From IMG/VR virus record IMGVR_UViG_3300047472_000237, positions 18,788-82,787 of that record: a DNA stretch of 64,000 nucleotides, one strand, 5' to 3'. Positions 1 through 64,000 of this stretch are shown here, in pieces. Below the pieces are notes generated by a model. It saw only the letters and a list, made by a program, of their open reading frames with translations, was not told the DNA's origin and searched no databases. The stretch is from a virus. Every line of letters begins with the position of its first letter. Positions within the stretch are counted from its first letter, which is position 1. A program made the translations under genes and the position numbers.

Positions 1-690
1 AACGAGCACGTGGGCGTCAAGAGCGCCGTGTCCGCGATCACCGGCCTGAACAACGCACTCCGCGCCGCCCGCGCCGAGGCGAAGAACAAGACCACCGGCC
101 CCGACCTCACGCCGCTGAAGGAATGGGGCGACACCCCCGAGGCCATCCTCGCGAAGTTCAACGAAACCAAGACCGGCCTGGAAGGGCAGATCAAGGGCGT
201 GAACATCGAGAAGATCAAGGAAGACCTCGCCAAGGAACACAGCGGCACCCACACCAAGCTCACCAAGCGCGCCGAGGCCCTCCAAGGCCAGCTGCACAAG
301 CTGCTCGTGTCCGGCGAGGCGACCACCGCCATCAGCGGACTCAAGGGCGACGTCGAACTGCTCATGCCGTTTGTCGCTCAGCAGGTCAAGGTCGCCGAGA
401 GCAAGGACGGCGAGTTCCTCGTGCACGTCGTCGACCAGGCCGGCGACATCCGCTACAGCGGCGTGACCGGCGCTCCCATGAGCATCAAGGAGCTCGTGGC
501 TGAGATGAAGGCCAACGAACGCTACGGCAAGCTGTTCGCCAGCGAAGCCGCCAACGGTGGTGGTGCCGACGCGGGTGCGTCGAACAAGGCCCCGAACGCC
601 GCGCAGCGCCAGGCCGCCGCCAAGGGTGACATGTCCGCCATGGACAAGATCCGTGCCGGTCTCACCAAGAAGGGCAATCTCTCCTCGTAA
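1..690 (+). CDS. Probable capsid scaffolding protein, 5' truncated
   Basis: The frame is open from the first base, so the N-terminus lies outside the window; a GTG at 10 is unlikely to be the true start. The 229 readable residues are rich in Ala, Lys and Glu, mostly helical or coiled over the first ~110 residues, with a short beta-like patch (about 130-160) and a flexible Gly/Ala/Asn/Lys tail. That composition and the position just before the major capsid gene fit an assembly scaffold acting in the procapsid. No protease active site is visible. The assignment rests mostly on context. A strong hairpin terminator follows. Confidence 0.6.
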   Translation, partial: NEHVGVKSAVSAITGLNNALRAARAEAKNKTTGPDLTPLKEWGDTPEAILAKFNETKTGLEGQIKGVNIEKIKEDLAKEHSGTHTKLTKRAEALQGQLHKLLVSGEATTAISGLKGDVELLMPFVAQQVKVAESKDGEFLVHVVDQAGDIRYSGVTGAPMSIKELVAEMKANERYGKLFASEAANGGGADAGASNKAPNAAQRQAAAKGDMSAMDKIRAGLTKKGNLSS

Positions 691-718
691 ACACGAGACG
701 AGATCCCGGTTCCAAGAA

Positions 719-756
719 AAATCACCCCCGGCACTTGTAAGTGCCGGGGGTGATTT
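719..756 (+). terminator. Intrinsic terminator after scaffold gene
   Basis: A perfect 17-bp inverted repeat with a 4-nt loop (TGTA) begins 29 bases after the scaffold stop codon. The stem is very GC-rich and ends in ATTT. It separates the scaffold gene from the capsid gene. A TTGCTA hexamer at 755-760, touching the 3' arm, could be a -35 box for the capsid gene, but no good -10 box follows at 17 bp. Confidence 0.8.
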
Positions 757-890
757 GCTATCGTTCACCGATTCACCTGACGACGATGTGTCGACAGGCA
801 AAGATGCAGCCCTCAGGGTGATCCTGTTCGGGGCGGCGAAGAAGCTGCAACCGAACACACATTCGCCCCAGAAGGGCGGGAGAAGAAGCA

Positions 891-1814
891 ATGGCCTCCG
901 TTACCCTCGCTGAAAGCGCCAAGCTCGCTCAGAACGATCTGATCGCTGGCGTCATCGAAAACGTCATCACCGTCAACAAGATGTTCGGCGTCCTGCCGTT
1001 CGACGGCATCGACGGCAACGCGCTGGCCTACAACCGCGAGAACGTCCTCGGCGACGTTCAGGTCGCTGGTGTCGGCGACGCGGTGACCGCCAAGGCGGCT
1101 GCGACCTTCACGCAGGTCACGAGCTCCCTCACCACGATCATCGGCGATGCTGAGGTCAACGGCCTCATCCAGGCGACCCGCTCCGGCGACGGCAACGACC
1201 AGACCGCGATCCAGATCGCGTCGAAGTCGAAGTCGGCCGGCCGTAAGTACCAGGACATGCTGATCAACGGCGACGGCACCAGCAACACCTTCGCCGGTCT
1301 CCGCACCCTGTGTGCGAACGGCCAGAAGATCCCGGCGGTCGACGCGAACGGTGACAACCTCAGCTTCACCCTGCTCGACAACCTGATGGACACGGTCACG
1401 GACAAGGACGGTGCGGTCGACTACTTCGCGATGCACGCCCGTACCATCCGCAGCTACATGGTCCTGCTCCGCGCCCTCGGCGGTGCCAGCATCAGCGAGA
1501 CGGTCACGCTGCCCAACGGCGAGCAGGTGCCCGCCTACCGTGGCGTCCCGATCTTCCGCAACGACTATATCCCGATCAACCTCACGACTGGTGCCAACAG
1601 CACCACGACCGTGGTCATCGCGGGTACGCTCGACGACGGCTCGCGTCAGCACGGTATCGCCGGCCTCACCGCCGAGAAGCAGGCCGGTCTGCACGTGGTC
1701 GACGTCGGTGAGAAGGAAGACGCCGACGAGCACATCTGGCGTGTCAAGTGGTACGCCGGCCTGGCCCTGTTCAGCGAGAAGGGCCTCGCGATGGCCACGG
1801 GCATCGAGGACTAA
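891..1814 (+). CDS. Major capsid protein
   Basis: This 307-residue protein is the main shell subunit. It begins with the Leu/Ala-rich segment 'SAKLAQNDLIAGVIENV' and continues with 'LPFDGIDGNALAYNRE', a conserved pattern of a family of HK97-fold coat proteins that lack a long cleaved N-terminal arm. The middle 'EVNGLIQATRS' and 'GRKYQDMLINGDG' segments also fit that family. A GGGAGAAGAAG ribosome-binding site precedes the ATG. It follows the scaffold gene after a terminator, so it probably has separate high-level expression, and it is followed by another stable hairpin. Confidence 0.85.
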   Translation: MASVTLAESAKLAQNDLIAGVIENVITVNKMFGVLPFDGIDGNALAYNRENVLGDVQVAGVGDAVTAKAAATFTQVTSSLTTIIGDAEVNGLIQATRSGDGNDQTAIQIASKSKSAGRKYQDMLINGDGTSNTFAGLRTLCANGQKIPAVDANGDNLSFTLLDNLMDTVTDKDGAVDYFAMHARTIRSYMVLLRALGGASISETVTLPNGEQVPAYRGVPIFRNDYIPINLTTGANSTTTVVIAGTLDDGSRQHGIAGLTAEKQAGLHVVDVGEKEDADEHIWRVKWYAGLALFSEKGLAMATGIED

Positions 1815-1845
1815 TCCTCGACGTGACGAGTGAAACCTGAACCAT

Positions 1846-1880
1846 GGACGGCCGGGGTCGTATAACGGCCCCGGCCGTCC
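1846..1880 (+). terminator. Hairpin after major capsid gene
   Basis: A 12-bp perfect GC-rich stem (GGACGGCCGGGG and its complement) with an 11-nt AT-containing loop lies 31 bases after the capsid stop codon. There is no U tract, so it may be a partial terminator or an mRNA-stabilising hairpin that keeps capsid mRNA more abundant than downstream mRNA. Confidence 0.55.
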
Positions 1881-1898
1881 GTCCAACTGGAGATCGCA

Positions 1899-2465
1899 AT
1901 GGCCTTGTTCAAAGTCGAATCCGCGCCGGGAGCTCCGGTTCCCCGCTTCAACGGCATCGATGCGTATGTCGTGCAGGCGAACAACTCGACGGAGGCCAAG
2001 GCACTCGCGAAGGGTGCCGTCAACGGCGACTCCGACGCCGTGTGGGACGCCGCTACCGTGACCGACCTCTCCACCGCTGGGCCTGTCGCCCTGACCGGCT
2101 GGGTGTTCGCGATCGGTATCAACACCGCCTCGCCCATCGCCGTATCGGTGACCGGCGACTCGGACGACACGCTCGACGACGTCGGTGCCAAGCTGGTGAC
2201 CGCGCTCAACGCGACGGTGATCAACGCGGCGGCCTACAACACCGGCACGAACGTGCTGACCGTTGCGGCCGTTGCGGACGGTATCGGTGACAAGACCGTG
2301 ACCATCACCGTCACCCCTCCGGAAGGCGTCTACGCCACCGGCGGCTTCGTCCAGGGCAACCTGGTGGCGAGCAAGACGGACGGCGGCATCGCGGCGGCCG
2401 ATCTGCGTGTGACCTTCTCGACTTCGTGGGTGGTTCCCGGCCGGCTCACCGGCTACAAGCAGTAA
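1899..2465 (+). CDS. Putative virion structural protein
   Basis: This 188-residue protein is rich in Val, Thr, Ala, Gly and Asp with alternating beta-type segments and no membrane segment or enzymatic motif. Its location between the capsid protein and the connector genes is typical of a capsid decoration or accessory head protein, but the sequence gives no family match that I recognise. The start is the ATG after 'GGAGATCGCA', which supplies a ribosome-binding site. Decoration protein is an inference from position; a head fibre is an alternative. Confidence 0.55.
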   Translation: MALFKVESAPGAPVPRFNGIDAYVVQANNSTEAKALAKGAVNGDSDAVWDAATVTDLSTAGPVALTGWVFAIGINTASPIAVSVTGDSDDTLDDVGAKLVTALNATVINAAAYNTGTNVLTVAAVADGIGDKTVTITVTPPEGVYATGGFVQGNLVASKTDGGIAAADLRVTFSTSWVVPGRLTGYKQ

Positions 2466-2474
2466 AGGTTCCCC

Positions 2475-2675
2475 ATGGCCAGCTTCAAGTTTGTCAGGCA
2501 GAACTCCGGCAATGCCAATCGGCAGTACGGCGTTCACTTCGACCGGCTCGGTGCTGGCCTTGGCCGCCGCAAGCAACGGACGGCAGCGGACATGACCGAG
2601 ATCAAAGCGGGTGCTCCCCGCGTGTACCCCACCGGGACGGACAGGAAGTCCCCTGTCCTCCCCGGCGGCCGATAA
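2475..2675 (+). CDS. Small basic hypothetical protein
   Basis: A 66-residue, strongly basic protein (many Arg and Lys) begins ten bases after the previous stop and ends 15 bases before the next start. Its tight fit in the head operon and good codon use support translation. There is no recognisable domain. A basic small protein here could be a virion or packaging component, but nothing proves it. Confidence 0.5.
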   Translation: MASFKFVRQNSGNANRQYGVHFDRLGAGLGRRKQRTAADMTEIKAGAPRVYPTGTDRKSPVLPGGR

Positions 2676-2690
2676 GCCCAGGAGGTCAGC

Positions 2691-3341
2691 GTGGCGTTTG
2701 TCCCCGAAACTGGTGAGGGTCTCGAAACCGCGAACGCCTACATCGACGTGGCCTTCGCGGATTCGTACCATGCCGACCGGGGGCACATCTCTTGGGACGC
2801 CCTGGGCCTGAGCGATCCCCCGGCCATCCTCGCCAAGAAGCAACAGTGCATCGTCCGCGCCACCGACTACGTCAACAAGCGGTTCGGCCGCCGGTTCCGA
2901 GGCGTCAAGCAGAACCGCCGCCAGGCCCTTGAGTGGCCCCGGATGAACGCATACGACAACGACGGCTACAGCCTCGCGGACATCGATGAGATCCCGCGTG
3001 CCCTTCAGGCCGCCATCGCCGAGTACGCCCTCCGCGCCGCACTCGTCGGCGAGCTCGCACCTGACCCCATCCCCGTGGTTCCCCGCCAAGACCTTGGCGT
3101 CGAGGAGCCGACCGTCGAGACGACGTATGCCGGCGGCCAGGTCAGCCGCGTGTCCGAGAAGGTCGACGTCATCGAGGAGACCGTGTCGTACATGACGCCG
3201 ATCCAGATGGCGAGCGTCGGCCGGAACAAGACCATCCTGAGCACCCTGGTGTCGGATGCCATGATCCCCGAGTACCCGGCGGCAGACATGCTGCTGGAGG
3301 AACTCCTGACCTCCCAACGGCGAACCGTCGCGCGAGGATAA
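2691..3341 (+). CDS. Head-tail adaptor (DnaT-like connector family)
   Basis: The 216-residue protein starts at GTG after a strong AGGAGG site. Its N-terminal half contains the pattern 'ETANAYIDVAFADSYHADRG', then 'QQCIVRATDYVNKRFG' and 'QALEWPR', which is typical of the phage connector family often labelled putative DnaT-like. In HK97-type phages the protein at this position forms the ring below the portal that joins head and tail. It is followed at once by two other neck genes, in the usual order. The label DnaT reflects fold similarity only; a role in priming is not expected. Confidence 0.7.
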   Translation: MAFVPETGEGLETANAYIDVAFADSYHADRGHISWDALGLSDPPAILAKKQQCIVRATDYVNKRFGRRFRGVKQNRRQALEWPRMNAYDNDGYSLADIDEIPRALQAAIAEYALRAALVGELAPDPIPVVPRQDLGVEEPTVETTYAGGQVSRVSEKVDVIEETVSYMTPIQMASVGRNKTILSTLVSDAMIPEYPAADMLLEELLTSQRRTVARG

Positions 3342-3344
3342 GAC

Positions 3345-3743
3345 ATGGCGAACTACACCAAGCTGGCGGCCACCGCCAAGCGGCTCATCGAGAAGAACGG
3401 GGCGGCCGTAACGCTCCGCCGCCCGCCCACGGAGCAGGCCGTCCTGAACGCCTCGCAGCCCTGGAGGGGCAACGACCCGGCCGCCGCCGCCAACGCCGGT
3501 GGGCAGGTCGAGCAAGCCGCCAAGGCGGTCCTGCTCGACTGGAAACTGGCCGACGGCTCAGCGGACACGACGCGCCGGGGCATGAAGCGGGCGCTGGTCG
3601 CCGCGAACTCCGTGCCCGGAGTGGACCTGGCCGATTACACCGCTTTGGTGGACCCGGCCGGCACTGTGTGGAAGATCGATGGCGTCAACCCGCTCGCCCC
3701 AGGGGGAATCACGCTGCTGTTCGAACTCACGTTGAAGAAGTAA
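3345..3743 (+). CDS. Head closure / neck protein
   Basis: A 132-residue protein starts three bases after the adaptor stop codon. It has an N-terminal helix ('YTKLAATAKRLIEKNG') followed by 'AAVTLRRP' and a C-terminal beta-rich part ending 'GITLLFELTLKK', the usual outline of small head-completion (stopper) proteins. Position between adaptor and tail terminator supports this role: sealing the portal until the tail docks. Detection is by layout and general pattern rather than by a diagnostic motif. Confidence 0.65.
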   Translation: MANYTKLAATAKRLIEKNGAAVTLRRPPTEQAVLNASQPWRGNDPAAAANAGGQVEQAAKAVLLDWKLADGSADTTRRGMKRALVAANSVPGVDLADYTALVDPAGTVWKIDGVNPLAPGGITLLFELTLKK

Positions 3744-3744
3744 A

Positions 3745-4191
3745 ATGCCAGCAACCACTCGACAAGCTCGCGACCAGATGAACGCCCTGTTCAAGGTGGC
3801 GGTCGACGCCAACACTGCTCACCCGCAGATGGTCGGCTTCGTCACCATCTGGGACGGAGTCGACAAGCAGCCGGCTCCCCCGAACTCGCCCACGCCCTGG
3901 GCACGAGTCGCGATTCGCCACAACTCCGGCGGACAGAAAAGTCTTGCCAACGATCGGGGGAAGAAGCGGTTCACCCGTACCGGCTTCGTCGTCATCCAGC
4001 TTTTCACCAACCCGAACGACGGCCTGGTGTCCAACGACGAAATCACTGCTATACTTCTCAGCGCGTACGAAGGGAAGACGACGTCAGGTGGCGTCTTCTT
4101 CCGCAACGTCCGCTCTCAGGAAGTCGGCCAGGACGGTGCCTGGTATCAGACGAATGTCTTCGCAGACTTCGAGTACGAACAGATCAAGTAA
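3745..4191 (+). CDS. Tail terminator protein
   Basis: This 148-residue protein begins 'ARDQMNALFKVAVDANT' and has the segments 'PWARVAIRHNSG', 'TRTGFVVIQLFT' and 'QTNVFADFEYEQIK', a pattern seen in tail completion proteins equivalent to lambda gpU. Such proteins form a hexameric ring that stops tail-tube growth and joins the tail to the head. It lies just before the tail tube gene, as expected. The stop codon is 15 bases from the next ATG. Confidence 0.65.
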   Translation: MPATTRQARDQMNALFKVAVDANTAHPQMVGFVTIWDGVDKQPAPPNSPTPWARVAIRHNSGGQKSLANDRGKKRFTRTGFVVIQLFTNPNDGLVSNDEITAILLSAYEGKTTSGGVFFRNVRSQEVGQDGAWYQTNVFADFEYEQIK

Positions 4192-4206
4192 CTGGAGAAC
4201 GATCCG

Positions 4207-5763
4207 ATGGCCAAGCTCAACAAAATTGACAGCAACTCGACCGCGTCGAGCTACTGTGAGGAAGCAAGCCTCGGCGTGCTCCCCGCCGCTGCGTCCCAGG
4301 TGTGGACGCCGCTCGAGCCGAACAGCTACAGCGACTTCGGTGGTCAGGTGACCACGGTCGCCCGCAATCCGATCAACAGCGGTCGTCAGCGCAAGAAGGG
4401 CGTCGTGACCGACATCGAGGCCAGCGGTGGCCTCAACTCGGACATCACGCAGACGAACATCCAGGGCCTCATGCAGGGGTTCACCTTCTCCGACCTCCGA
4501 CGCAAGAACGAGAAGACGGCCATCACGTCCGTCACCGCCGGCACCAAGAAGTACGCCCTGGTCACGAGCGGCTACCGCGTCGGCGACCTGGTGTTCTTCA
4601 GCGGCTTCGCCAACGCGGCCAACAACGGCCTCAAGCGCGTCACCGCCGTGGACGGCACGGACGTCACGGTCGCTGAGACCGTCGTCGACGAGACCGTCGC
4701 CGGCTCCGTCAAGGCGGTCGCAGTCGGCTTCCAGTTCACCGCTGCGGATGCCACCATCGACGGCGACGGTGCCTCGCTCCCGGCCCTCGAGACCACCACC
4801 AAGGATCTGACCCAACTCGGTCTGATCCCCGGCGAGTTCATCTTCATCGGCGGCGACGGTGCTGCGGAGAAGTTCGCGACGGCTGCCAACAACGGCTTCG
4901 CCCGCGTCCGCTCCGTCGCGGCCGGCGTGATCACCTTCGACAAGACCAGCGACACGATGGTCGATGACGCCGGCACGGGCAAGACCCTCCGGGTGTTCTT
5001 CGGCCGCGTGCTCAAGAACGAAGTCGGTACGCTGATCAAGCGTCGTTCCTACACGCTGGAGCGCCGCCTCGGTGCCAACGACGACTCCGACCTCACGCGG
5101 GAACAGGCCGAGTATCTCGAGGGTGCCATCGCCAGCGAGTTCTCGCTGAACGTGCCCACCGCCGAGAAGGCCACGGTCGACATCTCCTTCATGGCGCTGC
5201 GGAACTCGACCATCGACGAGAACATCAGCGGGGCCAACACCCTGCTCACCAAGGTCGCCAGCGTGGTGAACACCCCGCTGATCGAGGCGGACGCCTTCAA
5301 CACGAGCTCGGACGTCAGCCGCATCAAGCTGGCGTCGGTCGTCGCCGGCCAGCCGAACCCGGAGCCGCTCTTCGCGTTCGTGCAGGAGTTCAGCCTGACG
5401 GTCAACAACAACCTCACGGGCAACAAGGCCGTCGGTGTCACCGGCAGCTTCGAAGTCACGGCCGGCACCTTCGAGGTCGGCGGCAACATCACGGCATACT
5501 TCAGCGACGTCGCTGCGGTGGAAGCCGTGAAGAACAACGCTGACATCACGCTGGAAGCCCACTTCGTCAAGTCGAACGCGGGTATCACCTTCGACGTCCC
5601 GCTCATCACCCTGGGCGACGGCCGCCCGAACGTGGAACAGGACCAGGCAATCACCTTGCCGCTCGAGACGATGGCCGCCACCGGCGCGAAGATCGACCCG
5701 AACCTGAACCACACCCTGTTGATCGTGTTCTGGGACTACCTCCCGAACGCGGCCGACCTGTAA
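4207..5763 (+). CDS. Major tail tube protein
   Basis: This 518-residue, Thr/Val/Ala/Gly-rich beta protein begins 'KLNKIDSNSTASSYCEEASLG', and has 'RQRKKGVVTDIEASGGLNSDIT' in the first 80 residues, the typical N-terminal part of siphovirus tube proteins. The central region (about 90-270) holds repeated 'GD-F-GFANAANNGLKRV' type beta modules, which look like inserted domains; the C-terminal third returns to the tube pattern. It would stack as rings to form the tail tube. A GGAGAAC site lies before the ATG, and a strong terminator follows the gene. Confidence 0.8.
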   Translation: MAKLNKIDSNSTASSYCEEASLGVLPAAASQVWTPLEPNSYSDFGGQVTTVARNPINSGRQRKKGVVTDIEASGGLNSDITQTNIQGLMQGFTFSDLRRKNEKTAITSVTAGTKKYALVTSGYRVGDLVFFSGFANAANNGLKRVTAVDGTDVTVAETVVDETVAGSVKAVAVGFQFTAADATIDGDGASLPALETTTKDLTQLGLIPGEFIFIGGDGAAEKFATAANNGFARVRSVAAGVITFDKTSDTMVDDAGTGKTLRVFFGRVLKNEVGTLIKRRSYTLERRLGANDDSDLTREQAEYLEGAIASEFSLNVPTAEKATVDISFMALRNSTIDENISGANTLLTKVASVVNTPLIEADAFNTSSDVSRIKLASVVAGQPNPEPLFAFVQEFSLTVNNNLTGNKAVGVTGSFEVTAGTFEVGGNITAYFSDVAAVEAVKNNADITLEAHFVKSNAGITFDVPLITLGDGRPNVEQDQAITLPLETMAATGAKIDPNLNHTLLIVFWDYLPNAADL

Positions 5764-5786
5764 TCGGTGAAGGGGAGAGCACCACG

Positions 5787-5816
5787 TGTCGGCTCCGGAT
5801 TATTCCGGAGCCGACA
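5787..5816 (+). terminator. Intrinsic terminator after tail tube gene
   Basis: A perfect 12-bp stem (TGTCGGCTCCGG and complement), extendable by one A-T pair to a 4-nt loop, is followed by TTGTTT. It ends the capsid-to-tail-tube transcription unit just before a new promoter. Confidence 0.85.
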
Positions 5817-5826
5817 TTGTTTCGGC

Positions 5827-5855
5827 TTGCCCACCGCTTCACCTTCCGGTACATT
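5827..5855 (+). promoter_or_regulatory. Promoter TTGCCC-N17-TACATT
   Basis: The -35 and -10 hexamers with a 17-bp spacer lie directly after the tail-tube terminator and about 70 bases before the tail chaperone ATG. They match the promoter pattern repeated throughout this window. A leader of about 64 nt with a CGGAG ribosome-binding site follows. Confidence 0.7.
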
Positions 5856-5925
5856 TCACTCCTCACGCTCGACAGCGGTCGGGCACTTGTAGAGAGTTCA
5901 GCGATAGTTTCACGGAGCACTGATC

Positions 5926-6345
5926 ATGGCAAGCACTTACGGCGCATACAAGACCGACGAGAACCGCGAACGCACGGGCGTGAAGCTCGACCTCGGCGAG
6001 GCTGGCAAGTTCCAGATCGCCCGCGCCGGCGGCGGCAACTCGAACTTCGAGAAGCGCCTCCAGGCCGTCACGAAGCCGTACCGCCGCGCGATCCAGACCG
6101 GCAACATCGACAAGAAGATCGCGGATCGTCTTCTTGCCGAGACGTACGCCGACACGGTGCTGCTCGGCTGGGAAGGCGTCAGCGGCGAAGACGGCAAGGA
6201 GCTCCCGTTCAATCGCGACAACGCGATCAAGCTGTTCACCGATCTCCCCGACCTGTTCAAGGAGATCCGCGAGACGGCGGAAGACGCGACCCTCTACCGC
6301 GCCGAGCTCAATGGGGTGGACGCAAAAAACTCTGTGACTGCCTGA
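5926..6345 (+). CDS. Tail assembly chaperone, short form (gpG-like)
   Basis: The 139-residue short form corresponds to lambda gpG, a chaperone that coats the tape measure during tail assembly and is absent from the virion. It sits between the tail tube gene and the tape measure gene. Near its end is a canonical -1 slippery heptamer (A AAA AAC at 6324-6330) in the correct reading phase, and normal termination occurs 13 bases later at TGA. The ATG is preceded by CGGAG. Confidence 0.8.
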   Translation: MASTYGAYKTDENRERTGVKLDLGEAGKFQIARAGGGNSNFEKRLQAVTKPYRRAIQTGNIDKKIADRLLAETYADTVLLGWEGVSGEDGKELPFNRDNAIKLFTDLPDLFKEIRETAEDATLYRAELNGVDAKNSVTA

Positions 6346-6674
6346 TCTACGCCCTGGAGCAGGGCAAGACAGAGCAGAAGATCATCGCCGACTGCATACG
6401 CACGAGGCGGCCGTTCCCCAAGGCCATTGCGAATGCTCCCGAGCTCTTCTTGGGTCTCGAGTTCGTCTATGGTGCGTACTTCGAGCTGAGCTCGTGTCGC
6501 GATTACGGTTGGGGAATGGGGCCGATCCCCTGGACGGCCATCCAGGACTACGCCGAGTCTCATTCGCTCGACGAAGACGACACGCTCGACTTCCGGTATT
6601 TCATCCAGGAACTCGACCGCGCGCACCTGGAGTGGATCAACGCGAAGAGCGCCAAGGATTCGGCGAAGAAGTGA
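5926..6674 (+). CDS. Tail assembly chaperone, frameshifted long form (gpGT-like)
   Basis: A -1 shift on the A AAA AAC heptamer joins the first 135 residues to a 114-residue extension (about 249 in total) beginning 'LCDCLIYALEQGK' and ending 'AKSAKDSAKK'. The extension has no start codon or ribosome-binding site of its own, and it is clearly coding: 'ELFLGLEFVYGAYFELSSCRDYG' and a long acidic helix. In lambda-type phages the T extension recruits tube subunits to the coated tape measure, and a fixed G to GT ratio is needed for tail assembly. Confidence 0.85.
6324..6330 (+). other. Programmed -1 frameshift slippery site
   Basis: The heptamer A AAA AAC matches X XXY YYZ and lies in the zero frame as GCA AAA AAC (codon phase checked from the ATG at 5926). 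Slipping back one base puts ribosomes into the 6330-6671 reading frame, giving the fused chaperone. The zero-frame stop is at 6343-6345. Confidence 0.9.
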
Positions 6675-6696
6675 TGTTGGGAGGCCGTCGCGAGTG

Positions 6697-6702
6697 TATA
6701 AT
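6697..6702 (+). promoter_or_regulatory. TATAAT -10 box inside an inverted repeat
   Basis: A consensus TATAAT ends five bases before the ATG at 6708. It lies in the loop of an 8-bp perfect inverted repeat (GGGAGGCC at 6679-6686, GGCCTCCC at 6710-6717). There is no good -35 hexamer at 17 bp. Transcripts starting here would be leaderless and would lack the 5' arm, while read-through transcripts could fold. Confidence 0.55.
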
Positions 6703-6707
6703 TCGTG

Positions 6708-7142
6708 ATGGCCTCCCTTCACGCATTCTCGGCTACGATGGACACTCGCGTGAAGGCGATTGGGAAGAACGTCAACGGCACAAAGCGTGCCGTCGCGAAG
6801 GCGGTCATCAGAGAGTGTATCGTCTCCACGCCCGTCGACAAGGGTGTCGCCCGTTCCAACTGGCAGGCACTTCTCGGAGACTACTCGGCCGACAAGGTTC
6901 CCGCGTTCGCACCAGGAAACCACCTGGGCCTGGCGGAAACCGCGAACGCTGACGCTGCCATCCAGGCGGCCAACTCGGCCATCGACCGAGCCGCGCCGGG
7001 GGAAGACATCGTAGTCCTGAACAACGTCGACTACATCGAGACGCTGAACAACGGATCGTCTACCCAGATGGCTGCGAACTTTGTCCAGAAGGGGATCGGG
7101 GCCGGCATTGCCGCCGTCAACAGCATGAAGGTGGTGCCGTAA
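6708..7142 (+). CDS. HK97 gp10-like tail/neck protein
   Basis: The 144-residue product has an N-terminal helix, then 'ECIVSTPVDKGVARSNWQ', the hallmark of the HK97-gp10 / neck-type-1 family found in head-tail joining modules, and a C-terminal 'VLNNVDYIETLNNGSS' segment that is also typical. In many phages this gene is beside the connector genes; here it sits between the tail chaperones and the tape measure. ATG at 6708 is preferred over the GTG one codon earlier because it falls five bases after a TATAAT box. The next gene starts immediately after its stop. Confidence 0.65.
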   Translation: MASLHAFSATMDTRVKAIGKNVNGTKRAVAKAVIRECIVSTPVDKGVARSNWQALLGDYSADKVPAFAPGNHLGLAETANADAAIQAANSAIDRAAPGEDIVVLNNVDYIETLNNGSSTQMAANFVQKGIGAGIAAVNSMKVVP

Positions 7143-9647
7143 GTGACCGAACGCATTGTCATCGTCGTCAGTGAGAATGGCACTGAGCAGGTCATCAAGA
7201 AGCTCAAGGGCGTTGGCGCACAGGCCAAGAGCTCTGGCGACTCTGTCGGCTTTCTCCAGAACGCCCTCGGACTGCTCGGAGCCGCCGCCACCATCAAGGG
7301 CGTGCTTGGTTACATCGACGCCTTCACCGAGCTCCAGAACAAGCTGGCGACCGTCTCCCGCTCGCAGGAGGAAGCGGCCCTGGCCAGCCAGAAGCTGCTC
7401 GACGTCGCCAACCGCAGCCGCACGTCGTGGGAAGACACCGTCACGCTGTACCAGCGCGTCGTCCGCTCGACGGAACAACTCGGCCTCTCTCACAAAGAGT
7501 CGGCCCGGATCGTGGAGACCCTCAACAAGGCCACGATCGTCGGCGGTGCATCCGCCATCGAAGCCTCGAACGCCATCATCCAGTTGTCGCAGGCGTTCAG
7601 CGCCGGCGTGCTGCGTGGTCAGGAACTTCGCTCCGTCATGACGCAGATGCCGCTGATCGCGGACATCCTGGCGAAGAAGATGAACACGACGATGGGCGGC
7701 CTGTTGAAGCTCGGCCCGCAGGGCAAGATCTCGGCTCAGGTCATGGCCGACGCCCTCCTCGAGGCCAGCGACGAAATCGACAAGGCGTTCGCCAAGACCC
7801 TGCCGACCATCGGTCAGCAGATGAAGGTGCTCGGCAACCAGGTGCTGAAGTTCGTCGGCGACCTGAACAACAAGTACGAAATCCTGCCGAAGATCACCAA
7901 GGGCATCGAGTTCCTCGGTGCCAACATCGACACGTTCGCCCGCGCGGTGCTCGCCGGCTCGCTCGTGATCGGCATCCAGAAGGCCATCGGCGGGTTCAAC
8001 GCACTGACCGCCGCGATCGCGGCCAACCCGGTCGGCCTCATCGCCGTCGCTATCACGGCCGGCCTGGTGGCCCTGATCGCCTTCAGCGACCAGCTGTCGC
8101 TTGCTGGTGAGGGCACCGCGACGCTCGCCGACTTCGCCAAGGCGTTCTGGGAAGAGCTCAAGTCGGACATCGCGTTCGCCGTGGAGCTCTTCCAGAAGAA
8201 CTTCGGTTGGATCGCTGACTATCTCCGCCAGATCTTTGGCACGGACTTCGCCATCAGCATCAAGGGATTCTTGATGCTCGGTGCCAAGGCCGTTGACTCG
8301 TTCATCGGCATCTGGGTCGGTGCTGGCTTCGCCATCATCGAGGCGTTCCGGAACATCCCCGCGACGGTTGAACTGATCTTCAAGGGAATGATCAACGCCC
8401 TGATCGGTCAGATCGAGTCGTTCATCAATACGTTTGTGTCCGCGATCAACGTCATCGCCGACTCCTCCCTGGGCAAGAAGTTGGGCCTGACCGCCCTCAA
8501 GCAGAACGTCCTCCCCCGACTGGAAATGTCGAAGGAGGCACAGACCACCGGCGCTGCCATCGGCAAGGCGTTCGTGGACGGCTTCAAGTCGGTCACCGAC
8601 GCCCAGGACTTGGTTACGAAACTCAGTATCCGTGCAGAAGAGATCGGCAAGGATCGCCTGGCCAAGGCCGGCCCTGACCCGGCCCTGAACCCCAAGGCCC
8701 AGGAAGAGTTCGAGGCCAAGCAGGCTGCGGCCGCTGCCGCCCTGACCCGCGCTCAGTCGATCGCTGACGTCATCGAGTCGCTCGAGAACGAGAACGAAGC
8801 ACTCACGAAGGTCATCGACAATCGCCGGATCTCGAACGAGTACATCCGGATCGAGCAGGGCCTGCGGTCGAAGGGTGTGACCCTGACCGAAGCAGAGAGC
8901 CAGTCGATCCAGTCGGTGCTCGAGAAGAACCGTGCGTTGAAGGACCAGCAGTCGGCATACCAGTCGATCATGGGGCCGCAGGAAGAAGCCGCCCGCCGGA
9001 TGACGGCACTCAGCGAGCTCTACCGCGCCGGCAAGATCGACGTGGACCAGTACACGGTCGCCCTCCGCGAGGCTCAGATCCAGCAACTGAGCACGTCGCG
9101 GGACGCGATGAGCGGCTTCAAGAGCGGCTTCCTCCAGGTGCAGGACGAGCTCTCGAACTTCGCTGAACTGTCCTCGAAGACGGTCGTCAACGCCTTCCAC
9201 AACATGGAAGACTCGATGGTCGACTTCGTGAAGACTGGCAAGTTCAACTTCAGCGGCCTCATCGACAGCATCCTCGACGACATGATCCGCCTGGTCACGC
9301 GGCAGGCCATGAGCGGCCTGTTCAGCAGCCTCGGCGGGATGGGCGGCGGCCTCGGCTCGATGTTCGCTGGCCTCGCCGGAGCTCGTGCAGCGGGCGGCCC
9401 GGTCAGCCCCGGCGGAGCGTACCTGGTCGGCGAGCGCGGCCCCGAAGTCTTCACCCCGAACACGGGCGGGGCCATCAGCCCGAACGGCTCCATGGGTGGT
9501 GCCCCGCCTCAGGTCAACGTGAACGTGGTCAACGTGTCGGATCCTGACGAGGTCTCGTCGGCCCTGAACCACCCGGCGAACCAAGACCTCATCGTGAACA
9601 TTCTCCGCAAGAACAAGGGTGCCGCCCGCCAGGCGCTGGGAGTCTAA
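7143..9647 (+). CDS. Tape measure protein
   Basis: The 834-residue protein sets tail length. It begins at GTG directly after the previous stop. The first ~230 residues carry the tape-measure N-terminal domain ('LATVSRSQEEAALASQKL', 'GASAIEASNAIIQLSQAF', 'LRGQELRSVMTQMPLIA'). Hydrophobic segments follow at about 255-320, then 'FIGIWVGAGFAIIEAF' near 390. The second half has long coiled coils, and the C-terminus is 'GGPVSPGGAYLVGERGPEVF', a typical tape-measure tail. Using the usual ~0.15 nm per residue, the tail would be about 125 nm long. Confidence 0.9.
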   Translation: MTERIVIVVSENGTEQVIKKLKGVGAQAKSSGDSVGFLQNALGLLGAAATIKGVLGYIDAFTELQNKLATVSRSQEEAALASQKLLDVANRSRTSWEDTVTLYQRVVRSTEQLGLSHKESARIVETLNKATIVGGASAIEASNAIIQLSQAFSAGVLRGQELRSVMTQMPLIADILAKKMNTTMGGLLKLGPQGKISAQVMADALLEASDEIDKAFAKTLPTIGQQMKVLGNQVLKFVGDLNNKYEILPKITKGIEFLGANIDTFARAVLAGSLVIGIQKAIGGFNALTAAIAANPVGLIAVAITAGLVALIAFSDQLSLAGEGTATLADFAKAFWEELKSDIAFAVELFQKNFGWIADYLRQIFGTDFAISIKGFLMLGAKAVDSFIGIWVGAGFAIIEAFRNIPATVELIFKGMINALIGQIESFINTFVSAINVIADSSLGKKLGLTALKQNVLPRLEMSKEAQTTGAAIGKAFVDGFKSVTDAQDLVTKLSIRAEEIGKDRLAKAGPDPALNPKAQEEFEAKQAAAAAALTRAQSIADVIESLENENEALTKVIDNRRISNEYIRIEQGLRSKGVTLTEAESQSIQSVLEKNRALKDQQSAYQSIMGPQEEAARRMTALSELYRAGKIDVDQYTVALREAQIQQLSTSRDAMSGFKSGFLQVQDELSNFAELSSKTVVNAFHNMEDSMVDFVKTGKFNFSGLIDSILDDMIRLVTRQAMSGLFSSLGGMGGGLGSMFAGLAGARAAGGPVSPGGAYLVGERGPEVFTPNTGGAISPNGSMGGAPPQVNVNVVNVSDPDEVSSALNHPANQDLIVNILRKNKGAARQALGV

Positions 9648-10843
9648 TGCTCTTCGTGTATCGACCAGAAACCCCGCTCCAGGAGACCCTCCGGTTCCTC
9701 ACGGACGTGCTCATCCACAAGGACGGCACGGAGCAGCGCATCTGTCTCCGCATCGCAGCCCGCACGGAGTACGCGGGCGACGTGCTCGTCGAGGACGGGC
9801 CGGAGCGCCAACGCATCGAGAACATCCTGTTCGACCAGCAGGCGAGCACGTTCGAGATCCCCGCGTGGGTGGACGGGTGCTACCTGGGCAACGCCACGGC
9901 CGCCGGTGCCACCATGCTGAACACCGACACGACCATGTCGATCTTCCGCAACGGTGCGAAGGCAATCCTCATCTCGCCCGATGACGGCACGTATGAAATC
10001 GTGACCGTTGTCGACGTCGACGGCGACCACCTGGAGACCTCGGCCACCACGCTCGACTGGCCGGCCATGACGGAGATCTACCCCATCCGGAACGCCCTGC
10101 TGACCCAGCAGGTTCGCTCGCAGCGGTGGACCAACAGCCTGACCAAATACACGTTCAACTTCGCCCTGTTGGACGACACGCAGAACCTGTACCAGTACAC
10201 CCCGGCCGCGCTCGATTTCGATGAGATCGGCTTCGGCGACGACGCGGCCAAGCTGCTGGTCGACGACCCGAACGCCGTCGAGGATCGTCTCACCGAATCG
10301 TCCGATCGTATGGTGTCGATCATCGACAACGCCACTGGCAAGTTCAGCATCTTCAGCAACTGGCCCAAGAGCCGGCGATCGTCCTCGAAGGGATTCGTCA
10401 CGACGTCTCGTCAGAAGCTGTGGGCGGCCAAGGTGTGGCTCAGCTACCTCAACGGCCGGCAGACTTCGTTCCTCCTCCCGACCTTCGCGAGCGACATCAC
10501 TCCGCTCGCTGGTCTCGTTGAGGATGCCACCACGTTGCTGGTTGCTAACGCCGGCCATTCAACGTACACTGCCCTCGGCGTCAACCCACGGAAGTACATC
10601 CGCGTGGAGCTCGCCAACGGCACCGCGACGTACCACCAGGTGACCAACGTGGTCGAGGTGAACGCGGTGCAGGAAACGATCACGGTGACGCCGGCCTGGC
10701 CGGACAGCGTGAGCCTCTCGAACATCGTGCGTATCTCCGTGGTGGAGAAGGTTCGACTTGACAGCGATGACATCACGATCACCCACGCCGACCTGAACGG
10801 CACGGCCACCATTAACATGCCCGTGAAGGCGGTACTCGAATGA
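9647..10843 (+). CDS. Distal tail / minor tail protein
   Basis: The 398-residue protein overlaps the tape measure stop by one base. It opens with 'RPETPLQETLRFLTDVLIHKDGTEQRI', a pattern shared by minor tail proteins that follow the tape measure in many Gram-negative siphoviruses, and is otherwise beta-rich with two similar halves. Expected role: ring at the tail tip that links the tube to the hub. Its stop overlaps the next gene by four bases (ATGA), so the two are probably translationally coupled. Confidence 0.65.
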   Translation: MLFVYRPETPLQETLRFLTDVLIHKDGTEQRICLRIAARTEYAGDVLVEDGPERQRIENILFDQQASTFEIPAWVDGCYLGNATAAGATMLNTDTTMSIFRNGAKAILISPDDGTYEIVTVVDVDGDHLETSATTLDWPAMTEIYPIRNALLTQQVRSQRWTNSLTKYTFNFALLDDTQNLYQYTPAALDFDEIGFGDDAAKLLVDDPNAVEDRLTESSDRMVSIIDNATGKFSIFSNWPKSRRSSSKGFVTTSRQKLWAAKVWLSYLNGRQTSFLLPTFASDITPLAGLVEDATTLLVANAGHSTYTALGVNPRKYIRVELANGTATYHQVTNVVEVNAVQETITVTPAWPDSVSLSNIVRISVVEKVRLDSDDITITHADLNGTATINMPVKAVLE

Positions 10844-11652
10844 GCTACGACGCAAGAGAATCCAGCACCGAACGCGGCTCGCCAATCGAGCTCTACGATC
10901 TCGCTCTCGGCGGGACGCAGTACCACTTCACGTCCGGCGCGGAGCCGGTCACGTACACTGCCACCGACTATGAGCCGCTCGAGATCTCGCGTGACGAGGT
11001 TCGCGTCGGCCCTGAACAACGCACGGAGGTCATGACGATTGTCATGCCGTCCGCGCACCCCTTCGCCATGTCGTACGCCCGCGTGGTCCCCGGCCAACGG
11101 GCCAGCCTGACCATCCGCCGCGTCCACCGCACCGACTCCGTCGACCAAGAGCTCATCACGCTGTTCAAGGGCATCGTCCGCTCCGTGTCGTTCAGCGACA
11201 AGGCCGGCACCGCCCGCATCGGCGTCATGCCCATCAGCGGGGCACTCGCCCGCGCCGTCCCCCGCTACACCTACAAGGGCATGTGCAACCACGTGCTCTT
11301 CGACTCCTGGTGCCAGCAGGATCCCGAGGAGTGGAACTATGTCGGCGAGGCCAGCGACGTGGACGCCAACACGTTCACCATCAGCGGCCTGACCGGCTCC
11401 AAGGGCAACGGGTGGGCGACGGGCGGCTTCGCCACCTTCAACGGCGACTACCGCCTCATCCTTCGCCAGACGAGCGACAGCATCAAGCTGCTGTTGCCGT
11501 TCAACGACGACATCGATGGTGAGGATGTCACGATCTACACCGGCTGTGACCACTCCTTCAACGTGTGCGGAGACAAGTTCGCTAACACGATCAACTTCGG
11601 TGGCTTCCCCTTCGTCCCGACCAAGAACCCCTTCCAAAGCGGACTGAAATAA
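10840..11652 (+). CDS. Tail hub protein, gpL-like with four conserved cysteines
   Basis: The 270-residue protein has an N-terminal beta domain ('SPIELYDLALGGTQYHFT') and a C-terminal region with two cysteine pairs: 'MCNHVLFDSWC' near 148-158 and 'GCDHSFNVCGDKF' near 232-240, followed by 'NFGGFPFVPTKNPF'. This layout is that of the DUF2163/BR0599 tail family and of lambda gpL, for which an iron-sulfur cluster bound by the C-terminal cysteines is known. It would form part of the tail-tip hub. The Fe-S ligand role here is inferred from the family. Confidence 0.75.
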   Translation: MSYDARESSTERGSPIELYDLALGGTQYHFTSGAEPVTYTATDYEPLEISRDEVRVGPEQRTEVMTIVMPSAHPFAMSYARVVPGQRASLTIRRVHRTDSVDQELITLFKGIVRSVSFSDKAGTARIGVMPISGALARAVPRYTYKGMCNHVLFDSWCQQDPEEWNYVGEASDVDANTFTISGLTGSKGNGWATGGFATFNGDYRLILRQTSDSIKLLLPFNDDIDGEDVTIYTGCDHSFNVCGDKFANTINFGGFPFVPTKNPFQSGLK

Positions 11653-11653
11653 C

Positions 11654-14600
11654 ATGTTTGAATTCCTGTTCATGGTGGTGCTGACAGCGATCTTGACGGT
11701 CGTGGCGGAGCTCATTCGCCCCAAGCCGAAGATCGAAAACGCTCGCCCCGCGCACCTCGGCGACTTCTCCTTCCCGACCGCCACCGAAGGCCGCGTCGTC
11801 CCGCTCGTCTGGGGCACCGTCCGCATCGACGGGCCGAACGTGGTGTGGTACGGCAACCTCGAGAACGAGCCGATCAAGAAGAAGGTCAAGACGGGAATGT
11901 TCTCGTCCAAGAAGGTTGTCACCGGCTATCAGTACTCTGTCGGCATGCAGTTCGCCCTGTGCCGTGGCGACGTTGACTTCCTCTCCAAGATTTGGATCGG
12001 TGAGGTCTCCGCCTGGGAGGGCGTGCTCGGCGAGTCGTTCGTCGAGATCGAAGATGAGAACTTCTTCGGCGGCAAGCTCGACAACGGCGGCATCGATGGC
12101 AAGTTCTCCTTCTACCTCGGATCGCGCGAGCAGCTGCCGTCCGCCTACCTGGGCCAGACGCCGCCGGACTATCTCTGGTTCGACGACTTCTCGGCCAACG
12201 GTGGCGACCCGCTGAACGAGTACAAGGGCAGTGACGCCGGCGCTCACTACTTCGTCGCCAACAAGGGACAGGTCGGTGCTCCGACCGGCGGCGACACCAA
12301 TGACGACAGCGACGTCATGCGTGTGCTCGAACACACGGTGGCGGAAGACGCTCTGCCCTCTCCGAGCAACGAGGCGAAGGTTCGCAGCACGTACGGCGGC
12401 ACGGCCCCCGGCGACCTGAACCGCTACATGGCGCTCCTCCTGCACCCTGAGCGGCCCCGCCTCGGCGACAACGTCAAGGCCGTGATGACCTTCATCCCGA
12501 AGGCCGCCGGCGCGTTCGACTTCGCCGCCCACGGCCTCTGGCTCACGGTCAAGTGCGAAGACCAAGGCTCCCACAACAGCAACTATCACGTCGCTGTGAA
12601 CGTGGACGACAGCACGGTCAACCTGCACCTGTTCGCCCCTGGCATGGCGAACTCCGTCATCCTCGACACGGCCACCGCTGTCGGCGGCGACTTCACCATC
12701 ATGACGGGCAAGCACTCCATCGAACTTCGCGTCGAAGGTGACCGCGCTCGCGTGTTCCTCGACGGCATCAACATCATCGATGAGACCGACAGTCGCATCC
12801 TGGACATCCCGGAGAACTACTGCGGCGTGTGCGTCGGCATCGAAGGCAACCTGAACGTCGAGTTCTTCTCGTCCAACGACTGGTCAGCGGCGGGCATCTA
12901 CTCGCTCGCCGTGGACAGCACCACTCGCAAGCTGGAGTCGTCCGTCCCCGCGTACCGTGGCACGTGCTACGGTGTGTGGGAGGGCGGTTACATCGGGAAC
13001 AGCAGCCAGATCCAGCCCTGGGCATTCGAGCTTCGACGCTGCCCGAACCCGCTGGCCCTGACCAGCAATCGACACATCGTCAACGGATTCGACTGCAACC
13101 CGATGAACATGCTGTACGAGATCCTGCTTGATCCGGATTGGGGCCTTGCCCAGCTGAGCTCGGACATCGACGTCGACAACTTCCGCGAAGCGGCCTACAC
13201 CCTGTTCGACGAGGGCAACGGCATCTCGATGAACATCGACGACGCCCTGGAGTGCTCGGAGCTCATCCGCGAGATCGAACGTCAGGTCGACGGTATCTTG
13301 TTCGTCAACCGCACCACCGGCAAGTGGCAGATCACGCTGGCTCGCGGCGGCTACGAACTCGAAGACCTCACGTCCATCAATGAGACGAACACGGTCGAGG
13401 TCAAGGAGTTCACCCGTGGTGCGTGGGAAGAAACCACGAACAACATCAACGTGGAGTTCGCCAACCGCACCAACGAGTACAAGGTCACGTATGCGACGGC
13501 CCAGGACTCGGCGAACATCCGGATCCAGGCGAACACGATGGTGTCCGTCACCGCCAAGTACCCTGGCGTCAAGAGCCGCGCCCTCGCGAACCAACTCGCG
13601 TGGCGTGACCTGCGGACGCTCGCGTACCCCATCGCCAAGTGCACTGTCCTCGTCGACCGCACCTTCCACAGCCGCAACCCCGGCGACCTGGTCCGCGTCA
13701 CGATCACGAGCAAGGACATCGTGGATCTGCCGATGCGGATCACCCGCATGGACCTCGGCCGGCTCGACGACGGCGTCATCGAGCTCAACCTGATCCAGGA
13801 CACGTTCGGCTACGACCTCCCGTCGTTCGCCGACCCCGACAACACGCAGTGGCTGCTCCCCGGCGACACGGCCCCGCAGAACATCGAGACGGCCGACCGC
13901 GTCGTGTTCGAGGCCCCGCTCAAGTTCCTGCCGTTCGCAGACGAGAACCCTGGCGTGCCCGACCGCGTCTGGATCGGCGCTCGCTCGGCTGGCGGCGGTG
14001 GGGCCGGCTTCGCCCTGGCGGGCCGCCAAGGCTCCGACCCGTACGCCGAGTGCGGTGAGGTGGCCGGCTACCTCGTCCGTGGCAAGCTCAAGAACGCCGT
14101 CTCCGGCGGCACCACGCAGGGCACCGACACGCTGGTCATCGAGACCGACGGCGGCGACACCCTGCTCGCCATCAGCAAGCAACTCGAGTCGCACACTTCC
14201 AAGGAAGTCGGCACGAGCCTGTTCAACCTTCTGCTCATCGACAACGAGTTCGTGGCCCACACCGGCTACACGCTCGGCTCCGGCATCATCACGCTGACTG
14301 GCGTCTACCGTGGCATGCTGGATACCGTCCCGGCCGCCCACGCGGTCGGTGCCAAGGTCTGGTTCTTGTCGACGTCGGGCAACCTGACCGACCTGGCATG
14401 GACGCCCGGCGCGACGGTGCAGATCCGCCCGCTGCCACAGAACCTCAAGGGCGAGCTCGACGTGTCGCTCGCCACGCCGTCCAACGTGCTGATGAACAAC
14501 CGCGTTCGCCGGCCGTACCCGCCGACGAACTTCAAGCTCGACGGTGTGCCGTATCCGGAGACGATGAACCTCGACTCGCTGCCGGCCGAAGACATCCAAG

Positions 14601-15757
14601 GCTGGCACGACGCCAACCTCGGTGGCACGTACACTCCGGACACGCCGGACTACTTCGAGTCAGCGGGCATCCAGGAAGTCGGCATGAAGTTCGACGTGCT
14701 GTCGAACGGCTACGTCCTCGCCGCCCGCTGGTTCCGCACGAACACCAACCAGACGGGCACGTTCACGGCCAACCTGTGGAACAAGGACACGGCCACGCTG
14801 CTCGCCACGAAGACGTTCCCAACGCCGACCGGACTCGGCGCTCAATACGCCTACTTCGACCTGCCCGTCCCCGTCACGGTCGGTGTGAACTACATCATCA
14901 GCTACAGCAACCCGTCGCAGCACCTGTCGCTGAACGGCATCAACTTCTTCAACGCGGCGACCCGTGGTCAGTTGCACCACCCCGGCTACGGCTCGACGCG
15001 TAGTGCAGCCGGCTCGACGGGCACCATTCCGACGTCCGACGAATACAACGACTTCGGCATCGACCCGATCATCTTCTTCGGCACGGTCGGCCTGCTCGAC
15101 GCCCCCGGCGCTGAGGCGTCCTACACCCGCCGCGACTACCGCAACACCAACGAGGTCAACGCCCTGCTCAACGAGTCGAGCCTGGCCGCCGACTTCCCAA
15201 CGGCCAACACAACCGAGTGGGCCGTCGACGTCCGCATCGACCCGGATACGACGAACACCCTGCTGTACACGGTGCCGTTCGCGAACCAGTCATCGGCGTT
15301 CCTCAGCCGCACGAAGATCCTCCGCTACGCCAACGGCGTGCCGGCTCGACTCCGCGTTGCTGTCCGCACGCAGCACACGCTCGACGCCACCGTCCGCGCG
15401 GCCACGCAGTTCCTTCAGTGGGACTTCGACACAGAGTCCACGTTGAGCCTCCAGACCTTCCTGGGCGTCAAGGCAGTCAACGTGGCGTCTACCGGGTATG
15501 TCGCTGTGACGACTGGGACGTTTACCCTTATGATCGGGTCAGCGTTGACCACCGGCGCGGTCGAAGTAGAATTGAACGGCTCGGCGACCTGGACTCCGGT
15601 CATCGCGGCGACCGCGACCAGCGGGACGTTCTCCGTGACGGCCGCCGACTCGATCAAGGTGCGACACACCCAGACGGGTGCAAACACCAGCGAGACGCTC
15701 TTCCAGATCGTGGACGACAGTGACGTTCCGGTTGCTTACGGAGTGCTTACTTATTGA
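11654..15757 (+). CDS. Central tail tip protein (gpJ-like host-specificity protein)
   Basis: This 1367-residue protein is the largest in the tail. It starts with a hydrophobic helix ('MFEFLFMVVLTAILTVVAEL') followed by 'RPKPKIENARPAHLGDFSFPTATEGRVVPLVWGT', the usual N-terminus of J-like tip proteins. A region near 520-720 ('NRHIVNGFDCNPMNMLYEILLDPDWGL', 'RAWEE', 'YPGVKSRALANQLAWRDL') fits the central hub of such proteins. The C-terminal third is beta-rich and probably contacts the host surface. It directly follows the gpL-like gene, and the structural operon ends here. Confidence 0.85.
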   Translation: MFEFLFMVVLTAILTVVAELIRPKPKIENARPAHLGDFSFPTATEGRVVPLVWGTVRIDGPNVVWYGNLENEPIKKKVKTGMFSSKKVVTGYQYSVGMQFALCRGDVDFLSKIWIGEVSAWEGVLGESFVEIEDENFFGGKLDNGGIDGKFSFYLGSREQLPSAYLGQTPPDYLWFDDFSANGGDPLNEYKGSDAGAHYFVANKGQVGAPTGGDTNDDSDVMRVLEHTVAEDALPSPSNEAKVRSTYGGTAPGDLNRYMALLLHPERPRLGDNVKAVMTFIPKAAGAFDFAAHGLWLTVKCEDQGSHNSNYHVAVNVDDSTVNLHLFAPGMANSVILDTATAVGGDFTIMTGKHSIELRVEGDRARVFLDGINIIDETDSRILDIPENYCGVCVGIEGNLNVEFFSSNDWSAAGIYSLAVDSTTRKLESSVPAYRGTCYGVWEGGYIGNSSQIQPWAFELRRCPNPLALTSNRHIVNGFDCNPMNMLYEILLDPDWGLAQLSSDIDVDNFREAAYTLFDEGNGISMNIDDALECSELIREIERQVDGILFVNRTTGKWQITLARGGYELEDLTSINETNTVEVKEFTRGAWEETTNNINVEFANRTNEYKVTYATAQDSANIRIQANTMVSVTAKYPGVKSRALANQLAWRDLRTLAYPIAKCTVLVDRTFHSRNPGDLVRVTITSKDIVDLPMRITRMDLGRLDDGVIELNLIQDTFGYDLPSFADPDNTQWLLPGDTAPQNIETADRVVFEAPLKFLPFADENPGVPDRVWIGARSAGGGGAGFALAGRQGSDPYAECGEVAGYLVRGKLKNAVSGGTTQGTDTLVIETDGGDTLLAISKQLESHTSKEVGTSLFNLLLIDNEFVAHTGYTLGSGIITLTGVYRGMLDTVPAAHAVGAKVWFLSTSGNLTDLAWTPGATVQIRPLPQNLKGELDVSLATPSNVLMNNRVRRPYPPTNFKLDGVPYPETMNLDSLPAEDIQGWHDANLGGTYTPDTPDYFESAGIQEVGMKFDVLSNGYVLAARWFRTNTNQTGTFTANLWNKDTATLLATKTFPTPTGLGAQYAYFDLPVPVTVGVNYIISYSNPSQHLSLNGINFFNAATRGQLHHPGYGSTRSAAGSTGTIPTSDEYNDFGIDPIIFFGTVGLLDAPGAEASYTRRDYRNTNEVNALLNESSLAADFPTANTTEWAVDVRIDPDTTNTLLYTVPFANQSSAFLSRTKILRYANGVPARLRVAVRTQHTLDATVRAATQFLQWDFDTESTLSLQTFLGVKAVNVASTGYVAVTTGTFTLMIGSALTTGAVEVELNGSATWTPVIAATATSGTFSVTAADSIKVRHTQTGANTSETLFQIVDDSDVPVAYGVLTY

Positions 15758-15765
15758 AGATGTGG

Positions 15766-15794
15766 TTGGCGCAAGGGTGAATTTTTCGTACAAT
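15766..15794 (+). promoter_or_regulatory. Promoter TTGGCG-N17-TACAAT
   Basis: A near-consensus -10 box with a 17-bp spacer lies just after the tail-tip gene and starts the operon of the membrane protein and metallophosphoesterase. The leader to the ATG at 15852 is about 50 nt. Confidence 0.7.
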
Positions 15795-15851
15795 TCAACG
15801 CGTCCGATTCGACCCCTATTGTCGAGGTAAGAAACAGAAAGTACGACCGTC

Positions 15852-16442
15852 ATGGATGAACAACCCACCAGCCTCTGGCGAATCGTACTGGCGGGATTGT
15901 TCTCCACGTCTGTCCTCGGTGCAGTCGTCAAGGGCGCGTTCGACTTCCTGACCCGCCGCGCCAAGAACAAGGCGGCCCAGGCGATCGAAACCGCCACGCA
16001 GGTGTACGCGGTCCTGAACGATGCCGAGTACCGCGCCAAGGCTTCTCGCATTGTCCTCACGGCCGCCCACAACTGCGGCGGCCCCATCCGGCCCGACGTG
16101 GTCCTGTCCTCGACGGCCCTCTACGAAGTCGTCTCCGGCGTCGAGCCGCGTCTCGAGCGACTCGCCAACGTACGCCTGGACCAGTGGCACGTCTCGCTCC
16201 TGGCCCGCATCGTCAAGGAAGACTTCGTGTGGATCAAGACCTCCGACATTCCGGTCGGCAATCTGATCCGCACCATCCTGACGATCGATGGGATCCAGGA
16301 AACGTGCTTCTTCCTCATCCGCACGGATGGCACCCGAATCCTCTACGGCGCGGTGGACTTCGTAACCACCCCGGCGTCTAACCCGCAGGCAGACGAGGCC
16401 CTTCGAACACTCCAGTCGAGCCTCGCAGCCCTGCTCAAGTGA
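15852..16442 (+). CDS. Membrane-anchored hypothetical protein
   Basis: The 196-residue product has one clear N-terminal membrane segment ('IVLAGLFSTSVLGAVVKGAFDFL', about residues 11-33) followed by a basic stretch (RRAKNKAA), which predicts a cytoplasmic C-terminal domain. The rest is an alpha/beta domain with 'QWHVSLLARIVKEDFVWIKTSD' and 'CFFLIRTDGTRILYGAVDF'. I do not recognise the family. It lies at the junction between tail genes and DNA-metabolism genes, ten bases before an HTH-phosphoesterase gene, and shares a promoter with it. Confidence 0.55.
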   Translation: MDEQPTSLWRIVLAGLFSTSVLGAVVKGAFDFLTRRAKNKAAQAIETATQVYAVLNDAEYRAKASRIVLTAAHNCGGPIRPDVVLSSTALYEVVSGVEPRLERLANVRLDQWHVSLLARIVKEDFVWIKTSDIPVGNLIRTILTIDGIQETCFFLIRTDGTRILYGAVDFVTTPASNPQADEALRTLQSSLAALLK

Positions 16443-16452
16443 ACGGATCCAC

Positions 16453-18051
16453 ATGCGTCAGAAAGTGATCGAGGCGTACGAACGCAATGGTGGCAACACC
16501 AGCGCGGCGGCCCGCGAGCTCGGCATCCCCCGCTCCACGGCTCAGTACCACGTCTCCGAGGCCGGCCTGAACAAGGCCAAGCCGCTCACCGGCGGCAGCC
16601 TCCTGGGCGTCTCGACGCTCCCTGCTGAGCTCCCTCCGGCCGGCCAGGTCAAGGTGTACATCGTCACGTCCGCGCAGAACAACACCAAGCTCAATGAGCG
16701 GGTGTGGGCCAGCCTGTTGGCACTCGCGGAACACTACGAAGCAGAGATTCTAGTCGGCACGTACAGCTACAACAAGAACGCATTCGGCAAAATGTCGGTG
16801 AAGCGTGGCACCGCGTCGCACGACACGACGCTGTGGTACGACAAGCGCATCGAGCCGTACACGTCAGACGTCCGGCGCGAGCTCGCCAACGGCCTGGTGT
16901 GGTGCGGCGAGATGAACATCCAGCCCACCGCCGAGGATCCGCTCAGCGGCCTGGAGACGTACTCGTCCCGCGACTCCGCCATCTTCCCGCACGCCAAGAT
17001 GGCTCTGCGTTCTATCGCGGCCATGGCCGGGGCCGGGGTCAAGTTCAACTACACGACGGGCACGGTCACCCAACGCAACTACATCCAGAAGAAGGCCGGC
17101 CTGAAGGGGGAACACCACCACATCTACGGTGCCCTCATCGTTGAAGTCAACTCCAAGGGCAACTGGTGGGTGCGTCAGCTTGACGCGGACGACAAGGGCC
17201 GCATCCAGGATCTGACCGTGCTCGCCGATGGCGACAAAGTCACCACGAACAACCGCGTCGAGGCGATCACGTGGGGCGACCTCCACGCGACCACGATCGA
17301 TGTGGCCGTCCTCAACACCGCCCTGGGCGACGGCGGCATGCTCGACTCCCTTCGGCCCAGGTACCAGTTCGTCCACGACCTTCTCGAGGGCGTGTCGATC
17401 AACCACCATGCGGCGAAGGATCCACACGAACAGTTCAAGGCGTTCCTGCGAGGCTTCGACAGCGTGGAGGCCGAACTCCGCTGTACCGCCAACACGCTCG
17501 GGGCGTTCACTCGCAAGGGCGTCACGACCGTTGTCGTCGACTCGAACCACGACAACTGGCTGAGCAAGTGGCTGAAGGAACACGACTACCGCCGCGACCC
17601 ACGCAACGCGATGCTGTTCCTCGAGGCCCAGCTGGCCACGTTCACGGCGCTCCAGAACGGCAACAAGCGTTTCAACATCACCGAGTGGGCCATCCTCCAC
17701 GATCGTGTCAAGAAAGCGACACACCGCCAGCTTGGTGAAGTCAAGTTCCTCCTGACCGACGACTCCTTCACCATCTGCGACGGGCGGATCGAATGCGGCA
17801 TGCACGGACATCTCGGCCCCAACGGATCACGCGGCACTCCCGCCAACCTCAACAAGGTCGGACGCCGCGCCAACACCGGCCACACCCACGCGGCGACCAT
17901 CCTCAACGGTCTGTACGTGGCGGGAACGAGCACCACGCTCAACATGGGATACAATCGCGGCCCTTCGTCATGGAGCCACTCCCACATCGTCACCTATCCG
18001 AATGGTAAGCGTTCGATCGTGACGATCTTCGCCGGTCAGTGGCGAGCTTGA
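16453..18051 (+). CDS. HTH-calcineurin-like metallophosphoesterase
   Basis: The first ~40 residues form a Fis/Hin-type helix-turn-helix ('GGNTSAAARELGIPRSTAQYHV'). From about residue 270 the protein carries metallophosphoesterase motifs in order: GDLH (D276, H278), NHD (365-367), GMHGH (H451, H453) and GHTH (H477, H479), which would bind two metal ions. Enzymes of this fold in phages act on nucleic acid or nucleotide phosphodiesters. The middle domain (about 60-250) is not recognised. The fusion suggests a DNA-targeted nuclease or phosphatase; the substrate is unknown. Confidence 0.7.
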   Translation: MRQKVIEAYERNGGNTSAAARELGIPRSTAQYHVSEAGLNKAKPLTGGSLLGVSTLPAELPPAGQVKVYIVTSAQNNTKLNERVWASLLALAEHYEAEILVGTYSYNKNAFGKMSVKRGTASHDTTLWYDKRIEPYTSDVRRELANGLVWCGEMNIQPTAEDPLSGLETYSSRDSAIFPHAKMALRSIAAMAGAGVKFNYTTGTVTQRNYIQKKAGLKGEHHHIYGALIVEVNSKGNWWVRQLDADDKGRIQDLTVLADGDKVTTNNRVEAITWGDLHATTIDVAVLNTALGDGGMLDSLRPRYQFVHDLLEGVSINHHAAKDPHEQFKAFLRGFDSVEAELRCTANTLGAFTRKGVTTVVVDSNHDNWLSKWLKEHDYRRDPRNAMLFLEAQLATFTALQNGNKRFNITEWAILHDRVKKATHRQLGEVKFLLTDDSFTICDGRIECGMHGHLGPNGSRGTPANLNKVGRRANTGHTHAATILNGLYVAGTSTTLNMGYNRGPSSWSHSHIVTYPNGKRSIVTIFAGQWRA

Positions 18052-18053
18052 GC

Positions 18054-18082
18054 TTGCTGGATCTTCAACGGCCGGTTACACT
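18054..18082 (+). promoter_or_regulatory. Promoter TTGCTG-N17-TACACT, near-leaderless
   Basis: The -10 box ends nine bases before the helicase ATG at 18092, so the predicted transcript has only about three untranslated bases and no Shine-Dalgarno sequence. The intervening bases are pyrimidine-rich. Confidence 0.75.
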
Positions 18083-18091
18083 TCACTCCCC

Positions 18092-19627
18092 ATGACGCCT
18101 GACGACTTCAAGAAGCCGCCGTTCCCGCACCAGTTGTCCGAGTTCAACGGGCACAAGGACGACATTTCACGCGGACTGCTCTGGGAAATGGGCACCGGCA
18201 AGTCGAAGGAGACCATCGACCAGTCGGCTCACCTCATCGACGAAGGCAAGGTCGACTGCATCCTCGTCGTGGCCCCGGACGGCGTCCACCGCAATTGGGT
18301 GACGGACGAGATGCCATCGCACATGCCCGACAGGCTCCTGAAGCAGATGAAGATGTTCTGCTATCAGACCGACAAGGCCGCGACCAAGTGGCACCAGGCC
18401 GACGCCGAGGCGGTCCTCGCCCACCCTGGGCCGATCCTCATCGCCATGACCTACGACTCCGTGGTCACGGACGCCATCACGAAGAAGTGCCCCAACTCCG
18501 GCCGCCGCCTGACCATCTGGCGCGGCGGCAAGGCGTACCTGTGGGACATCCTCAAGAGCCGCAAGGTCATGTATGTCGCGGACGAGGCACGACGCATCAA
18601 GACCCCGACCGCAGACCGCACGAAGGTTGTAGTCAAGTCCTCCCCCTTCGCCAAGTACCGCCGTCTGCTGAACGGCACGCCAGTCCCCAACGGCCCGTTC
18701 GACCTGTTCAGCCAGATGCTGTTCCTTGACCCGAACTTCTGGCGGCCCCACGGCTGCTCCACGTTCGGTGCGTACAAGCAGATGTTCGGCACGTTCATCA
18801 CGAGCCATGTCCGCGATGCGAACGGCAACGTGCGGCCGTTCCAGCAGCTGGTGGCGTACCGCAACCTCGACCTGCTCCAGAAGATTCTCGGCACCATCTG
18901 CTCGCGTGTGACCAAGGACGAAGTCCTGAACCTCCCGCCGAAGCTGTACAGCCGCGCGACGTTCCAGATGACCGCCGCTCAGGAGAAGATCTACTCCGCC
19001 CTCCGGGACGAGTATCTCGCCGTGCTCGACGACGGCAGCCTGGTCACGGCCCCGCTGACCATCACGCGGATGCTCCGCTTCCAGCAGGTCACGAGCGGCT
19101 TCGTGCCGGTCACGCAGGTCGACGCGGACGCAGAGCCGATCCACGACATCGGGACGTCGAACCCGCGTCTCGAGCTCCTGGGCCAGATCATCGAGGACAT
19201 CCCCCACGGCTGCATCATCTGGGGCCGCTTCAACCGCACCATCGACAAGATCATGGAAATGCTCGGCGACCGCGCCGTGCGGTACGACGGCCAGGTCTCC
19301 AGCGACGACCGCGCCGAGGCCAAGCGGAAGTTCCAGGCGGGTGAAGCCCAGTTCTTCGTGGCGAAGGCCCAGAGTGCAGGCGAGGGTCTGACGCTGACCA
19401 AGGCCCGCACGGTCATCTACGTCGAGAACACCTTCGACCTGGCGATGCGACAGCAGTCGGAAGACCGCGCCCACCGCATCGGCCAGGAGCACCCGGTCAA
19501 CTACATCGACATCATCGCCGAGAACACGGTCGACGACCATATCGTGAAGGCCCTTCTCGACAAGTTCGATGTCGCCAACCAGATCACTGGCGACAAGGTC
19601 AAGCAGTGGCTCCAGTCCGTTGAATAG
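18092..19627 (+). CDS. SNF2-type superfamily 2 helicase
   Basis: This 511-residue ATPase has Walker A 'GTGKS' (34-38), motif II 'DEARR' near 167, motif III 'LLNGTPVPN', and motif VI 'QQSEDRAHRIGQ' near 470, the last being diagnostic of Snf2-like helicases. It lacks accessory domains, like other small phage enzymes of this family. It probably translocates on double-stranded DNA to remodel or remove bound proteins, or acts in recombination-dependent replication. It starts a group with two small proteins and a second helicase. The start is nearly leaderless. Confidence 0.85.
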   Translation: MTPDDFKKPPFPHQLSEFNGHKDDISRGLLWEMGTGKSKETIDQSAHLIDEGKVDCILVVAPDGVHRNWVTDEMPSHMPDRLLKQMKMFCYQTDKAATKWHQADAEAVLAHPGPILIAMTYDSVVTDAITKKCPNSGRRLTIWRGGKAYLWDILKSRKVMYVADEARRIKTPTADRTKVVVKSSPFAKYRRLLNGTPVPNGPFDLFSQMLFLDPNFWRPHGCSTFGAYKQMFGTFITSHVRDANGNVRPFQQLVAYRNLDLLQKILGTICSRVTKDEVLNLPPKLYSRATFQMTAAQEKIYSALRDEYLAVLDDGSLVTAPLTITRMLRFQQVTSGFVPVTQVDADAEPIHDIGTSNPRLELLGQIIEDIPHGCIIWGRFNRTIDKIMEMLGDRAVRYDGQVSSDDRAEAKRKFQAGEAQFFVAKAQSAGEGLTLTKARTVIYVENTFDLAMRQQSEDRAHRIGQEHPVNYIDIIAENTVDDHIVKALLDKFDVANQITGDKVKQWLQSVE

Positions 19628-19630
19628 TGC

Positions 19631-19659
19631 TTGCTTTCTTCGCTCAACCCCTAGAGAAT
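19631..19659 (+). promoter_or_regulatory. Promoter TTGCTT-N17-GAGAAT, near-leaderless
   Basis: The -35 box begins four bases after the helicase stop. The -10 box ends ten bases before the ATG at 19670, predicting a 5' leader of about four bases without a ribosome-binding site. Confidence 0.6.
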
Positions 19660-19669
19660 TGGTCCTTCA

Positions 19670-20242
19670 ATGACTGACCCAAACGCATACGCCGGCTTCA
19701 CGGACGCTCCCGTCATCGCCGAAGGCCCGGCCGCCAACGTCAACCGGCTGATCGAAGAGCTCAACCAGCACGAGGCGGACGCTGAGAAGCACGCCAACGC
19801 CCTGAAGACTTCGCAGGAGCACATCCGCCGCATCCTGGAGCGCGAGCTCCCGGAGCAGATCGAAGCCATGGGTGTCGTCGAGTTCAAGACGGCCGAGGGC
19901 CTCAAGGTCGAGATCAAGGAAGATGTCCAAGCGGGCATCAGCGAGGCCAATCGTGGCACCGCGTTCAAGTGGCTCGAGGACAACGGCCACGCCGGCCTGA
20001 TCAAGCGCAACGTCCACGTCGCGTTCAACAAGGGCCAGGAGCAGGAGGCACGAGACCTCATCGCCGAGCTCACGCCCCGCTTCGCCGCTGTGTCCGAAGA
20101 CCAGAAGGTGCACCCGTCGACGCTGAAGGCGTTCGTCAAGGAACAGCTGACCGCCGGCATCGACATCCCGATCGAGCCGTTCGGTATCTTCAAGCAGAAG
20201 ACGGCAAAGATCACGCAGGTCAAGGGCAAGAGCAAGAAATAA
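19670..20242 (+). CDS. Hypothetical coiled-coil protein next to ssDNA-binding protein
   Basis: A 190-residue, charged protein with a long predicted coiled coil at about 24-65 ('NRLIEELNQHEADAEKHANALKTS' region), then an alpha/beta C-terminal part and a basic end (KGKSKK). The pairing with the following SSB-like gene suggests a DNA-metabolism role, but I do not recognise a family. The ATG at 19670 is set by the promoter just upstream. Confidence 0.6.
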   Translation: MTDPNAYAGFTDAPVIAEGPAANVNRLIEELNQHEADAEKHANALKTSQEHIRRILERELPEQIEAMGVVEFKTAEGLKVEIKEDVQAGISEANRGTAFKWLEDNGHAGLIKRNVHVAFNKGQEQEARDLIAELTPRFAAVSEDQKVHPSTLKAFVKEQLTAGIDIPIEPFGIFKQKTAKITQVKGKSKK

Positions 20243-20258
20243 CGAAACAAAAACGGTT

Positions 20259-20282
20259 GCCGGCCCACCGTGAAGGGCCGGC
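20259..20282 (+). terminator. GC-rich hairpin terminator
   Basis: An 8-bp perfect stem (GCCGGCCC and complement) with an 8-nt loop follows the coiled-coil gene and is preceded by AAAAAC. It has no strong U tract, so termination may be partial, letting some transcripts reach the SSB-like gene. Confidence 0.55.
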
Positions 20283-20338
20283 GTCTATTGGTGGGGTGAC
20301 GTTAATCAGCCTGCCAGACCCTGTCTCGGAGATCTGTT

Positions 20339-21184
20339 ATGAGTTCGACCCTTCCCGCTACGCAAGGCAAAGCCGCCAACGCGATTGCCACGTACGACTA
20401 CGGCGACAGCGCCGGCGCTGGTTTCGACAACCAGACGAACGAGGACGTCAGCATCCCCTTCCTGGGCGTGCTCCAGTCCAACTCGCCGCAGGTGGCGAGC
20501 CGTGAGAACCGCATCGAGGGCGCTCGCCCCGGCGACCTGATCAACACCGTCACGAACGAAGTGTTCGACGGCGGCAAGGGCGTCTACTTCCAGCCCAGCG
20601 ACACGTCGCACGTGTTCGTCGAGTGGAAGCCGCGCGACGCGGGTGGTGGCTTCGTCGCCATCCACGCGCTCGACAGCCCGGTCGTGGCCCAGGCGAAGAA
20701 GGAATCGACCGTCTTCGGCAAGTACAAGACCCCGGCCGGCAACGATCTCATCGAGACGTTCTACATCACCGGCATGATCCACCGCTCGCTCAACATCGAC
20801 GAGCAGGCGGCTGGCAGCATCGAGCCGGCCGTGATCGCCTTCTCGTCGACCAAGATCAAGGTCTACAAGTCGATCATGACGCGTCTCCGCACGTTCCAGA
20901 ACGGCAAGCCGCCGCTCTTCGCGCACCGCCTGATCATCACGACCAGCGGCGAGAAGAACGATCGCGGCGAGTTCTACAACTTCAGCGTCAAGCCGGCCGT
21001 GAACAACGACCTGGCCCAGTCGCTGATCCCGCCGACGCTCGGCGACGGCAGCCCGAACCCGCTCCTGCTCGCCGGCCAGGAGCTCCTGAAGGCCAACCGT
21101 CGTGGCGACACGAAGGTCAAGCACGACACCCAGAACGCGGGTGAAGGCAAGAAGGATGAGAAGGGCGACGATATTCCGTTCTGA
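20339..21184 (+). CDS. Probable ssDNA-binding protein with SSB-type acidic tip
   Basis: The 281-residue protein has a beta-rich core (about 30-235) and a disordered acidic/basic tail that ends 'DEKGDDIPF'. The last residues match the conserved C-terminal tip of bacterial SSB (DDDIPF), which docks host replication and repair proteins. It starts with 'YDYGDSAGAGFDNQTNEDVSIPFLGVLQSNSPQV'. It lies between two helicase genes. I infer that it coats ssDNA during phage replication and recruits host partners through the tip; the core is not an obvious OB fold by eye. Confidence 0.6.
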   Translation: MSSTLPATQGKAANAIATYDYGDSAGAGFDNQTNEDVSIPFLGVLQSNSPQVASRENRIEGARPGDLINTVTNEVFDGGKGVYFQPSDTSHVFVEWKPRDAGGGFVAIHALDSPVVAQAKKESTVFGKYKTPAGNDLIETFYITGMIHRSLNIDEQAAGSIEPAVIAFSSTKIKVYKSIMTRLRTFQNGKPPLFAHRLIITTSGEKNDRGEFYNFSVKPAVNNDLAQSLIPPTLGDGSPNPLLLAGQELLKANRRGDTKVKHDTQNAGEGKKDEKGDDIPF

Positions 21185-21190
21185 TCTTGG

Positions 21191-21219
21191 TTGCCTCAAC
21201 TGAGTGAATGCGGCATACT
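21191..21219 (+). promoter_or_regulatory. Promoter TTGCCT-N17-CATACT fused to a terminator
   Basis: The promoter lies just after the SSB-like gene. Its -10 box ends one base before an 11-bp GC-rich hairpin, so a transcript starting here lacks the first bases of the 5' arm. An identical -10 (CATACT) is used at 63951-63956. Confidence 0.6.
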
Positions 21220-21255
21220 TCTGGCCGCCGGGTACGAAAGTGCTCGGCGGCCAGA
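21220..21255 (+). terminator. Terminator overlapping a promoter start
   Basis: A perfect 11-bp stem (TCTGGCCGCCG and complement, 14-nt loop) is followed by TTGTTT. It would stop transcripts coming from upstream, while transcripts from the promoter at 21191 begin inside the 5' arm and would be less able to terminate. Confidence 0.7.
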
Positions 21256-21273
21256 TTGTTTGGAGACGTACGA

Positions 21274-22500
21274 ATGGAATGGACGACAAAGCAACAACAG
21301 GCTCTCATCTCCGTCAAACGCTGGCTCGACAGTGGCGGAGAGGGCGTCTACCGCCTCTTCGGCTACGCGGGCACCGGCAAGACGACCCTCGCCAAGCACT
21401 TCGCTGAGGGCCTCGACGCCGGCTCTGTGCTCTACGCGGCCTTCACTGGCAAGGCCGCCTATGTGCTCCAGCAGAAGGGGTGCTTCGGGGCGACGACGCT
21501 CCACTCGCTCATCTACAAGCCGCAGGACAAGAGCCGCGCCCGGCTGACCGATCTCCGCAAGGCCCTCGACCACATCGAAGCCGCCCTGAAGGAGAAGGGC
21601 ATGCCTGAGGACAAGTGGCGGTTCGACACGCAGTGGAAGCAGTTCAACGACATGTACAAGGCGGAGGAGCAGAACGTCAAGCGCATGTCGTTCGCCCTGA
21701 ACACCGAGTCCGCTGTCGCCACCTGCAAGCTGCTCATCGTCGACGAGTGTTCGATGGTGGACGGCCGCATGGCCGAGGATCTCGCGACGTACAAGAAACC
21801 CATCCTCGTGCTGGGTGATCCCTTCCAGTTGCCGCCCGTGTTCGGCACCGGCGTCTACACCAACGCGGCCCCCGACTTCCTCCTGACCGAAGTGCGTCGT
21901 CAGGAAGCGGACAGCCCCGTGCTCCGCATTGCCACCGACATCCGCGAGGGCCGACCGATCACCAAGGGTGCGTATGGCTCGAGCCGGATCATCGACACCA
22001 AGTCCGTCGACAAGGACGAGGTCATGGCGTTCGACCAGGTGCTCGTCGGCACCAACAAGCGCCGGTATGGCACCAACGCCCGCATGCGTGAGCTCCTGGG
22101 CCGCTCGACGCCCCTCCCGGTCGCCACCGACAAGCTGGTCTGCCTTCGCAACAACCACGAGCAGGGCCTCCTGAACGGCGGCCTCTGGAACGTGGTGACG
22201 GCCGTCAACACTGACGACACTTCTGTCGACCTCGACATCGAGAGCGACGACGGCAAGCTGCGTGTCGTAACTCAGGCACACGCCCAATACTTCCAGGGCG
22301 GCGAGCCAGCCTTCTGGGACATCAAGGACAAGGACTCGTTCGACTACGGGTACGCCTTGACCGTCCACAAGTCGCAGGGCAGCCAGTGGAAGAAAGTCTA
22401 CATCTTCGACGAGAGCCGCGTGTTCCGCCAAGAGGCGCGACGCTGGCTCTACACGGCCGTCACCCGCGCCGCAGAAGATGTAGTTATCGTCCAAGACTAA
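21274..22500 (+). CDS. SF1 helicase, RecD/Dda-like
   Basis: The 408-residue product has Walker A 'GTGKTT' (33-38), Walker B 'IVDECSMV' near 160, 'LVLGDPFQLPPV' (motif III) and 'YALTVHKSQGSQW' plus 'LYTAVTRAAEDVVIV' (motifs V and VI), the set found in RecD2 and T4 Dda-type 5'-3' helicases. It would unwind DNA ahead of the fork or during recombination. ATG at 21274 follows 'TGGAGACG', a usable ribosome-binding site; an in-frame ATG 22 codons upstream would have to be read through the terminator hairpin and is rejected. Confidence 0.85.
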   Translation: MEWTTKQQQALISVKRWLDSGGEGVYRLFGYAGTGKTTLAKHFAEGLDAGSVLYAAFTGKAAYVLQQKGCFGATTLHSLIYKPQDKSRARLTDLRKALDHIEAALKEKGMPEDKWRFDTQWKQFNDMYKAEEQNVKRMSFALNTESAVATCKLLIVDECSMVDGRMAEDLATYKKPILVLGDPFQLPPVFGTGVYTNAAPDFLLTEVRRQEADSPVLRIATDIREGRPITKGAYGSSRIIDTKSVDKDEVMAFDQVLVGTNKRRYGTNARMRELLGRSTPLPVATDKLVCLRNNHEQGLLNGGLWNVVTAVNTDDTSVDLDIESDDGKLRVVTQAHAQYFQGGEPAFWDIKDKDSFDYGYALTVHKSQGSQWKKVYIFDESRVFRQEARRWLYTAVTRAAEDVVIVQD

Positions 22501-22503
22501 CAC

Positions 22504-22509
22504 TACAAT
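22504..22509 (+). promoter_or_regulatory. TACAAT -10 box before nrdB
   Basis: A good -10 hexamer lies three bases after the helicase stop codon and 24 bases before the nrdB ATG, which has a TGAGG ribosome-binding site. The -35 region at 17 bp (TAGTTA) is weak. Confidence 0.45.
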
Positions 22510-22533
22510 TCGTTCACGCTTTGAGGTAACGCT

Positions 22534-23508
22534 ATGCGCCAACTATTCAACCCACGAGTCGCGTTCAAGCCGTTCGAGTACCCGGAGGTCACCGGGTATC
22601 GCGACGCGATCAACCATTCCTTCTGGCTCGTCTCGGAATGGAACTTCATCGCGGACCAGGGAGACTTCTCCCAGATGACACCGCTCGAACGCCGCGCGAT
22701 CCGCAACACGCTGCTGGCAATCTCGCAGATCGAAGTGTCTGTCAAGAAGTTCTGGGCTCAGTTGGGCGGCCGCATTCCCAAGGCCGAGTTCGACCAGGTC
22801 GGCATCACGTTCGGCGAGTCAGAAGTCCGCCACGCTGAAGCCTACAGCCACCTGCTGACCGTCCTGCACCTCAACGAAGACTTCGAGCAGATCCTGGAAG
22901 TCCCCGCCATTCGCGGCCGGGTGGACTACCTCGCCAAGTTCATGAAAGGTGCGAGCGCCTGCTCCGACCAGGAGTACGCCCTGACGCTGACGCTGTTCTC
23001 GTCCTTCATCGAGAACGTGTCGCTCTTCGCTCAGTTCGTCATCATCAAATCCTTCAACAAGCACCGCCAGGTGTTGAAGGACATCGACAATGTCGTATCG
23101 GCCACGCAGAAGGAAGAGCTCATCCACGCCGCCTTCGGCCAGTACGTCGTCAACACAATCCGTAGCGAGAACCCCGGATGGTTCGGAACGGATTTCTACA
23201 TCCGGCTCGAGGAAGCCGCTCACGCCGCGTACAAGGCGGAACGTGCTATCCTCGACTGGATCTTCGAGGCCGGCGAGCTCCCATGGCTCAGCAAGGCCGC
23301 CCTCGACCAGTTCATCCGTCAGCGGCTCAACGAGAGCCTGACGGCAGTCGGAGCGGACACGATCTTCGTCGTCGACCAGGCCCTCCTGGGCGAACTCACG
23401 TGGTTCTACGAAGAGCTCCACGCTGGCATCAGCGTCGACTTCTTCCACGTCCGCTCCGTTGACTATTCCAAGAAACAGCAGGCCGTGCAGGCAGGAGACT
23501 TGTTCTGA
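22534..23508 (+). CDS. nrdB: Class I ribonucleotide reductase, small (beta) subunit
   Basis: This 324-residue protein supplies the radical or metal cofactor for ribonucleotide reduction. It shows 'ISQIEVSVKKFW', 'GESEVRHAEAYSHLL' (Glu and His ligands, with Tyr at the usual radical position), 'SSFIENVSLFAQF' and 'QKEELIHAAFGQ' (second Glu/Glu/His set). The C-terminus 'QAGDLF' resembles the tail that docks into NrdA. It overlaps nrdA by one base (TGATG), so the two subunits are probably made in a fixed ratio. Confidence 0.9.
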   Translation: MRQLFNPRVAFKPFEYPEVTGYRDAINHSFWLVSEWNFIADQGDFSQMTPLERRAIRNTLLAISQIEVSVKKFWAQLGGRIPKAEFDQVGITFGESEVRHAEAYSHLLTVLHLNEDFEQILEVPAIRGRVDYLAKFMKGASACSDQEYALTLTLFSSFIENVSLFAQFVIIKSFNKHRQVLKDIDNVVSATQKEELIHAAFGQYVVNTIRSENPGWFGTDFYIRLEEAAHAAYKAERAILDWIFEAGELPWLSKAALDQFIRQRLNESLTAVGADTIFVVDQALLGELTWFYEELHAGISVDFFHVRSVDYSKKQQAVQAGDLF

Positions 23509-25151
23509 TGTCGTACCGATGGCTCACACCCGAATCACAGACGTTTCTCGAACGCGACTACCTCATGCCGGGGCAGACCGTGGACGAGCGGATCGATATC
23601 ATCTGCAACCGCGCGGAGGAGCTCCTGCAACGCCCAGGGCACGCGGCTCGGCTGAAGGAGTGTCTCCAGAAAGGGTGGATCACCCTCGCCTCGCCCATCC
23701 TGACCAACTTCGGCACCAGCCGGGGTCTGCCCATCAGCTGCTTCGGCAGCAGCATCGAAGACTCCATGGAGTCGATCGTCCGGACGCACGCTGAGGTGTG
23801 CATCATGACGAAGCACGGCGGCGGCACGAGCGGCTACTTCGGCAAGCTGCGTGGTCGTAATGTGCCGATCAAGGACAACGGCGTCTCGAGCGGCTCCGTC
23901 CACTTCATGCAGCTGTTCAACACGGCGATCAACGTCGTGTCCCAGGGCACCACCCGGCGCGGCCAGTTTGCCGCGTACCAGGACATCGAGCACCCCGACG
24001 TCGAAGAGTTCCTCAAGATCCGCTCGGATGGCAACAAGATCCAGGACATCCTGTTCGGGGTCTGCGTCAGCGATGCGTTCATGGAGCGGATGATCGACAA
24101 CAACGGGCCGGAGCGGGTGCTGTGGGCGAAGGTGCTCCAGAGCCGCGCGGCCATCGGTCTGCCCTACATCTTCTTCACCGACAACGCCAACCGCCAGGCC
24201 CCCGACTGCTATCGCAACGAGGGGATGAAGATCACCCACTCGAACCTGTGCACCGAGATCATGCTCCCCGACTGCGACGAAGAGTCGTTCGTCTGCGATC
24301 TCTCGAGCATGGTCGATCTGTACTACGACGAGTGGAAGGACACGCACGCGGTCGAGACGCTGGCGTACACCCTGGAAGCCGTGATGACCGAGTTCATCAT
24401 GAAGGGCCAGCATGTGCCGTACCTCGAACGCGCCGTGCGGTTTGCCCGCCGCCACCGTGCCCTGGGCATTGGCCGCGTCGGCTGGCACAGCTACCTCCAG
24501 AGCCTCATGCTCCCGTTCGAGGGCCTGACCGCCCGACTGCTGAACGCGGAGATCTCCGCCACGATCCAGCGGCAGGCTCTGGCCGCGTCGAAGGCTATGG
24601 CTGTGACCTACGGCGAGCCTGAGGTGCTGAAAGGCTACGGCCGCCGCAACGCCACGCTCATCGCCATCGCCCCGACCAAGTCGACCGCGTTCATCTTCGG
24701 TCAGCTGTCCGAGGGCATCGAGCCGTGGACGACCAACTATCAGGTCTCGAAGCTCCAGAAGGGCAGCTTCCCCATCCGCAACCGCTTCCTCCAGAAGCTG
24801 CTCGCCGCCAAGGGCAAAGACACCGAAGAGACCTGGAAGAGCATCCTGGAGCACAGCGGCTCCGTGCAGCACTTCGACTTCCTCGACAAGGAAGAGAAGG
24901 CTGTGTTCAAGACCTTCGTCGAGATCTCGCCGCTTGAGGTCGTTGAACAGGCGGCCGGCCGGCAACGCTTCATCGACCAGGGCCAGTCCACCAACCTCAT
25001 GATCCAGCCGTCGATCCCGATCAAGGACGTGAACGCGCTCCTGATCACGGCCTGGCGGAAGGGTCTCAAATCGCTCTACTATCAGAAGAGCGTGAACGCC
25101 GCACAGGAGTTCGCCCGCAACATCATGCACTGTGCCGCCTGCGAAGGCTGA
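23508..25151 (+). CDS. nrdA: Class I ribonucleotide reductase, large (alpha) subunit
   Basis: The 547-residue catalytic subunit is shorter than the bacterial enzyme (~760) because it lacks the N-terminal ATP-cone, so it should escape dATP shut-off. Visible sites: Cys78 in 'ISCFGSS', Asn246-Leu-Cys248-Thr-Glu250 (radical Cys and its neighbours), 'FVCDLSSM' for the second redox Cys, 'SLYYQKS' for the radical-transfer tyrosines, and a C-terminal 'CAAC' pair for thioredoxin or glutaredoxin. It provides dNTPs for phage DNA synthesis. A terminator follows. Confidence 0.92.
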   Translation: MSYRWLTPESQTFLERDYLMPGQTVDERIDIICNRAEELLQRPGHAARLKECLQKGWITLASPILTNFGTSRGLPISCFGSSIEDSMESIVRTHAEVCIMTKHGGGTSGYFGKLRGRNVPIKDNGVSSGSVHFMQLFNTAINVVSQGTTRRGQFAAYQDIEHPDVEEFLKIRSDGNKIQDILFGVCVSDAFMERMIDNNGPERVLWAKVLQSRAAIGLPYIFFTDNANRQAPDCYRNEGMKITHSNLCTEIMLPDCDEESFVCDLSSMVDLYYDEWKDTHAVETLAYTLEAVMTEFIMKGQHVPYLERAVRFARRHRALGIGRVGWHSYLQSLMLPFEGLTARLLNAEISATIQRQALAASKAMAVTYGEPEVLKGYGRRNATLIAIAPTKSTAFIFGQLSEGIEPWTTNYQVSKLQKGSFPIRNRFLQKLLAAKGKDTEETWKSILEHSGSVQHFDFLDKEEKAVFKTFVEISPLEVVEQAAGRQRFIDQGQSTNLMIQPSIPIKDVNALLITAWRKGLKSLYYQKSVNAAQEFARNIMHCAACEG

Positions 25152-25176
25152 TCGCTCTCGCCGAGCTCCAACGCAG

Positions 25177-25203
25177 ACGCCCTGGGCCAGCAGCCCAGGG
25201 CGT
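25177..25203 (+). terminator. Intrinsic terminator after nrdA
   Basis: An 11-bp perfect stem (ACGCCCTGGGC and complement) with a 5-nt loop is followed by TTCGCATTTT. It closes the nrdBA unit. Confidence 0.85.
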
Positions 25204-25226
25204 TTCGCATTTTGCGATGAATCAGC

Positions 25227-25256
25227 TTGCTTTCCGGGATAAGTGCGGGCATGATA
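25227..25256 (+). promoter_or_regulatory. Promoter TTGCTT-N18-ATGATA
   Basis: The same -35 as other phage promoters is followed at 18 bp by ATGATA, the -10 also seen at the integrase promoter. The leader to the ATG at 25306 is about 43 nt and contains a TGAGGA ribosome-binding site. Confidence 0.6.
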
Positions 25257-25305
25257 CATCCCGTCGCCGAAAGGCATTAACCCTTCTCTATCTGAGGAAC
25301 TGTCC

Positions 25306-26001
25306 ATGAACGTGCCGTACACTTCGAACGCGCTCGGCTTGACCATCAAGTCCGCTGACGACATCAAGACCCTCGAGCCCAAGCAGATGCTCTCGCTCCA
25401 CAACGAGATCTCGAACGCCTCCGTCAAGCGGTTCGCCGACAAGAAGAGCGGCGTCAAGCGCACGGTCGAAGCGTTCCAGACCTGGCAAGGCCAGCAGACC
25501 GAGAAGACGCCCAAGCTGGTCACCGCCGACCACAAGTCCTTCCGCAAGGACAGTGCCCGTGGCAAGGTCATCGCCGCTGCCTCGAAGGCCGGCGGTGCGA
25601 CCCGCGCCCAGCTGAAGGAGATCTCCGGCTGGGACGACACGAACCTGACGGCGGCCCTGAGCCGCGTCGAGTCGTACAACGGCCTGACCGTGACCCGCAC
25701 CGGCGAAGGCGACGAGCAGATCATCGTCATCACCGGCGTCCTCCGCACCCGCAAGGCGTTCGCCTTCGACCCGCTCCCCGAGAAGCAGCGTCGAGCACAC
25801 AAGGAGAGCGGCACGCCGACCAAGCGCTCCAAGGTCGTCGCCATGCTCACCGCCAAGGGCGGGGCCTCGTTCGAGGAGATCCAGGCGGCCACCGACTGGA
25901 ACGACCGCGACGCGTACGAAGGCATCCGTCTCATCCACAGCTATCTTGGATATGGCCTGAAAGAGACGGGCGAAGGCAAGATCATCGCTTTCCGCGCGTA
26001 A
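25306..26001 (+). CDS. Duplicated winged-helix-like DNA-binding protein (DUF3489-like)
   Basis: The 231-residue, basic protein has an N-terminal helical part ('MLSLHNEISNASVKRFADKKSG') and two similar helical repeats: 'RGKVIAAASKAGGATRAQLKEISGWDD' near 85-111 and 'RSKVVAMLTAKGGASFEEIQAATDWNDRDA' near 175-204, each followed by a beta hairpin. This resembles DUF3489-type winged helices. A related single copy is found at 63298. It likely binds DNA as a regulator or accessory factor; the target is unknown. It is read from its own promoter just before the large RNA element. Confidence 0.6.
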   Translation: MNVPYTSNALGLTIKSADDIKTLEPKQMLSLHNEISNASVKRFADKKSGVKRTVEAFQTWQGQQTEKTPKLVTADHKSFRKDSARGKVIAAASKAGGATRAQLKEISGWDDTNLTAALSRVESYNGLTVTRTGEGDEQIIVITGVLRTRKAFAFDPLPEKQRRAHKESGTPTKRSKVVAMLTAKGGASFEEIQAATDWNDRDAYEGIRLIHSYLGYGLKETGEGKIIAFRA

Positions 26002-26006
26002 TTCGC

Positions 26007-26034
26007 TTGCTACTGCCGCCAAGTGCGGTAAACT
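26007..26034 (+). promoter_or_regulatory. Promoter TTGCTA-N16-TAAACT for structured RNA
   Basis: The -10 box is identical to those at 36501 and 47031. Initiation about seven bases downstream falls at 26041, exactly where the closing stem of a large structured RNA begins. No open reading frame starts nearby. Confidence 0.7.
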
Positions 26035-26040
26035 GAAGTC

Positions 26041-26356
26041 GTCCTGATTGAGGCAGTCGGCCGCCCCGCTCACCCCGAGGGCGAAGACTGCAAAAATCAA
26101 AGTCGAGCAACGCCACAGAGGAGCTCCGGCTCCTCCAACCTGAGTCGCTTGCGGGTCTTCGGCCCCGTGAAGCGATGGCCCGTAAACGGTCGGGTCTGTA
26201 ACCAGGCATCGGTTCTGGAATGTAAACCGCCAACAGACGACTTGTGCGTCAACCACTGGCGGAGCATGAAGGAATCGCGCGGCGGGTGAGTGCACCACTG
26301 CAAGATTTCGGGGGATGAACAACGTCGTTCGTCGACTGCCTCATCAGGACACTTTT
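26041..26356 (+). ncRNA. Candidate large structured non-coding RNA (~315 nt)
   Basis: Bases 26041-26059 and 26333-26350 form an 18-bp closing stem with one bulged T. The 3' arm is followed by ACTTTTC, an intrinsic-terminator ending. Inside are several separate hairpins: GAGGAGC with a TCCG loop (26118-26135); a long hairpin with a TTCG loop (26145-26175); CCCG/CGGG (26179-26194); CCGCCA/TGGCGG enclosing GACG/CGTC (26227-26262); and AGTG/CACT (26289-26299). No ribosome-binding site plus ORF is convincing. It has its own promoter and lies in front of the DNA-hypermodification genes. It does not show the core sequences of RNase P RNA or tmRNA; the class is unknown. Confidence 0.7.
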
Positions 26357-26369
26357 CTCGAAAGAACCT

Positions 26370-27230
26370 ATGGCCTCCCAGAACTATCCCCGCGTCACGA
26401 TTGAAGACTTTGGCAAGCACCTGCTCGACGCGGGCGATCTGGATCCCATCTATCTCGGCCTCCACCGGCTGGCCCTCCCCGCGAATCAGCTTCATCGCTG
26501 GCTCCTGGCATACTGTTGCTTCTACAGCGCCGGCGTCGCTTCGTACCTCTCTGAGTTCGAGGGTGCGACCTTCTGGGAACACTTCCTCACCGCTGCCAAG
26601 AACGAGACCCCGGCCCCGCATGGCGGACGTTGGGAGCGTGGCAAGGAACGTCGCCACTTCCGTGGCGGACAGGCCATCAAGGCCACCAACGAGCTCATCG
26701 GCAAGTACCCCGTCCCCGAACTCGCCTTCAACGGGCACCTGGTCCGCCCCGGCGAGACCCGCCTACCCTTCAGCGTGGTCAGCGACCGCGCTCAGGAGTG
26801 GCGAGGCTTCGGCACCTGGATCTCCTTCAAGGTCGGCGACCTGCTCGACCGTGTCGGCATTATCCCCGTCGACTTCGCGTTTGACGAGGCGATGTACGAA
26901 GATCCGACCAAGGCCGCGATCATGCAGTGGAAGCTGCGGCGCGACCTGCCCCAGGACTCGACCATCGACGACCCGAAGGCCGCCGTGCAGGAGATCGTCG
27001 CGTACCTCATCGAGCACTTCAAGGACTATCTGGCCCCGCCGCTGCTCGACCGCCCCATCGGCCTCCAGGAGGTCGAGACGATCCTCTGCAAGTGGAAGTC
27101 GCACATCAACGGGCACTACCCGTTCTTCAACGACACGGTCGAGATCCACCACGGTGTCTCTCCCTGGGCCAACCACAGCGACACGGCCAAGCGGTTCCTC
27201 GCTGCCATGCCTCAGCCGCCGGCCAAGTAA
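26370..27230 (+). CDS. Amino acid:DNA transferase (aGPT-Pplase clade 2 / ADDT family)
   Basis: The 286-residue protein matches the helix-rich family first named alpha-glutamyl/putrescinyl thymine pyrophosphorylase clade 2, later shown to attach amino acids to phosphorylated 5-hydroxymethyluracil in DNA. Characteristic stretches are 'QLHRWLLAYCCFYSAGVASYLSE', 'GGRWERGKERRHFRG', 'WRGFGTWISFKVGDLLDRV', 'PVDFAFDEAMYEDPTKAAI' and 'GHYPFFNDT'. It is the entry enzyme for thymidine hypermodification and heads a cluster with flavoenzyme, acetyltransferase and kinase. ATG is preceded by GAAAGAA and follows the structured RNA by 13 bases. Confidence 0.8.
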   Translation: MASQNYPRVTIEDFGKHLLDAGDLDPIYLGLHRLALPANQLHRWLLAYCCFYSAGVASYLSEFEGATFWEHFLTAAKNETPAPHGGRWERGKERRHFRGGQAIKATNELIGKYPVPELAFNGHLVRPGETRLPFSVVSDRAQEWRGFGTWISFKVGDLLDRVGIIPVDFAFDEAMYEDPTKAAIMQWKLRRDLPQDSTIDDPKAAVQEIVAYLIEHFKDYLAPPLLDRPIGLQEVETILCKWKSHINGHYPFFNDTVEIHHGVSPWANHSDTAKRFLAAMPQPPAK

Positions 27231-27235
27231 TCCGT

Positions 27236-27264
27236 TTGCCTTCTGTCGCCTTTCAGTGTATCTT
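27236..27264 (+). promoter_or_regulatory. Promoter TTGCCT-N17-TATCTT, leaderless
   Basis: The -10 box ends five bases before the ATG at 27270, so the transcript should begin at or next to the start codon. No ribosome-binding site is present. Confidence 0.75.
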
Positions 27265-27269
27265 CGATC

Positions 27270-28103
27270 ATGAGCACAACAGTCAACATCATCGGGGCCG
27301 GGATCGCTGGCTCCATCACTTCAACCCTCCTCCGCACGGCAGGGTTCAACACGCGGGTCATCGACGACGCTGACAAGTTCTCCGCCAGCGCGGCGAGCTC
27401 CAACCTGTTCATCGTCGATTGGTACGACACCGACCTGAAGCAGATCGCTGACGGCTTCGACGTGCTCGAGATGCTCTACAAGGACGTGACGGAGTTCCCG
27501 TTCAAGGCCGGCATCAAGATCGCACCCCGCATGCTGCACATCGGGCAGCGTCACCTGCTGGTCAAGCCGGACGTGATCGGCACTGTGACCTACGCCGACG
27601 AGCAGGGAGTCGCCCTGGGCGACATGCAGCACTTCGATGGCCCAGTGATCCTGGCGGCCGGCTACCGCGCCAACACGCTCATCCGCGACCACGCTCAGCA
27701 CCACGACATCGAGGTCTACGCGGGCCACCGCTACCTGTTCAAGGGAGACCTGGCCGAGGGCCGCCTCGACATGGTCGCACCGTACAAGCACGGCAAGCTG
27801 TACCAGTACGCACCGGGGCAGATCTACTACGCCGACAGCGTGAAGCTCCAGCTGAAGTCCTACAACAAGCGACAGGCCGAGATCCAGGAGCGGACGCTCG
27901 CTCGTGCCCAGGCGGCACTAGGTCGTACAGACCTCGAGATCATCGACTTCCGAGTGGGGTATCGCCCTGTCATCGCTGAGAAACCGCTTGGCGTACTCGA
28001 CCGCATCAGCAAGAATGTGTGGAGTATGAACGGCGGCGGCAAGAACGGCACTGTCGCCTATGCCGGCCTCGCCCGGCAGCTTCTCGAGGAGCTCAGGGCC
28101 TGA
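27270..28103 (+). CDS. FAD-dependent oxidoreductase, probable thymidine-modification lyase
   Basis: The 277-residue protein begins with a dinucleotide-binding motif 'NIIGAGIAGS' (G9, G11, G14) and has later flavoprotein segments 'VILAAGYRANTLI' and 'YAGHRYLFKGD', with a C-terminal 'MNGGGKNGTVAYAGLARQL' typical of DadA/GlyOx-like oxidases. It is compact for that fold. Flavin-dependent lyases acting on glycyl-thymidine in phage DNA are known from thymidine hypermodification pathways, and its neighbours are the other enzymes of that pathway. I infer that it trims the amino acid to leave 5-aminomethyl-dU. Confidence 0.72.
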   Translation: MSTTVNIIGAGIAGSITSTLLRTAGFNTRVIDDADKFSASAASSNLFIVDWYDTDLKQIADGFDVLEMLYKDVTEFPFKAGIKIAPRMLHIGQRHLLVKPDVIGTVTYADEQGVALGDMQHFDGPVILAAGYRANTLIRDHAQHHDIEVYAGHRYLFKGDLAEGRLDMVAPYKHGKLYQYAPGQIYYADSVKLQLKSYNKRQAEIQERTLARAQAALGRTDLEIIDFRVGYRPVIAEKPLGVLDRISKNVWSMNGGGKNGTVAYAGLARQLLEELRA

Positions 28104-28390
28104 TGAGCAAGAAGGCCGGCAAACCTCTCCTGCCATTCTTCAAGTCGCTTCGCAAGCGCAAGAAGAAAGGGAAGAAGCGGACCATCGTAACTGACTGGGA
28201 CTTGCCGCCGATCGTGGAGAAGACGAAGACCCTTGCCGATTGCTACGAAGAGGACTACAGTGACCGCAATGCAAATCCGCCCCGCCACCCCCGACGACCA
28301 CAAACGCCTCTGCGAGATCGCCCGCTCACACCGCGCGGGGAACGGCTTCTCGAACATTCAAATGTTCAGCGGCCCGACCCACTACGCTAA
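28103..28390 (+). CDS. Small basic protein overlapping the acetyltransferase gene
   Basis: A 95-codon frame starts at the ATG overlapping the flavoenzyme stop (TGATGA). The first ~55 residues look genuine: a very basic stretch ('KSLRKRKKKGKKRTIV') and 'DWDLPPIVEKTKTLADCYEEDYSD'. The remainder is Arg/Pro-rich and overlaps the acetyltransferase frame from 28269, so it may be a non-conserved tail. A small basic DNA-binding accessory of the modification enzymes is possible. Confidence 0.45.
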   Translation: MSKKAGKPLLPFFKSLRKRKKKGKKRTIVTDWDLPPIVEKTKTLADCYEEDYSDRNANPPRHPRRPQTPLRDRPLTPRGERLLEHSNVQRPDPLR

Positions 28391-28718
28391 CGGCTGGCTG
28401 CGTGTGATGGTCGACGCCGAAGGCAAGATCGTCGCCTTCACCTGCATTCGTCAGAAGAAGACGACGAAGCAGACGAAGCTCTACTACATCATCGTGGACA
28501 CGGCGTACCGCTCCGGCGGCATCGTCGACAACAAGCCGGTCGTCGGCATCGGCCAGGCGCTCCTGGATGACCTGATCACCAACTCCCCGTATCGCGAGCT
28601 CATCTGCGACTGCCTGAAGGACAATGAGCCGGCTCTGAAGTTCTACAAGAAGAACGGCTTCGAGATCGTGGGTGAGTCCCTCAAGGGCAAGGGACACATC
28701 CTCCTGAAGAAGTGGTGA
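28269..28718 (+). CDS. GNAT-family N-acetyltransferase
   Basis: The 149-residue protein has the GNAT fold signatures: N-terminal 'MQIRPATPDDHKRL', acetyl-CoA loop 'VVGIGQALLDDLI' near 101-113, and 'DNEPALKFYKKNGFEIVGES' near the C-terminus. It lies between the flavin lyase and kinase genes. Acetyltransferases in thymidine hypermodification clusters acetylate the amino group left by the lyase; that is the likely role. The ATG at 28269 fits the family N-terminus better than an upstream TTG. Its last codons form one arm of a 12-bp inverted repeat. Confidence 0.8.
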   Translation: MQIRPATPDDHKRLCEIARSHRAGNGFSNIQMFSGPTHYANGWLRVMVDAEGKIVAFTCIRQKKTTKQTKLYYIIVDTAYRSGGIVDNKPVVGIGQALLDDLITNSPYRELICDCLKDNEPALKFYKKNGFEIVGESLKGKGHILLKKW

Positions 28719-28821
28719 GCACGGAGTGAACTTGTCGGGCCAAACCTCGTGCACGGCCTGCTTGCCTTAAATGCTGCCGCCCGGTCGAGGTCGGGAGAGG
28801 CGAATCCAGGTGCTCACCACT
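28711..28821 (+). other. Structured RNA element between acetyltransferase and kinase genes
   Basis: A perfect 12-bp inverted repeat (AGTGGTGAGCAC at 28711-28722, its complement at 28810-28821) encloses 87 bases. Inside, CCTCG/CGAGG and CCCG/CGGG helices are possible, so the whole may fold as a closed multibranch structure. The 5' arm contains the acetyltransferase stop codon, and the 3' arm ends just before a TTGAGGG ribosome-binding site for the ATG at 28834. It could couple or gate translation. Confidence 0.55.
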
Positions 28822-28833
28822 CTTGAGGGAACT

Positions 28834-29211
28834 ATGGACACCATCATCGTCGCTCATCATGTCGCACACTTCAGCTGTGCACTACTTACTCTCTTGTGCA
28901 TCGCCTACGTCGCGAAGCCGAAGGACCGTTCCCAATGCGTAACCCGACCATCGTCAATATCCGTGGCACGAGCGGCTCTGGCAAGAGCACTCTGGTCAAG
29001 GCGATATTCGCCCGCTGCACCAATGTCGAGCCAGTGCGGGCACCTTCCACCGCGAAGCGCAAGCAGCCGCTCGGCTACACGATGCAATACAACTCGCTCG
29101 GCGCGGAGAACAACCCGCAGAAGCTGTTCATCGCCGGCCACTACGAATCAGCCTGCGGCGGCTGCGACACGTTGGGGAAGTACCTTCCCGATGTCGTCAC
29201 TCCTCGTCTGA
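28834..29211 (+). CDS. Possible small membrane protein overlapping kinase gene
   Basis: An ATG with a good GAGGGA site opens a frame beginning 'MDTIIVAHHVAHFSCALLTLLCIAYVAKPKDRS', which predicts one membrane helix. After about 45 residues the frame runs through the kinase gene and becomes low-complexity (Ser/Arg/Thr). It may be a real small protein with a long overlap or a leader read to deliver ribosomes to the kinase start at 28935. Confidence 0.3.
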   Translation: MDTIIVAHHVAHFSCALLTLLCIAYVAKPKDRSQCVTRPSSISVARAALARALWSRRYSPAAPMSSQCGHLPPRSASSRSATRCNTTRSARRTTRRSCSSPATTNQPAAAATRWGSTFPMSSLLV

Positions 29212-29588
29212 TCGGCGACGACACCGAGCCGAACAGCTACCACTTGACCTTCGGCCTGGTGCGTGAGTACTGGCGGCGCGGCTACAACGTCGTGTTCGAG
29301 GGCCTGCTCATCAGCGGCGACGTGCGGCACACCAAGGCCCTCCACGACGACGCCCTCCCCATCAACGTGGTCGGCTTCGACCTGCCCGTGGACTTCTGCA
29401 TCGCGTCCGTCCTCGAGCGGCGGAAGGCCGCTGGCAACGTCAAGGAGTTCAACGAGGCCAACACGCGGGACAAGCACCGCCTCCTCGTGAACTGCCTCTC
29501 GAAGCTCGACGTGGCGGGCGTGCCCGTACAACGCTGCGGCACTCGAGAGCTCGCCTCGGACGCGGTCTACGCCCTCCTGGGCATGTAA
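28935..29588 (+). CDS. P-loop kinase, probable 5-hmdU DNA kinase domain
   Basis: The 217-residue protein has Walker A 'GTSGSGKST' (11-19) at the N-terminus, then 'FIAGHYESACGGCDTL', 'YNVVFEGLLIS' and 'VLERRKAAGN', an arrangement seen in phage nucleoside- or DNA-phosphorylating P-loop kinases. In thymidine hypermodification, a kinase phosphorylates 5-hydroxymethyluracil in DNA so that the transferase can add an amino acid. The helical domain often associated with that kinase is in the following gene. A deoxynucleoside monophosphate kinase role is the main alternative. Confidence 0.72.
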   Translation: MRNPTIVNIRGTSGSGKSTLVKAIFARCTNVEPVRAPSTAKRKQPLGYTMQYNSLGAENNPQKLFIAGHYESACGGCDTLGKYLPDVVTPRLIGDDTEPNSYHLTFGLVREYWRRGYNVVFEGLLISGDVRHTKALHDDALPINVVGFDLPVDFCIASVLERRKAAGNVKEFNEANTRDKHRLLVNCLSKLDVAGVPVQRCGTRELASDAVYALLGM

Positions 29589-29604
29589 CGTGCGACGCCG
29601 CTCC

Positions 29605-29633
29605 AGGCCGCTCCGACCCGCTCGGAGCGGCCT
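29605..29633 (+). terminator. Intrinsic terminator after kinase gene
   Basis: A perfect 12-bp stem (AGGCCGCTCCGA and complement) with a 5-nt loop is followed by CTCTTTG. It separates the kinase gene from the helical-domain gene. Confidence 0.8.
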
Positions 29634-29656
29634 CTCTTTGGCCCCGAAAGTTCAAC

Positions 29657-30565
29657 ATGATCGACGCAAACGTCAACGTCTTCTTCGCGCTCGCACGAGA
29701 GCGGTACGCCATCCAGCGCCGGCGCGAGGGGACGATCCCCAACCCGCACGCTCCCCACTTCTCGGCCAACCCGATCTTCCAGCGGTATCGGTTCTGCAAC
29801 CTGTTCCGCGAGCAGGATCGGACGACGGCCTGGTTCCGGGACACGCTGCGTGAGCCGCTCCGCAACGACGCGGCCCGCGTGCTGTTCGCCACCATCGCCT
29901 TCCGCTGGTTCAACCGCATCAGCACCGGGAAGCTCATCAGCGGCTTCCTGATGGAGGGCCACCGGACGTGGAAGCCTGAGAGCATCCGCACGATCCTGAA
30001 GGACGTGAAGCCGGTCGTCACCGGCGCGTACATCATCAAGACGCCGAACGGCATGAACAAACTCGACGGCGTGCTGTGGTGCATCGAACAGGTGCGGAAG
30101 GACATCGACCATCTTGCGGGTGCCCTGGGCCACACGCCGCCCGATGAACGCTCGCTCGAAGGCACGTGGGAGGCGCTCCGCCAGTTCCCGTATCTCGGCG
30201 ACTTCATGTCGTACGAAGTCGTCACGGACTTGCGACACACCTGCTGGCTCGACCAGGCGTCCGACCGCTACACGTGGTGCAATCCTGGCCCAGGGTGTAC
30301 GCGGGGCCTCGGGTGGGTCGTCCACGGCGACTTCGACCGCTGGAACAGGAGCTCGAAGACCGACCGCGCGGCCATGCAGCCTCACCTGGAGAAGCTGCTC
30401 GAGCTCGCCAACAGCGACAGCGAGCTCTGGCCCGACGACTTCCCGGACTGGGAGATGCGCGAGGTCGAGCACTGGCTCTGCGAAGTGTGCAAGTATGTCC
30501 GCGTTGAGAGCGGCGGCTCTCCGCCGAAGGAAATCTTCAGGAATGCGCTTGCCTCCGTGAAGTGA
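29657..30565 (+). CDS. 5-hmdU DNA kinase helical-domain protein (aGPT-Pplase clade 1 type)
   Basis: The 302-residue protein carries the pattern 'NPIFQRYRFCNLFREQDRTTAWF', followed by 'FRWFNRISTG' and later 'HTCWLDQASDRYTWCNPGPGCTRGL', the signature of a DNA-glycosylase-related helical family first called aGPT-Pplase clade 1 and since linked to 5-hmdU DNA kinases. It has no P-loop; the kinase domain is encoded by the gene before it. Together they may form the DNA kinase, with this part recognising 5-hydroxymethyluracil in DNA. No clear promoter or strong ribosome-binding site precedes its ATG. Confidence 0.68.
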   Translation: MIDANVNVFFALARERYAIQRRREGTIPNPHAPHFSANPIFQRYRFCNLFREQDRTTAWFRDTLREPLRNDAARVLFATIAFRWFNRISTGKLISGFLMEGHRTWKPESIRTILKDVKPVVTGAYIIKTPNGMNKLDGVLWCIEQVRKDIDHLAGALGHTPPDERSLEGTWEALRQFPYLGDFMSYEVVTDLRHTCWLDQASDRYTWCNPGPGCTRGLGWVVHGDFDRWNRSSKTDRAAMQPHLEKLLELANSDSELWPDDFPDWEMREVEHWLCEVCKYVRVESGGSPPKEIFRNALASVK

Positions 30566-30577
30566 ACGGGATAACTT
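30549..30577 (+). promoter_or_regulatory. Promoter TTGCCT-N17-TAACTT, leaderless
   Basis: The -35 box lies in the last codons of the preceding gene. The -10 box ends seven bases before the GTG at 30585, so the HNH message would be leaderless and start with GTG. Confidence 0.65.
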
Positions 30578-30584
30578 CGCCGCA

Positions 30585-31127
30585 GTGCGTCGATTCAAGG
30601 CAGCGAAACCTCTGGCCCGTATCACCGACGAGAGCGTCAAGGCGCGGCTGGAAGAGAATCGGCGGCTCGCTCCCTGTCCGGTTGCGGCCTACGTGCCGGA
30701 CGGCAGCCCGCTGAAGGGCGACTGCTGGGAGTGGACTGGATGTGCCCCGGATGGGTACGGCCAGATCAAGGTCGCGGGCGTCGTGCAGCGGGTGCACCGC
30801 GTCTCCTTCGCCGTGTACAAGGGCGAAGTCCCGAGGAAGATCACCGTCGATCACCTCTGCCACAACCCGAAGTGTTTCAATCCAGAGCACCTGGAACTAC
30901 AGACTGCCGCCATCAACTCTGGCTACAGTCGCATGGAGTACCGATATGATTGTTCTCAAGGCACGCAATGCCCACCAGGCCCTGCCGGAGATGATGCACC
31001 AGGTCCAGAGCAACGACAAAGCGGTGACGCGGTCGAGCCGGAACGGGCCTGTGATCCAGTTTGTGGAGCCGTTCACGATCCAGTACGCGAAGCCGACGGA
31101 GCGGGTGGTGTTCTGGCCGGAACGTGA
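30585..31127 (+). CDS. HNH endonuclease overlapping the thymidylate-synthase homologue
   Basis: The 180-codon frame starts at GTG. 'CWEWTG' near residue 47, 'GYGQIKVAG', and 'VDHLCHNPKCFNPEHLEL' (about 88-105, with Asp-His and the two Cys) identify an HNH-3 type nuclease, usually a free-standing homing or nicking endonuclease. From about residue 121 the frame overlaps the next gene by 182 bases and becomes Gly/Pro-rich, so the natural C-terminus may have been lost on insertion. Its place beside a thymidylate-synthase gene is a classic homing target site. Confidence 0.72.
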   Translation: MRRFKAAKPLARITDESVKARLEENRRLAPCPVAAYVPDGSPLKGDCWEWTGCAPDGYGQIKVAGVVQRVHRVSFAVYKGEVPRKITVDHLCHNPKCFNPEHLELQTAAINSGYSRMEYRYDCSQGTQCPPGPAGDDAPGPEQRQSGDAVEPERACDPVCGAVHDPVREADGAGGVLAGT

Positions 31128-32022
31128 CGCCAACCCGTTCTTCCACCTGTTCGAGTCGCTCTGGATGCTCGCCGGCCGCAACGACGTGGCCTATCCCGCC
31201 CGCTACTCCAGCAACATCGGTCAGTTCAGCGACGACGGCCAGACGTTCCACGGCGCGTACGGTCACCGCTGGCGTCGACACTTCCAGCTGACCGACGAGA
31301 TGACCGGCCGCTCGCAGCCCATCGACCAGCTGAGCACCATCGCCGCCGCGCTCAAGGCCAACCCGGAGGACCGCCGCCAGGTGCTGTCGATGTGGGACGC
31401 CACGGTCGACTTGGGCCGACAGGGCAAGGATCTCCCCTGCAATCTCCAGATCGTCTTCCAGCGTGACCACAACGGCCGCTTGAACATGACGGTGTACAAC
31501 CGCTCGAACGACATCCTGTGGGGTGCTCTCGGCGCGAACTGCGTCCACATGAGCTACCTCCAGGAGTACATGGCGGCGGCCATCGGCTGCGAGGTCGGAC
31601 AGTATTGGCAGATCTCCGCCAACATGCACGCCTACACGGAGCTCACCCCGCTCCTGAAGAAGTGCCTGCCGCTCGACGACCACTGTTGGCCCTCGTCCGG
31701 CTACAAGCACACTGACCCGTACGAAGGGGCCATCGAGCCGTTCCCACTGGTCAACACGCCCCTGGCCCAGTGGGAGGGCGAGCTCCGCATGTTCATCGAT
31801 GAGCCGACCGCCATCGGCTTCCGTGACCCGTTCTTCCGCCGGGTGGCGTCGCCGCTCGCAGCGGCCTACGTCAAGTTCAGTGACCGCAGCGACCCGCACC
31901 GCTTCGAGCACGCCTTCAATGCCCTGAACAGCGCGGCCAACTGCGACTGGCGGCTCGCCGCCTTCGAGTGGCTGACCCGCCGCGAAGCCGCTGCGAAGTT
32001 GAAATCAACCACGGCTCAGTGA
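30946..32022 (+). CDS. Thymidylate-synthase homologue, probable dUMP hydroxymethylase
   Basis: The 358-residue protein has the thymidylate-synthase core: 'FHGAYGHRWR', catalytic Cys165 in 'DLPCNLQIVFQ', and 'RSNDILWGALGANCVHMSYLQEYMA' (186 onward). The Asn at about 198 matches the uracil-recognising Asn of thymidylate synthase rather than the Asp of dCMP hydroxymethylase, so dUMP is the likely substrate. With hypermodification enzymes upstream, it most likely makes 5-hydroxymethyl-dUMP, although ordinary dTMP synthesis cannot be excluded. ATG follows ATGGAG. Confidence 0.8.
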   Translation: MIVLKARNAHQALPEMMHQVQSNDKAVTRSSRNGPVIQFVEPFTIQYAKPTERVVFWPERDANPFFHLFESLWMLAGRNDVAYPARYSSNIGQFSDDGQTFHGAYGHRWRRHFQLTDEMTGRSQPIDQLSTIAAALKANPEDRRQVLSMWDATVDLGRQGKDLPCNLQIVFQRDHNGRLNMTVYNRSNDILWGALGANCVHMSYLQEYMAAAIGCEVGQYWQISANMHAYTELTPLLKKCLPLDDHCWPSSGYKHTDPYEGAIEPFPLVNTPLAQWEGELRMFIDEPTAIGFRDPFFRRVASPLAAAYVKFSDRSDPHRFEHAFNALNSAANCDWRLAAFEWLTRREAAAKLKSTTAQ

Positions 32023-32029
32023 GCCTGTC

Positions 32030-32104
32030 TGACGCGATGGTCCAGATGGTAGGGCCGTGGGCTCATAACCCGCTGCATCGAAGGTTCGACTCCTTCCGCG
32101 TCAG
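32030..32104 (+). tRNA. tRNA with CAU anticodon, initiator-like anticodon stem
   Basis: A 75-base cloverleaf: acceptor TGACGCG/CGCGTCA, D-arm with AGATGGTA loop, anticodon stem GTGGG/CCCGC with CAT at 32064-32066, and T-arm GAAGG-TTCGACT-CCTTC. CCA is not encoded. Three consecutive G:C pairs next to the anticodon loop are the hallmark of initiator tRNA, but the first pair is U1:A72 rather than the C1 A72 mismatch. There is one extra base before position 8. It starts eight bases after the previous stop codon and ends three bases before the next ATG. tRNA-Ile with modified CAU is an alternative. Confidence 0.85.
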
Positions 32105-32107
32105 CTT

Positions 32108-32521
32108 ATGTCGAAAATCTACCTCATCTGCCCCGTCCGCAACGTGTCGAAGGACCAACTCGATGCGATGACGCTCTACGTCGCCAGCCTCGAACGGGAT
32201 GGCCACACGGTCCACTTCCCGAACCGGGACGTCGACCAGAGCAACGACGACGGCGGCGTTCGCATCTGCGACGAGCACCGCGCGGCGATGCATGAGTGCG
32301 ATGAGGTGCACACCTTCTGGGATCCGCTTTCGTACGGCTCCCACTTCGACCTGGGCATGGCGTTCATGCTCAGCTACGCCCGTGAGCAGATGGGCGGGGC
32401 ACCGATCCGCTTCGTGGTGGCGAACCACACCGAGCGAGTGCCCGTGAAGTCCTTCCAGAATGTTCTCGTTCGCCTGTGTGAAAGTGAAGACGACTATGAC
32501 ATCGACTACCCCAATCATTGA
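32108..32521 (+). CDS. Nucleoside 2-deoxyribosyltransferase-like protein
   Basis: The 137-residue protein opens 'KIYLICPVRNVSKDQLDAM' and contains 'VHTFWDPLSYGSHFDLGMAFM', the nucleotide-binding pattern of the nucleoside deoxyribosyltransferase / DUF4406 fold. The usual catalytic Glu of 'FELG' is Asp here. Such proteins exchange or hydrolyse deoxynucleoside bases and could remove unmodified nucleotides or recycle 5-hydroxymethyl-dU. Its ATG is three bases after the tRNA 3' end and has no ribosome-binding site, so tRNA processing would leave a leaderless message. Confidence 0.65.
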   Translation: MSKIYLICPVRNVSKDQLDAMTLYVASLERDGHTVHFPNRDVDQSNDDGGVRICDEHRAAMHECDEVHTFWDPLSYGSHFDLGMAFMLSYAREQMGGAPIRFVVANHTERVPVKSFQNVLVRLCESEDDYDIDYPNH

Positions 32522-33104
32522 TCTCGACAAGGACAGCGGCAACGAGTTCCTCGAGCGGCTCGAGGGCATTGCCCAGAAGGACGTGGCCGGCCTGAAGAAG
32601 GCTGCGGAGTCCTACGGCCCAAGCTGGAAGCAGCGGGGCGGCGTCGGCGCGTTCATGATGCTCGCCCGCAAGTGGGATCGGATGGAGCAGCGGCTCAAGA
32701 AGCTCGGCGGACGGGTGTACGACATCTTCCACGGCATCGCCACCGACGACCGGGGCGAGGGCCTGATCGATGACGTCCGCGACCTCCGCCGCTACTTGCT
32801 CCTCGTCGAGGGCGAGATGGAGGCTCGCGGCTTCCAGGGCAAGGCCCAGCGCGACAACGCCGAAGCCTCGAAGGAGCTCAAGCAGTACCCGTTCACGACC
32901 CAGCTGATCCGCGTCGCCGGCACGTTCCAGATGGTCGTCAACACGGGGCGGCCCGGCCGCAACCTCGCCCTGGGCGTGACCACAGACCAGAACCAGGAGC
33001 CGGCGTACAACTTCCGCGTCCTCTTCGAGGTTCGAGACGACATGCGGCAGGAAGCCATCGACCAGCTGCGACTGATGGCGGACCATCTCGAGAAGGGGCA
33101 CTGA
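32496..33104 (+). CDS. Hypothetical protein, possible nucleotide-modification-associated domain
   Basis: The 202-residue helical protein contains 'YGPSWKQRGGVGAFMMLARKWDRMEQRLKKLGG' (about 35-67) and 'DIFHGIATDDRGEGLIDDVRDLRRYLLLVEGEM'. The general pattern, an all-helical domain with 'YG-SW' and 'DD-RDLRRYLLL', resembles MazG-like or Nmad1-type domains found in phages with modified DNA, but I am not certain. The start overlaps the previous gene by 26 bases and has a purine-rich ribosome-binding region. Confidence 0.5.
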   Translation: MTSTTPIIDLDKDSGNEFLERLEGIAQKDVAGLKKAAESYGPSWKQRGGVGAFMMLARKWDRMEQRLKKLGGRVYDIFHGIATDDRGEGLIDDVRDLRRYLLLVEGEMEARGFQGKAQRDNAEASKELKQYPFTTQLIRVAGTFQMVVNTGRPGRNLALGVTTDQNQEPAYNFRVLFEVRDDMRQEAIDQLRLMADHLEKGH

Positions 33105-33107
33105 GCC

Positions 33108-33728
33108 ATGGCCAGCAAACCCGGCCGCAAGATGATCAATTGGGACAAGGACGACTTCAGTCGCTTCCTCAAGATGGTCGCGTTCGTCGTGTACCACTAC
33201 GACGGGGAGCACTCCGTCAGTCGCCACTTCCGCCGGTTCTGCTGGATCCTGCCACAGCTGTCTCAGCGAGTGCTCGGCCGCGTAGTCACCTACGATGACG
33301 TGGTCGAGCACTTTCGTACGACGCAAACCCGAGAGGTCTCGGAGAACGCCATCTTCCAGCGAGGGGACAAGACTCAGCGGTATCAGGAGTTCAACTCGAT
33401 GCAGCACCTGGTCGTCGGTGCCTACCACGACCTGAAGGGACTGTCGCTCGAGGACGGACCCGAGATCGACACGGTTCGAGACTTCACCAACGACCAGCTT
33501 GCCTGGGCCGTCAAGCGGTACGGCAACGGCTGCTATTGGTGCAAGGCCCCGTTCAGCGACATGGTTGGAAAGGTCGCGGATCATTACGTTCCCCACTCCA
33601 AGGGTGGCAGGACGACGAAGGAAAACTGCCGTCCGTCGTGCCCGACCTGCAACGCGTCGAAGAGCGACATGATGCCAGACGAGTTCGTAGCCAAGCGGAT
33701 GGCTCTCGCGGCGCGGTGCCGGAAATGA
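33108..33728 (+). CDS. HNH endonuclease
   Basis: The 206-residue protein has a C-terminal HNH domain: 'CYWCKAPFSDMVGKVADHYVPHSKGGRTTKENCRPSCPTCNASKSD' region, with two zinc-binding Cys pairs, the metal His in 'DHYVP' and the Asn/His of the third motif. The N-terminal ~130 residues are helical and unrecognised. It may be a free-standing homing nuclease or a nuclease used in packaging or host DNA degradation. It starts three bases after the preceding gene. Confidence 0.72.
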   Translation: MASKPGRKMINWDKDDFSRFLKMVAFVVYHYDGEHSVSRHFRRFCWILPQLSQRVLGRVVTYDDVVEHFRTTQTREVSENAIFQRGDKTQRYQEFNSMQHLVVGAYHDLKGLSLEDGPEIDTVRDFTNDQLAWAVKRYGNGCYWCKAPFSDMVGKVADHYVPHSKGGRTTKENCRPSCPTCNASKSDMMPDEFVAKRMALAARCRK

Positions 33729-33733
33729 ATTCG

Positions 33734-33762
33734 TTGCCTGAGCGTTGAGCTTCAGGTACAAG
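33734..33762 (+). promoter_or_regulatory. Promoter TTGCCT-N17-TACAAG, near-leaderless
   Basis: The -10 box ends nine bases before the polymerase ATG at 33772; the untranslated leader is predicted to be about three bases with no ribosome-binding site. Confidence 0.7.
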
Positions 33763-33771
33763 GGTCGTCGA

Positions 33772-35694
33772 ATGTCGTTCAACAACATGCAACTCCCGCT
33801 GTGGAAACCGCAGCACGCCTGGCGTCCGACGCCTGTGAGCCAGATGCCCTCGTGGGCCGATGCCAAGCGCATCGCCATCGACATCGAGACGTACGACCCA
33901 CAGCTGCGTGACCTGGGCCCAGGAGTTCGACGCGGCGGGTACATCGTCGGCATCAGCTTCAAGATCGAGGACGGCCCAGGGCACTACCTGCCAGTGCGGC
34001 ACTTCGAAGACAACCTGCCCTCCGACCAGGTGTACGGCTACCTGCGCGAACAGGCGAAGCACTTCAAGGGCGACCTCGTCGGCGCGAACATCACCTATGA
34101 CCTCGACTACTTGTTCGAGCAGAAGGTGCTGTTCCCGCAGGTGCGTCGGTTCCGCGACGTTCAGGTCGCTGACCCACTGATCAACGAGCTCCACATGAGC
34201 TACTCGTTGGAGAACATCGCGACCCGCTACGGCCTTCCAGGCAAGGACGAGCGGATGCTGAAGGAGGGTGCAGCCGCCTACGGCGTGGACCCCAAGAAGG
34301 GCCTCTACAAGCTCCCCGGCCGCTACGTGGGCGACTACGCCATCCAGGACGTGGCGCTCCCTCTGATGGTGCTCCGCCGCCAGGAGCGGCTCATCGAGGA
34401 GCACGGCCTCGAACAGATCTACGACCTCGAGACCAGGCTGACCCCCGTCCTCCTGAAGATGCGCCGGCGCGGCGTCGCCATCGACCTCGGCCACCTTCAG
34501 AAGGTCGAGGACTGGTCGATCCAAGAGCAGACCGCCGCCCTCGAGAAGGTTCGCGAGCTCACGGGCGTACGCCTCGCCCTCGAGGACGTGAACAAGCCGC
34601 AGGCCCTCGTGCCGGCGCTGAAGCAGATCGGGTGCGACATCCCGAAGACGAGCCAGGGCAAGCCGTCCGTCCAGAAGGACTGGCTGAGGGGCCTGAAGCA
34701 CCCAATCGCCGACGCCCTGAACCGCGCTCGGAAGATGGACAAGCTGCGTGGCACCTTCTGTCGCAGCATCCGTGCTCACCTGGTCAACGGCCGGATCCAC
34801 GCCACGTTCAACCAGATGCGTCGCTCGAGCGACAGCGACCTCGACGATGACACGGGTGCCCGCTACGGCCGCCTGTCGTGCACCGACCCGAACCTCCAGC
34901 AGCAGCCGGCTCGTGACCCTGAGATCGGCAAGTTCTGGAGGAAGATCTATATCCCAGACGACGGCATGCTGTGGGCCGCGATGGACTATTCGCAGCAGGA
35001 GCCGCGAATCACGTACCACTACGCCTTCGCCTCGAAGTGTGCCGGCGCTGAGGTCATCGTCAAGCGGTTCAACGACGACCTGTCCGCTGACTCCCACACC
35101 GAAATGGCTCGTATCTGCTGGTCGGCCGCTGAGATCGAGGCCAACTTCAAGCAGCTGCGTGGCTACGCCAAGGAGATCTTCCTCGGCGTGACGTACGGCA
35201 TGGGCGGGGCGAAGCTGTGCAAGAAACTCGGCAAGCCGACCATCTGGAAGTTCAGCGACCGTCTCAAGAAACAGATCGAAGTTGCCGGCCCCGAAGGTCA
35301 GGCCATCCTGGACACCGTGGACAAGCGGATGCCCTTCCTCCGCGAACTGGCACGCAAGTGCGAGAACCGAGCGAAGAGCACCGGGAAGATCAAGACCCTC
35401 CTGGGCCGGCTCTGCCACTTCCCGCTCAAGGACGACGGTCAGGTCGACTGGGCACACAAGGCCCTGAACCGCCTGGTCCAAGGCAGCGCGGCCGACCAGA
35501 CGAAGCTCGCCGTCGTGACCTGCGACGACCTGGGCCTCGACCTCCAACTCCAGGTGCATGACGAAATCGACACTTCCGTGAACAGCCCAGAGCATGCCGA
35601 ACAGATCGCAAATGTGATGCGAACGTGTGTCCAGCTGGCTGTGCCCAGCAAGGTCGACGTCGAGATCGGCAAGTCCTGGGGCGATTCGATGTGA
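33772..35694 (+). CDS. DNA polymerase, family A with 3'-5' exonuclease
   Basis: The 640-residue replicative polymerase has an N-terminal proofreading domain with Asp37-Ile-Glu39 ('AIDIETYD') and 'NITYDLDYL', then the polymerase domain: motif A 'DYSQQEPRI' from Asp405, motif B with 'KEIFLGVTYGMGG', and motif C His596-Asp597-Glu598 ('QVHDEID'). It lacks a 5'-3' nuclease domain, as in T7-like polymerases. It would replicate the phage genome with the primase-helicase and RecJ downstream. ATG at 33772 is chosen over an upstream TTG that lies between the promoter hexamers. Confidence 0.93.
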   Translation: MSFNNMQLPLWKPQHAWRPTPVSQMPSWADAKRIAIDIETYDPQLRDLGPGVRRGGYIVGISFKIEDGPGHYLPVRHFEDNLPSDQVYGYLREQAKHFKGDLVGANITYDLDYLFEQKVLFPQVRRFRDVQVADPLINELHMSYSLENIATRYGLPGKDERMLKEGAAAYGVDPKKGLYKLPGRYVGDYAIQDVALPLMVLRRQERLIEEHGLEQIYDLETRLTPVLLKMRRRGVAIDLGHLQKVEDWSIQEQTAALEKVRELTGVRLALEDVNKPQALVPALKQIGCDIPKTSQGKPSVQKDWLRGLKHPIADALNRARKMDKLRGTFCRSIRAHLVNGRIHATFNQMRRSSDSDLDDDTGARYGRLSCTDPNLQQQPARDPEIGKFWRKIYIPDDGMLWAAMDYSQQEPRITYHYAFASKCAGAEVIVKRFNDDLSADSHTEMARICWSAAEIEANFKQLRGYAKEIFLGVTYGMGGAKLCKKLGKPTIWKFSDRLKKQIEVAGPEGQAILDTVDKRMPFLRELARKCENRAKSTGKIKTLLGRLCHFPLKDDGQVDWAHKALNRLVQGSAADQTKLAVVTCDDLGLDLQLQVHDEIDTSVNSPEHAEQIANVMRTCVQLAVPSKVDVEIGKSWGDSM

Positions 35695-35701
35695 GGACAA
35701 T

Positions 35702-35956
35702 ATGCTGACGACACTGCTGTACATCTTCCTCGGCTGCTTCATCGCCTCCGCCGCGATCGACGTGATCAAGCTGGCGTGCACCTGGGTGCTCTTCCTCGCC
35801 TGCCTCGTCCTGTACGACTGCACGTTCCTCTTCGCCACCTACGACGCCTGGACCGGCTGGTTCTGGGACAGCAAGAAGGGGCGGCTCTACGTGTTCCCCA
35901 TCCCGATGTTCGGCTTCTACTTCGACTTCAAAGAGGATCCCACTTATGTCATGTGA
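35702..35956 (+). CDS. Small membrane protein
   Basis: The 84-residue product has two overlapping hydrophobic stretches ('LLYIFLGCFIASAAIDVI' and 'LACTWVLFLACLVLYDCTFLF') followed by an aromatic-rich C-terminus. It sits between polymerase and dCMP deaminase genes, with AGGAC before its ATG, and overlaps the next gene by 11 bases. It could be a small inner-membrane protein; a holin is possible but unsupported. Confidence 0.5.
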   Translation: MLTTLLYIFLGCFIASAAIDVIKLACTWVLFLACLVLYDCTFLFATYDAWTGWFWDSKKGRLYVFPIPMFGFYFDFKEDPTYVM

Positions 35957-36503
35957 CAACACCGACGGCCCTTGCTCGTGCGGAGCCTGGCACAAACCTG
36001 GCGACGGCACGTTGGGGTACATCCAGCCCGCATTCAATACGTGGGACATCCGCTTCCTCGAGCTCTCCGACCACATTGCTCTCTGGAGCAAGGATCCGTC
36101 CACCAAGTGCGGCGCGGTCATCGTGCGGCCCGACCGCAGCGTGGTCAGCGTCGGCTACAACGGCTTCCCCCGTGGCATGAGCGACGCCCCGGAGCTCTAC
36201 GCCGACCGTGAGGTCAAGTACGACCGCGTCATCCACGCCGAAGTCAACGCGATGATGTCGGCCCACCAGAGTGTCAAGGGGTGCACGCTCTACACCAACG
36301 CCCCCTGCTGCTCACGCTGTGCCGTCCACATGATCCAGGCCGGCATCACCAAGTTTGTCTTCTGGTCGCCGCTCCCCGGCCAACGCGAGCGTTGGGGCAC
36401 CGACAAGTCGATCGGCTACATGCGAGAAGCCGGCGCGATCGTCATCGAAGTTTCACGCGGGCCGGCTGTATTGCCTGTTGCTCAAGAAACTCAACCAGGG
36501 TAA
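35946..36503 (+). CDS. dCMP deaminase
   Basis: The 185-residue zinc enzyme shows His97-Ala-Glu99 ('HAEVNAMM') and 'PCCSRCAVHMI' near 120-130, the zinc and catalytic site of deoxycytidylate deaminases, plus 'STKCGAVIVRPDRSVVSVGYNGFP'. It converts dCMP to dUMP, the substrate of the thymidylate-synthase homologue, and so links nucleotide supply to the modified-base pathway. An unusual N-terminal Cys-rich segment ('CDNTDGPCSCGAWH') precedes the domain. Its TAA stop is part of the next promoter's -10 box. Confidence 0.88.
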   Translation: MSCDNTDGPCSCGAWHKPGDGTLGYIQPAFNTWDIRFLELSDHIALWSKDPSTKCGAVIVRPDRSVVSVGYNGFPRGMSDAPELYADREVKYDRVIHAEVNAMMSAHQSVKGCTLYTNAPCCSRCAVHMIQAGITKFVFWSPLPGQRERWGTDKSIGYMREAGAIVIEVSRGPAVLPVAQETQPG

Positions 36504-36506
36504 ACT
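36478..36506 (+). promoter_or_regulatory. Promoter TTGCTC-N17-TAAACT, near-leaderless
   Basis: The -10 box TAAACT contains the TAA stop of the deaminase gene. It ends 12 bases before the nuclease ATG, which has no ribosome-binding site. Confidence 0.7.
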
Positions 36507-36518
36507 TCAACCCGCTGT

Positions 36519-36920
36519 ATGGCTGAAGCTGCACTCAACACCCGTATCTTGAAGGCTCTGAAGCACCTCAATGCGTTCCGCGTTGAGAACGCTTGCCTGC
36601 CGGGGACGCCTGACATCAACTTCACCCACGGGTGGATTGAAGCCAAGTATCTTCCGCGTTGGCCCTCCAAGGGCGGCGTTGTTGCGTGTCGTCACTTTCG
36701 CCCTGAGCAGAAGGCGTGGCACCTGAAGCACGCCCTGGCCGGCGGCGTGAGCTACGTCGTCATCCAGATCGACCGCACGGTCCTCGCCCTCGACGGCAAG
36801 GTGGCCGTCATGAAACTCGGGTCAACGACCGAGTCTGAGCTACGTGCCCTCGCCCTGGGCGTGTGGGAGAACAAACTTGACCCTGTGACCTTCGTGAAGG
36901 TCATGACGGAGCGCCGGTAA
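36519..36920 (+). CDS. PD-(D/E)XK nuclease (VRR-NUC/resolvase-like)
   Basis: The 133-residue protein contains Asp32 in 'GTPDINF' and Glu41-Ala-Lys43 in 'GWIEAKYL', the catalytic core of the PD-(D/E)XK nuclease fold, with 'RPEQKAWHLKHALAGG' following as in VRR-NUC domains. In phages such small enzymes resolve branched DNA or cut structured replication intermediates. It is next to the primase-helicase gene, whose ATG follows its TAA directly. Confidence 0.75.
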   Translation: MAEAALNTRILKALKHLNAFRVENACLPGTPDINFTHGWIEAKYLPRWPSKGGVVACRHFRPEQKAWHLKHALAGGVSYVVIQIDRTVLALDGKVAVMKLGSTTESELRALALGVWENKLDPVTFVKVMTERR

Positions 36921-39314
36921 ATGTCGTCTGTTGCACCCAATTACGAAGCATCGATCGAGTTCCTGCGGCGGTTCCACCCGAACCGCAACTGGGTGCTGAC
37001 GTCGATCTCCCTCGACAAGCGAAACATCTCGACGAAGACCTTCAACGAGGCCACGGCCGGCAAGTGCTTGGAATGGCTGAAGCTCGCTGGCTTCGAACGC
37101 AACATCTACTTCTCCGTTGGCGAAGTCGACAAGATCGTCGAGAAGAAGGCTGACCGCGAGGACATCAGCCGCGTTTGGTACCTCCACGTCGACATCGACC
37201 CCCGCGCGGGCGAGGACATCGAGTCAGAGCAGAAGCGGGCGTTGGCCCTCCTCCAGAACCCGCCCGGCCTCCAGGCCCCGACAGTCATCACGTTCTCCGG
37301 CGGCGGCTACCAAGCCTTCTGGGCACTCCGTGAGCCGTTCGAAACGAAGAACACCCTGGAGCTCGCCGAAGAGGCGAAGCTGTACAACCTCCAGATCGAA
37401 ATCGCCTTGGGCGCGGACAACGTCCACAACATCGACCGCATCATGCGGTTGCCGGGCACGCTGAACCGCCCCGACGCCCTCAAGGTCAAGAAGGGCCGCA
37501 AGCCGGCGCTGGCCCAGGTGGTCGAGTGGCACGAGGACCGAACGTACACGCTCGCTCAGTTCACGAAGGCCCCGCTGGTGCAGACCGGCGAAGCCGGCTT
37601 CATCGGAACGGCTGGCGGCACCAGCAAGCCGAAGGTCAAGGTCAGCGGCAACGTGCGTCGTATCGAGTCCGTGGACGAGCTCCCCGAGCAGGTCAGCGGG
37701 CGTGCCAAGGTCATCATCTGCCAGGGCGTCGACCCCGACGAGCCGACCAAGTTCGCCGGCCGCAGCGAGTGGTTGTTCTATGTCTGCTGCGAGCTCGTTC
37801 GTGGCGGCTGTGACGACGACACGATCTACTCGATCATCACCGATCCGAAGTTCGAGATCTCGAAGTCTGTGCTCGACAAGGGCAGCATGACCGAGAAGTA
37901 TGCCCTCCGCCAGATCGAACGGGCACGCGAGGACGCCCACGACCCTGACCTCCGCGCGATGAACGAGCAGTTTGCCGTCATCAGCAACTGGTCGGGCAAG
38001 TGCCGCGTCGTCGAAGAGCAGTTCGACGAGTCCATGGGTCGGTTCCGTCTGACCAAGCAGACGTTCGAGGACTTCCGCAACCGCCTGATGCACCGCAAGA
38101 AGACGGTGGGCCAGAACGTACGCGGCGAGGACATCACGCGCGGGATGGGCGAGTGGTGGCTACAGGAGTCTGGCCGCCGGCAGTTCGACAAGATCGTGTT
38201 CGCCCCCGGCAAGGATGTTCCCGGCAGCTACAACCTGTGGCGCGGCTTTGCGTGCGACGCCCGCCCCGGCGACTGCTCGCTGTTCCTGACCCACCTTCGC
38301 GAGAACATCTGCCAAGGCAATGAGGTCCACTACGACTACCTCATCAAGTGGATGGCTCGAGCCGTTCAGATGCCCGACAGCCCAGGGTACTCCAGCGTGG
38401 TGTTCCGTGGCGGCCAGGGCACTGGCAAGTCGTTCGTCGCCAAGACGCTCGGCTCGCTGTTCGGTCGCCACTTCATGCAGGTCACCGACCCGAAGCACCT
38501 GGTCGGCTCGTTCAACAGCCACTTGCGTGACTGCGTGTTCCTGTTCGGTGACGAGGCGTTCTACGCCGGCGACAAGAAGCACGAGTCAGTGCTCAAGATG
38601 CTGATCACGGAAGAGATGATCACGATCGAAGCCAAGGGCGTCGACGCGGAAGTGTCCGGCAACTGCATCCACCTGATGATGGCGTCGAACGACGCCTGGG
38701 TGGTGCCCGCCGGTATGGACGACCGCCGCTTCTTCGTGCTCGACGTCGGCATCAAGTCGAAGAACGACGCCTCATACTTCCAGGCGATCAACGACCAGCT
38801 GCGGGCCGGGGGCCGCGAGGCGCTCCTCCACCACCTGCTCACGCTCGACCTCAAGGGGTACGAAGTCCGCAACGTGCCGAAGACGGCCGCCCTCCAGCAG
38901 CAGAAGATGTTCAGCATGGGCAGCCAGGACGGCTGGTGGTTCGAGAAGCTACGCGACGGCCGGCTCCTCGCCGAGCACGGCGACTGGCGTCTCGAGGTTG
39001 TGGTCAACGACCTGCACCAGGACTTCCTCGACTACTGCCGCCAGTTCAACGTGGCACGGCGCGGCACTGCCTTCTCGCTCCGCCAGACGATCGAGGGTTT
39101 CCTGCCGAAGGGCCTCCTGGGCAAGTATCAGACGAACTCGCCCGTCGAGACCACCACGCCGTCGGGCGAGAAGAAGATGATCCCCCGCCCGTACTGGTAT
39201 CGCATTCCGTCGCTGGAAGTCTGTCGCAAGCACTGGGACGAGAACTTCGGCGGCCCCTACGACTGGGAAAGTGTCGAGATGCGGAACGTACCGCAGACCC
39301 CGGAAGTCTTCTAA
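36921..39314 (+). CDS. Primase-helicase (AEP-type primase plus SF3-like helicase)
   Basis: The 797-residue protein fuses two replication activities. The N-terminal ~270 residues form a RepB-like archaeo-eukaryotic primase ('YLHVDIDPRAGED' near 90, 'TFSGGGYQAFWAL', 'NIDRIMRLPGTLN'). The C-terminal part holds a DUF5906-type helicase with Walker A 'GGQGTGKS' (about 497-504), Walker B 'CVFLFGDEAFY', and 'LMMASNDAWVVPAGMDDRRFF' (sensor and arginine finger). It would start replication and unwind DNA for the family A polymerase. Confidence 0.87.
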   Translation: MSSVAPNYEASIEFLRRFHPNRNWVLTSISLDKRNISTKTFNEATAGKCLEWLKLAGFERNIYFSVGEVDKIVEKKADREDISRVWYLHVDIDPRAGEDIESEQKRALALLQNPPGLQAPTVITFSGGGYQAFWALREPFETKNTLELAEEAKLYNLQIEIALGADNVHNIDRIMRLPGTLNRPDALKVKKGRKPALAQVVEWHEDRTYTLAQFTKAPLVQTGEAGFIGTAGGTSKPKVKVSGNVRRIESVDELPEQVSGRAKVIICQGVDPDEPTKFAGRSEWLFYVCCELVRGGCDDDTIYSIITDPKFEISKSVLDKGSMTEKYALRQIERAREDAHDPDLRAMNEQFAVISNWSGKCRVVEEQFDESMGRFRLTKQTFEDFRNRLMHRKKTVGQNVRGEDITRGMGEWWLQESGRRQFDKIVFAPGKDVPGSYNLWRGFACDARPGDCSLFLTHLRENICQGNEVHYDYLIKWMARAVQMPDSPGYSSVVFRGGQGTGKSFVAKTLGSLFGRHFMQVTDPKHLVGSFNSHLRDCVFLFGDEAFYAGDKKHESVLKMLITEEMITIEAKGVDAEVSGNCIHLMMASNDAWVVPAGMDDRRFFVLDVGIKSKNDASYFQAINDQLRAGGREALLHHLLTLDLKGYEVRNVPKTAALQQQKMFSMGSQDGWWFEKLRDGRLLAEHGDWRLEVVVNDLHQDFLDYCRQFNVARRGTAFSLRQTIEGFLPKGLLGKYQTNSPVETTTPSGEKKMIPRPYWYRIPSLEVCRKHWDENFGGPYDWESVEMRNVPQTPEVF

Positions 39315-39321
39315 GGACAAC

Positions 39322-41040
39322 ATGTCACAACTACGATGGATCGTTGACGCCGAGAACTTGTCGGCACAGAACTGTTACGGCTCCAAGCTGGGAGTCCACC
39401 CGCTGGTCGGGCAGATGCTCGTGAACCGGGGCATCAACAACATCCCGGAGGCGTACAACTTCCTGAACCCGAACCTCAGAGATCTCCACGATCCGATGCT
39501 CATGCACGACATGCAGCGGGCCGTGCTCCGGATCCGCGAGGCGATCCTGAAGGGCGAGAAGATTGCCGTGTTCGGAGACTACGACGTCGACGGCGTGACG
39601 GCCAGCGCGACCATGTTCCACGCCCTGACGTACTTCGGCGTGTCGCCCCGCATGTACATCCCCCACCGGCTCAACGAAGGCTACGGCATCAGCCCGCAAG
39701 CCATCGAGACCCTGGCGGCCGAAGGCGTCAAGCTGATCATCAGCGTCGACTGCGGCGTCACGGCCGTGGAGCCGGCGGCGAAGGCACACGAGCTCGGCGT
39801 CGACCTGGTCGTGACCGACCACCACCAGTGGAAGGACGAGCTCCCGAAGTGCTACGCCATCGTCCACCCGCGCCTCGACAACAAGTACCCCAACCCAGAG
39901 CTCTGCGGAGCCGGCGTGGCCCACAAGGTCGCCTGGGCCTTGGGCAAGGCCATGGAGGGCTCAGAGCGGGTCGCTCCGGCGTACGGAGAGCTCCTACAAC
40001 AGCTGCTGGCGTTTACCGCCCTCGGCACCATCGCAGACGTCGTACCGCTCATCGGCGAGAACCGGGTCATCGCCCACCACGGCCTGAAGCGGCTCCCTGA
40101 GAGCGTGTTCAAGGGCCTGCGGGCGCTCATCGTGTCGGCCGGCCTCGACGGCGCGGACATCGACGGCTACCACGTCGGATTCTGTCTGGCGCCACGTCTC
40201 AACGCAGCTGGCCGCCTGGGCCATGCCCTGACCGCCCTGAAGATGCTGACCACCGACACGTGGGAGGAAGCACTCGAGACGGGCAAGTATCTCGAGCAGG
40301 AGAACAAGGCACGACAGGACACCGAGCGAGCAATCGTCAAGGAGGCGAAGGCCCAGGCGGAAGCAGAGTTCCCCGGCGCGACCGCGTTGGTGCTCACTGG
40401 CAAGGACTGGCACAGCGGCGTCGTCGGCATCGTGGCCAGTCGCGTCATCGACGAGCGGTACTGCCCGACCATCGTGCTGGTCGACAGCGGCGACGAACTC
40501 CACGGCTCTTGCCGCAGCATCGAGGGGTTCAACCTGTACGACGCCCTGAAGGCATGCGAGCACCACCTCATCCGCTGGGGCGGTCACGCCATGGCGGCCG
40601 GCATCAAGCTGAAGGCAGAGAACCTCGACGCCTTCCGCAGCGAGCTCCAGGCGTACGTGACCGAGCACTGCCCGCCTGAGCTCCTCCAGCGGCGGCTCCT
40701 CATCGACGCGTGGGCGACCATCGACCAGCTGACCGAGAAGCTGATCGACGACATGAACAAGCTGGGGCCGTTCGGCCAGGCCAACCGCAAGGTCATGCTG
40801 GCACTGAAGGACGCGGTCATCGTCGAGTCCCGCGCGATCGGCAAGGAGGGCAAGCACCTCAGCCTGATGATCTCGCAGAAGGGTCGCAAGATCAAGGCCA
40901 TTGCCTTCGGCCGGGGCGACGACGCACATCTGGTCCCCACGGACACGCGAGTCGACATTGCGGCCGAGCCGACTATCAACGAGTGGCGCGGCCGTCGTAA
41001 CGTGGAATTATTGGTTCGAGACATCGTAGTGAGGGGATAA
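39322..41040 (+). CDS. recJ: Single-stranded-DNA exonuclease RecJ
   Basis: The 572-residue protein is close to full-length bacterial RecJ. Motifs: 'GDYDVDGVTAS' (Asp86, Asp88, Asp90), 'SVDCGVTA', 'VTDHHQW' (Asp166-His-His), 'APRLNAAGRLGHA' and the DHHA1 signature 'GKDWHSGVVGIVASR' and 'GGHAMAAGI', then an OB-like C-terminus. It degrades ssDNA 5'-3' in recombination and repair. Phages carrying an entire RecJ usually use recombination-linked replication. Start ATG has an AAGGA site six bases upstream. Confidence 0.93.
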   Translation: MSQLRWIVDAENLSAQNCYGSKLGVHPLVGQMLVNRGINNIPEAYNFLNPNLRDLHDPMLMHDMQRAVLRIREAILKGEKIAVFGDYDVDGVTASATMFHALTYFGVSPRMYIPHRLNEGYGISPQAIETLAAEGVKLIISVDCGVTAVEPAAKAHELGVDLVVTDHHQWKDELPKCYAIVHPRLDNKYPNPELCGAGVAHKVAWALGKAMEGSERVAPAYGELLQQLLAFTALGTIADVVPLIGENRVIAHHGLKRLPESVFKGLRALIVSAGLDGADIDGYHVGFCLAPRLNAAGRLGHALTALKMLTTDTWEEALETGKYLEQENKARQDTERAIVKEAKAQAEAEFPGATALVLTGKDWHSGVVGIVASRVIDERYCPTIVLVDSGDELHGSCRSIEGFNLYDALKACEHHLIRWGGHAMAAGIKLKAENLDAFRSELQAYVTEHCPPELLQRRLLIDAWATIDQLTEKLIDDMNKLGPFGQANRKVMLALKDAVIVESRAIGKEGKHLSLMISQKGRKIKAIAFGRGDDAHLVPTDTRVDIAAEPTINEWRGRRNVELLVRDIVVRG

Positions 41041-41043
41041 CTG

Positions 41044-41072
41044 TTGCCTAACGAAGTGAAGTCGGAGAGACT
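41044..41072 (+). promoter_or_regulatory. Promoter TTGCCT-N17-GAGACT for sigma factor, leaderless
   Basis: The -35 box begins at a TTG that could be mistaken for the sigma gene start. The -10 box ends seven bases before the ATG at 41080. Since the gene encodes a sigma factor and its promoter matches the repeated phage motif, self-activation is possible. Confidence 0.7.
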
Positions 41073-41079
41073 TCAACGT

Positions 41080-41889
41080 ATGGCCGCTGAACCCCGCACC
41101 AAGTTGAAGTTCGTCGATGCTCCCGAGTTCAAGGTGCGGAAGCACCGCAAGGAGCTCGACGACATGGCCTTACCTGCCATCCCGCCGGCGTTGCACTACG
41201 AACCCGGCCAGGGACGTTCTTCCTCCGCTGTCACGTACGTCATGACGCGAGAGGAAGAGCGGGGCCGGTTCCTCCAGCTGAACTGGCTCAAGCGGCAGCA
41301 CAACACCGCCATCAAGGACGAGGAGAAGGCCGCCCACTTCGTCAAGCAGATCACGCACCTGGTCGAGTACCTGGTCCGCACGAATCTGCCGCTTGTCTAC
41401 AGCCAGGTCGCCCGCAACCTCGCTCGATACCAGAAGCTCGACTGGAACGAATCGGTCAGCGAGGCTCAGCTGTCGCTCATCCGCGCGGTCAACGGGTACA
41501 ACTGCCAGTTCGGCATCAAGTTCAGCACTTATGCTTGCCGCATCATCCTCAACGCGTTAAACTCCGCCAACCAGAAGGCGGCGAAGCGGCAGTCCCGAGT
41601 GCACGACGCCTTGGTTCCTGAACACTACGGCGAGTCCGAAGACATCGCTCAGGAAGTGAACCAAGACGTGGAGCTCATCGACGCGATGAACCACGTCCTG
41701 TCCGAGAACGCGGCCGACCTCTCCGACGTGGAGAAGACGGTCGTGCAACGTCGGTACGGCTTGGGCGACCAGGAAGCTCAGACGCTCGAGGAGATCGGCA
41801 ACGACATCGGCGTCAGCAAGGAACGCGTCCGCCAGATCCAGAACAAGGCGCTCGGGAAGCTCAAGAAAGCGATGACGGTGTACGCATGA
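41080..41889 (+). CDS. Phage RNA polymerase sigma factor (sigma-70 family)
   Basis: The 269-residue protein has sigma region 2 ('LVEYLVRTNLPLVYSQVARNL', 'EAQLSLIRAVNGYNCQFGIKFSTYACRIILNAL', about 90-165) and region 4 ('LSDVEKTVVQRRYGLG', 'TLEEIGNDIGVSKERVRQIQNKALGKLKKA', about 205-265), with little or no region 1.1. The lysine/arginine-rich region-4 helix would contact -35 DNA. It probably directs host RNA polymerase to the repeated phage promoters. ATG 41080 is preferred because it lies seven bases from the -10 box. Confidence 0.9.
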   Translation: MAAEPRTKLKFVDAPEFKVRKHRKELDDMALPAIPPALHYEPGQGRSSSAVTYVMTREEERGRFLQLNWLKRQHNTAIKDEEKAAHFVKQITHLVEYLVRTNLPLVYSQVARNLARYQKLDWNESVSEAQLSLIRAVNGYNCQFGIKFSTYACRIILNALNSANQKAAKRQSRVHDALVPEHYGESEDIAQEVNQDVELIDAMNHVLSENAADLSDVEKTVVQRRYGLGDQEAQTLEEIGNDIGVSKERVRQIQNKALGKLKKAMTVYA

Positions 41890-42185
41890 CCAAGCAGCAG
41901 GTTGAAGACGCGTTGGCGGCCAACGGCACGTGCGGCTTCGAGATCGTCGAACACGTCGATCTCGAGAAGAAGGCACAGATGAAGGCCACCCGCCCCGACC
42001 TGTGCTTGGAGCTCTTGACGCGAGACCGGATGATGAGGTTCATCTCCCACGCGCTCCCTGCCGAGGACATGACGTTCACCCTGAAGTGGTCCACCCTGCT
42101 CATCGACCGCAAGCGCCAGACGGTCACAGACGAGAGATATGCGATCGAGAAGGTCATTCGCCTTGCGGTCGACATCCGTCTGTAG
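41886..42185 (+). CDS. Hypothetical protein
   Basis: A 99-residue protein overlaps the sigma gene stop by four bases (ATGA), so it is probably co-translated with it. It is alpha/beta in pattern with 'RPDLCLELLTRDRMMRFISHALPAEDMTFTL' and no recognisable motif. A role linked to transcription, such as a sigma partner, is conceivable only from position. Confidence 0.5.
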   Translation: MTKQQVEDALAANGTCGFEIVEHVDLEKKAQMKATRPDLCLELLTRDRMMRFISHALPAEDMTFTLKWSTLLIDRKRQTVTDERYAIEKVIRLAVDIRL

Positions 42186-42191
42186 CACAAT
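42163..42191 (+). promoter_or_regulatory. Promoter TTGCGG-N17-CACAAT, leaderless
   Basis: The -35 box lies within the end of the preceding gene. The -10 box ends eight bases before the ATG at 42200, which lacks a ribosome-binding site. Confidence 0.6.
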
Positions 42192-42199
42192 CGGGCCAT

Positions 42200-42721
42200 A
42201 TGGTAAAGGCCAAACGCAACGAGCTCGGATACACCCTGTCCTACGGTGGCAAGTCGGCTGAGGCGGTACGCCGGCCCGACCTCTACTTCGACCTGGAGCT
42301 CGACGGGGTCAAGCACAAGGGGTATCTCAAAGGTCTGAAGGACATCTTCTTCGCCTGGGCAGAGGGCAACCCGGTTCAGGCCCAGGGCAAACCTGCGAAG
42401 GCTGGCGTCCGCGAAGTCGAGGAAGAGCCGGCCGGGCGCGGCGGTGGCGGGCGTCGTCCCGAACCGAAGGATCTGGACGCCACCGAGCTCGCTCAGTTCC
42501 GCATCCACGCAGCCGAAACGACACACGAGGCCGTGGCCGCGTACGTCGCCGCCTACAACCTCGAGACCGTCGCCGTCTCGATGGGCAAGAAACCACGACA
42601 TCAGTTCGAGCTCCCCCACACTCCGAAGATCGACCCGCCGCTGAAGGCGTGCTATGACCCGGTGCGAGACCAGTACACCTGGCCGAACCTGCACAACCCG
42701 GAGCCAAAGTCCGACGAATGA
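42200..42721 (+). CDS. Hypothetical protein
   Basis: The 173-residue protein has a beta-rich N-terminal half ('ELGYTLSYGGKSAEAVRRPDLYFDLELDGVKHKGYLKG'), a Gly/Arg/Glu-rich linker near 75-90 and a helical second half. I do not recognise the family. It lies among small, separately promoted genes typical of early phage regions. The start is set by the promoter spacing. Confidence 0.55.
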   Translation: MVKAKRNELGYTLSYGGKSAEAVRRPDLYFDLELDGVKHKGYLKGLKDIFFAWAEGNPVQAQGKPAKAGVREVEEEPAGRGGGGRRPEPKDLDATELAQFRIHAAETTHEAVAAYVAAYNLETVAVSMGKKPRHQFELPHTPKIDPPLKACYDPVRDQYTWPNLHNPEPKSDE

Positions 42722-42723
42722 GC

Positions 42724-42752
42724 TTGCCTTCGCTTCACCCCGCTGGGACAAT
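42724..42752 (+). promoter_or_regulatory. Promoter TTGCCT-N17-GACAAT
   Basis: The -35 box starts right after the preceding stop codon. Unlike many promoters here it leaves a leader of about 22 nt with a GAAGGG ribosome-binding site before the ATG at 42782. Confidence 0.7.
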
Positions 42753-42781
42753 GACTCGCGTACCTCAACCGAAGGGCCGCG

Positions 42782-43234
42782 ATGACGATACGACTCGAGA
42801 ATCCAGCTGACGAGATCCGCAAGGTGCTGAACGACCGCGACCGTCGTGGTCTCGACGAGTACCTGGTTCAGCTGCGTCCGTACATCGAGCTCAACAACCC
42901 GAACACGTCGGACATCGCCCTGATGTGCATCAAGGCCCTCAAGGTGCAGGTGTCGTGCTCCCAGATCACGAACCGCGTCGGCCCCAAGGGCAAGCTGTAC
43001 GTCCACATCTGGCCGGGTACGGCGACGGCGCTCAAGGGCCGCGCGGCTGACCGGCTCCTGTCGAACCAGCTGCTCGAGCTCATGGCCGGTCTGTATCACC
43101 ACGTCGAGCTCATGACGCAGCGGATGCAGCTGGCCGGCCTGACCGTTCCCACCCTGACCGGGTCGGCGGCGATGAAGAACATTGTCGCTCAGTTCCAGAA
43201 CGTGGAAGTCGACGACGCCGAAGACGCTGACTGA
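42782..43234 (+). CDS. Hypothetical protein
   Basis: The 150-residue product is mostly helical with a short beta segment ('GKLYVHIWPG'), and an acidic C-terminus 'VEVDDAEDAD'. No family is recognised. It is one of a run of single-gene units between the sigma factor and the spanin candidate. Confidence 0.5.
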   Translation: MTIRLENPADEIRKVLNDRDRRGLDEYLVQLRPYIELNNPNTSDIALMCIKALKVQVSCSQITNRVGPKGKLYVHIWPGTATALKGRAADRLLSNQLLELMAGLYHHVELMTQRMQLAGLTVPTLTGSAAMKNIVAQFQNVEVDDAEDAD

Positions 43235-43240
43235 TTCGTG

Positions 43241-43269
43241 TTGGCCTCCGTTGAACGAGACTGTAGAAT
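43241..43269 (+). promoter_or_regulatory. Promoter TTGGCC-N17-TAGAAT
   Basis: The promoter starts six bases after the preceding stop codon. It leaves a leader of about 26 nt containing a GGAGG ribosome-binding site before the ATG at 43303. Confidence 0.7.
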
Positions 43270-43302
43270 TGCCGTCTCAGTTCAACCCCATTTGGAGGCC
43301 GT

Positions 43303-44040
43303 ATGCGTATCGCCCGATCGTTCCTTTGCTCCTTCCTCGTGCTCACGCTCGTGGGCCTTCTCACTTTGCCGTCCGGTGGCTGTAAGGGCCACATCGAGAA
43401 CGCGAAGTCCATCAACGCCCAGGTCAAGCTCAAGACCGCCGAGATCGGGAAGGCTGCGGCCGTGGCGACCGCCCACGTTGTCGCCGCAGACGTAGCGGTC
43501 AAGCGGGCCGACGTAGCCGTCCGCGCGGCGGCCACGCAGCCCTCCAACCCGCCGGAGACCGTACGCCTCCTGAGCGAGGCGACGGACGACCACAAGGTGG
43601 CCCTGGCGGAGCTACCGAAGGCCGTCGTCGAGCTCAAGAAGGTCGCCCCGGCGACCCAGGCGGTGGCCGTCCTCTCCGACAAGGCAGAGGCCGTAACGGT
43701 CAAGGCCGTCGAGCAGCGTGACGCCGAGCGCGACCATTGGGTCGGATACAAGACGCGACAAGCGTTGCTGAAGGGGGTGATCGGCTTCGGCGGCATTGCA
43801 CTCGTCCTGGGCGTGATCACGTTTATCGTCAAGACGAACGGGGCCACGCCCATCCTTATGGCCCTCCGGCAGGTCGGCGGAATTATTGTTCAATTGGCCT
43901 TGCGTTTCCTTCGCTGGTTGGGCAGAATCACCTTCACGTTGGTGACGTTGGGAGCGAATAAGCTGGCCGACATTACCAACGAGAAGTACGAACAGCATGA
44001 ACAGGCGAAGGCGGCCGACGCCACGCAGAGCTCCGCGTGA
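43303..44040 (+). CDS. Lipoprotein-transmembrane protein, candidate unimolecular spanin
   Basis: The 245-residue product starts with an export signal ('FLCSFLVLTLVGLLTLPSGGC'), whose Cys could be lipid-modified, although the -3 to -1 residues SGG are not an ideal lipobox. A long Ala/Val/Lys/Glu coiled-coil region follows (about 30-145), then membrane segments 'GVIGFGGIALVLGVITFIV' (about 163-181) and a second hydrophobic stretch. A lipid anchor at one end and a membrane segment near the other is the plan of u-spanins, which fuse inner and outer membranes at lysis. A lipid-anchored tail or exclusion protein is an alternative. Confidence 0.5.
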   Translation: MRIARSFLCSFLVLTLVGLLTLPSGGCKGHIENAKSINAQVKLKTAEIGKAAAVATAHVVAADVAVKRADVAVRAAATQPSNPPETVRLLSEATDDHKVALAELPKAVVELKKVAPATQAVAVLSDKAEAVTVKAVEQRDAERDHWVGYKTRQALLKGVIGFGGIALVLGVITFIVKTNGATPILMALRQVGGIIVQLALRFLRWLGRITFTLVTLGANKLADITNEKYEQHEQAKAADATQSSA

Positions 44041-44058
44041 AGTGAGCTCCACTCAAGC

Positions 44059-44094
44059 CGACGTCAGGCGGAGTGCCCACTCCGCCTGACGTCG
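44059..44094 (+). terminator. Strong intrinsic terminator
   Basis: A 16-bp perfect stem (CGACGTCAGGCGGAGT and complement) with a 4-nt loop is followed by TTTT. It is among the strongest terminators in the window and isolates the spanin candidate from the methyltransferase unit. Confidence 0.92.
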
Positions 44095-44110
44095 TTTTGG
44101 AGTCAGCTCA

Positions 44111-44848
44111 ATGGCCGTGAAGATCTCAATCATCAACCACTCCCACAAGGGATACGCGGACACCATCCCCGGCGTCCCATCCCTCGTCGACCTCGCCTTC
44201 GCTGATCCCCCGTACAACTTCGGCGTCAAGTACGCCGACGATCCGACCAAGGATCGCATGACGCCCGCCGCCTACGAAGACTTCTGTAGCGGCATCATCT
44301 ACACGATGTCGCAGAACCTGAAGCCGGGCGGCACCGCCTGGTGGCTGTGCCCGTCGGCGCACATGGACTTCATCCCGGCGCTGATGACCAAGCACGTCGG
44401 CCCGCTCATCTATCGGATCATCAAGACCGAGACGTTCGCCCAGTACCAGCAGGCGAACTTGACCGACGACTACCGGATGTTGTTCGTGGCCCAGAAGCCT
44501 GGCGGCCCGCTGACCCTGAACCCGGACGCGATCCGCATCCCGTCCAAGCGGCAGGAGCTCTACAAGGACAAGCGTGCTGACCCGCGCGGTCGCGTCCCCG
44601 GCCAGACTTGGGAGATCCGCCGCCTCCAGGGCACCAGCACCGACCACGTCGACTGGCACAAGGCTCAGCTTCCGCCCGAACTACTCTCACGCATCGCCCT
44701 CGGTTGGACAAACCCCGGCGACACAATCCTCGATATGTTTGCAGGCTCCGGCAACTTCGCACTCGTGTGCAAGGCCCTCGGCCGCAACTTCTACGGCGTC
44801 GATCAATCCCCCACGTACGTCGGCAAGATGAAGGAACGGATAGCGTAA
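44111..44848 (+). CDS. DNA adenine/cytosine-N4 methyltransferase
   Basis: The 245-residue enzyme has the catalytic motif Asp32-Pro-Pro-Tyr35 in the N-terminal part and the AdoMet-binding motif 'DMFAGSGNFALVCKALGRNFYGVD' in the C-terminal part. This motif order is that of the beta class of N6-adenine or N4-cytosine DNA methyltransferases. No restriction partner is seen, so it is probably an orphan methylase that protects or marks phage DNA, adding to the thymidine modification. It overlaps the next gene by one base. Confidence 0.88.
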   Translation: MAVKISIINHSHKGYADTIPGVPSLVDLAFADPPYNFGVKYADDPTKDRMTPAAYEDFCSGIIYTMSQNLKPGGTAWWLCPSAHMDFIPALMTKHVGPLIYRIIKTETFAQYQQANLTDDYRMLFVAQKPGGPLTLNPDAIRIPSKRQELYKDKRADPRGRVPGQTWEIRRLQGTSTDHVDWHKAQLPPELLSRIALGWTNPGDTILDMFAGSGNFALVCKALGRNFYGVDQSPTYVGKMKERIA

Positions 44849-45432
44849 TGTCGAACACCATCAAACTGAACACGTCGCATCGTGATGCCATCCAGCGGAA
44901 GCTCATCGAGAACAAGTTCAGCCCGCGCGAGAAGCAGCTGGTCCTGGACAACGAGAAGCTGGCCCTGGACGTCTACCACGCCACCTTCTCGCCCTCAGAG
45001 CGGAAGAAGATGGACGAGCTCCCGGTCGGCTGGCTCCGCCGCGTGCACACCATCCGTGCCCGCCTGGGCGGCGTCGACTTCGGCTACAAGCTGGCCGGCA
45101 AGAAGAGCGTACCGATGCCAGCTGAGAAGTGCGACACGTACAACGAGCAGAGCACCTTCCTGCTCGCCGTCAGCGACGGCCCACTTGCGGTCGAGGCCCG
45201 CCGGCTCGAGCGGGAGACGGAAGCGATCAAGACCGAGAAGGAGAAGCTGCGGAGCGAGATCCGCTCCGTGCTCTTCAACGCGACGACCGCCAACCGCCTG
45301 ATCACCCTCTGGCCGGAGATCAAGCCGGTGGTCGACGCAGTGCTGTCGGTGTACGTCGTGCAGCAGAACCTCCCGGCACCGCGCGTCGAAGACCTCAACA
45401 AGGCCCTGGGCCTGAAATCTGTCGCAGCCTGA
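44848..45432 (+). CDS. Hypothetical helical protein, possible Nmad5-like
   Basis: The 194-residue protein starts 'IKLNTSHRDAIQRKLIENKFSPREKQL' and is helical throughout, with a coiled coil at about 118-140 ('ARRLERETEAIKTEKEKLRSE') followed by 'VLFNATTANRLITLWPEIKPVV'. The pattern recalls the nucleotide-modification-associated domain 5 family of phages, though I hold this loosely. It overlaps the methyltransferase gene (TAATG) and is probably co-translated with it. Confidence 0.5.
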   Translation: MSNTIKLNTSHRDAIQRKLIENKFSPREKQLVLDNEKLALDVYHATFSPSERKKMDELPVGWLRRVHTIRARLGGVDFGYKLAGKKSVPMPAEKCDTYNEQSTFLLAVSDGPLAVEARRLERETEAIKTEKEKLRSEIRSVLFNATTANRLITLWPEIKPVVDAVLSVYVVQQNLPAPRVEDLNKALGLKSVAA

Positions 45433-45447
45433 GCCGCCCTGCGGCAG

Positions 45448-45453
45448 TAGAGT
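45448..45453 (+). promoter_or_regulatory. TAGAGT -10 box, leaderless start
   Basis: TAGAGT ends six bases before the ATG at 45460; the same hexamer precedes the gene at 62817. No clear -35 box is present, and a short GC-rich hairpin lies just upstream. Confidence 0.45.
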
Positions 45454-45459
45454 TCACCC

Positions 45460-45678
45460 ATGAAGACACCACCCAAGCCTGTTGACCACAAGGCGACGCT
45501 CGCCCTGGTCAAGCAGATTGACAACGACGGCACGCGGCTGACCAAGGGCCAGATCGACTTCATCGCCGGCATCATCGACGGCAAGCAGAAGGAGTTCTCG
45601 CCCAAGGAGGCCGCCCGCGTCCGGCGCATCTACGAACGAAAGGTAGTCAACGGGAAACCGGATGACTATGACGTCTGA
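45460..45678 (+). CDS. Small hypothetical protein
   Basis: A 72-residue basic protein with helices 'ATLALVKQIDNDG' and 'GQIDFIAGIIDGKQKEFSPKEAARVRRIYERKV'. It overlaps the next start by one base (TGATG). The C-terminal helix-rich part resembles zinc-less small phage proteins that accompany DUF4031 genes, but no function can be given. Confidence 0.5.
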   Translation: MKTPPKPVDHKATLALVKQIDNDGTRLTKGQIDFIAGIIDGKQKEFSPKEAARVRRIYERKVVNGKPDDYDV

Positions 45679-45989
45679 TGGTCTACGTCGACACCATCCA
45701 GAACTATGGTGGCAGCGCCTCCTTCAAGTGGAAGGACAGCTGCCACATGTACGCCGACACCCTGGACGAGCTCCACGCCTTCGCCAAGAAGATTGGCCTC
45801 AAGCGTGCCTGGTTCCAGGACAAGCGGCTACCCCACTATGACTTGAACAAGGGCCGACACGCCGCCGCGATCAAAGCTGGAGCGATTCAGCACGACCTCC
45901 GACAGGCGTACGACTTCTGGACAGTCAAGGGGTGGACAAGGCGGAGCCAACCACAACCTGATTCTCAACCGGAAACACTGTTCCCATGA
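45678..45989 (+). CDS. DUF4031-family protein
   Basis: The 103-residue protein has the DUF4031 pattern: N-terminal 'MVYVDTIQNYG', 'CHMYADTLDELHAFAKKIGLKRAWFQDK' and 'HYDLNKGRHAAAIKAGA'. Members are common in phages and bacteria; the function is unknown, and the conserved Asp, His and Tyr residues suggest a nucleotide-related enzyme. It overlaps both neighbours by one to four bases, so the group 45460-47005 is one operon. Confidence 0.75.
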   Translation: MVYVDTIQNYGGSASFKWKDSCHMYADTLDELHAFAKKIGLKRAWFQDKRLPHYDLNKGRHAAAIKAGAIQHDLRQAYDFWTVKGWTRRSQPQPDSQPETLFP

Positions 45990-47005
45990 AGCACAAGAAG
46001 ACCCTGTTCATCGCGAAGAAACGTCACACCAGCGACGGCTACACGGGGGCCAGCTACGGCCTGATCAATTCCGCCCGCTTCGTGGCGGAGACCCTCGACC
46101 GCATCGGCATACGCTCGCCGGTTTGGGAAGTGGACGACGCGAACAGCATCGACCGCGCCGTGACCAAGCACGACCCGAAGTGGGTGTTCATCGAGGCCCT
46201 CTGGGCAACGCCCGAGAAGCTGCTCGAGATCATGTCCCTGCCCAGGCACAGCGAACGCACGTTCGTCGTCCGCGTGCACAGCAAGCTGCCGTTCCTCGCC
46301 AACGAGGGGATGGCCTTCGACTGGCTGTCGCGGTACAAGAGCACCAACCCCCGGCTGATCATCGCCCCGAACTCGCCGGAGTTCACCCGCGACCTGCTCG
46401 ACCTCGACTACAACGCGGTCTACCTGCCGAACATCTACGTGCCAGGCGACGCCACCGGCGCTGGCTGCACGATGAACGACGGCACCGCCATCGAGATCGG
46501 TTGCTTCGGAGCTCTGCGGCCGATGAAGAACCACCTGCTCCAGGCGGTGGCCGCAATGCGGTTCGGCGACCACGTCGACCAGAAGGTGCGGTTCCACATC
46601 AACGCGACTCGTCAGGAGCAGCAGGGAGACAACGTCCTGAAGAACCTCCGGGGCCTGTTCGCCGGCTCGAGGCACGAGCTCATCGAGCAGCCGTGGATGG
46701 ACCACCCGACGTTCCTCCGCCTCGTCCGCTCGATGGACCTGGCCCTCCAGGTGTCGCTGAGCGAGTCGTTCAACATCGTGGCGGCCGACTGCGTGGCGTG
46801 CGGCGTGCCCATCGTCGTCAGCCCTGACATCAGCTGGCTCCCGTCCAACTGCAAGGCGTCGCCGAACTCGACCGAGGAGATCGTCTACCGCCTGCGGAAG
46901 ATGTGGAGCTACAACCGCGTCGACATCGCTCACAAGCAGCACGACTATCTCCGCGCGTACAACATCAACGCCCTCCGAGAGTGGCGGAGTTTTCTTCGTG
47001 TTTGA
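45986..47005 (+). CDS. Glycosyltransferase (GT-B fold, GT4-like)
   Basis: The 339-residue protein has the GT-B donor-site pattern 'IEIGCFGALRPMKNHLLQAVAAM' (about 170-192) and 'VSLSESFNIVAADCVACGVPIVVSPDISWL' (about 257-285), as in family 4 glycosyltransferases. The N-terminal half begins 'KKTLFIAKKRHTSDGYTGASYGLINSA'. It could glycosylate virion proteins, host surface polymer or modified DNA bases; the operon gives no decisive clue. The start overlaps the DUF4031 stop (ATGA). Confidence 0.75.
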   Translation: MKHKKTLFIAKKRHTSDGYTGASYGLINSARFVAETLDRIGIRSPVWEVDDANSIDRAVTKHDPKWVFIEALWATPEKLLEIMSLPRHSERTFVVRVHSKLPFLANEGMAFDWLSRYKSTNPRLIIAPNSPEFTRDLLDLDYNAVYLPNIYVPGDATGAGCTMNDGTAIEIGCFGALRPMKNHLLQAVAAMRFGDHVDQKVRFHINATRQEQQGDNVLKNLRGLFAGSRHELIEQPWMDHPTFLRLVRSMDLALQVSLSESFNIVAADCVACGVPIVVSPDISWLPSNCKASPNSTEEIVYRLRKMWSYNRVDIAHKQHDYLRAYNINALREWRSFLRV

Positions 47006-47007
47006 TG

Positions 47008-47036
47008 TTGCTTCTGCTTCACCGACGAAGTAAACT
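47008..47036 (+). promoter_or_regulatory. Promoter TTGCTT-N17-TAAACT, leaderless
   Basis: The -10 box ends seven bases before the ATG at 47044, with no ribosome-binding site between. Its hexamers match those at 26007 and 36478 closely. Confidence 0.75.
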
Positions 47037-47043
47037 GCCCACC

Positions 47044-47463
47044 ATGCAAGAGTACGTGAATGGCGTCGTCATTGACAAGGCTGGCCGGACGCTCCTCATC
47101 AGGAAGAACCGGCCGGCCTGGCAGAAGGGCAAGCTGAACGGCGTGGGCGGCCACGTCGAGGCCGGCGAGCTCCCGATCGACGCCATGGTCCGCGAGTTCC
47201 GCGAGGAGACCGGCCTGTCGCTCAGCGAGGACTGGACTCACCGCATCACTCTGCAAGGCCCCAACTTCAAGGTCCACTTCTTCATCTGCTATGACTCCTT
47301 CAAGGGGTGGCAGCAGACGACGGACGAGGAGCTCGTTGAGGTCGACATCCTGGATCTTCCTCTGGACATTATTCCGAACATGCGGTGGGTGATCCCATTG
47401 CTGATGGACAAGCACGTCGCGGCCCCGCTTATCCTGAACGACGTAACCGCGAACAAGGACTGA
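47044..47463 (+). CDS. Nudix hydrolase
   Basis: The 139-residue enzyme carries a complete Nudix box from Gly36 to Leu58 (Gly36, Glu42, Arg50-Glu51, Glu54-Glu55), which binds magnesium and hydrolyses nucleoside diphosphate compounds. It is MutT-like in length. In this phage it may cleave unwanted nucleotides, such as dTTP or oxidised dNTPs, to favour modified precursors. It is followed after six bases by a MazG-like gene, another nucleotide pyrophosphohydrolase. Confidence 0.87.
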   Translation: MQEYVNGVVIDKAGRTLLIRKNRPAWQKGKLNGVGGHVEAGELPIDAMVREFREETGLSLSEDWTHRITLQGPNFKVHFFICYDSFKGWQQTTDEELVEVDILDLPLDIIPNMRWVIPLLMDKHVAAPLILNDVTANKD

Positions 47464-47469
47464 ACGACA

Positions 47470-47949
47470 ATGTCGAACCAATTCGACCCGCACGCAGACG
47501 TTATCGCGATGCACCGCAAGTACGGCCTGGGCATCACGGCCCGCCCGCTCGCCCCGTCGGCCGAGTGCATCAAGCACCGCATCGACATGATCAACGAAGA
47601 GACGGACGAGCTCATCGAGGCAATCGAGTCCGGCGACCTCGTCAAGATCGCGCGGGAAGCCGTCGATGTCATCGCCGTCGTCCTGGGCACCATCATCGTC
47701 TACGGCCTGCCGTACCGAAACATCTGGCGTGCCGTCCACACCGCGAACATGAGGAAGGCTGTGGCCCAGGGCAACACCAAGGCGGCGAAGCCGATCAAGC
47801 CGCCTGGGTGGAAGTCACCCGACCAAGACATCAAGGTCGCCATCTACGGGAAGGGCCGCGTCGACCTGTTCGACGCTCAGGCCAAGGTCATCGCACAGGA
47901 GGGCGGGGAAGGCGAGACCGGCGGCGCGGCCAAGACAGGCGCAGAATGA
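47470..47949 (+). CDS. MazG-like nucleotide pyrophosphohydrolase
   Basis: The 159-residue protein has the helical MazG / PRA-PH pattern: 'CIKHRIDMINEETDELIEAIESGDLVKIAREAVDVIAVVLGTIIVYGLPYRNIWRAVHTANMRKA', with Glu-Glu-x-x-Glu and a downstream Glu/Asp (EAVD) for metal binding. A flexible Gly/Glu-rich tail follows. It would hydrolyse (d)NTPs to monophosphates. With the Nudix enzyme it could reshape the nucleotide pool. Confidence 0.78.
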   Translation: MSNQFDPHADVIAMHRKYGLGITARPLAPSAECIKHRIDMINEETDELIEAIESGDLVKIAREAVDVIAVVLGTIIVYGLPYRNIWRAVHTANMRKAVAQGNTKAAKPIKPPGWKSPDQDIKVAIYGKGRVDLFDAQAKVIAQEGGEGETGGAAKTGAE

Positions 47950-47977
47950 AATACTAGCGGGTCAGGTGAAGACCGGC

Positions 47978-47983
47978 TATAAT
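47978..47983 (+). promoter_or_regulatory. TATAAT -10 box at the head of the tail-fibre operon
   Basis: A consensus -10 box ends three bases before a 12-bp hairpin. No good -35 box lies at 17 bp (TAGCGG). Initiation would fall within the hairpin's 5' arm. Confidence 0.5.
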
Positions 47984-47985
47984 TC

Positions 47986-48013
47986 TGCCGCCCGCTCCGA
48001 TGAGCGGGCGGCA
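47986..48013 (+). terminator. Hairpin overlapping the fibre operon start
   Basis: A perfect 12-bp stem (TGCCGCCCGCTC and complement) with a 4-nt loop lies directly after TATAAT and before the ATG at 48030. It may terminate upstream transcripts or form a stabilising 5' structure on the fibre mRNA. Confidence 0.6.
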
Positions 48014-48029
48014 CTCTCATGAGGCGTTG

Positions 48030-48878
48030 ATGATTCCAGGTGTCACCATTTCAGGCGGCGGCTCTCCCGGCCGTCGTGGACCACAAGGCCCGTCCGGCGC
48101 ACCCGGCCGACAGGGTGACGATGGCACCAGCTTTCGCTGGCGTGGCCCCTGGCAGCGCGACGTCTTCTACACGCCGGGCGACGCTGTCAGCCACTTCGGC
48201 AACTCCTACATCTGCACGAAACAGAACGAAGATGTCAAACCCACGACGCGAAACTATTGGGACGTTCTTGCGAGTCAGGGCGCACTCGGCCCTCGTGGCC
48301 CTGGCGGTGGCGGTGGCGGTACGCCAGGGCCTACAGGCCCTGCCGGCCCGACTGGACCAGCGGGATCTCCCGGCACAGACGGCGTCCCTGGTCTGATCTG
48401 GCGTGAGGCCTGGAACTCCGGGACTGAATATGGACAAGACGACGCGGTCAGCCGCAACGGTCGCAGCTACATCGCCCTCGCCACAACGACCGGAGAAGAC
48501 CCGGAGCTCTTCCCGGCCAAGTGGGACTTGCTCGCCGACAAGGGTGCCGACGGTGCTGACGGTACTGACGGTGTCGATGGTGCTCCGGGTGCCGACGGCG
48601 CTGATGGCGTCGATGGTGCTGACGGTTCTCCTGGTGCCGCTGGTGCTCCGGGTATGGTCTGGAAGGGCGAATGGGACAGCGGTGCGACGTACGTGACGAC
48701 TGATGTCGTGCAGTACCTTGGCACCAGCTACATCGCTCTCAGCGGCAACACGAACGTCGAGCCGGGTACAGACGGCGGCGTCACGTGGGATGTCGTGGCG
48801 GCAGCGGGCAGCGGCGGCGGGGGCGGCGGTGGGTTCACCCATCCGCAGATCATGAGCAGGATTTCGATCGGAGTCTGA
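48030..48878 (+). CDS. Collagen-like tail fibre protein with carbohydrate-binding repeats
   Basis: The 282-residue protein has Gly-X-Y collagen-like stretches (about 10-32, 90-125 and 185-215) that separate three copies of a ~50-residue module: 'FRWRGPWQRDVFYTPGDAVSHFGNSYIC', 'LIWREAWNSGTEYGQDDAVSRNGRSYIAL', and 'MVWKGEWDSGATYVTTDVVQYLGTSYIAL'. These resemble chitin-binding type-3 modules that bind sugars. It ends in a glycine run before 'FTHPQIMSRISIGV'. It is likely a trimeric fibre for host binding. ATG at 48030 has GAGG five bases upstream. Confidence 0.78.
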   Translation: MIPGVTISGGGSPGRRGPQGPSGAPGRQGDDGTSFRWRGPWQRDVFYTPGDAVSHFGNSYICTKQNEDVKPTTRNYWDVLASQGALGPRGPGGGGGGTPGPTGPAGPTGPAGSPGTDGVPGLIWREAWNSGTEYGQDDAVSRNGRSYIALATTTGEDPELFPAKWDLLADKGADGADGTDGVDGAPGADGADGVDGADGSPGAAGAPGMVWKGEWDSGATYVTTDVVQYLGTSYIALSGNTNVEPGTDGGVTWDVVAAAGSGGGGGGGFTHPQIMSRISIGV

Positions 48879-48883
48879 CAACT

Positions 48884-51800
48884 ATGTTCTTCCTTGACAC
48901 AACCAGCAAGTCGCTCGAGCTCGTCCTGGGCGGAGCGAAGACCACCAACCATCTGACGTGGACGACCTCCTGGGCCGACCACACGAGCACGGCGTTCAGC
49001 CTGGCCTCGGACGACGGCGTGTCGAACGACACCACGGCGGTCACCATCGTTCCCGCGCCGAGCGGCTCGAACAAGCGACAGGTGAAGTACGTCAACATCC
49101 ACAACACCGACACGGTCGATGCCGACGTCATCATCCAGATGAACACGGGCACCGTCCGCAAGATGATCTCGGTGACGCTCGCCAAGCTGGAGTCCCTCGT
49201 CTACGACGAGCACAACGGCTGGCAGGTCATGCTGGAGGACGGCGGCGTCAAGATCCTCGGCCCCAAGGGTGACAAGGGCGACACCGGCGAACAGGGCGAG
49301 CAAGGGGAGCAGGGCGAACAGGGCATCCAAGGCATCCAGGGCGTGGCCGGCGACGACGGGGCCGACGGCGCGGATGGTGCTGACGGGGCCACGGGGGCAA
49401 CCGGAGCGGACGGCGACGACGGGGCGGATGGTGCCGACGGCATCAGCTTCATCTGGCGTGGGGCGTACAACGGTGCGACCGCGTACGTCGCCAACGATGC
49501 GGTGAGCTACCTGGGCTCGTCCTACATCGCCATTGCCTCGACGACAGGCAACCTCCCGACCGACGCGACCAAGTGGGAGCTCATGGCCCAGAAGGGCGAC
49601 ACCGGGGCCACCGGCGCGACTGGGGCAACTGGTGCTGCGGGAGCCGACGGCGCTGATGGTGTCGACGGGGATGACGGGGCGACGGGTGCCACCGGAGCGA
49701 CTGGATCCACGGGGGCCACGGGTGCGGCCGGCCGCAACGCGGGCCTTCGCTACCTCTACTCGACGGACACGGCGAACACCGACCCGACCAGCGGCAAGGT
49801 CAAGTTCAATACGACGACCCTCTCGGCGGCGGTCACCCTCCGCATCAGCGAAACGGACAACGACGCGAACAACGTGGCGTCCTTCCTCGCCACTTGGGAC
49901 GACGGCACGAGCACCATCAAGGGCACCGTCGTCATGACCAAGACGGCTGACCCGGCCGTGCTCGCGGCGTTCGACATCAGCGGCACGCTGACGGACAGCG
50001 GCACGTGGGACGCCTTCACGGTGGTCAACACGCTCTCCGCCGGCAGCTTTGCGAACAACGACCCGGTCGAGCTCAAGTTCACCGCCAAGGGCGACAAGGG
50101 CGATACGGGTGCGACCGGGTCGACTGGCTCGACGGGCACCACGGGAACGGCGGGCACCAACGGAACGAACGGCATCAGCGTCGGCAACAAGTTCACCTAC
50201 AGCACGACCACGACCGCGTCCGACCCCGGCGCGGGCCTCTTCCGCCTGAACAACGCGACGCCGGCCTCGGCCACCGCGATCTACATCAGCGAAACCGACG
50301 CCGACGCGGCGGGCATCGGTGCGTTGCTTGCCACCTTCGACGACTCGACCAGCACCGTCAAGGGCCAGCTGACCATCCGCAAGGACGCCGACAGTTCGAG
50401 CTTCCGCGTGTACGCCGTCTCCGGCACGCTCACCGACAACGGCAGTTGGGACACGCTCACCATCGCTCACGTCGCGGGCAACGGCACCTGGGCCAACAAC
50501 GACGTCATGCGGGTCACCTTCGACCGCACGGGCGACAAGGGTGACACCGGCGCAACGGGCACCACGGGAACGACCGGCACGGCGGGCACCAACGGCACCG
50601 ACGGCGTGAGCAACGGCTTCCAGTACGTCTACAGCACCACCACGACCGCCAGCGACCCAGGCTCTGGCATCTTCCGACTGAACAACGCCACCGTCGCCTC
50701 GGCCACCGCGCTGTACATCAGCGAGACGGACAACCTCGCCAACGCCATCGCGGCTGAGATCGCGACGTGGGACGACTCGACCTCGACGATCAAGATGCGG
50801 TTGAAGATCGTCAAGAAGTCGACCCCGGCGACCTTCGCGGAGTTCAACGTCACGGGCACCCTGACCGACAACGGCACGTGGGATACCATGACGGTGGCCT
50901 ACGTGACCGGCGCTGGCACCTTCTCCAACAGCGACGTGGTCCTGATTCAGCCCAGCAGGGTCGGCGACAAGGGCGACACAGGCACGACGGGCACCACGGG
51001 CACGACTGGCACGCCGGGAACGAACGGCACCAACGGTCTCGACGAGGGATACCTCTACGCCTACAACAGCACCACGACCGCGAGCGACCCCGGCTCAGGC
51101 ACCTTCCGCCTGAACAACGCCACGCTCGGATCCGCGACGGCGCTGTACATCAGCGAGACCGACGGGGACGGCGTCACGCTGACGAGTCTGCTCGCCGCGT
51201 TCGACGACTCGACCTCGACCAACAAGGGATACATCACCTTCCGCAAGGTCGGCACGTCGGCCAACTATCGCACGTATGCGATCACCGGCACGCTGACCGA
51301 CAGCGGCACCTGGAACACGTTCACCCTGACCCACGTGGCGGGTGCTGGCACGTGGACGACCGGCGATACGTTCCGCCTGACCTACGCTCGCACGGGCGAC
51401 AAGGGCGACACGGGTGCCACCGGCGCAGACGGGGCCGCTGGTGCCACGGGCTCGACCGGCTCGACTGGCTCGGCGGGTGCCAACGGCATCGACGCGGGCG
51501 TCCCCTTCCAGTACAGCACCACCACGACCGCGAGCGACCCCGGCGCGGGGTTCCTCCGGTTCAACAACGCGACCCTGTCCTCGGCCACCACGCTGTACAT
51601 CAGCGAGACCGCCTCGAGCAGCATCGGCATTGCCAACTGGCTCGCCAACTGGGGCCGGGCGAACAGCCAGCTGATCCGTGGGTTCATCCACGTGTACAGC
51701 AAGGTGTCGCCGACCACGTTTGCGATCTTCAGCCTCCGCTCGGCTCCGACCGACAACGGCACCTGGAACACGTTCACGGTCGCCCCGATCATGACGAACG

Positions 51801-52507
51801 GCACCTTGGGCAACAACGACGCGGTCAGCATCGTCTACGAAAGCAGCGGTGCAGAAGTCGACAACGACAGCCTTCAGGTCAACGGCAGCGGTCTGCTCGA
51901 GATGCACAAGGCGCGGAACTCTTCCGGTGATCCTGGCAGCGTGGGCGACGGGGAGCTCTGGACGGACACGGCCGGCGGCAACCGCGTGCGTGCCCGTTCG
52001 GGCGGCACCAGTTCGTCCTGGTGTGGCGTGGCCAGCGTCACGAGCTCCAGCGTCAGCGTCTCGAACACGACGTCAGAAACTCAGTTCACGAACTCTGTCC
52101 TGAACGTGACGGCGGCTTCGCTCGCCAGCGAGCGGACATACGAAGTGGTCGCGTGGGGGCGGTATCAGTCGACGGCCACACCCAACCTCCAGTTCCGTAT
52201 CAAGATCAACGGTGCAGCGGGCACGACCTTGTCCGGTTCCGGCAACTTCGCGGTGATCACGAATGCCAACACGCGCGTGTGGTTCACCCGTGCCATCATC
52301 ACCTTCTGGGGCAGCGGCTCAAGCGTTACGGCTTCCACGTTCCAGGACTCGTCGGTCGACAACTCCGTCGACTCGGCTCGTCACGATCTCACGACTGGTA
52401 TCAACCTCTCGAGCAACTTCACCATGGGCGTCACGGCCACCTGGTCGGCCGCGTCCTCCTCGAACGTCGCAACCTGCAACGGCTGCGTCTGGAAGGCAAT
52501 GAACTAA
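48884..52507 (+). CDS. Large repetitive tail fibre protein
   Basis: The 1207-residue protein starts with a short attachment domain (about 1-120), then collagen-like triplets and a sugar-binding-type module ('FIWRGAYNGATAYVANDAVSYLGSSYIAI'), then five tandem ~144-residue units, each with 'YSTTTTASDPG', 'ATALYISETD' and 'GTLTDNGTWDT' plus a collagen-like linker ('GDKGDTGATG'). A distinct C-terminal head domain (about 1000-1207) follows. This is a host-recognition fibre; the repeats set its length. ATG at 48884 follows the previous gene by five bases. Confidence 0.8.
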   Translation: MFFLDTTSKSLELVLGGAKTTNHLTWTTSWADHTSTAFSLASDDGVSNDTTAVTIVPAPSGSNKRQVKYVNIHNTDTVDADVIIQMNTGTVRKMISVTLAKLESLVYDEHNGWQVMLEDGGVKILGPKGDKGDTGEQGEQGEQGEQGIQGIQGVAGDDGADGADGADGATGATGADGDDGADGADGISFIWRGAYNGATAYVANDAVSYLGSSYIAIASTTGNLPTDATKWELMAQKGDTGATGATGATGAAGADGADGVDGDDGATGATGATGSTGATGAAGRNAGLRYLYSTDTANTDPTSGKVKFNTTTLSAAVTLRISETDNDANNVASFLATWDDGTSTIKGTVVMTKTADPAVLAAFDISGTLTDSGTWDAFTVVNTLSAGSFANNDPVELKFTAKGDKGDTGATGSTGSTGTTGTAGTNGTNGISVGNKFTYSTTTTASDPGAGLFRLNNATPASATAIYISETDADAAGIGALLATFDDSTSTVKGQLTIRKDADSSSFRVYAVSGTLTDNGSWDTLTIAHVAGNGTWANNDVMRVTFDRTGDKGDTGATGTTGTTGTAGTNGTDGVSNGFQYVYSTTTTASDPGSGIFRLNNATVASATALYISETDNLANAIAAEIATWDDSTSTIKMRLKIVKKSTPATFAEFNVTGTLTDNGTWDTMTVAYVTGAGTFSNSDVVLIQPSRVGDKGDTGTTGTTGTTGTPGTNGTNGLDEGYLYAYNSTTTASDPGSGTFRLNNATLGSATALYISETDGDGVTLTSLLAAFDDSTSTNKGYITFRKVGTSANYRTYAITGTLTDSGTWNTFTLTHVAGAGTWTTGDTFRLTYARTGDKGDTGATGADGAAGATGSTGSTGSAGANGIDAGVPFQYSTTTTASDPGAGFLRFNNATLSSATTLYISETASSSIGIANWLANWGRANSQLIRGFIHVYSKVSPTTFAIFSLRSAPTDNGTWNTFTVAPIMTNGTLGNNDAVSIVYESSGAEVDNDSLQVNGSGLLEMHKARNSSGDPGSVGDGELWTDTAGGNRVRARSGGTSSSWCGVASVTSSSVSVSNTTSETQFTNSVLNVTAASLASERTYEVVAWGRYQSTATPNLQFRIKINGAAGTTLSGSGNFAVITNANTRVWFTRAIITFWGSGSSVTASTFQDSSVDNSVDSARHDLTTGINLSSNFTMGVTATWSAASSSNVATCNGCVWKAMN
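49742..51860 (+). repeat. Five tandem coding repeats of about 432-450 bp
   Basis: Repeat units start near 49742, 50183, 50615, 51047 and 51497. The middle ones are exactly 432 bp apart. Each encodes a ~100-residue beta module and, except the last, a collagen-like linker. Identity is high in the linkers and in the 'TTTTASDPG' start, lower elsewhere, so they are diverged duplications. Confidence 0.8.
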
Positions 52508-52833
52508 TGAGCCTGCCCTACATCGCATCATCCGGCGACTCCGCTGTCGAGACTGCCGACAACGAGTGGACCGATGTCCTCGAGATCCCCGGCACGGCCG
52601 TGGTCAACTGGATCACCCTCATCAACGAGGGCGATTGGAGCGGCTACTGGCGTCTCACGGACGGCGACGGCGCGACCACCGCCACGCGGCTGGTCGCCGG
52701 CGCGGGCGAGCCAGGCGGACGCCGGTCGGTCATCAACATCCCCTGCCCTGGGCTCAGCGGCGCTCGGCTCCAGGTCAAGAAGGCCCTGATGGGCGACCAC
52801 CTGACGGGCATCTACGCCTTCGGCATGAAATGA
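52507..52833 (+). CDS. Hypothetical protein of tail-fibre operon
   Basis: The 108-residue protein overlaps the fibre gene stop (TAATG) and the next gene. It is beta-rich with 'NEWTDVLEIPGTAVVNWITLINEGDWSGYWRL' and 'RSVINIPCPGLSGARLQVKKAL'. Its place suggests a small tail-fibre partner or fibre-assembly protein. I do not recognise the family. Confidence 0.55.
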   Translation: MSLPYIASSGDSAVETADNEWTDVLEIPGTAVVNWITLINEGDWSGYWRLTDGDGATTATRLVAGAGEPGGRRSVINIPCPGLSGARLQVKKALMGDHLTGIYAFGMK

Positions 52834-52985
52834 AGAAACGACTCCTCATCCTCGCACTCGCAGCCGGCCTGCTGGTCGGCTGCGAGTCCATGAAGGTGCG
52901 GCCGTACATCCGCAACTCGGACGAGCTCCTCGAGCCGACGTGGCGGGACTACTACATCGGTCTCGAGGCATCAGGCCAGTTTTGA
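52830..52985 (+). CDS. Small lipoprotein
   Basis: A 51-residue protein with a classic lipoprotein signal ('KKRLLILALAAGLLVGC', lipobox LVGC) and a mature part of only ~35 residues. It overlaps the preceding gene (ATGA). Such tiny lipoproteins in phages can be outer-membrane o-spanin subunits or receptor-blocking proteins; no partner i-spanin is obvious beside it. Confidence 0.65.
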   Translation: MKKRLLILALAAGLLVGCESMKVRPYIRNSDELLEPTWRDYYIGLEASGQF

Positions 52986-53024
52986 GAGAAGGGCCTATAG
53001 GATCCAGCATCCATCAGGAGGGGG

Positions 53025-53426
53025 TCACCTCTGGAGCCGACCACGCAGCGCCTGAACCATGGCCTGGTGGCCGAGGCGGGCGAGTGTGCGAGGCCCAGGA
53101 AGTTGCGACAGCTTCGCCGAGAACTTGACTGGCGGCTTCGGAGGAAGGGCCGCCAACTCCCCACGCACGCGGAACAAGAGTTCCGCATAGTCTTCCTCCT
53201 CGTCCCGCAAATCTTGGACCATAGACGAGAGCCGGCGCGGTGCACGGCCTTCGTGGCCGCACAGGTCACGGACATAGCACCGAAGGTCAGCGTGTGCCCG
53301 CTTCAGGGCCTTCGCCATCAATTCAAGCTCAGCGCGGCTCAGGTTCATCGGGATAATCTCTCGCTCGTCCCCGGTCCCCGATTCATCAAGATTCACGCCG
53401 CTGTCAGAAGGTTCACGCGTATTCAT
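53025..53426 (-). CDS. Minus-strand helical protein beside the integrase, regulator or RDF candidate
   Basis: The only convincing minus-strand gene of the window encodes 133 residues, mostly helical: 'NLSRAELELMAKALKRAHADLRCYVRDLCGHEG', 'VQDLRDEEEDYAELLFRVRGELAAL', then a Pro/Lys/Leu-rich basic tail ending 'QALRGRLQR'. An inner ATG (residue 27, at 53348) is an alternative start. Codon use fits the phage. It is convergent with the tail-fibre operon and divergent from the integrase. The tandem 10-bp repeats covering its 5' end suggest DNA-binding control here; the fold is not recognised. Confidence 0.6.
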   Translation of the reverse strand: MNTREPSDSGVNLDESGTGDEREIIPMNLSRAELELMAKALKRAHADLRCYVRDLCGHEGRAPRRLSSMVQDLRDEEEDYAELLFRVRGELAALPPKPPVKFSAKLSQLPGPRTLARLGHQAMVQALRGRLQR

Positions 53427-53450
53427 TAGGATTCATCCGTGATTCACGAG
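53381..53450. repeat. Helically phased 10-bp tandem repeats
   Basis: Seven consecutive 10-bp units start at 53381 and run to 53450. Five match ATTCA or GTTCA followed by C/T near the start of the unit (53381, 53391, 53411, 53421, 53431), one is shifted by one base (53442), and the third is degenerate. All face the same side of the helix. They overlap the start codon of the minus-strand gene and lie 230 bases before the integrase. Confidence 0.7.
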
Positions 53451-53646
53451 GTCAGCGACGTTCCCCGGAGGGCAGCCGCCGGCACCCCGCCGGCATCATA
53501 CTGCTCCACCGTTCACCGCTGTGCCACTCGTTCGGGTAGGTCCACCATGACCAGACGTTGAAGGTCCAAGTCCTTCACCGCCCCGGCGAGTAGCACCTAG
53601 AGTCTCTTCCCGCCGCCGGTGAGGTACAAGGACAGAAGATATTTGG
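53451..53646. other. Intergenic region before integrase, possible attachment site
   Basis: This ~200-base stretch has no convincing gene. It contains GCCGGC palindromes around 53470-53495 and an imperfect inverted pair (GTCCTTCACCG near 53570 and CGGTGAGGTACAAGGAC near 53618). Its position between the phased repeats and the integrase makes it the likeliest place for a phage attachment core, but no core can be defined without the host junctions. Confidence 0.35.
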
Positions 53647-53675
53647 TTGCTTTGTCCCATCCCCGCTGCATGATA
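53647..53675 (+). promoter_or_regulatory. Integrase promoter TTGCTT-N17-ATGATA, leaderless
   Basis: The -10 box ends five bases before the integrase ATG at 53681, so the mRNA should begin at the start codon. The same pair of hexamers occurs at 25227 with an 18-bp spacer. Confidence 0.7.
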
Positions 53676-53680
53676 CGGGC

Positions 53681-54547
53681 ATGTCGCAACGCAACCTTAT
53701 GGACGGCTTCATCAGCCACCTGTGCTCCGAACGCCGCCTGGCGGACGAGACCGTGGAAGCGTACCGGCGCGACGTCCACGCGGCCAACACCTACCTGAAG
53801 ACGCTCGGCGTCGAGCTCGCCACGGCTACCCTGGAGCACATCCAGACGTACGTGCGAAGCCGCTCGCAGATGGGCCACTCGGCCGCTACGGTCGCCCGCA
53901 ACATCGCGGCCATCCGCTGCTTCCTGATGTACCAGACCGCCCTGGGCCAAGACCGCACGGCGGTGGCTGAGGCGATGGAACGGCCCAAGGGCGAGCAGCG
54001 GCTTCCGACGATCATCAGTGAGGCCCAGGCGGCGGCCATGATGGACGTGCCCCTCGGCGCTCCTCTGGCCCTCCGGGACAAGGCGATGCTCGAACTGTTG
54101 TACGGCTGCGGCCTTCGTGCAAGCGAGCTTGTGGGCGTGCGGATCGACGCCCTCGACCTGGCGGCTGGCACCCTGCGGGTCATCGGCAAGGGTGACCGCG
54201 AGCGCGAGCTCCCGCTCAATGCTACGGCCGCTCGAGCCGTCGCCGCGTACCTGGAGGCCCGCCCGCCCTCAAAGCACCCGACGCTCTTCCTGAGCTACCG
54301 GGGCGAGCCTCTGGACCGCATCGCGCTGTGGCACATCGTAGGCCGCCACGCCGAACGGGCCGGCATCTGCAAGCACGTGCACCCGCACGTCCTGCGACAC
54401 GCCTTCGCCAGCCACATGCTCAGCGGCGGGGCCGACCTTCGCGTCATCCAGGAGATGCTCGGCCACGCCGATGTCACCACGACGCAAGGGTACGTCCACG
54501 TGGATATTAAACGCCTGAAAGGTGTGCACGCCCTACTCGGACGGTGA
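53681..54547 (+). CDS. Tyrosine recombinase, XerD-like integrase
   Basis: The 288-residue protein has the N-terminal core-binding SAM-like domain ('FISHLCSERRLADETVEAYRRDV') and the catalytic residues Arg146 ('GLRASELVG'), a Lys in 'VIGKGDRERELPL', His236 and Arg239 ('HVLRHAF'), His262 ('GHADVTTTQGY') and nucleophile Tyr271. Its size and sequence are nearer to XerC/XerD than to lambda integrase, and it has no arm-binding domain. It may integrate the phage or resolve genome multimers. It is probably leaderless. Confidence 0.9.
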   Translation: MSQRNLMDGFISHLCSERRLADETVEAYRRDVHAANTYLKTLGVELATATLEHIQTYVRSRSQMGHSAATVARNIAAIRCFLMYQTALGQDRTAVAEAMERPKGEQRLPTIISEAQAAAMMDVPLGAPLALRDKAMLELLYGCGLRASELVGVRIDALDLAAGTLRVIGKGDRERELPLNATAARAVAAYLEARPPSKHPTLFLSYRGEPLDRIALWHIVGRHAERAGICKHVHPHVLRHAFASHMLSGGADLRVIQEMLGHADVTTTQGYVHVDIKRLKGVHALLGR

Positions 54548-54556
54548 GCTTTCGGC

Positions 54557-54562
54557 TACAAT
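54557..54562 (+). promoter_or_regulatory. TACAAT -10 box within a hairpin
   Basis: TACAAT lies at the tip of a small imperfect hairpin (TTCGGCTA with TAGCCGGAA) just after the integrase stop. No good -35 box is present. An AGGAG site seven bases before the ATG at 54602 follows. Confidence 0.4.
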
Positions 54563-54601
54563 AGCCGGAAGAATCCTTCACCCCTTGTCAGGAGAATGCA
54601 C

Positions 54602-55852
54602 ATGTCGGAGTATTCAGGCAAGCTCAACGACGGGCGGGCGTTTACCGCCACCGTCACGAGCAGCAGTGTCGTCGTTCTGGTCGCTGGCGAACAGGTGTGG
54701 CCTGTCGTCGCGCCGCCACCGCCCCCGCCGCCGGCCAACCCGGTCGCCGGCTACACGAAGGTCGCCCGCGAGGGCCAGACCTACGACCTCGGCAACAAGA
54801 TCGCCGACGTCGCGTACGGCTCCGGCACCAAGTTCGCCTTCAAGTCGGGCGTCAAGGGCGTCGTCGCCTTCAACAACGCCACCTTCGGTGATCCGATTGT
54901 CAACACCGTCAAGGACGGGTATGTCAAGGTCACGGGCGAAGTACCGACGACCCCGCCGCCACCGCCGCCCCCGCCGCCGACGAAGCGGAAGAACGGCGGC
55001 ATCAGCGACGCCAGCACGCCGGCCGTCCACGTGCCGTTCTGGAAGGAGATCGGCCTCAACAGCATCCGCATCTGGGTGGGCCTGTGGGACACCGGCGACG
55101 TCGACGAGAACAAGCTGCGGACGATCAATTCGTACTTCGGCATCGACGGCGGCGCGGTCACGCCTCGCATCGTGCTGACGCCGCCCTATCAGGGCACGAA
55201 GATCCCGCCGCACCCGGCCCTCGCCATCGAGAAGATCAAGCGGACGCTGGACAAGCGTGTGCAGATCAACCTCATCAACGAGCCGAACTGGTCGAACTAC
55301 TGGCCGGGGAACAACTGGATGCAGGCGTTCGAGTGGGCCCACAAAGTGGCCGGCGAGCTCCGAGCGGCCGGCTTCAAGGTCGGCACGCCCTCGTTCACCG
55401 GCTGGGAGGACAGCTGGGAAGGCTGGTTCGACCAGATCATCGCGAAGGGGTGGCACACGAACTACGACGTTGTCGTCGGCCACAACTACCCGAACGTCAA
55501 CCCGGACAAGGACTTCAACGGCTTCGTCAGCCGGTTCGACAAGACGAACGCGAACGCCCGCCGCATCGCGGACAAGCTGGAGAAGCTGCTCGGCCGGCCG
55601 ATCGGCGTCGACATCGACGAGTGGGGCCTTGGCAAGAACATCAGCGACGACACCTTCCTGAAGATCATGCCGACCCTCCAGGCGTCGCTGAACAAGTACA
55701 CGACCGACTCCGCGTACTTCATCGTCAGCCGGTCGGGCAGCGCGGCGGCTCCGAAGGATCCACACGACCTGTTCAACTGGGCCATCGACTTCAAGAGCGG
55801 CGAGCGGCGGCAGAAGGTTGTGGACGGCTTCAAGGCCGCCGCAAAGGTCTGA
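54602..55852 (+). CDS. Glycoside hydrolase with poly-proline linkers
   Basis: The 416-residue protein has two poly-proline linkers (about 40-47 and 117-128) around a small beta module, then a TIM-barrel glycosidase from about 130. Catalytic residues of clan GH-A type are visible: acid/base Glu227 in 'INEPNWSNYW' and nucleophile Glu340 in 'DIDEWGLGK'. There is no signal peptide, so it may be virion-attached or released at lysis to cut host envelope polysaccharide or peptidoglycan. ATG at 54602 is chosen since AGGAG is seven bases upstream. Confidence 0.75.
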   Translation: MSEYSGKLNDGRAFTATVTSSSVVVLVAGEQVWPVVAPPPPPPPANPVAGYTKVAREGQTYDLGNKIADVAYGSGTKFAFKSGVKGVVAFNNATFGDPIVNTVKDGYVKVTGEVPTTPPPPPPPPPTKRKNGGISDASTPAVHVPFWKEIGLNSIRIWVGLWDTGDVDENKLRTINSYFGIDGGAVTPRIVLTPPYQGTKIPPHPALAIEKIKRTLDKRVQINLINEPNWSNYWPGNNWMQAFEWAHKVAGELRAAGFKVGTPSFTGWEDSWEGWFDQIIAKGWHTNYDVVVGHNYPNVNPDKDFNGFVSRFDKTNANARRIADKLEKLLGRPIGVDIDEWGLGKNISDDTFLKIMPTLQASLNKYTTDSAYFIVSRSGSAAAPKDPHDLFNWAIDFKSGERRQKVVDGFKAAAKV

Positions 55853-55878
55853 CCTCACTGACTCCAACCTGAACCGAA

Positions 55879-55907
55879 CGGCCCGACGGGATATTCCCGT
55901 CGGGCCG
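55879..55907 (+). terminator. Intrinsic terminator after glycoside hydrolase gene
   Basis: A 13-bp perfect stem (CGGCCCGACGGGA and complement) with a 3-nt loop ends one base before the -35 box of the ligase promoter. No U tract follows, so the hairpin may act with other signals. Confidence 0.7.
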
Positions 55908-55908
55908 C

Positions 55909-55936
55909 TTGCGTCCTGGGCCGACACAGGTATGGT
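55909..55936 (+). promoter_or_regulatory. Promoter TTGCGT-N16-TATGGT, leaderless
   Basis: The promoter starts directly after the terminator hairpin, and the -10 box ends eight bases before the ligase ATG at 55945. Confidence 0.6.
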
Positions 55937-55944
55937 TGCGGTCT

Positions 55945-57066
55945 ATGAGCGACGCAACCACGAGCGGCATTCCCATCCTGTACTCACGTCGTTCCGACGG
56001 CGGTGTCCAGACCTGGCAAGTCGAAGTGGAGGGCGGCAAGTTCCGCACCACGAGCGGCATCCGGGGCGGCAACCTGACCACCAGCGCCTGGACACAGGCC
56101 AAGGGCAAGCAGGGTCGCTCCGACTCAGAGCAAGCCGAGAAAGAGGCCCGCGCCCTGTGGACCAAGAAGAAGGACGAAGGCTACTGGCCAAACGAAGCGG
56201 ACATCGACACGCAGGCGTTCTTCTCCCCGATGCTCGCTGAGGTGTTCGAGGACCGCGAGGCCCTCGTCAAGCAGGCGCTGACGGCCGGGGGCCGGCTGTG
56301 GGTGCAGCCCAAGTTCGACGGAATGAGGTGCATTGCCCAGAGGGGCGGCCTGACGTCGCGCAACGGCAAGCCGATCGTCTCCGCCCCGCACGTCCACGCG
56401 GCCGTCGTGAAGGCGTTCGCCAAGTTCAAGATCGACTTCTTCGTGACGGACGGTGAGCTCTACGCCCACAAGTTCGCGAACGACTTCAACAAGATCATCA
56501 GCCTCGCCAAGAAACAGAAGCCGACGGCAGCCGACCTGGCCGCGTCGGCGGAGACCCTCCAATATCACATCTATGACCTGCCGCACCACTCCGGCGGATT
56601 CACGGCCCGCTACAACGAGCTCTTGAGCATCATGAGCCTGAGCGACCCGTGCATCCAGATCTCCCCAACGGTGCAGGTCGGCTCGATGTCCGAGATCGAA
56701 GAGTGGTTCGCCAAGTGGCGTCAGGAAGGCTATGAGGGCCTCATGATTCGGTTCGACCAGCCGTATCAGAACAAGCGCTCCCGCTCGCTCCTGAAGTATA
56801 AGGTCATGAGCGAAGAGGACTACACGGTGCTCGACGTGCACGAGGGCGAGGGCAACCGCGCGGGGATGGCTGGGGCGATGGAGTTCGCCACGGCTGGCGG
56901 CACCCGCTTCACCGCGTCGATCATGGGCAACATGGAGCTCTTCCGGCGGCTCCTGGCGGACAAGGCGAAGGTCATCGGCAAGGTGGCCTCCATCCAGTTC
57001 CAGAACCTGACGCCGGCCGGCGTGCCCCGCTTCCCCTACGTGAAAGCGATTCGCGACTATGAATGA
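55945..57066 (+). CDS. ATP-dependent DNA ligase with N-terminal WGR-like region
   Basis: The 373-residue protein has the nucleotidyltransferase motifs: Lys123-x-Asp-Gly ('KFDGMRC', adenylated lysine), 'SRNGKPI', 'FVTDGELYAH', 'EGLMIRF' and 'SLLKYK', then an OB-fold end. The first ~75 residues ('QTWQVEVEGGKFRTTSGIRGGNLTTSAW') look like a WGR domain, a DNA- or nick-sensing module. It would seal nicks in replication and repair. Its end overlaps the GHKL ATPase gene by eight bases. Confidence 0.88.
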   Translation: MSDATTSGIPILYSRRSDGGVQTWQVEVEGGKFRTTSGIRGGNLTTSAWTQAKGKQGRSDSEQAEKEARALWTKKKDEGYWPNEADIDTQAFFSPMLAEVFEDREALVKQALTAGGRLWVQPKFDGMRCIAQRGGLTSRNGKPIVSAPHVHAAVVKAFAKFKIDFFVTDGELYAHKFANDFNKIISLAKKQKPTAADLAASAETLQYHIYDLPHHSGGFTARYNELLSIMSLSDPCIQISPTVQVGSMSEIEEWFAKWRQEGYEGLMIRFDQPYQNKRSRSLLKYKVMSEEDYTVLDVHEGEGNRAGMAGAMEFATAGGTRFTASIMGNMELFRRLLADKAKVIGKVASIQFQNLTPAGVPRFPYVKAIRDYE

Positions 57067-58132
57067 TCTCTTCACTCTGCCGATCTCGCCGAAGTACGTG
57101 AGCCATTGGGGCGTGTGGGAGGGCATCCGCGAGCTCATCCAGAACGCCCTCGACCAGCAGGCCCGCGATCCTGACTGCGTCGTGCTCATCGAGCACTTCG
57201 TGGACATCGTGCGGATCTCGACCAGCACCGGCCGGCTGCTGCCGGAGACGCTGCTCCTGGGCAACACGACCAAGAGCGAAGACCCGTCGCAGCGCGGCAA
57301 GTTCGGGGAAGGCTACAAGCTGGCCCTGCTCGTGCTGACGCGGGCCGGCCACCCGGTTACGATCCACAACGGCGACGTGAAGTGGCGGCCGGAGATCGAG
57401 TTCAACGAGCAGTTCAACTCGGACGTGCTGAACGTCCACGTTGAGGACTACGAAGACGGCGAGGAGCCGGTCACGGGCGTCGACATCCACATCCACGGCA
57501 TCACCGAGGAGCAGTGGCGACTGGTCGAGCTCAACCGCTACGGCGACGGCAGCTTCGACGAGATCCTGCACGAGCCGGAGCAGAAGGGCCGCGTGTACGT
57601 CGGCGGCCTGTTCGTGTCCCACAACCAAACGCTCAAGTGCGGCTATGCGTTCCGCCCAGGGACGGTGATGTTGGACCGCGACCGGGGCATGGTGGACGGC
57701 TTCGATCTGGAGTACCAAACGTCGCGGCTCTGGACGCGGCAAGGCCCCAACCGCCGCGTGGACGCCCTGCTCGACGAAGAGGCCCCCGACGTCAAGTACG
57801 TCGAGGCCCACGTGCACGCCAAGCACGAGTTCGCGACCGGGTACGCGGCGCGGTTCGTCGAACGGCACGGCCCCGACGTTACGCCTGTTGCGACGCAGGA
57901 GGAAGTCGAGCAAGCCAACGCCGCCGGCATGCGGTGGGTGCTCGTCCCGAAGCTGGTCAAGGCCCTCCTGAGCAAGGTGCGGCGGATCTTCATACCGTCG
58001 TTCGACCCGCCAGTCGTGCGGCTCGAGAAGTTCTTGAAGCGGTTCCAGAACCACGTCGGCCCCGACGGCAAGAGGGAGCTCGAGGAGATTATTGCACTGC
58101 TCAAGCCTGTTGTCGCGAAGCCGTCCGCATGA
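57059..58132 (+). CDS. GHKL-family ATPase
   Basis: The 357-residue protein starts with the GHKL (Hsp90/MutL/gyrase/MORC type) ATP-binding domain: N box 'RELIQNALDQ' (Glu25, Asn29, Asp32), and 'LLGNTTKSEDPSQRGKFGEGYKLALLVL' (glycine-rich lid, about 67-94). The C-terminal half is a mixed domain with 'FRPGTVMLDRDRGMV' and long basic helices. It resembles neither MutL nor a histidine kinase. The overlap with the ligase gene points to DNA metabolism or a MORC-like DNA-clamping role. Confidence 0.72.
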   Translation: MNDLFTLPISPKYVSHWGVWEGIRELIQNALDQQARDPDCVVLIEHFVDIVRISTSTGRLLPETLLLGNTTKSEDPSQRGKFGEGYKLALLVLTRAGHPVTIHNGDVKWRPEIEFNEQFNSDVLNVHVEDYEDGEEPVTGVDIHIHGITEEQWRLVELNRYGDGSFDEILHEPEQKGRVYVGGLFVSHNQTLKCGYAFRPGTVMLDRDRGMVDGFDLEYQTSRLWTRQGPNRRVDALLDEEAPDVKYVEAHVHAKHEFATGYAARFVERHGPDVTPVATQEEVEQANAAGMRWVLVPKLVKALLSKVRRIFIPSFDPPVVRLEKFLKRFQNHVGPDGKRELEEIIALLKPVVAKPSA

Positions 58133-58138
58133 GAGAGT
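58110..58138 (+). promoter_or_regulatory. Promoter TTGTCG-N17-GAGAGT, near-leaderless
   Basis: Both hexamers and the spacer length are identical to those at 59182. The -10 box ends nine bases before the ATG at 58148. Confidence 0.65.
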
Positions 58139-58147
58139 TCCAGCACT

Positions 58148-58480
58148 ATGAACAAGCAGCAGTTTCTCGAGCACTGGAAGAACCTCCCTGCCAACCAGCC
58201 GATCAACCCGACGGTCATCCCGTACAAGCACGAGGGCCGGACGTACGGCGAGGACGGCATCCGAATCACAGGCAACCGCGCGTTCATCGACAGCGTGCTC
58301 AGCCGGCTCCAGGATCTGCTCGTGCACGAGAACGACAGCACCCGGCTCAACGCCAGCTACGCACAGCAGAAGGATCGGGAGACCCAGCAGCCGGTCGACA
58401 GCTTCACCGTGTACATCCAGGTGCGTGAGCGCGGCGGCGAGGCACAGATTGCGAACTCCGTGTTCGGGAGACCCAAATGA
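58148..58480 (+). CDS. Hypothetical protein
   Basis: The 110-residue product has an N-terminal 'KQQFLEHWKNLPANQPINPTVIPYKHEGRTYGEDGIRITG' and a helical part followed by a beta segment ('SFTVYIQVRERGG'). No family is recognised. It overlaps the next gene by four bases (ATGA). Confidence 0.55.
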   Translation: MNKQQFLEHWKNLPANQPINPTVIPYKHEGRTYGEDGIRITGNRAFIDSVLSRLQDLLVHENDSTRLNASYAQQKDRETQQPVDSFTVYIQVRERGGEAQIANSVFGRPK

Positions 58481-58815
58481 AACGATTCGCCAAGCTGCGT
58501 CGCCTCGTGGGACTGTTCCTCTGCCGCCACGTGCGGCACGTCGGCCCGCTCCTGTACGGCGGCGGGATGATGTACTCCGACGACCTCGTCCGCTGTGAAT
58601 ACTGCGGACGAGAGAAGTACGAAGAGCACTGGACCTGGTGGGAAGTCGCCCGCTCCAGGAGAACAACCGACGCGAGGCACGCTGCCAGCGTCAAGGAAAA
58701 GACAAATGAGAATCCGTCCAAGTCCCGATTTGCAAGTTCGAATCGTTCAAATGCTCGTCGCCGAGTACAACGGTCCAAACGTCGCCATGAACTCGATGGC
58801 CCTGGCGATGCCTAA
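58477..58815 (+). CDS. Small zinc-ribbon-like protein with overlapping C-terminus
   Basis: The first ~60 of 112 residues look genuine: 'RHVRHVGPLLYGGGMMYSDDLVRCEYCGREKYEEHWTW', with Cys-x-x-Cys and nearby His residues that could bind zinc. The last ~50 residues are Ser/Arg-rich and overlap the next gene by 110 bases, so the C-terminus may be non-conserved. Function unknown. Confidence 0.45.
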   Translation: MKRFAKLRRLVGLFLCRHVRHVGPLLYGGGMMYSDDLVRCEYCGREKYEEHWTWWEVARSRRTTDARHAASVKEKTNENPSKSRFASSNRSNARRRVQRSKRRHELDGPGDA

Positions 58816-58996
58816 GCACAAGGAACAGGCCGAGCTCTGGTTTGCCATGCGAATGTCCCTGGGCATGGACGGGTACTTGACCAACGAAGAGGCGGCCCGC
58901 TGCATCCGTGAGGTGCTGTACCCGGATCCGGTCGCAGCGCCGGCCGACCCGACTCCCCCGTGGCCCGCGACGAAGGGTGTGTCGAATGGCGGATGA
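58706..58996 (+). CDS. Hypothetical protein
   Basis: A 96-residue protein with AAGGAAAAG before its ATG. The N-terminal part 'MRIRPSPDLQVRIVQMLVAEYNG' and 'WFAMRMSLGMDGYLTNEEAARCIREVLY' are helical; the C-terminus is Pro-rich. It overlaps the genes on both sides. No family is recognised. Confidence 0.5.
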   Translation: MRIRPSPDLQVRIVQMLVAEYNGPNVAMNSMALAMPKHKEQAELWFAMRMSLGMDGYLTNEEAARCIREVLYPDPVAAPADPTPPWPATKGVSNGG

Positions 58997-59180
58997 CCTC
59001 AAGGACAAGGTGCAGAAGCTACGCGAGTCCGTGGACGAATTGCGGGCGACCTTCGAGCAGAACGTCGAGCTCCAGAAGGAACTCAGCAAGCTGCTCAAGG
59101 CCCGCATGGAGTCGCTGGTGGAAGCCGGCTTCTCTGCCCAGGAGGCGTTGGCGATAATCTGCGCACGCGGCATCAGCTGA
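58986..59180 (+). CDS. Small coiled-coil protein
   Basis: A 64-residue protein with a clear heptad pattern ('LKDKVQKLRESVDELRATFEQNVELQKELSKLLKAR') and a short C-terminal helix 'EAGFSAQEALAIICARGIS'. It overlaps the previous gene by 11 bases. It is likely a small oligomer; the C-terminal helix resembles one found in phage minor proteins, but the function is unknown. Confidence 0.5.
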   Translation: MADDLKDKVQKLRESVDELRATFEQNVELQKELSKLLKARMESLVEAGFSAQEALAIICARGIS

Positions 59181-59181
59181 C

Positions 59182-59210
59182 GCTTGTCGGCGGCTAGTCC
59201 CTCGGAGAGA
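59182..59210 (+). promoter_or_regulatory. Promoter TTGTCG-N17-GAGAGT, near-leaderless
   Basis: The promoter begins two bases after the preceding stop codon. The -10 box ends 12 bases before the ATG at 59223. Confidence 0.65.
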
Positions 59211-59222
59211 GTTCGGGCACCT

Positions 59223-59663
59223 ATGAAGACAGGCATCATCAAGAACCCCGGCCACTTCCTCCACAACGCCCGCGTCAAGCTCATCCGCCGGCAGGTGTCG
59301 GGCGACTCGATGGTCGAGTTCCTCGAGCCGCGTCAGTGCTACGGCATCGGCGACCAGGTGCAGGTGGGCACGGGCGAGTACCGCCCCGACGACCAGGCGA
59401 TGTCCGGCGGCGCTCGCATGCGGCGATTCTGGGAGGCCCTGGAGCTCTACACCGGGAAGAAGATCGTCAACGTCCAGATGTACCCCGACCCGCAAGTGCC
59501 CGGCGCGGTCGCTCTGCGTGGCCTGTATGTCGAGGAGCCGAAGGACTCGAACGACTACGTCGAGTGCCTCGTGAAGGGATTCTCCGGCCAGGACGCTGAG
59601 TGGGTGAGCGAGAACGTCGAGGAGTGCGAGTTCAGGTCTTGGCCGCCGACAAGTTCCACCTGA
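59223..59663 (+). CDS. Hypothetical protein
   Basis: The 146-residue protein begins 'MKTGIIKNPGHFLHNARVKLIRRQVSGDSMVEFLEPRQC', a beta-type pattern, with 'DQVQVGTGEYRPDD' and a C-terminal 'EWVSENVEECEFRSW'. It contains no known motif. It is the last gene before the tailspike and has its own promoter. Confidence 0.5.
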   Translation: MKTGIIKNPGHFLHNARVKLIRRQVSGDSMVEFLEPRQCYGIGDQVQVGTGEYRPDDQAMSGGARMRRFWEALELYTGKKIVNVQMYPDPQVPGAVALRGLYVEEPKDSNDYVECLVKGFSGQDAEWVSENVEECEFRSWPPTSST

Positions 59664-59692
59664 TTTCAGCAGCCGAAATTCACCAACCGCCC

Positions 59693-59719
59693 TAAGATCT
59701 CCGGTCACCTACCGGAGAT
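59693..59719 (+). promoter_or_regulatory. TAAGAT -10 box and hairpin hiding the tailspike ribosome-binding site
   Basis: A 9-bp perfect hairpin (59697-59719, loop CACCT) has the GGAG ribosome-binding sequence in its 3' arm, three bases before the ATG at 59723. A TAAGAT hexamer (59693-59698) overlaps its 5' end. The hairpin may be a terminator, a translational gate, or both. Confidence 0.55.
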
Positions 59720-59722
59720 TCT

Positions 59723-61096
59723 ATGGCGTCCACAACCGAAATCCTGAAGCAAGTCCAAGCGACCGTGGTCGCTGGTCACACAGCCGAACAGGCAGCCCTG
59801 GCAGCGGCCGTCCTCGCCTCTGAGAAGAGCACAGGCGGCCCCGTCGTGCCCCCGGCCGGCAACGTACCGACCACGCCGGCGCTCCCGCAAATGCCGGCGA
59901 GCTCCGTCACCACGACGACCGTCGGCTTCAACCTGACGGGCAACGTGGACGGCGCGGGTGCGACCGCGATCCAGATCGACAAGCCGAACTGGCAGGCCCT
60001 CTACAACCTTGGTGCGAAGGGCGTGACGCTGCGTCGCGTTCGTGGCAAGGCGGCCCGCAAGGACTCCCCCGGCATTCAGTTCGGGGCGGACAACGGCACC
60101 TGCGAGGACATCGACTGGCTCGACGACAGCGGTGCGTGCTTCATGGTGCGGGGCGACGGCTGTACCATCCGCCGGTCACGAGCTCGGACCATCGCGAATT
60201 ACTTCGCCTTCGTCGAAGGCCGCGACAACACCACGATCGAAGACGTCACGGTGGAGGACTGGGGTGCGGACGGCATCCCGAACACTGCCGACGACGACGG
60301 CGGCTCGACCATCGAGTCGATCATCCGAGCGGGCAACGCCAAGCGGATCTATCTGCGTCGTCTCCGCCTCATGTACCGGGGCAGCAGCCGCAAGGCATGC
60401 ATCCGGGGTGACGCCATCTGGGACTGCGAGGACGGCCTGTGCGACGGCGCGATCACCGGCCCCAACCCGCTGAACGGCGGCGACGGCGGCCGCAACTGGA
60501 TGCTCGACCGCGTGCTCACCAACAAGATCCAGATGGTGTCGAACCCGGCCGAGACCCGCGCGGCGGTCATGGCCATGAAGGCGAAGGGTGAGAAGGATCT
60601 CACCAAGCTGGCCCTGGAGTTCCGCCGCGTCGGCCGCATCTGGGTCGACGACAACGACCACAGCAAGGGCGAGGCCCCGCTGTCGAGCGTGATGAACACC
60701 AGCAACCACATCACACAGACGTACGACCGCCGCGTGAAGGATCTGGCCGCCCGCTCGACCGCGACCTGGCGGAAGTGGACCTTCAACTTCGGCTACGCCG
60801 TGGAGCACGGCAGCGTGCACACCATGGACGCCAACTGCGTCGTGCGCGGTGCTCCGGAGAATGGCGGCTACGCCTTCACTGCCCGCCTGGGCGAGTACCC
60901 GGAGCCAGCCAACGGCAATGACCCCGGCTACCAACTGCCGGGCGACGTCATGCGGCCGGAGACCCGCCTGTTCCTCAACGGCACTCGCGTGTACGGCACC
61001 GGCCCGACGATCGTGTGGGGCGTGGCGGACGCTGACGCCAAGCGGTTCATCAAGGGCAAGTTCTTCTACAACGACGTCCTTGTCGACTGGTCGTGA
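59723..61096 (+). CDS. Right-handed beta-helix tailspike / depolymerase-like protein
   Basis: The 457-residue protein has a helical/Ala-Pro-rich N-terminus (about 1-70) and then repeated parallel-strand pattern: 'NGTCEDIDWLDDSGACFMVRGDGCTIRRSRARTIANYF', 'NTTIEDVTVEDWGADG', 'NAKRIYLRRLRLMYRG', typical of pectate-lyase-like beta helices. 'DDDGG' and 'DWGADG' supply acidic residues that could be catalytic. It likely degrades or binds host surface polysaccharide. A terminator follows. Confidence 0.72.
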   Translation: MASTTEILKQVQATVVAGHTAEQAALAAAVLASEKSTGGPVVPPAGNVPTTPALPQMPASSVTTTTVGFNLTGNVDGAGATAIQIDKPNWQALYNLGAKGVTLRRVRGKAARKDSPGIQFGADNGTCEDIDWLDDSGACFMVRGDGCTIRRSRARTIANYFAFVEGRDNTTIEDVTVEDWGADGIPNTADDDGGSTIESIIRAGNAKRIYLRRLRLMYRGSSRKACIRGDAIWDCEDGLCDGAITGPNPLNGGDGGRNWMLDRVLTNKIQMVSNPAETRAAVMAMKAKGEKDLTKLALEFRRVGRIWVDDNDHSKGEAPLSSVMNTSNHITQTYDRRVKDLAARSTATWRKWTFNFGYAVEHGSVHTMDANCVVRGAPENGGYAFTARLGEYPEPANGNDPGYQLPGDVMRPETRLFLNGTRVYGTGPTIVWGVADADAKRFIKGKFFYNDVLVDWS

Positions 61097-61129
61097 GTGG
61101 CGTACGCTGGTCTCGAGCTAGAGGTTGCG

Positions 61130-61156
61130 GCGGCCCCTGGATGTTCCGGGGGCCGC
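61130..61156 (+). terminator. Intrinsic terminator after tailspike gene
   Basis: An 8-bp perfect GC-rich stem (GCGGCCCC and complement) with an 11-nt loop is followed by TCGCGTTTCTGC. It precedes the next promoter by 13 bases. Confidence 0.7.
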
Positions 61157-61168
61157 TCGCGTTTCTGC

Positions 61169-61196
61169 TTGCTTGTCCACCACGCTGCGGTATGCT
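61169..61196 (+). promoter_or_regulatory. Promoter TTGCTT-N16-TATGCT, leaderless
   Basis: The -10 box ends seven bases before the ATG at 61204. There is no ribosome-binding site. Confidence 0.68.
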
Positions 61197-61203
61197 CGCC
61201 AGC

Positions 61204-61557
61204 ATGTGGATGATGAGACTACTCCAGGGCGTTACCGGCATCGGCTCCTCCGCGCACCCGGCCCCGGCTCCAGGCGAGCCGCTGCTGCCGACAACCATCC
61301 CGAACAAGCGGAAGGACCAAGTCGTCCCTGAGGAGCTCATCGCTCGCCTGCACACGGCGGCGATGTTCACAGGCTACAACACGGCCATCGGCTACGACCT
61401 CGACTACATGCGGGACTCCTGGAAGGAGTTCTATGGCGACTTCGACAACGTCAACGAACGCCTGCGTGACGCCTTCTATTGGGAGGGGCGTCGCAAGCGA
61501 GCAGAGGCTCTCGTCCGGCGCGGCCACTGGTGCACTGGCGAAGGCGAAGGAATTTGA
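61204..61557 (+). CDS. Hypothetical protein
   Basis: The 117-residue protein has 'VPEELIARLHTAAMFTGYNTAIGYDLDYMRDSWKEFYGDFDNVNERLRDAFYWEGRRKRAEALVRRG', a helical region rich in aromatic residues, after a Pro/Gly-rich N-terminus. The family is not recognised. It precedes the deformylase gene with its own promoter. Confidence 0.5.
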   Translation: MWMMRLLQGVTGIGSSAHPAPAPGEPLLPTTIPNKRKDQVVPEELIARLHTAAMFTGYNTAIGYDLDYMRDSWKEFYGDFDNVNERLRDAFYWEGRRKRAEALVRRGHWCTGEGEGI

Positions 61558-61559
61558 GC

Positions 61560-61588
61560 TTGCCCTGGGCGTGAACGTGCGGCATCAT
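61560..61588 (+). promoter_or_regulatory. Promoter TTGCCC-N17-CATCAT, near-leaderless
   Basis: The -35 box begins three bases after the preceding stop. The -10 box is weak but ends nine bases before the deformylase ATG at 61598. Confidence 0.55.
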
Positions 61589-61597
61589 CACCCTACT

Positions 61598-62368
61598 ATG
61601 CGTGACCTTGCTGACGAGATGCGTGACCTTGACCGACAGTTCGATGAGACTGGCCCCCAACGCCGGCTCGACCGGCCGCTCCCCTTCCGCTACGGCGGCG
61701 GGGCCGAGCTCGCGATGGTCAGCGCCGTCCTGCTTGGGGCGACGGGCAATCTGGGGCGGCCCAAGGCTGAGGCCCAGGAGGGCGACGTCCGCGAACGCGG
61801 GCGCAACGAGGACGCGGGCACCATCAAGGGTGCTGACCGCAACCGCCCGTGCCAGTGCGGCTCAGGCGTCAAGGCGAAGAAGTGTGCCTGCGGCGGCTAC
61901 ACGTCCCTGATCCTCAAGGAGTTCGCCCCGGCGCTCACCGCCATCAGCACCGAGATCGTCGGCTGCCAAGAGCTCGCCGACGCACAGCCAATGCTGGATC
62001 GCATGGCCCGCACGCTGCGTGCGACCAAGACGGGCGTCGGCCTGGCGGCCAACCAGATCGGGTGGATGAAGCGAGCCATCGTGCTCTACCCGAACCGCAC
62101 CACGTTCAAGTACCTGCTCAACCCGAAGGTGCTCTCCCACTCCATGGACCTCACCCTGATGGAGGAAGGCTGCTTGTCGTACCCGCGTCTGTGGGTGCAG
62201 GTACGCCGGCCGGAGAGCATCACGCTGGAATACTTCGACCGCGAGCACGTCCGCCACGTCGAGGAGTTCGAGGGATTCGAGGCCCGCGTCATCCAACACG
62301 AGATGGAGCACCTTGACGGCAAGTGCGCCGTCGGCGACGCCTGGCGGAAGTGGATGGCGAAGAAATGA
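61598..62368 (+). CDS. def: Peptide deformylase with N-terminal SEC-C-like zinc motif
   Basis: The 256-residue protein has an unusual N-terminal extension of ~105 residues that ends with 'NRPCQCGSGVKAKKCACG', a SEC-C-type zinc motif seen in ribosome-associated proteins such as SecA. The deformylase domain carries motif 1 'GVGLAANQIG', motif 2 'EEGCLSYP' (metal Cys) and motif 3 'QHEMEHLDG' (two His and catalytic Glu). It removes the formyl group from new proteins. Phage deformylases are known mostly from marine phages. Together with the initiator-like tRNA it hints at control of translation start. Confidence 0.85.
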   Translation: MRDLADEMRDLDRQFDETGPQRRLDRPLPFRYGGGAELAMVSAVLLGATGNLGRPKAEAQEGDVRERGRNEDAGTIKGADRNRPCQCGSGVKAKKCACGGYTSLILKEFAPALTAISTEIVGCQELADAQPMLDRMARTLRATKTGVGLAANQIGWMKRAIVLYPNRTTFKYLLNPKVLSHSMDLTLMEEGCLSYPRLWVQVRRPESITLEYFDREHVRHVEEFEGFEARVIQHEMEHLDGKCAVGDAWRKWMAKK

Positions 62369-62787
62369 TCACCCTCCTGTCCGTGCACCGGCTCACGAAC
62401 GGCATGCACCTGACGCTGAACCTGGCGGACGACTCCACGGTCACCGTCACGCTCCAGAGAGTCAGCAACGACAAGCCGGCCGAGCTCGTGCACACCGAAG
62501 TCGGCATCGACCAGCACGACATCGACCCCATCGGCCGTGCCTGCGGCCGCATCATGGAGAAGGCGTACGGCTCCGCACAGCACGACTCCAAGGAGTGGAG
62601 CCAGATCTGGAAGGCGATGACCCGGTACGCGCTCCCAGGCGGCGCTCCGATCCAGGGCGGCCCCGCCCCGGCTCCTCCGTCAGACAAGTTCGAGAACGTC
62701 GCTCGCTTCGTCGGCTTCCCACAAGCGGCCCCGGTCGCAGCCAAGGCCAAGCCGGCCGTCGAAGATGACGGCGGCGGTTTGTTCTGA
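62365..62787 (+). CDS. Hypothetical protein with acidic C-terminal tip
   Basis: The 140-residue protein overlaps the deformylase stop by four bases (ATGA). The N-terminal half is beta-type ('GMHLTLNLADDSTVTVTLQRV'), followed by 'SKEWSQIWKAMTRYALPG', a Pro/Ala-rich stretch and the acidic end 'EDDGGGLF'. The end recalls acidic-aromatic tips of ssDNA-binding proteins, but the fold is not recognised. Confidence 0.55.
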   Translation: MITLLSVHRLTNGMHLTLNLADDSTVTVTLQRVSNDKPAELVHTEVGIDQHDIDPIGRACGRIMEKAYGSAQHDSKEWSQIWKAMTRYALPGGAPIQGGPAPAPPSDKFENVARFVGFPQAAPVAAKAKPAVEDDGGGLF

Positions 62788-62808
62788 GCGCGGCGGGGCG
62801 GCTAGAGT
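62779..62808 (+). promoter_or_regulatory. Promoter TTGTTC-N18-TAGAGT, leaderless
   Basis: The -35 box lies in the last codons of the preceding gene. TAGAGT ends eight bases before the ATG at 62817. Confidence 0.5.
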
Positions 62809-62816
62809 TCTTCACC

Positions 62817-63059
62817 ATGCGAACTGTCGCCACAATCCGTATCAAGGACGAGGGCAACGCCCTCCGAGCAGCTGCTCGAATCAAACGCGAGAAGCCGGCC
62901 GGCGCGGTGCTCGTGTGGTGTGGATACGTCGGCCCGCACCACACGTATGAGCTCGAGCTCAAGGCGGACAACGCCCTGGAGAAGAAGGTGCAGGAGTACC
63001 TGCGTGGGACGGTTCGGCAGCTGGCCGGCCACGAGACAACGAAGTTCGCCCTCGATTGA
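62817..63059 (+). CDS. Small hypothetical protein
   Basis: The 80-residue basic protein has an alpha/beta pattern: 'MRTVATIRIKDEGNALRAAARIKREKPAGAVLVWCGYVGPHHTYELEL' and a helical end. The pattern could be a small ferredoxin-like or KOW-type fold, but nothing diagnostic is visible. It ends just before a terminator. Confidence 0.5.
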   Translation: MRTVATIRIKDEGNALRAAARIKREKPAGAVLVWCGYVGPHHTYELELKADNALEKKVQEYLRGTVRQLAGHETTKFALD

Positions 63060-63089
63060 CCGGCATTCAACCGACACAGAACCAACCGG

Positions 63090-63123
63090 CCGCCCGCTCC
63101 AGTCTCCATGCTGGATCGGGCGG
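63090..63123 (+). terminator. Intrinsic terminator
   Basis: A 12-bp stem with one mismatch (CCGCCCG/CGGGCGG and CCAG/CTGG) and an 8-nt loop follows the small gene. It is followed by TCTGCGTT, a weak U tract. Confidence 0.7.
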
Positions 63124-63139
63124 TCTGCGTTAGGGGATT

Positions 63140-63178
63140 GTTAGCCGGGGGAACACCTACGGTTAAGCCGGGGACACA
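63140..63178. repeat. Imperfect direct repeats, possible operator
   Basis: Two near-identical ~16-bp units (core TTAGCCGGGGGAACAC at 63141 and TTAAGCCGGGGACAC at 63163) are about two helical turns apart, between a terminator and the 63298 gene. A repressor or activator site is possible. Confidence 0.45.
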
Positions 63179-63297
63179 ATATTGCAAATCGCCTTGCTCT
63201 TCGTTTGGTATGCGAGATGATCTCCTCATCGCCGGGACGGTTGCTGACCGATGTGGTCGCTCCCCGAACGGCAAGGCACCGAATCAAGGAGACACCC

Positions 63298-63657
63298 ATG
63301 TCCGCCACCCAGGCCGCCGCGACCGTGACCGCTTCGAAGACCGCCCGCAAGACCAAGAGCAAGGCCCAAGTCGGAGGCCGTGAGAAGGCCCCGGCCCGTG
63401 ACTCCGGTGTGGTCATCGACCGCATCCGCGACTACACGATCGACGTCCCCAAGGGCGTCGTCGCCAGCGAACCCCGCGAGGCGAGCAAGCGCGGCCAGGT
63501 GCTGGCAATGCTCCGCAAGGGCGACGTGACGATCTCGAAGCTCGAGAAGAAGTTCGAGTGGGCTCCCCGCGACGCGATGGACGCGCTCCGCCTGCTGGCC
63601 CGCACCAACGGCATCGCCATCAAGGTCCACGGCGACGTCGCCACGCTGATCAAGTAA
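63298..63657 (+). CDS. Single winged-helix-like protein related to the 25306 product
   Basis: The 119-residue basic protein has a disordered Lys/Ala/Thr N-terminus and a C-terminal helical domain 'RGQVLAMLRKGDVTISKLEKKFEWAPRDAMDALRLLARTNG' that matches, in spacing and key residues (V-AML, KG, W, RDA, RL), the repeats of the 25306 protein. It probably binds DNA. AAGGAG lies seven bases before the ATG. It could bind the direct repeats just upstream and regulate itself. Confidence 0.6.
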   Translation: MSATQAAATVTASKTARKTKSKAQVGGREKAPARDSGVVIDRIRDYTIDVPKGVVASEPREASKRGQVLAMLRKGDVTISKLEKKFEWAPRDAMDALRLLARTNGIAIKVHGDVATLIK

Positions 63658-63692
63658 CTCGGACCAAGACCTGGGCTCCCCCCTCCCAGGCA

Positions 63693-63720
63693 GGGGCACG
63701 AGACTTCCCCCTCGTGCCCC
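63693..63720 (+). terminator. Intrinsic terminator
   Basis: A 10-bp perfect stem (GGGGCACGAG and complement) with an 8-nt loop is followed by ACTTT, 35 bases after the winged-helix gene. Confidence 0.8.
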
Positions 63721-63730
63721 ACTTTACAAA

Positions 63731-63760
63731 CCGACGGCCGCCTTCATCGGCGGCCGTCGG
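63731..63760. terminator. Second hairpin terminator
   Basis: A 12-bp perfect stem (CCGACGGCCGCC and complement) with a 6-nt loop directly follows the first terminator. It is nearly symmetrical and could work in either direction. Confidence 0.7.
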
Positions 63761-63877
63761 CGTGGGCCGGAAGGCCCCTGTCGGATGGAAGTCGCTTGGG
63801 GCCAGTCTGGACAATGCCCCTCGAAGAACGCAGCCGCTCTTGCTGCCGACGCAGACACCCCACCTGAATGAGCTCGA

Positions 63878-63903
63878 CCGCCCCGTGCCCCCGCGCGGGG
63901 CGG
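63878..63903 (+). terminator. Third intrinsic terminator
   Basis: An 8-bp GC-rich stem (CCGCCCCG and complement) with a 10-nt loop is followed by CTTCGTTTTGTTG, a good U tract. Confidence 0.8.
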
Positions 63904-63927
63904 CTTCGTTTTGTTGTCGCTTTGCTC

Positions 63928-63956
63928 TTGCCTCTAGCCGAGCGATGAGGCATACT
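63928..63956 (+). promoter_or_regulatory. Promoter TTGCCT-N17-CATACT
   Basis: The hexamers are the same as at 21191. The promoter lies after the stacked terminators and drives the gene starting at 63981 with a leader of about 18 nt that contains AAGGAG. Confidence 0.7.
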
Positions 63957-63980
63957 CCGGTCACCTAACCAAGGAGACCT

Positions 63981-64000
63981 GTGGCAGCTGAACTCGAACG
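63981..64000 (+). CDS. Start of a gene cut by the window edge
   Basis: A GTG five bases after AAGGAG opens a frame reading 'MAAELE' to the edge. Nothing more can be said about its product. Confidence 0.5.

Follow-up and report, generated by a model that had tools for sequence, protein, structure and literature searches.

What occupies the gap ahead of the first gene of a putative phage thymidine-hypermodification cluster? The window considered here (the whole stretch of DNA that was analyzed, 64,000 nucleotides, bases 18788 to 82787 of an 82,787-base IMG/VR virus record) comes from a phage that is, on sequence grounds, a relative of Pseudomonas phage YuA and its group (Mesyanzhinovviridae). 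Its genes include a ribonucleotide reductase pair, a Dda-like helicase, an ADDT-type amino acid:DNA transferase (aGPT-Pplase2), a DAO-like enzyme, an acetyltransferase, a kinase-like protein, an HMUDK-type protein, and a thymidylate synthase. This set resembles the cluster for thymidine hypermodification that Mesyanzhinovviridae, for example YuA and M6, carry, and the aGPT-Pplase2 protein is ~50% identical to YuA gp10 and other Mesyanzhinovviridae homologues (YuA, M6). Between the end of a gp08-like gene (26001) and the start of aGPT-Pplase2 (26370) lie 368 nt of noncoding-looking DNA, in which a first-pass annotation had placed an undescribed structured RNA with its own promoter and terminator, in front of hypermodification genes. 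The gene starting at 26370 is the first of the cluster. The junction is laid out as follows.

25306 to 26001, plus strand: upstream gene, YuA gp08-like by alignment, with a C-terminal DUF3489-like domain (PF11994, E = 4.7e-10)
26007 to 26034, plus strand: promoter, read directly, with -35 TTGCTA (26007 to 26012), a 16-nt spacer, and -10 TAAACT (26029 to 26034); one of the GCTTGCT/TTGC[CT] set
26041 to 26059, plus strand: 5' arm of the closing stem (18 bp and a single bulged U), from the fold and the inverted-repeat search; 26041 is the predicted transcription start
26118 to 26135, plus strand: hairpin GAGGAGC-UCCG-GCUCCUC with a UNCG-type loop (pair probability 1.0)
26144 to 26176, plus strand: hairpin GUCGCUUGCGGGUC-UUCG-GCCCCGUGAAGCGAU, rivaled by an alternative pairing (mean probability of the arm ~0.75)
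26210 to 26277, plus strand: long internal arm CGGUUCU..AUGU..CCGCCA / UGGCGG..GCAU..GGAAUCG (pair probability 0.94 to 0.99)
26333 to 26350, plus strand: 3' arm of the closing stem, from the fold and the inverted-repeat search
26352 to 26364, plus strand: segment CUUUUCUCGAAAG, whose UUUU, taken at first for the tail of a terminator, is able to base-pair with the downstream gene's Shine-Dalgarno-like GAAAG (from the sequence and a fold of the leader to 26400)
26370 to 27230, plus strand: downstream gene, aGPT-Pplase2/ADDT amino acid:DNA transferase, first of the thymidine hypermodification cluster (PF18724, E = 1.1e-21)

The promoter proposed at first has stood up. Because TTGCTA-16-TAAACT belongs to a promoter set that recurs in this phage, a transcription start near 26041 is a sound prediction; a generic sigma-70 scan did not pick up the site at 26007 to 26034. 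The heptamer GCTTGCT occurs six times on the plus strand of the window, five of them in noncoding DNA, which makes up 13.6% of the window. All five noncoding copies precede genes, each with a -10-like box, and noncoding DNA on the opposite strand holds none anywhere in the window. Neighboring genes with the same promoter type appear to have far shorter leaders (roughly 7 to 65 nt by our reading of the sequence), and the extra 300 nt would therefore be specific to the aGPT-Pplase2 gene.

Sites of the GCTTGCT/TTGC[CT] type, with a -10-like box ~15 to 19 nt downstream, lie at window positions 5826, 18053, 19630, 25226, 26006, 27235, 61168, and 63927; they precede individual genes and are absent from the other strand's noncoding DNA. 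The annotated promoters of YuA differ from this type in their sequence motif. A protein encoded at 41044 to 41886 matches phage RNA polymerase sigma-factor families (phrog_351, E = 6e-24) and is a candidate reader of these promoters.

The region itself is noncoding, as had been claimed. Its codon-position GC is 0.53 to 0.69 in every frame, compared with about 0.6/0.43/0.88 in the phage's genes, and none of its open frames tested has a Pfam or other family match, two observations on which coding in any frame was rejected. The longest sense-strand open frame, of 85 codons, begins without an ordinary start codon. A decayed form of gp09, which occupies the same gap in YuA, was also rejected, there being no tblastn match.

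The closing stem pairs 26041 to 26059 with 26333 to 26350 as 8 + 10 bp around one bulged U and encloses ~310 nt, its arms being 273 nt apart rather than the 290 given by the first-pass annotation. Its pair probability is 0.93 to 1.0 in the isolated leader and 0.87 to 1.0 in longer mRNA constructs, except in the construct ending at 26430, where another predicted fold replaces it. The corresponding inverted repeat is the best long-range one of the intergenic stretch, with a score of 49 that was reached by 0 of 1000 dinucleotide shuffles (mean 27, maximum 45) and is the highest of 346 phage windows, the next best scoring 48 and 44. The 18-bp stem described at first is thus well founded. Its coincidence with the transcription start is looser than was claimed; the predicted start at 26041 holds, but the exactness is softened because the inverted repeat runs on imperfectly to 26036 and 26354, as imperfect 24-bp terminal inverted repeats. 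Elsewhere in the window, near 52440, there is an inverted repeat whose score falls just short of the closing stem's; it lies in the region of a collagen-like Gly-X-Y repeat protein of the tail fiber type (47950 to 52507).

The predicted fold (-143.7 kcal/mol, z = -5.35) was matched in stability by 0 of 100 shuffles. In a genome-wide sliding scan, which used a reduced number of shuffles, the region's fold excess ranked third of 300 windows, behind one at 43879 that contains a terminator hairpin and one at 640 that runs into an intergenic hairpin after the first gene. Several internal hairpins are present, among them both of the UNCG-type loops noticed originally, c(UCCG)g and c(UUCG)g. Strand asymmetry is uninformative here because the minus strand is almost as stable when folded (-135.6, compared with -141.8 for the plus strand in the same run).

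At the 3' end the original description gives way. An intrinsic terminator scan found none at the end of the RNA, whose tail, ACUUUUCUC, is weak, with only UUUU after a stem with a 273-nt loop and without a short-loop hairpin. The aGPT-Pplase2 start codon is 19 nt downstream of the stem, and no second promoter was found between them, 19 nt leaving no room for one. The region thus has, at the sequence level, the promoter of its own that a free-standing small RNA would have, and lacks the short-loop, G+C-rich hairpin and U run of an intrinsic terminator; as a 5' leader would, it follows a promoter and leads up to a single gene's start codon, with no terminator or promoter intervening. The phage's apparent terminators are strong short-loop hairpins behind genes, with short T runs only (GTTTTGG, GTTTCGC); such hairpins lie at window positions 44060 to 44095, 25180 to 25200, 5764 to 5925, and 691 to 890.

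In the data searched, from which records very close to the window's own may be missing, the RNA is an orphan, represented by one sequence. A blastn search of 50,697 phages, 72,556 plasmids, and 5,426 E. coli genomes gave no homologue, and none came from ~170 related loci and 70+ whole relative phage records, which were searched with blastn, with nhmmer, and with a covariance model for which the one RNA sequence was entered in duplicate. The relatives comprised 80 loci from an alignment-based search with aGPT-Pplase2, 80 found by the DNA-transfer protein, and 14 by gp08 alignment, along with 4 bacterial-genome contigs and named phages. Single-protein searches of viral contigs with aGPT-Pplase2 and gp08 gave no close relative; of three exact RNA patterns run against viral contigs, two had no match and one matched 10 unrelated places without the partner arm. 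In the literature searched, which lacks most subscription journals, no account of an RNA at this site came to light.

The gp08-aGPT-Pplase2 junction of the Mesyanzhinovviridae (YuA, Ab18/20, Epa5, FP1, Sonora) is alike in its flanking genes and their order but differs in what lies between, which is usually 0 to 145 nt or protein genes and contains no hairpin beyond a short terminator-like one or an unrelated one of 12 to 14 bp. Likewise, among relatives with a placeable gp08-like neighbor, the junction is mostly 0 to 145 nt or filled by protein genes. Large gaps in four loci were considered as sites of an RNA and rejected; they were read as protein genes because open frames fill them, of ~95 to 110 codons directly after gp08 in L048, L053, and L015 and of ~180 codons in L051. 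Hairpins do occur near the junction in some relatives (L010, L022/L189, L019, and L196, and in L198 after the gp08 gene), mostly with 12- to 14-bp stems and loops of up to ~60 nt and with no sequence similarity to the RNA; a hairpin at this position may recur without sequence conservation. Those at L019:4367-4491, L196:3300-3360, and L198:3141-3240 are unrelated 12- to 14-bp hairpins after the gp08-like gene; the L019 and L198 hairpins have loops of 47 to 60 nt, and the L019 and L196 hairpins sit at the gp08/aGPT-Pplase2 junction.

At the level of sequence, then, the feature is real in its promoter, stem, fold significance, noncoding nature, position, and absence from the relatives examined. 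The interpretation that we favor, and hold with about even confidence, is that 26041 to 26352 is a structured 5' leader of the aGPT-Pplase2 mRNA, most likely acting in cis on its stability or expression. A leader is more economical than a free-standing transcript because the gene starts so soon after the stem, with no promoter between them and no terminator. We infer transcription of the RNA, read-through into the gene, and every regulatory step along the following lines. Transcription would begin at the phage-type promoter, at ~26041, and continue into aGPT-Pplase2 (26370), and the 18-bp stem would lock the 5' end of the transcript into a compact multi-hairpin domain ending ~9 nt upstream of the Shine-Dalgarno sequence. 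So placed, the leader would most likely shield the 5' end from decay and/or set ribosome access to the modification gene, and cleavage may in addition leave it behind as a stable RNA.

Structured 5' leaders are familiar in bacterial and phage mRNAs, as ompA-type stabilizing 5' stems and as riboswitch or attenuator leaders. The present region resembles them in being promoter-proximal and noncoding, in its 5'-terminal stem, and in stopping a little short of a single gene's ribosome-binding site, but it differs from known examples in being ~310 nt long and multi-branched, with no match to a riboswitch or leader in Rfam, no known signal, and no homologues found. Several points count against the leader interpretation: the RNA has no known ligand-binding or attenuator signature, the main domain does not clearly mask the Shine-Dalgarno sequence, the construct ending at 26430 loses the closing stem in prediction, and there is a single sequence with no homologue found, hence a fold without covariation or other sign of selection.

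Among the alternatives, a free-standing, stable phage noncoding RNA of ~310 nt, closed by the terminal stem and released by termination or processing before the gene to serve as a trans-acting regulator, a protein scaffold, or a decoy, seems rather unlikely. The predicted start at the base of the terminal stem, the short U run after it, and the compact multi-branched fold with UNCG caps in a noncoding region all speak for such an RNA. However, no intrinsic terminator was found, whereas the phage's apparent terminators are strong short-loop hairpins; the gene start is 19 nt off, with no other promoter; and no relative examined carries the RNA. What stands of the original proposal is an undescribed, structured candidate noncoding RNA, outside Rfam, behind a phage-type promoter, and what lacks support is the terminator and with it the free-standing transcript. 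Decidedly unlikely, in our view, is a new structural class of ~310-nt phage RNA, free-standing or processed, that is made from a phage promoter at the head of the hypermodification cluster and serves the pathway in trans, as a scaffold, or as a sensor. It is unlikely, too, that the stretch is weakly functional or nonfunctional intergenic DNA gained by the phage, in which a chance long inverted repeat and ordinary G+C-rich folding lie behind a real promoter. Such DNA would fit a single sequence without homologues found, the nearness of other phage windows in inverted-repeat score (48 and 44) and fold excess, and the almost equal folding of the two strands, but not so well the shuffles, none of which equaled the stem score or the fold energy; a long leader of no use would also be out of the ordinary in this phage, whose genes are tightly spaced and whose leaders are short.

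A MITE-like element without a gene, inserted at the gp08/aGPT-Pplase2 junction at the DNA level, would account for the imperfect 24-bp terminal inverted repeats around ~310 bp and for the lack of such an insert in relatives. We consider it very unlikely: the element is single copy in the record and was not found in the phages, plasmids, and E. coli genomes searched, inspection by eye revealed no target-site duplication at its ends, and the start of the repeat comes directly after a promoter of the phage's own type. Least credible of all is a known class too diverged to recognize (RNase P RNA, tmRNA, 6S RNA, a riboswitch, a group I or II intron, a retron RNA, or a guide RNA), for which the size, within the range of several of these, is the argument. 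A search of Rfam 15, one of the checks that the first-pass annotation had proposed, gave no family at the gathering threshold for the RNA, the window's only match being a tRNA elsewhere, and ARAGORN reported no tmRNA, only a tRNA-Met at 32030. The suggestion of a guide-like or retron-like RNA loses ground for want of its expected partners, as the record contains neither a reverse transcriptase domain (PF00078) nor a TnpB/Cas12f-type domain (PF07282). At the sensitivity of the Rfam, ARAGORN, and reverse transcriptase/TnpB searches, the obvious known RNA families are excluded. In a permissive Rfam search, CrcZ appeared (E = 2.9, 9.2 bits against a threshold of 95) and was rejected as chance.

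ROOL and GOLLD occur in phages or prophages. With OLE, they are likewise large structured noncoding RNAs, which form homo-oligomeric complexes and widespread families (PMC12286853), but they are larger than this RNA, to which Rfam assigns no match.

If transcribed and functional, the leader would subject a phage gene for thymidine hypermodification to control by RNA, and it could represent a new RNA fold; no such leader turned up in the related phages searched. At present it stands as a well-formed single-sequence candidate without evolutionary support. As to the phage that carries it, an integrase-like gene at window positions 53681 to 54547 (phrog_1, E = 9e-44) is present in a genome otherwise related to Mesyanzhinovviridae and suggests that the phage may be temperate.

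Follow-up and report, generated by a model that had tools for sequence, protein, structure and literature searches.

The stretch of DNA analysed here, referred to as the window, comprises 64,000 nucleotides of the viral record IMGVR_UViG_3300047472_000237 (IMG/VR; positions 18,788 to 82,787). A preliminary description, made from the sequence alone, had placed six genes together between positions 26,370 and 32,022 and read them as a thymidine hypermodification cluster. All six frames are open on the plus strand where the ORF list puts them, and their products have Pfam or PHROG matches. A codon-usage gene call scores six of the six as coding; five were in its training set, leaving the GNAT gene as the independent check. 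The gene list itself stands, with amendments: the GNAT gene, placed at ATG 28269, probably starts at GTG 28260, which is preceded by AGAGGA, and an HNH ORF and a tRNA-Met gene had gone unmentioned. The features are as follows.

26370..27230, plus strand: amino acid:DNA transferase (ADDT, P0001), homologue of PaMx11 gp46; PF18724, phrog_6364, PDB 8z2m
27270..28103, plus strand: predicted FAD-dependent lyase of the gp47/NGTO fold family, divergent clade (P0002); PF01266, phrog_16743, PDB 8z2o, structure model
28260..28718, plus strand: GNAT acetyltransferase (P0003), homologue of PaMx11 gp48; PF13508, tblastn, fold model
28935..29588, plus strand: P-loop part of a split 5-hmdU DNA kinase, homologue of PaMx11 gp49; phrog_800, tblastn, Walker A
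29657..30565, plus strand: helical part of the 5-hmdU DNA kinase, homologue of PaMx11 gp50; PF18723
30585..31127, plus strand: HNH endonuclease ORF between the kinase and thymidylate-synthase genes; PF13392 (2.2e-11), PF05551 (1.5e-7)
30946..32022, plus strand: thymidylate-synthase homologue, predicted dUMP hydroxymethylase, homologue of PaMx11 gp51; phrog_5131
32030-32105: tRNA-Met(CAU), 3' of the thymidylate-synthase gene
35946..36503, plus strand: dCMP/cytidine deaminase-family protein; PF00383 (4.6e-19)
44848..45432, plus strand: Nmad5 (nucleotide modification associated domain 5) protein, unlinked; PF18757 (1.8e-19)

PHROG matches of the cluster proteins also include phrog_2396 (3e-52). 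Between the FAD and GNAT genes a small basic ORF starts at 28103 (MSKKAGKPLL...); the codon-usage gene call did not score it as coding, and it was set aside.

Transferase, kinase pair and thymidylate-synthase homologue

Profile searches with the first and fifth proteins, a check that could have gone against the hypermodification reading, put both inside the modification families: the transferase matches ADDT (PF18724, 1.1e-21) and the helical protein matches HMUDK_hel (PF18723, 1.5e-36), each well above the curated cut-off. The transferase also matches phrog_6364 (1e-91) and, among solved structures, the Glycinyltransferase of PDB 8z2m (5.9e-82), and it is 52% identical to gp46 of Pseudomonas phage PaMx11. 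Salmonella phages account for 160 of the matches of the thymidylate-synthase homologue, and no Salmonella-phage protein matches the transferase at E<1e-5 among the matches listed; for this reason we group the latter with the M6/PaMx11 transferases. Judging from its sequence, it is probably glycine-specific.

The helical kinase protein is 47-49% identical to its counterparts in PaMx11-type phages versus about 31% in M6-type phages. Its P-loop partner carries a conserved Walker A motif (GTSGSGKST), is 37-38% identical over 99% to proteins of PaMx11-type phages (tblastn), and matches phrog_800 (9.5e-15), which PHROG names 'terminase small subunit'; the PaMx11 and M6 records give their own cluster P-loop gene the same name. 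We rejected that assignment, since the gene lies close to the helical kinase gene in all related clusters that have both parts.

The thymidylate-synthase homologue matches Thymidylat_synt (PF00303, 5e-22) and phrog_5131 (9e-134), and shares 56% identity with Bordetella phage proteins that carry the annotation thymidylate synthase/deoxyuridylate hydroxymethyltransferase. The uracil-type Asn reported earlier in this protein is N198; it aligns with an Asp in the CMP hydroxymethylase 5b6d and, together with Cys165, is invariant across nine phage homologues.

Flavin enzyme and acetyltransferase

The DadA-type and GNAT profile searches suggested in the preliminary description both returned matches (DAO PF01266, 3.4e-11; GNAT PF13508, 1.7e-8). 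The flavin enzyme further matches phrog_16743 (4e-18) and PDB 8z2o (2.4e-14 by sequence, 1.7e-26 with a clade profile). When its predicted structure (pLDDT 92.6) was compared with the PDB by Foldseek, the top match was PaMx11 gp47, N-alpha-glycinylthymidine lyase (4.9e-21, TM 0.85), with the runner-up (2.5e-11) ten orders of magnitude behind. The MnmC profile TIGR03197 gives a Rossmann-level match far below cut-off (7e-5). As judged from sequence and model, the enzyme is a homologue of the gp47 lyase on a divergent side branch. Scans of viral_contigs needed alignments as queries, and single sequences of the transferase (P0001) and the flavin enzyme (P0002) gave no matches there.

The GNAT gene directly follows the lyase gene, as gp48 does in PaMx11. 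In a tblastn search of about 50,000 phage records, its protein matched only acetyltransferases of PaMx11-type phages (15 of 15 records, 35-42% identity), whose genes take the corresponding place in the same kind of cluster. The model has the GNAT fold; next to the acetyl-CoA loop it contains an inserted segment, at about residues 78-91, where model confidence is low.

Comparison with known systems and proposed pathway

PaMx11 DNA carries 5-acetylaminomethyl-2'-deoxyuridine (5-AcNmdU), and the pathway is already known in that phage: N-alpha-GlyT is converted to 5-NmdU and then to the acetylated base. The idea of a short branch is thus not new, PaMx11 being its precedent. Genes gp46-gp51 of PaMx11 (Abidjanvirus, Bradleyvirinae, Mesyanzhinovviridae) are the same six genes in identical order, an order also found in close relatives of PaMx11. 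In both PaMx11 and the present phage, RNR genes precede the cluster and PolA follows it. The TerL proteins are 59% and the PolA proteins 55% identical, and by these two sequences the present phage is a distant relative of PaMx11. The clusters differ in their FAD enzymes, which share only 25% identity, and in the HNH ORF and tRNA-Met inserted here; the record is also larger (82.8 kb versus 59.9 kb), and the PaMx11 HD gene gp52 has no match in the window.

The M6/YuA type (5-NedU) has the transferase (51%), the thymidylate-synthase homologue (58%) and the split kinase in common with the present cluster, but carries PLP and radical-SAM genes where the present cluster has the FAD lyase and GNAT, and its kinase proteins are only 26-35% identical. 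Just as reported earlier, we found no radical-SAM (PF04055) or PLP (PF00291) match in the 82.8-kb record. Six-frame ORFs from the window gave no match to M6 gp52 or gp53; matches did occur at many other loci. Since neither gene was found, M6-type 5-NedU chemistry was rejected. Phage Simon shares the transferase, FAD lyase, kinase and thymidylate-synthase homologue with the present cluster, and has Amidoligase_2-like and low-molecular-weight phosphatase genes in place of GNAT. The Simon Amidoligase_2-like protein has no match in the window (17 other contigs do match), and an Amidoligase_2 search of the whole record was without match, as was its control, which leaves the comparison with the Simon protein as the basis of this negative. 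This node of the pathway is modular: in the modules examined, what comes after the flavin lyase is a gene for one of two products, an acetyltransferase or an amidoligase-like protein, and no module has both.

The PaMx11 gene order, the matches to solved enzymes (8z2m and the gp47 lyase) and the lack of radical-SAM and PLP genes in the record all argue for the short lyase-acetyltransferase branch, which the preliminary description had favoured. We consider it likely, from sequence, models and analogy, that the cluster encodes a PaMx11-type route to 5-AcNmdU in phage DNA. The modified base would very probably be an acetylated aminomethyl on some thymines of the phage's own DNA, with 5-acetylaminomethyl-dU as the most likely product and protection against host restriction as the most likely purpose.

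In such a route, the thymidylate-synthase homologue would make 5-hydroxymethyl-dUMP, which would reach DNA as 5-hmdU, and the two-gene kinase, by its family, would phosphorylate the 5-hmdU in DNA. The transferase would swap the phosphate for glycine to give N-alpha-glycinylthymidine (5-carboxymethylaminomethyl-dU), as suggested by its identity to the PaMx11 protein and its match to the solved glycinyltransferase. The fold and conserved residues of the FAD enzyme point to oxidation of the glycyl C-N bond, which would yield 5-aminomethyl-dU. The exposed amine may then be acetylated by GNAT, given the position of its gene and its exclusive co-occurrence with the FAD lyase. The FAD domain of MnmC catalyses flavin-dependent carboxymethyl removal from 5-carboxymethylaminomethyl-uracil, converting cmnm5U to nm5U in tRNA (PMC9626948). 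We propose that the lyase step is a reaction of the same kind, although the MnmC substrate is a tRNA wobble U.

Divergence of the flavin enzyme and alternative readings

The flavin enzyme shares 25% identity with gp47 and 25-30% with PaMx11-type lyases, whereas the remaining five cluster genes show 37-56% identity to PaMx11. With four relatives (L015-L018) it forms a deep side clade (support 100/100, branch 3.51), marked by changes in the motifs APYRQ (to APY.H.K.YQ) and DG[ST]A (to D[ST]V). Divergence of this depth could accompany a different chemistry, in which another amino-acid adduct or oxidation product would lead to an acylated thymidine derivative that is related to 5-AcNmdU yet distinct from it. 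We regard this as unlikely, however: the fold, the FAD motif, W51, D189, R232-P233 and GGxKNG are all retained, gp47 leads all other matches by a wide margin in both structure and sequence, and the transferase is of the PaMx11/M6 type. It is similarly doubtful that the enzyme and L015-L018 represent a functionally distinct flavin enzyme that took the place of the gp47-type lyase in a cluster otherwise like that of PaMx11 and, through another adduct or product, leads to a new acetylated hypermodified thymidine, which the Nmad5 protein might modify further. For the PaMx11-type route, which we prefer, we infer the lyase step, since the enzyme lies in a deep divergent clade. What is new here is the position of the FAD enzyme in this deep, well-supported side clade. 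With so divergent an enzyme predicted for the flavin step, the PaMx11 pathway would reach into a larger and only distantly related phage, and the enzyme provides a natural test of which lyase residues matter.

The acetyltransferase might instead target a host protein rather than DNA, in the way that Rac-type phage acetyltransferases act on RNA polymerase, so that the base would end as 5-aminomethyl-dU. Host RNA polymerase is a predicted target of phage GNATs (PMC7824862), the structures nearest to the GNAT model are protein N-terminal acetyltransferases, and in L015 the lyase gene is followed directly by the kinase with no GNAT between. As GNAT is missing from the clusters of two of the four clade neighbours (L015 and L016), the lyase/GNAT pairing is not strict in this side clade. 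Across 93 related modules, however, GNAT occurs with the FAD lyase in 22 of 22 cases and with the PLP/radical-SAM branch in 0 of 22, and the only phage relatives of the present protein sit in the same cluster slot, which makes a host-protein target very unlikely. A cluster that is present but broken, with DNA of plain thymidine or 5-hmdU, is extremely improbable: the operon has acquired an HNH gene, but no frame is interrupted, codon usage is good throughout, and the Walker A, thymidylate-synthase Cys/Asn and FAD motifs are intact.

Neighbouring and unlinked genes

We weighed a base-glycosyltransferase role for the GT4-like gene at 45986 and rejected it: the top Pfam match of the gene falls short of the cut-off, and no relative turned up in the phage collection or in 14 related-cluster records, the latter searched without a positive control. 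The Nmad5 gene is extra relative to PaMx11, in whose record none was found; M6-type clusters carry Nmad5 genes inside the cluster. Its product is possibly an accessory part of the modification system. The deaminase-family protein at 35946 is a possible candidate for dUMP supply, which would make its gene a linked precursor gene outside the core. The HNH ORF probably encodes a homing endonuclease outside the modification pathway. Its 3' end overlaps the thymidylate-synthase gene, and similar ORFs precede that gene in L015, L017 and L108.

Gene content and synteny

The source record is 82,787 bases long, and the window covers its bases 18,788-82,787. Frames for the six cluster genes claimed in the preliminary description were found on the plus strand, starting at 26370, 27270, 28260 (or 28269), 28935, 29657 and 30946, and are coding by codon usage. 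Pfam and PHROG agree with the families proposed: in this order, amino acid:DNA transferase (ADDT), DAO-fold FAD enzyme, GNAT, P-loop NTPase, HMUDK_hel (with the P-loop protein, a split 5-hmdU DNA kinase) and thymidylate-synthase (TS) superfamily.

Features around the cluster
22534-23508 and 23508-25151, two genes preceding the cluster, putative ribonucleotide reductase (RNR) subunits, read from the sequence by eye
30585-31127, ORF for an HNH endonuclease, separating the helical gene from the TS gene (PF13392, 2.2e-11)
32030-32105, tRNA-Met (CAU), immediately following the TS gene
downstream of the cluster, family A DNA polymerase gene
downstream of the cluster, dCMP-deaminase-family gene
41080-41889, sigma-70-like factor gene
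44111-44848, DNA N6/N4 methyltransferase, adjoining Nmad5
44848-45432, Nmad5, ~13 kb downstream from TS and next to the DNA methyltransferase
45986-47005, GT4-like glycosyltransferase, after Nmad5
53699-54547, tyrosine integrase gene
55945-57066, ATP-dependent DNA ligase gene

Directly after the tRNA-Met, a 137-aa protein (32108-32521) without Pfam or PHROG match is nucleoside-deoxyribosyltransferase-like by eye; a tRNA-Pro (CGG) lies elsewhere in the same record (L002:11847-11935). ORFs resembling the window HNH also precede the TS gene in the fetched contigs L015, L017 and L108, a pattern suggestive of repeated homing at this site.

In Pseudomonas phage PaMx11 (NC_028770), gp46-gp51 encode, in turn, ADDT, an FAD oxidoreductase, an acetyltransferase, the P-loop protein (labelled 'terminase small subunit' in that record), the helical protein and TS; RNR lies before this block and PolA after it. 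Ab19, PA_LZ03 and Lucjan, all closely related to PaMx11, share this arrangement, whereas in M6, CN2 and SN1 PLP and radical-SAM genes occupy the slot of the FAD and GNAT genes. The window helical kinase protein shares 47-49% identity with those of PaMx11-type phages versus ~31% with M6-type, and L017 has the window's gene order, HNH insert included, with a GNAT 61% identical. Because the best isolate matches of the window TerL (59%) and PolA (55%) are PaMx11-type phages, the window phage is distantly related to Abidjanvirus (Mesyanzhinovviridae, Bradleyvirinae); the PaMx11-type Abidjanvirus records compared are 57-60 kb long, versus 82.8 kb here. Nmad5 lies inside M6-type clusters but is unlinked in the window. 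An Nmad5 gene was looked for in the PaMx11 record and not found, and the GT4-like gene has no relatives in the phage collection.

Choice of the modification branch

HMMs built from the aligned cluster genes were run over all fetched loci (124 unique after duplicate removal), and 93 modules carrying ADDT and both kinase parts were surveyed. FAD lyase is present in 22/22 modules with GNAT versus 32/71 without (Fisher test, P-value 7e-7) and PLP or radical SAM in 0/22 versus 31/71 (P-value 4.5e-5); these P-values are indicative only, since they ignore relatedness among contigs and one of the searches started from the lyase. Among loci fetched via ADDT alone (not de-duplicated), the counts are 13/13 versus 15/53 for FAD lyase and 0/13 versus 31/53 for PLP or radical SAM. 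As the preliminary description had held, no radical-SAM or PLP gene was found with radical-SAM and PALP profiles over the whole record; M6 versions of the branch genes had no match in the window. The cluster is complete, though the record is possibly truncated at one end and could then miss an unlinked gene.

In 17 unique contigs the slot behind the FAD lyase holds an Amidoligase_2-like gene instead of GNAT; the two never co-occur, and a gene for a low-molecular-weight phosphatase often comes next. Examples are phage Simon (L012:3965-5378), L052, L054, L056, L065, L066, L088, L089 and L091. The protein matches Pfam weakly (25.7 and 16.5 bits, cut-off 22) and might serve to add an aminoacyl group to 5-aminomethyl-dU.

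The window ADDT aligns over almost all of its length with PDB 8z2m/8z2n, whose deposited name is 'Glycinyltransferase' (5.9e-82), and the FAD enzyme over all of its length with 8z2o/8z79 ('Flavin-dependent lyase'; 2.4e-14). With a profile of the window FAD clade the lyase scores 1.7e-26 and the next PDB sequence 0.0034. Foldseek with the AlphaFold model (pLDDT 92.6) places three entries of PaMx11 gp47, the 5-N-alpha-glycinylthymidine FAD-dependent lyase, on top (best E 4.9e-21, TM 0.85), followed by an iminodiacetate oxidase (2.5e-11). The window GNAT is modelled with an ordinary GNAT fold, structurally close to N-terminal amine acetyltransferases; its sequence relatives among phages (E below 0.01) are PaMx11-type only. 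Gene order shared with PaMx11, solved relatives and GNAT/FAD co-occurrence support the thymidine hypermodification by a lyase-acetyltransferase branch proposed earlier. The cluster belongs to the PaMx11-type thymidine hypermodification systems and has a divergent flavin enzyme. It is of interest to the field, yet expected from published work.

PaMx11 DNA reportedly carries the acetylated base, and glycine is reportedly the donor in PaMx11 and M6 (Lee et al., NAR 2022; Wen et al., NAR 2024). In the proposed pathway, the TS homologue would convert dUMP to 5-hm-dUMP for incorporation into DNA, the split kinase would phosphorylate 5-hmdU there, and ADDT would displace the phosphate with glycine. 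Flavin oxidation by the FAD enzyme would then strip the two glycyl carbons, leaving 5-aminomethyl-dU, with N-acetylation as the presumed last step. In DNA, N-alpha-glycinylthymidine corresponds to the cmnm5U of tRNA, on which MnmC acts; the proposed flavin step matches that reaction (PMC9626948). The published role of related modifications is protection against restriction (PMC6449724).

Divergence of the FAD enzyme

The window FAD enzyme shares 25% identity with PaMx11 gp47, 25-29% with the Epa5, Simon and L062 lyases, and 44-46% with the L015-L018 enzymes, while the remaining five cluster genes show 37-56% identity to PaMx11. Unlike in the window, the FAD genes of Simon and L062, compared with PaMx11, do not comparably lag behind their neighbours. 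In a maximum-likelihood tree the window and L015-L018 enzymes group together with 100/100 support, their clade branch measuring 3.51, and carry motifs APY.H.K.YQ and D[ST]V versus APYRQ and DG[ST]A in PaMx11-type enzymes. The divergence may reflect gene replacement or fast change. The FAD-motif glycines, W51, P171, D189, R232, P233 and K258 are invariant in 28 FAD-enzyme sequences, and R232 is the Arg of a GxRP motif. Glycine oxidase binds the carboxylate of its substrate through a comparable Arg; by analogy, R232 as a carboxylate binder would fit a glycyl adduct. Given a divergent clade that conserves these residues, R232 in GxRP included, we keep the lyase assignment and infer it for the window enzyme.

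A divergent ADDT lies beside a divergent FAD enzyme in L019, L022, L025, L028, L034, L041 and L046, and no other cluster genes were found in their fetched flanks. The L019 and L028 FAD enzymes have the His and D-S motif of the window clade.

Follow-up and report, generated by a model that had tools for sequence, protein, structure and literature searches.

A tRNA-like gene abutting a start codon without a Shine-Dalgarno sequence in a phage operon: possible release of a near-leaderless mRNA by tRNA maturation

The locus and its genes

The window, by which we mean the whole analysed stretch of 64,000 nucleotides, comprises bases 18788-82787 of a virus record of 82,787 bases, and its 67 called genes are all encoded on the + strand. 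Its DNA polymerase and thymidylate synthase (TS) homologues have their closest counterparts, at 51-56% identity, in Mesyanzhinovviridae such as YuA, PaMx11 and Bordetella phage CN1. Upstream of the tRNA lie genes of the thymidine-hypermodification type, coding for an amino acid:DNA transferase, an FAD-dependent oxidoreductase and a 5-hmdU DNA kinase. The hypermodification set occupies 26370-32022, also contains a putative acetyltransferase, an AAA-like NTPase and the TS homologue, and resembles that of YuA/PaMx11-type phages. HNH endonuclease frames flank the region in focus, one before it (30585-31127) and one behind it (33108-33728); they are possibly mobile insertions. The features discussed below are collected in Table 1.

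Table 1. Features of the junction in the window, and similar junctions in other viral contigs
Feature	Position	Strand	Evidence
Thymidylate synthase (TS) homologue, dUMP hydroxymethylase-like	30946..32022	+	Pfam PF00303 5e-22; phrog_5131 8.6e-134; synteny with L116/L117
tRNA-like gene, anticodon CAU (32064-32066)	32030..32104	+	ARAGORN; Rfam RF00005; fold
CTT spacer, the entire 5' leader if the cut falls behind G73	32105..32107	+	sequence
Gene for a predicted divergent nucleoside 2-deoxyribosyltransferase / nucleotide N-glycosidase; starts with ATG, no Shine-Dalgarno sequence	32108..32521	+	homologues, family profile, model
Next gene, overlapping the 3' end of the deoxyribosyltransferase-like gene; start uncertain	32497..33104	+	ORF lists; homologue next in L116 too
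Metallophosphoesterase gene after tRNA-Trp	L267		viral-contig pattern scan
HAD-type hydrolase gene behind one of two tRNA-Lys	L271		pattern scan
Terminase small subunit gene after a tRNA	L173		pattern scan
RNase H-like gene after a tRNA	L197		pattern scan

ARAGORN called a tRNA-Met(CAU) at 32030-32105, its sole tRNA in the window, and Rfam RF00005 matched positions 32031-32103 with 41.2 bits, the gathering score being 29. The T-stem (32080-32084/32092-32096) fixes the 3' side of the molecule, with the 3' strand of the acceptor at 32097-32103, followed by G32104. In this T-arm-based numbering, the acceptor consists of 7 bp, its 5' strand UGACGCG is fully paired, and the terminal positions read U1-A72 and G73; CCA is not encoded at the 3' end. 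The cloverleaf is not regular, since three bases (A32037-U-G) instead of the expected two separate the acceptor from the D-stem, A32037 being the extra base between the acceptor and the D-arm. The Rfam alignment expresses the irregularity as an absent base 66 and reads A32103 as position 73. The acceptor and T-arm, which form the part of a tRNA recognised by RNase P and RNase Z, are intact and fully paired, and the tRNA folded alone adopts a cloverleaf of -31.5 kcal/mol (z -2.1).

The anticodon stem GUGGG-CUCAUAA-CCCGC carries the three G-C pairs (GGG/CCC) typical of initiator tRNA-fMet. The other initiator features, namely a 1:72 mismatch, a purine 11:pyrimidine 24 pair and A73, are replaced in the best reading by U1-A72, U11-G24 and G73. 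We therefore rejected a true initiator tRNA, as the anticodon stem alone fits. The combination of U1-A72 and G73 is a tRNA-Asn pattern, and several of the nearest tRNAs collected are tRNA-Asn. A role as supplier of tRNA-Ile2 was rejected as well, AUA accounting for 6 of 19099 codons.

The protein encoded from 32108 alone matched no family in Pfam and PHROG profile searches. An alignment of its family, comprising 30 relatives, gave a profile that hit a nucleoside 2-deoxyribosyltransferase (NDT) in the PDB at 1.5e-5, and 20 of the 30 family members match PF05014. Its structure was predicted with a pLDDT of 90.7, and Foldseek returned NDT, CMP N-glycosidase and DNPH1 for this model with probability 1.0. 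The residues invariant among the relatives are retained in it. Family profile and model thus identify the predicted protein as a divergent member of the nucleoside 2-deoxyribosyltransferases/nucleotide N-glycosidases. DNPH1 binds 5-hydroxymethyl-dUMP (according to a PDB title), a nucleotide that the neighbouring TS homologue probably makes; a functional link between the two phage proteins is plausible. In YuA- and CN1-type phages, a hypothetical protein or a 5'-deoxynucleotidase directly follows the TS homologue in place of a 32108-type gene.

The junction in the phage and in its relatives

The tRNA fills the gap from the TGA stop of the TS gene to ATG 32108, leaving 7 nt between this stop and the tRNA and placing about 85 nt of structured RNA between stop and start. 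It abuts a reading frame on the same strand at a distance of 3 nt, as tRNA punctuation requires. The first-pass annotation had put the tRNA end at 32104 and the ATG three bases further on, and ARAGORN, Rfam and the T-arm bear this out if G32104 is the discriminator; under the Rfam reading (A32103), the gap is 4 nt. ATG 32108 is the only possible start, since homologues begin at the same residue and the frame cannot extend upstream beyond an in-frame TAA at 32066. Also as annotated, no Shine-Dalgarno sequence (SD) precedes this codon: by hybridisation score over the 20 nt upstream, it ranks third weakest of 67 starts.

The two nearest relatives, IMG/VR contigs L116 and L117, have the same gene order, with the TS homologue (54% identity) followed by the homologue of the 32108 gene (53%). 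Behind it comes the same next gene in L116 and, apparently, also in L117, there after an HNH insertion, and then PolA (61-62%). Neither contig has a tRNA at the junction. It reads GAGGAGTGAGC-ATG in L116, that is, GAGGAG-TGA-GC-ATG, and GAGGAGTAAGCC-GTG in L117, that is, GAGGAG-TAA-GCC-GTG. In both, TS ends with two Glu codons that double as the SD GAGGAG, which overlaps the upstream stop. In the window phage, the TS gene ends in GCT-CAG-TGA; the SD is lost, the tRNA lies between stop and start, and the downstream gene is intact. Among 80 thymidylate synthase homologues, no locus showed a tRNA in the corresponding position, none was found at the junction of YuA, CN1 or PaMx11 either, and the viral contigs contained no exact match to the CAU tRNA. 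Such a distribution, that is, two relatives plus absence in more distant phages, suggests that the tRNA was inserted in the window phage rather than lost in the relatives.

The same arrangement, with an ATG 0-5 nt behind a tRNA, no SD, and a recognised domain in the gene that this ATG opens, turned up elsewhere in a pattern scan of viral contigs; examples are listed in Table 1. In L271 (7795-9600), four of seven tRNAs have an ATG-started ORF within 1-2 nt, one of these being the HAD-type hydrolase gene. Many tRNAs of two further contigs (L187 and L284) encode the discriminator followed by CA, not CCA, at their 3' end. In a first IMG/VR sample, ORFs behind tRNAs numbered 7 at 0-5 nt vs 1 at 6-12 nt. 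This signal was gone in a larger control of 1359 viral tRNAs with ORFs counted at >=100 codons, in which ATGs opened ORFs in 15/216 cases at 0-5 nt, 12/207 at 6-12 nt (p=0.69) and 32/211 at 13-19 nt; the idea that start codons are enriched where tRNAs of IMG/VR phages end was hence rejected. Overall, the tRNA-ATG junction recurs sporadically in unrelated phages, with no general sign of selection, and the phages that carry it would allow the processing idea to be tested by mapping 5' ends.

The phage has a second tRNA outside the window (L395:1500-1587; record 11848-11934; 32.5 bits), which begins 2 nt after a stop codon and is followed 17 nt behind by an ATG with an SD (AAGGA). Both tRNAs thus occupy very short gaps between genes of the same direction, lying 2-8 nt past a stop codon, and both are intact in acceptor and T-arm and low-scoring elsewhere; the next gene has an SD in one case and none in the other. 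It is tempting to suppose that phages repeatedly convert tRNAs, even ones unfit for translation, into processing signals placed over SDs, so that 3' maturation makes a near-leaderless mRNA in a phage counterpart of mitochondrial tRNA punctuation, although we rate this generalisation as rather unlikely.

A processing route and its competitors

We tentatively propose the following scenario. An ancestor would have had an SD overlapping the upstream TS stop, and a tRNA gene would later have taken over this short junction. The TS homologue, the tRNA and the deoxyribosyltransferase-like gene are probably co-transcribed. Host tRNA maturation would then cut the joint transcript with RNase P at the 5' end of the tRNA and, immediately behind the discriminator, with RNase Z or a comparable enzyme. 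Because of the position of the tRNA relative to the ATG, the 3' cut would release an mRNA starting with 5'-phosphate-CUU-AUG, near-leaderless with 3-4 nt of leader, on which 70S ribosomes may start without an SD. The loss of the SD exactly where the tRNA sits, together with the conservation of the gene, supports such a reading. The earlier proposal that the cut releases a leaderless mRNA therefore survives in part: a near-leaderless product follows from the anatomy and has the support of the relatives, but a short leader would remain.

According to a review of leaderless translation (PMC9031893), 70S ribosomes initiate at an AUG located at the 5' end or close to it, this end must carry a phosphate, and in some species initiation becomes less efficient as the AUG lies further inward. 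At least in certain species, a leader of 3 nt would weaken a leaderless start. In actinobacteria, RNA-seq has revealed cleavage at the 3' ends of tRNAs (PMC3848588; PMC4681348). Removal of the tRNA is predicted to open the AUG, the mean unpaired probability over 32105-32125 rising from 0.71 to 0.88. In thermodynamic folding of a longer transcript, a competing fold outcompetes the acceptor stem at equilibrium, so co-transcriptional folding would matter. The maturation of the tRNA is also uncertain because of its irregularity (extra A32037; 41 bits). The route would have a cost, as cleavage by RNase P would shorten the TS mRNA to just 7 bases past its stop codon. Base pairing of the tRNA D-arm with the start of the gene, as a means of regulation, was considered separately and rejected, 33% of random targets pairing as strongly. 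Overall, we hold it possible, at somewhat less than even confidence, that excision of the tRNA from a joint transcript yields a near-leaderless and translated mRNA of the 32108 gene.

Another explanation, which we consider a serious possibility though a doubtful one, is that a given transcript becomes either tRNA or mRNA. Translation of the 32108 gene would then be weak and SD-less, relying on the uncut RNA or on reinitiation after the TS stop, and processing would be of no help or even destructive. Other SD-less starts do exist in the window phage, and the irregular tRNA may mature poorly, but the structured, SD-less stretch between the TS stop and the ATG is unfavourable for reinitiation and 30S binding. 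The place of the 3' cut bears on the matter as well. RNase Z-type cleavage immediately after the discriminator is the textbook route for tRNAs without an encoded CCA, such as this one, and speaks against destruction of the message. In contrast, tRNAs of Propionibacterium acnes with an encoded CCA are often cut a few nt downstream (PMC3848588), and here such a cut would hit the AUG. In hosts cutting a few bases past the tRNA, processing would destroy the 32108 start, so the outcome would depend on the host enzyme.

How the phage starts its genes in general bears on a further alternative, in which a promoter of its own, located within the tRNA or the end of TS, starts transcription at or near 32108. 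The first-pass annotation had spoken of a leaderless style of the phage, with which the starts disagree: SD-like four-mers precede 33 of 66 starts, where shuffles led us to expect 12 (p<0.0005), while a -10-like box (TANNNT) stands at leaderless spacing before 8, against 3.9 expected (p about 0.04). The phage thus mostly uses SD starts, possibly along with a minority of promoter-made leaderless genes. One candidate for the latter has TATAATTCGTG at 6690-6708, directly before ATG 6708, and a similar box occurs at 27270. The mild enrichment of such boxes, exemplified by TATAATTCGTG-ATG, would favour a promoter at our junction too, but 32108 is not among the starts that have one, its start-proximal window containing none. 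Moreover, a scan of 31500-32700, confined to sigma-70-like promoters and to terminators, detected neither. We regard a separate promoter as improbable.

Only slightly less improbable, in our opinion, is that the tRNA is a decaying pseudogene, or its extra base an assembly error, and the junction a mere insertion point before a poorly expressed or dispensable gene. The extra A32037 and the low Rfam score fit such decay, as do the scarcity of AUA codons, which leaves an Ile2 role unneeded, and the low score of the second tRNA. Against it stand the complete pairing of acceptor and T-arm and the retention of the invariant residues in the downstream protein.

Relation to known systems

If the cut does make the message, tRNA maturation and the translation start of a gene in a DNA-modification operon would be one event, and a single insertion would have switched this gene from SD-led translation to leaderless translation made by processing. 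The SD-led relatives provide a ready-made before/after comparison. Our search, confined to open-access papers, turned up no case in which excision of a tRNA renders an mRNA of a phage or bacterium leaderless.

tRNA punctuation is known in mitochondria (cited in PMC10941002), and the mitochondrial case (Ojala, Montoya and Attardi 1981) is the closest precedent. Here, too, a tRNA abuts an ORF in what is probably a joint transcript, from which its removal by RNase P and RNase Z would free a near-leaderless mRNA. Unlike in mitochondria, there is a single junction in a phage operon that is mostly SD-led and served by bacterial ribosomes, CUU would be left before the AUG, and the excision is putative.

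The arrangement also resembles bacterial tRNA-mRNA co-transcripts, such as those of secG-leuU and the tufB operon in E. coli, in which tRNA and protein gene share one RNA and are parted by tRNA processing enzymes. The protein genes in these co-transcripts presumably carry ordinary leaders, whereas in the window phage the tRNA has replaced the SD. With leaderless mRNAs, such as lambda cI and those of actinobacteria, the predicted message would share the lack of an SD and an AUG placed at the 5' end or right beside it. Its predicted leader of 3-4 nt would lie within the limit of about 5 nt that defines a leaderless mRNA. Their 5' ends arise from promoters starting at the AUG, whereas the 5' end predicted here would come from processing. 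Overall, mitochondrial tRNA punctuation, bacterial tRNA-mRNA co-transcripts and leaderless mRNAs, the components of the proposed route, are each known.
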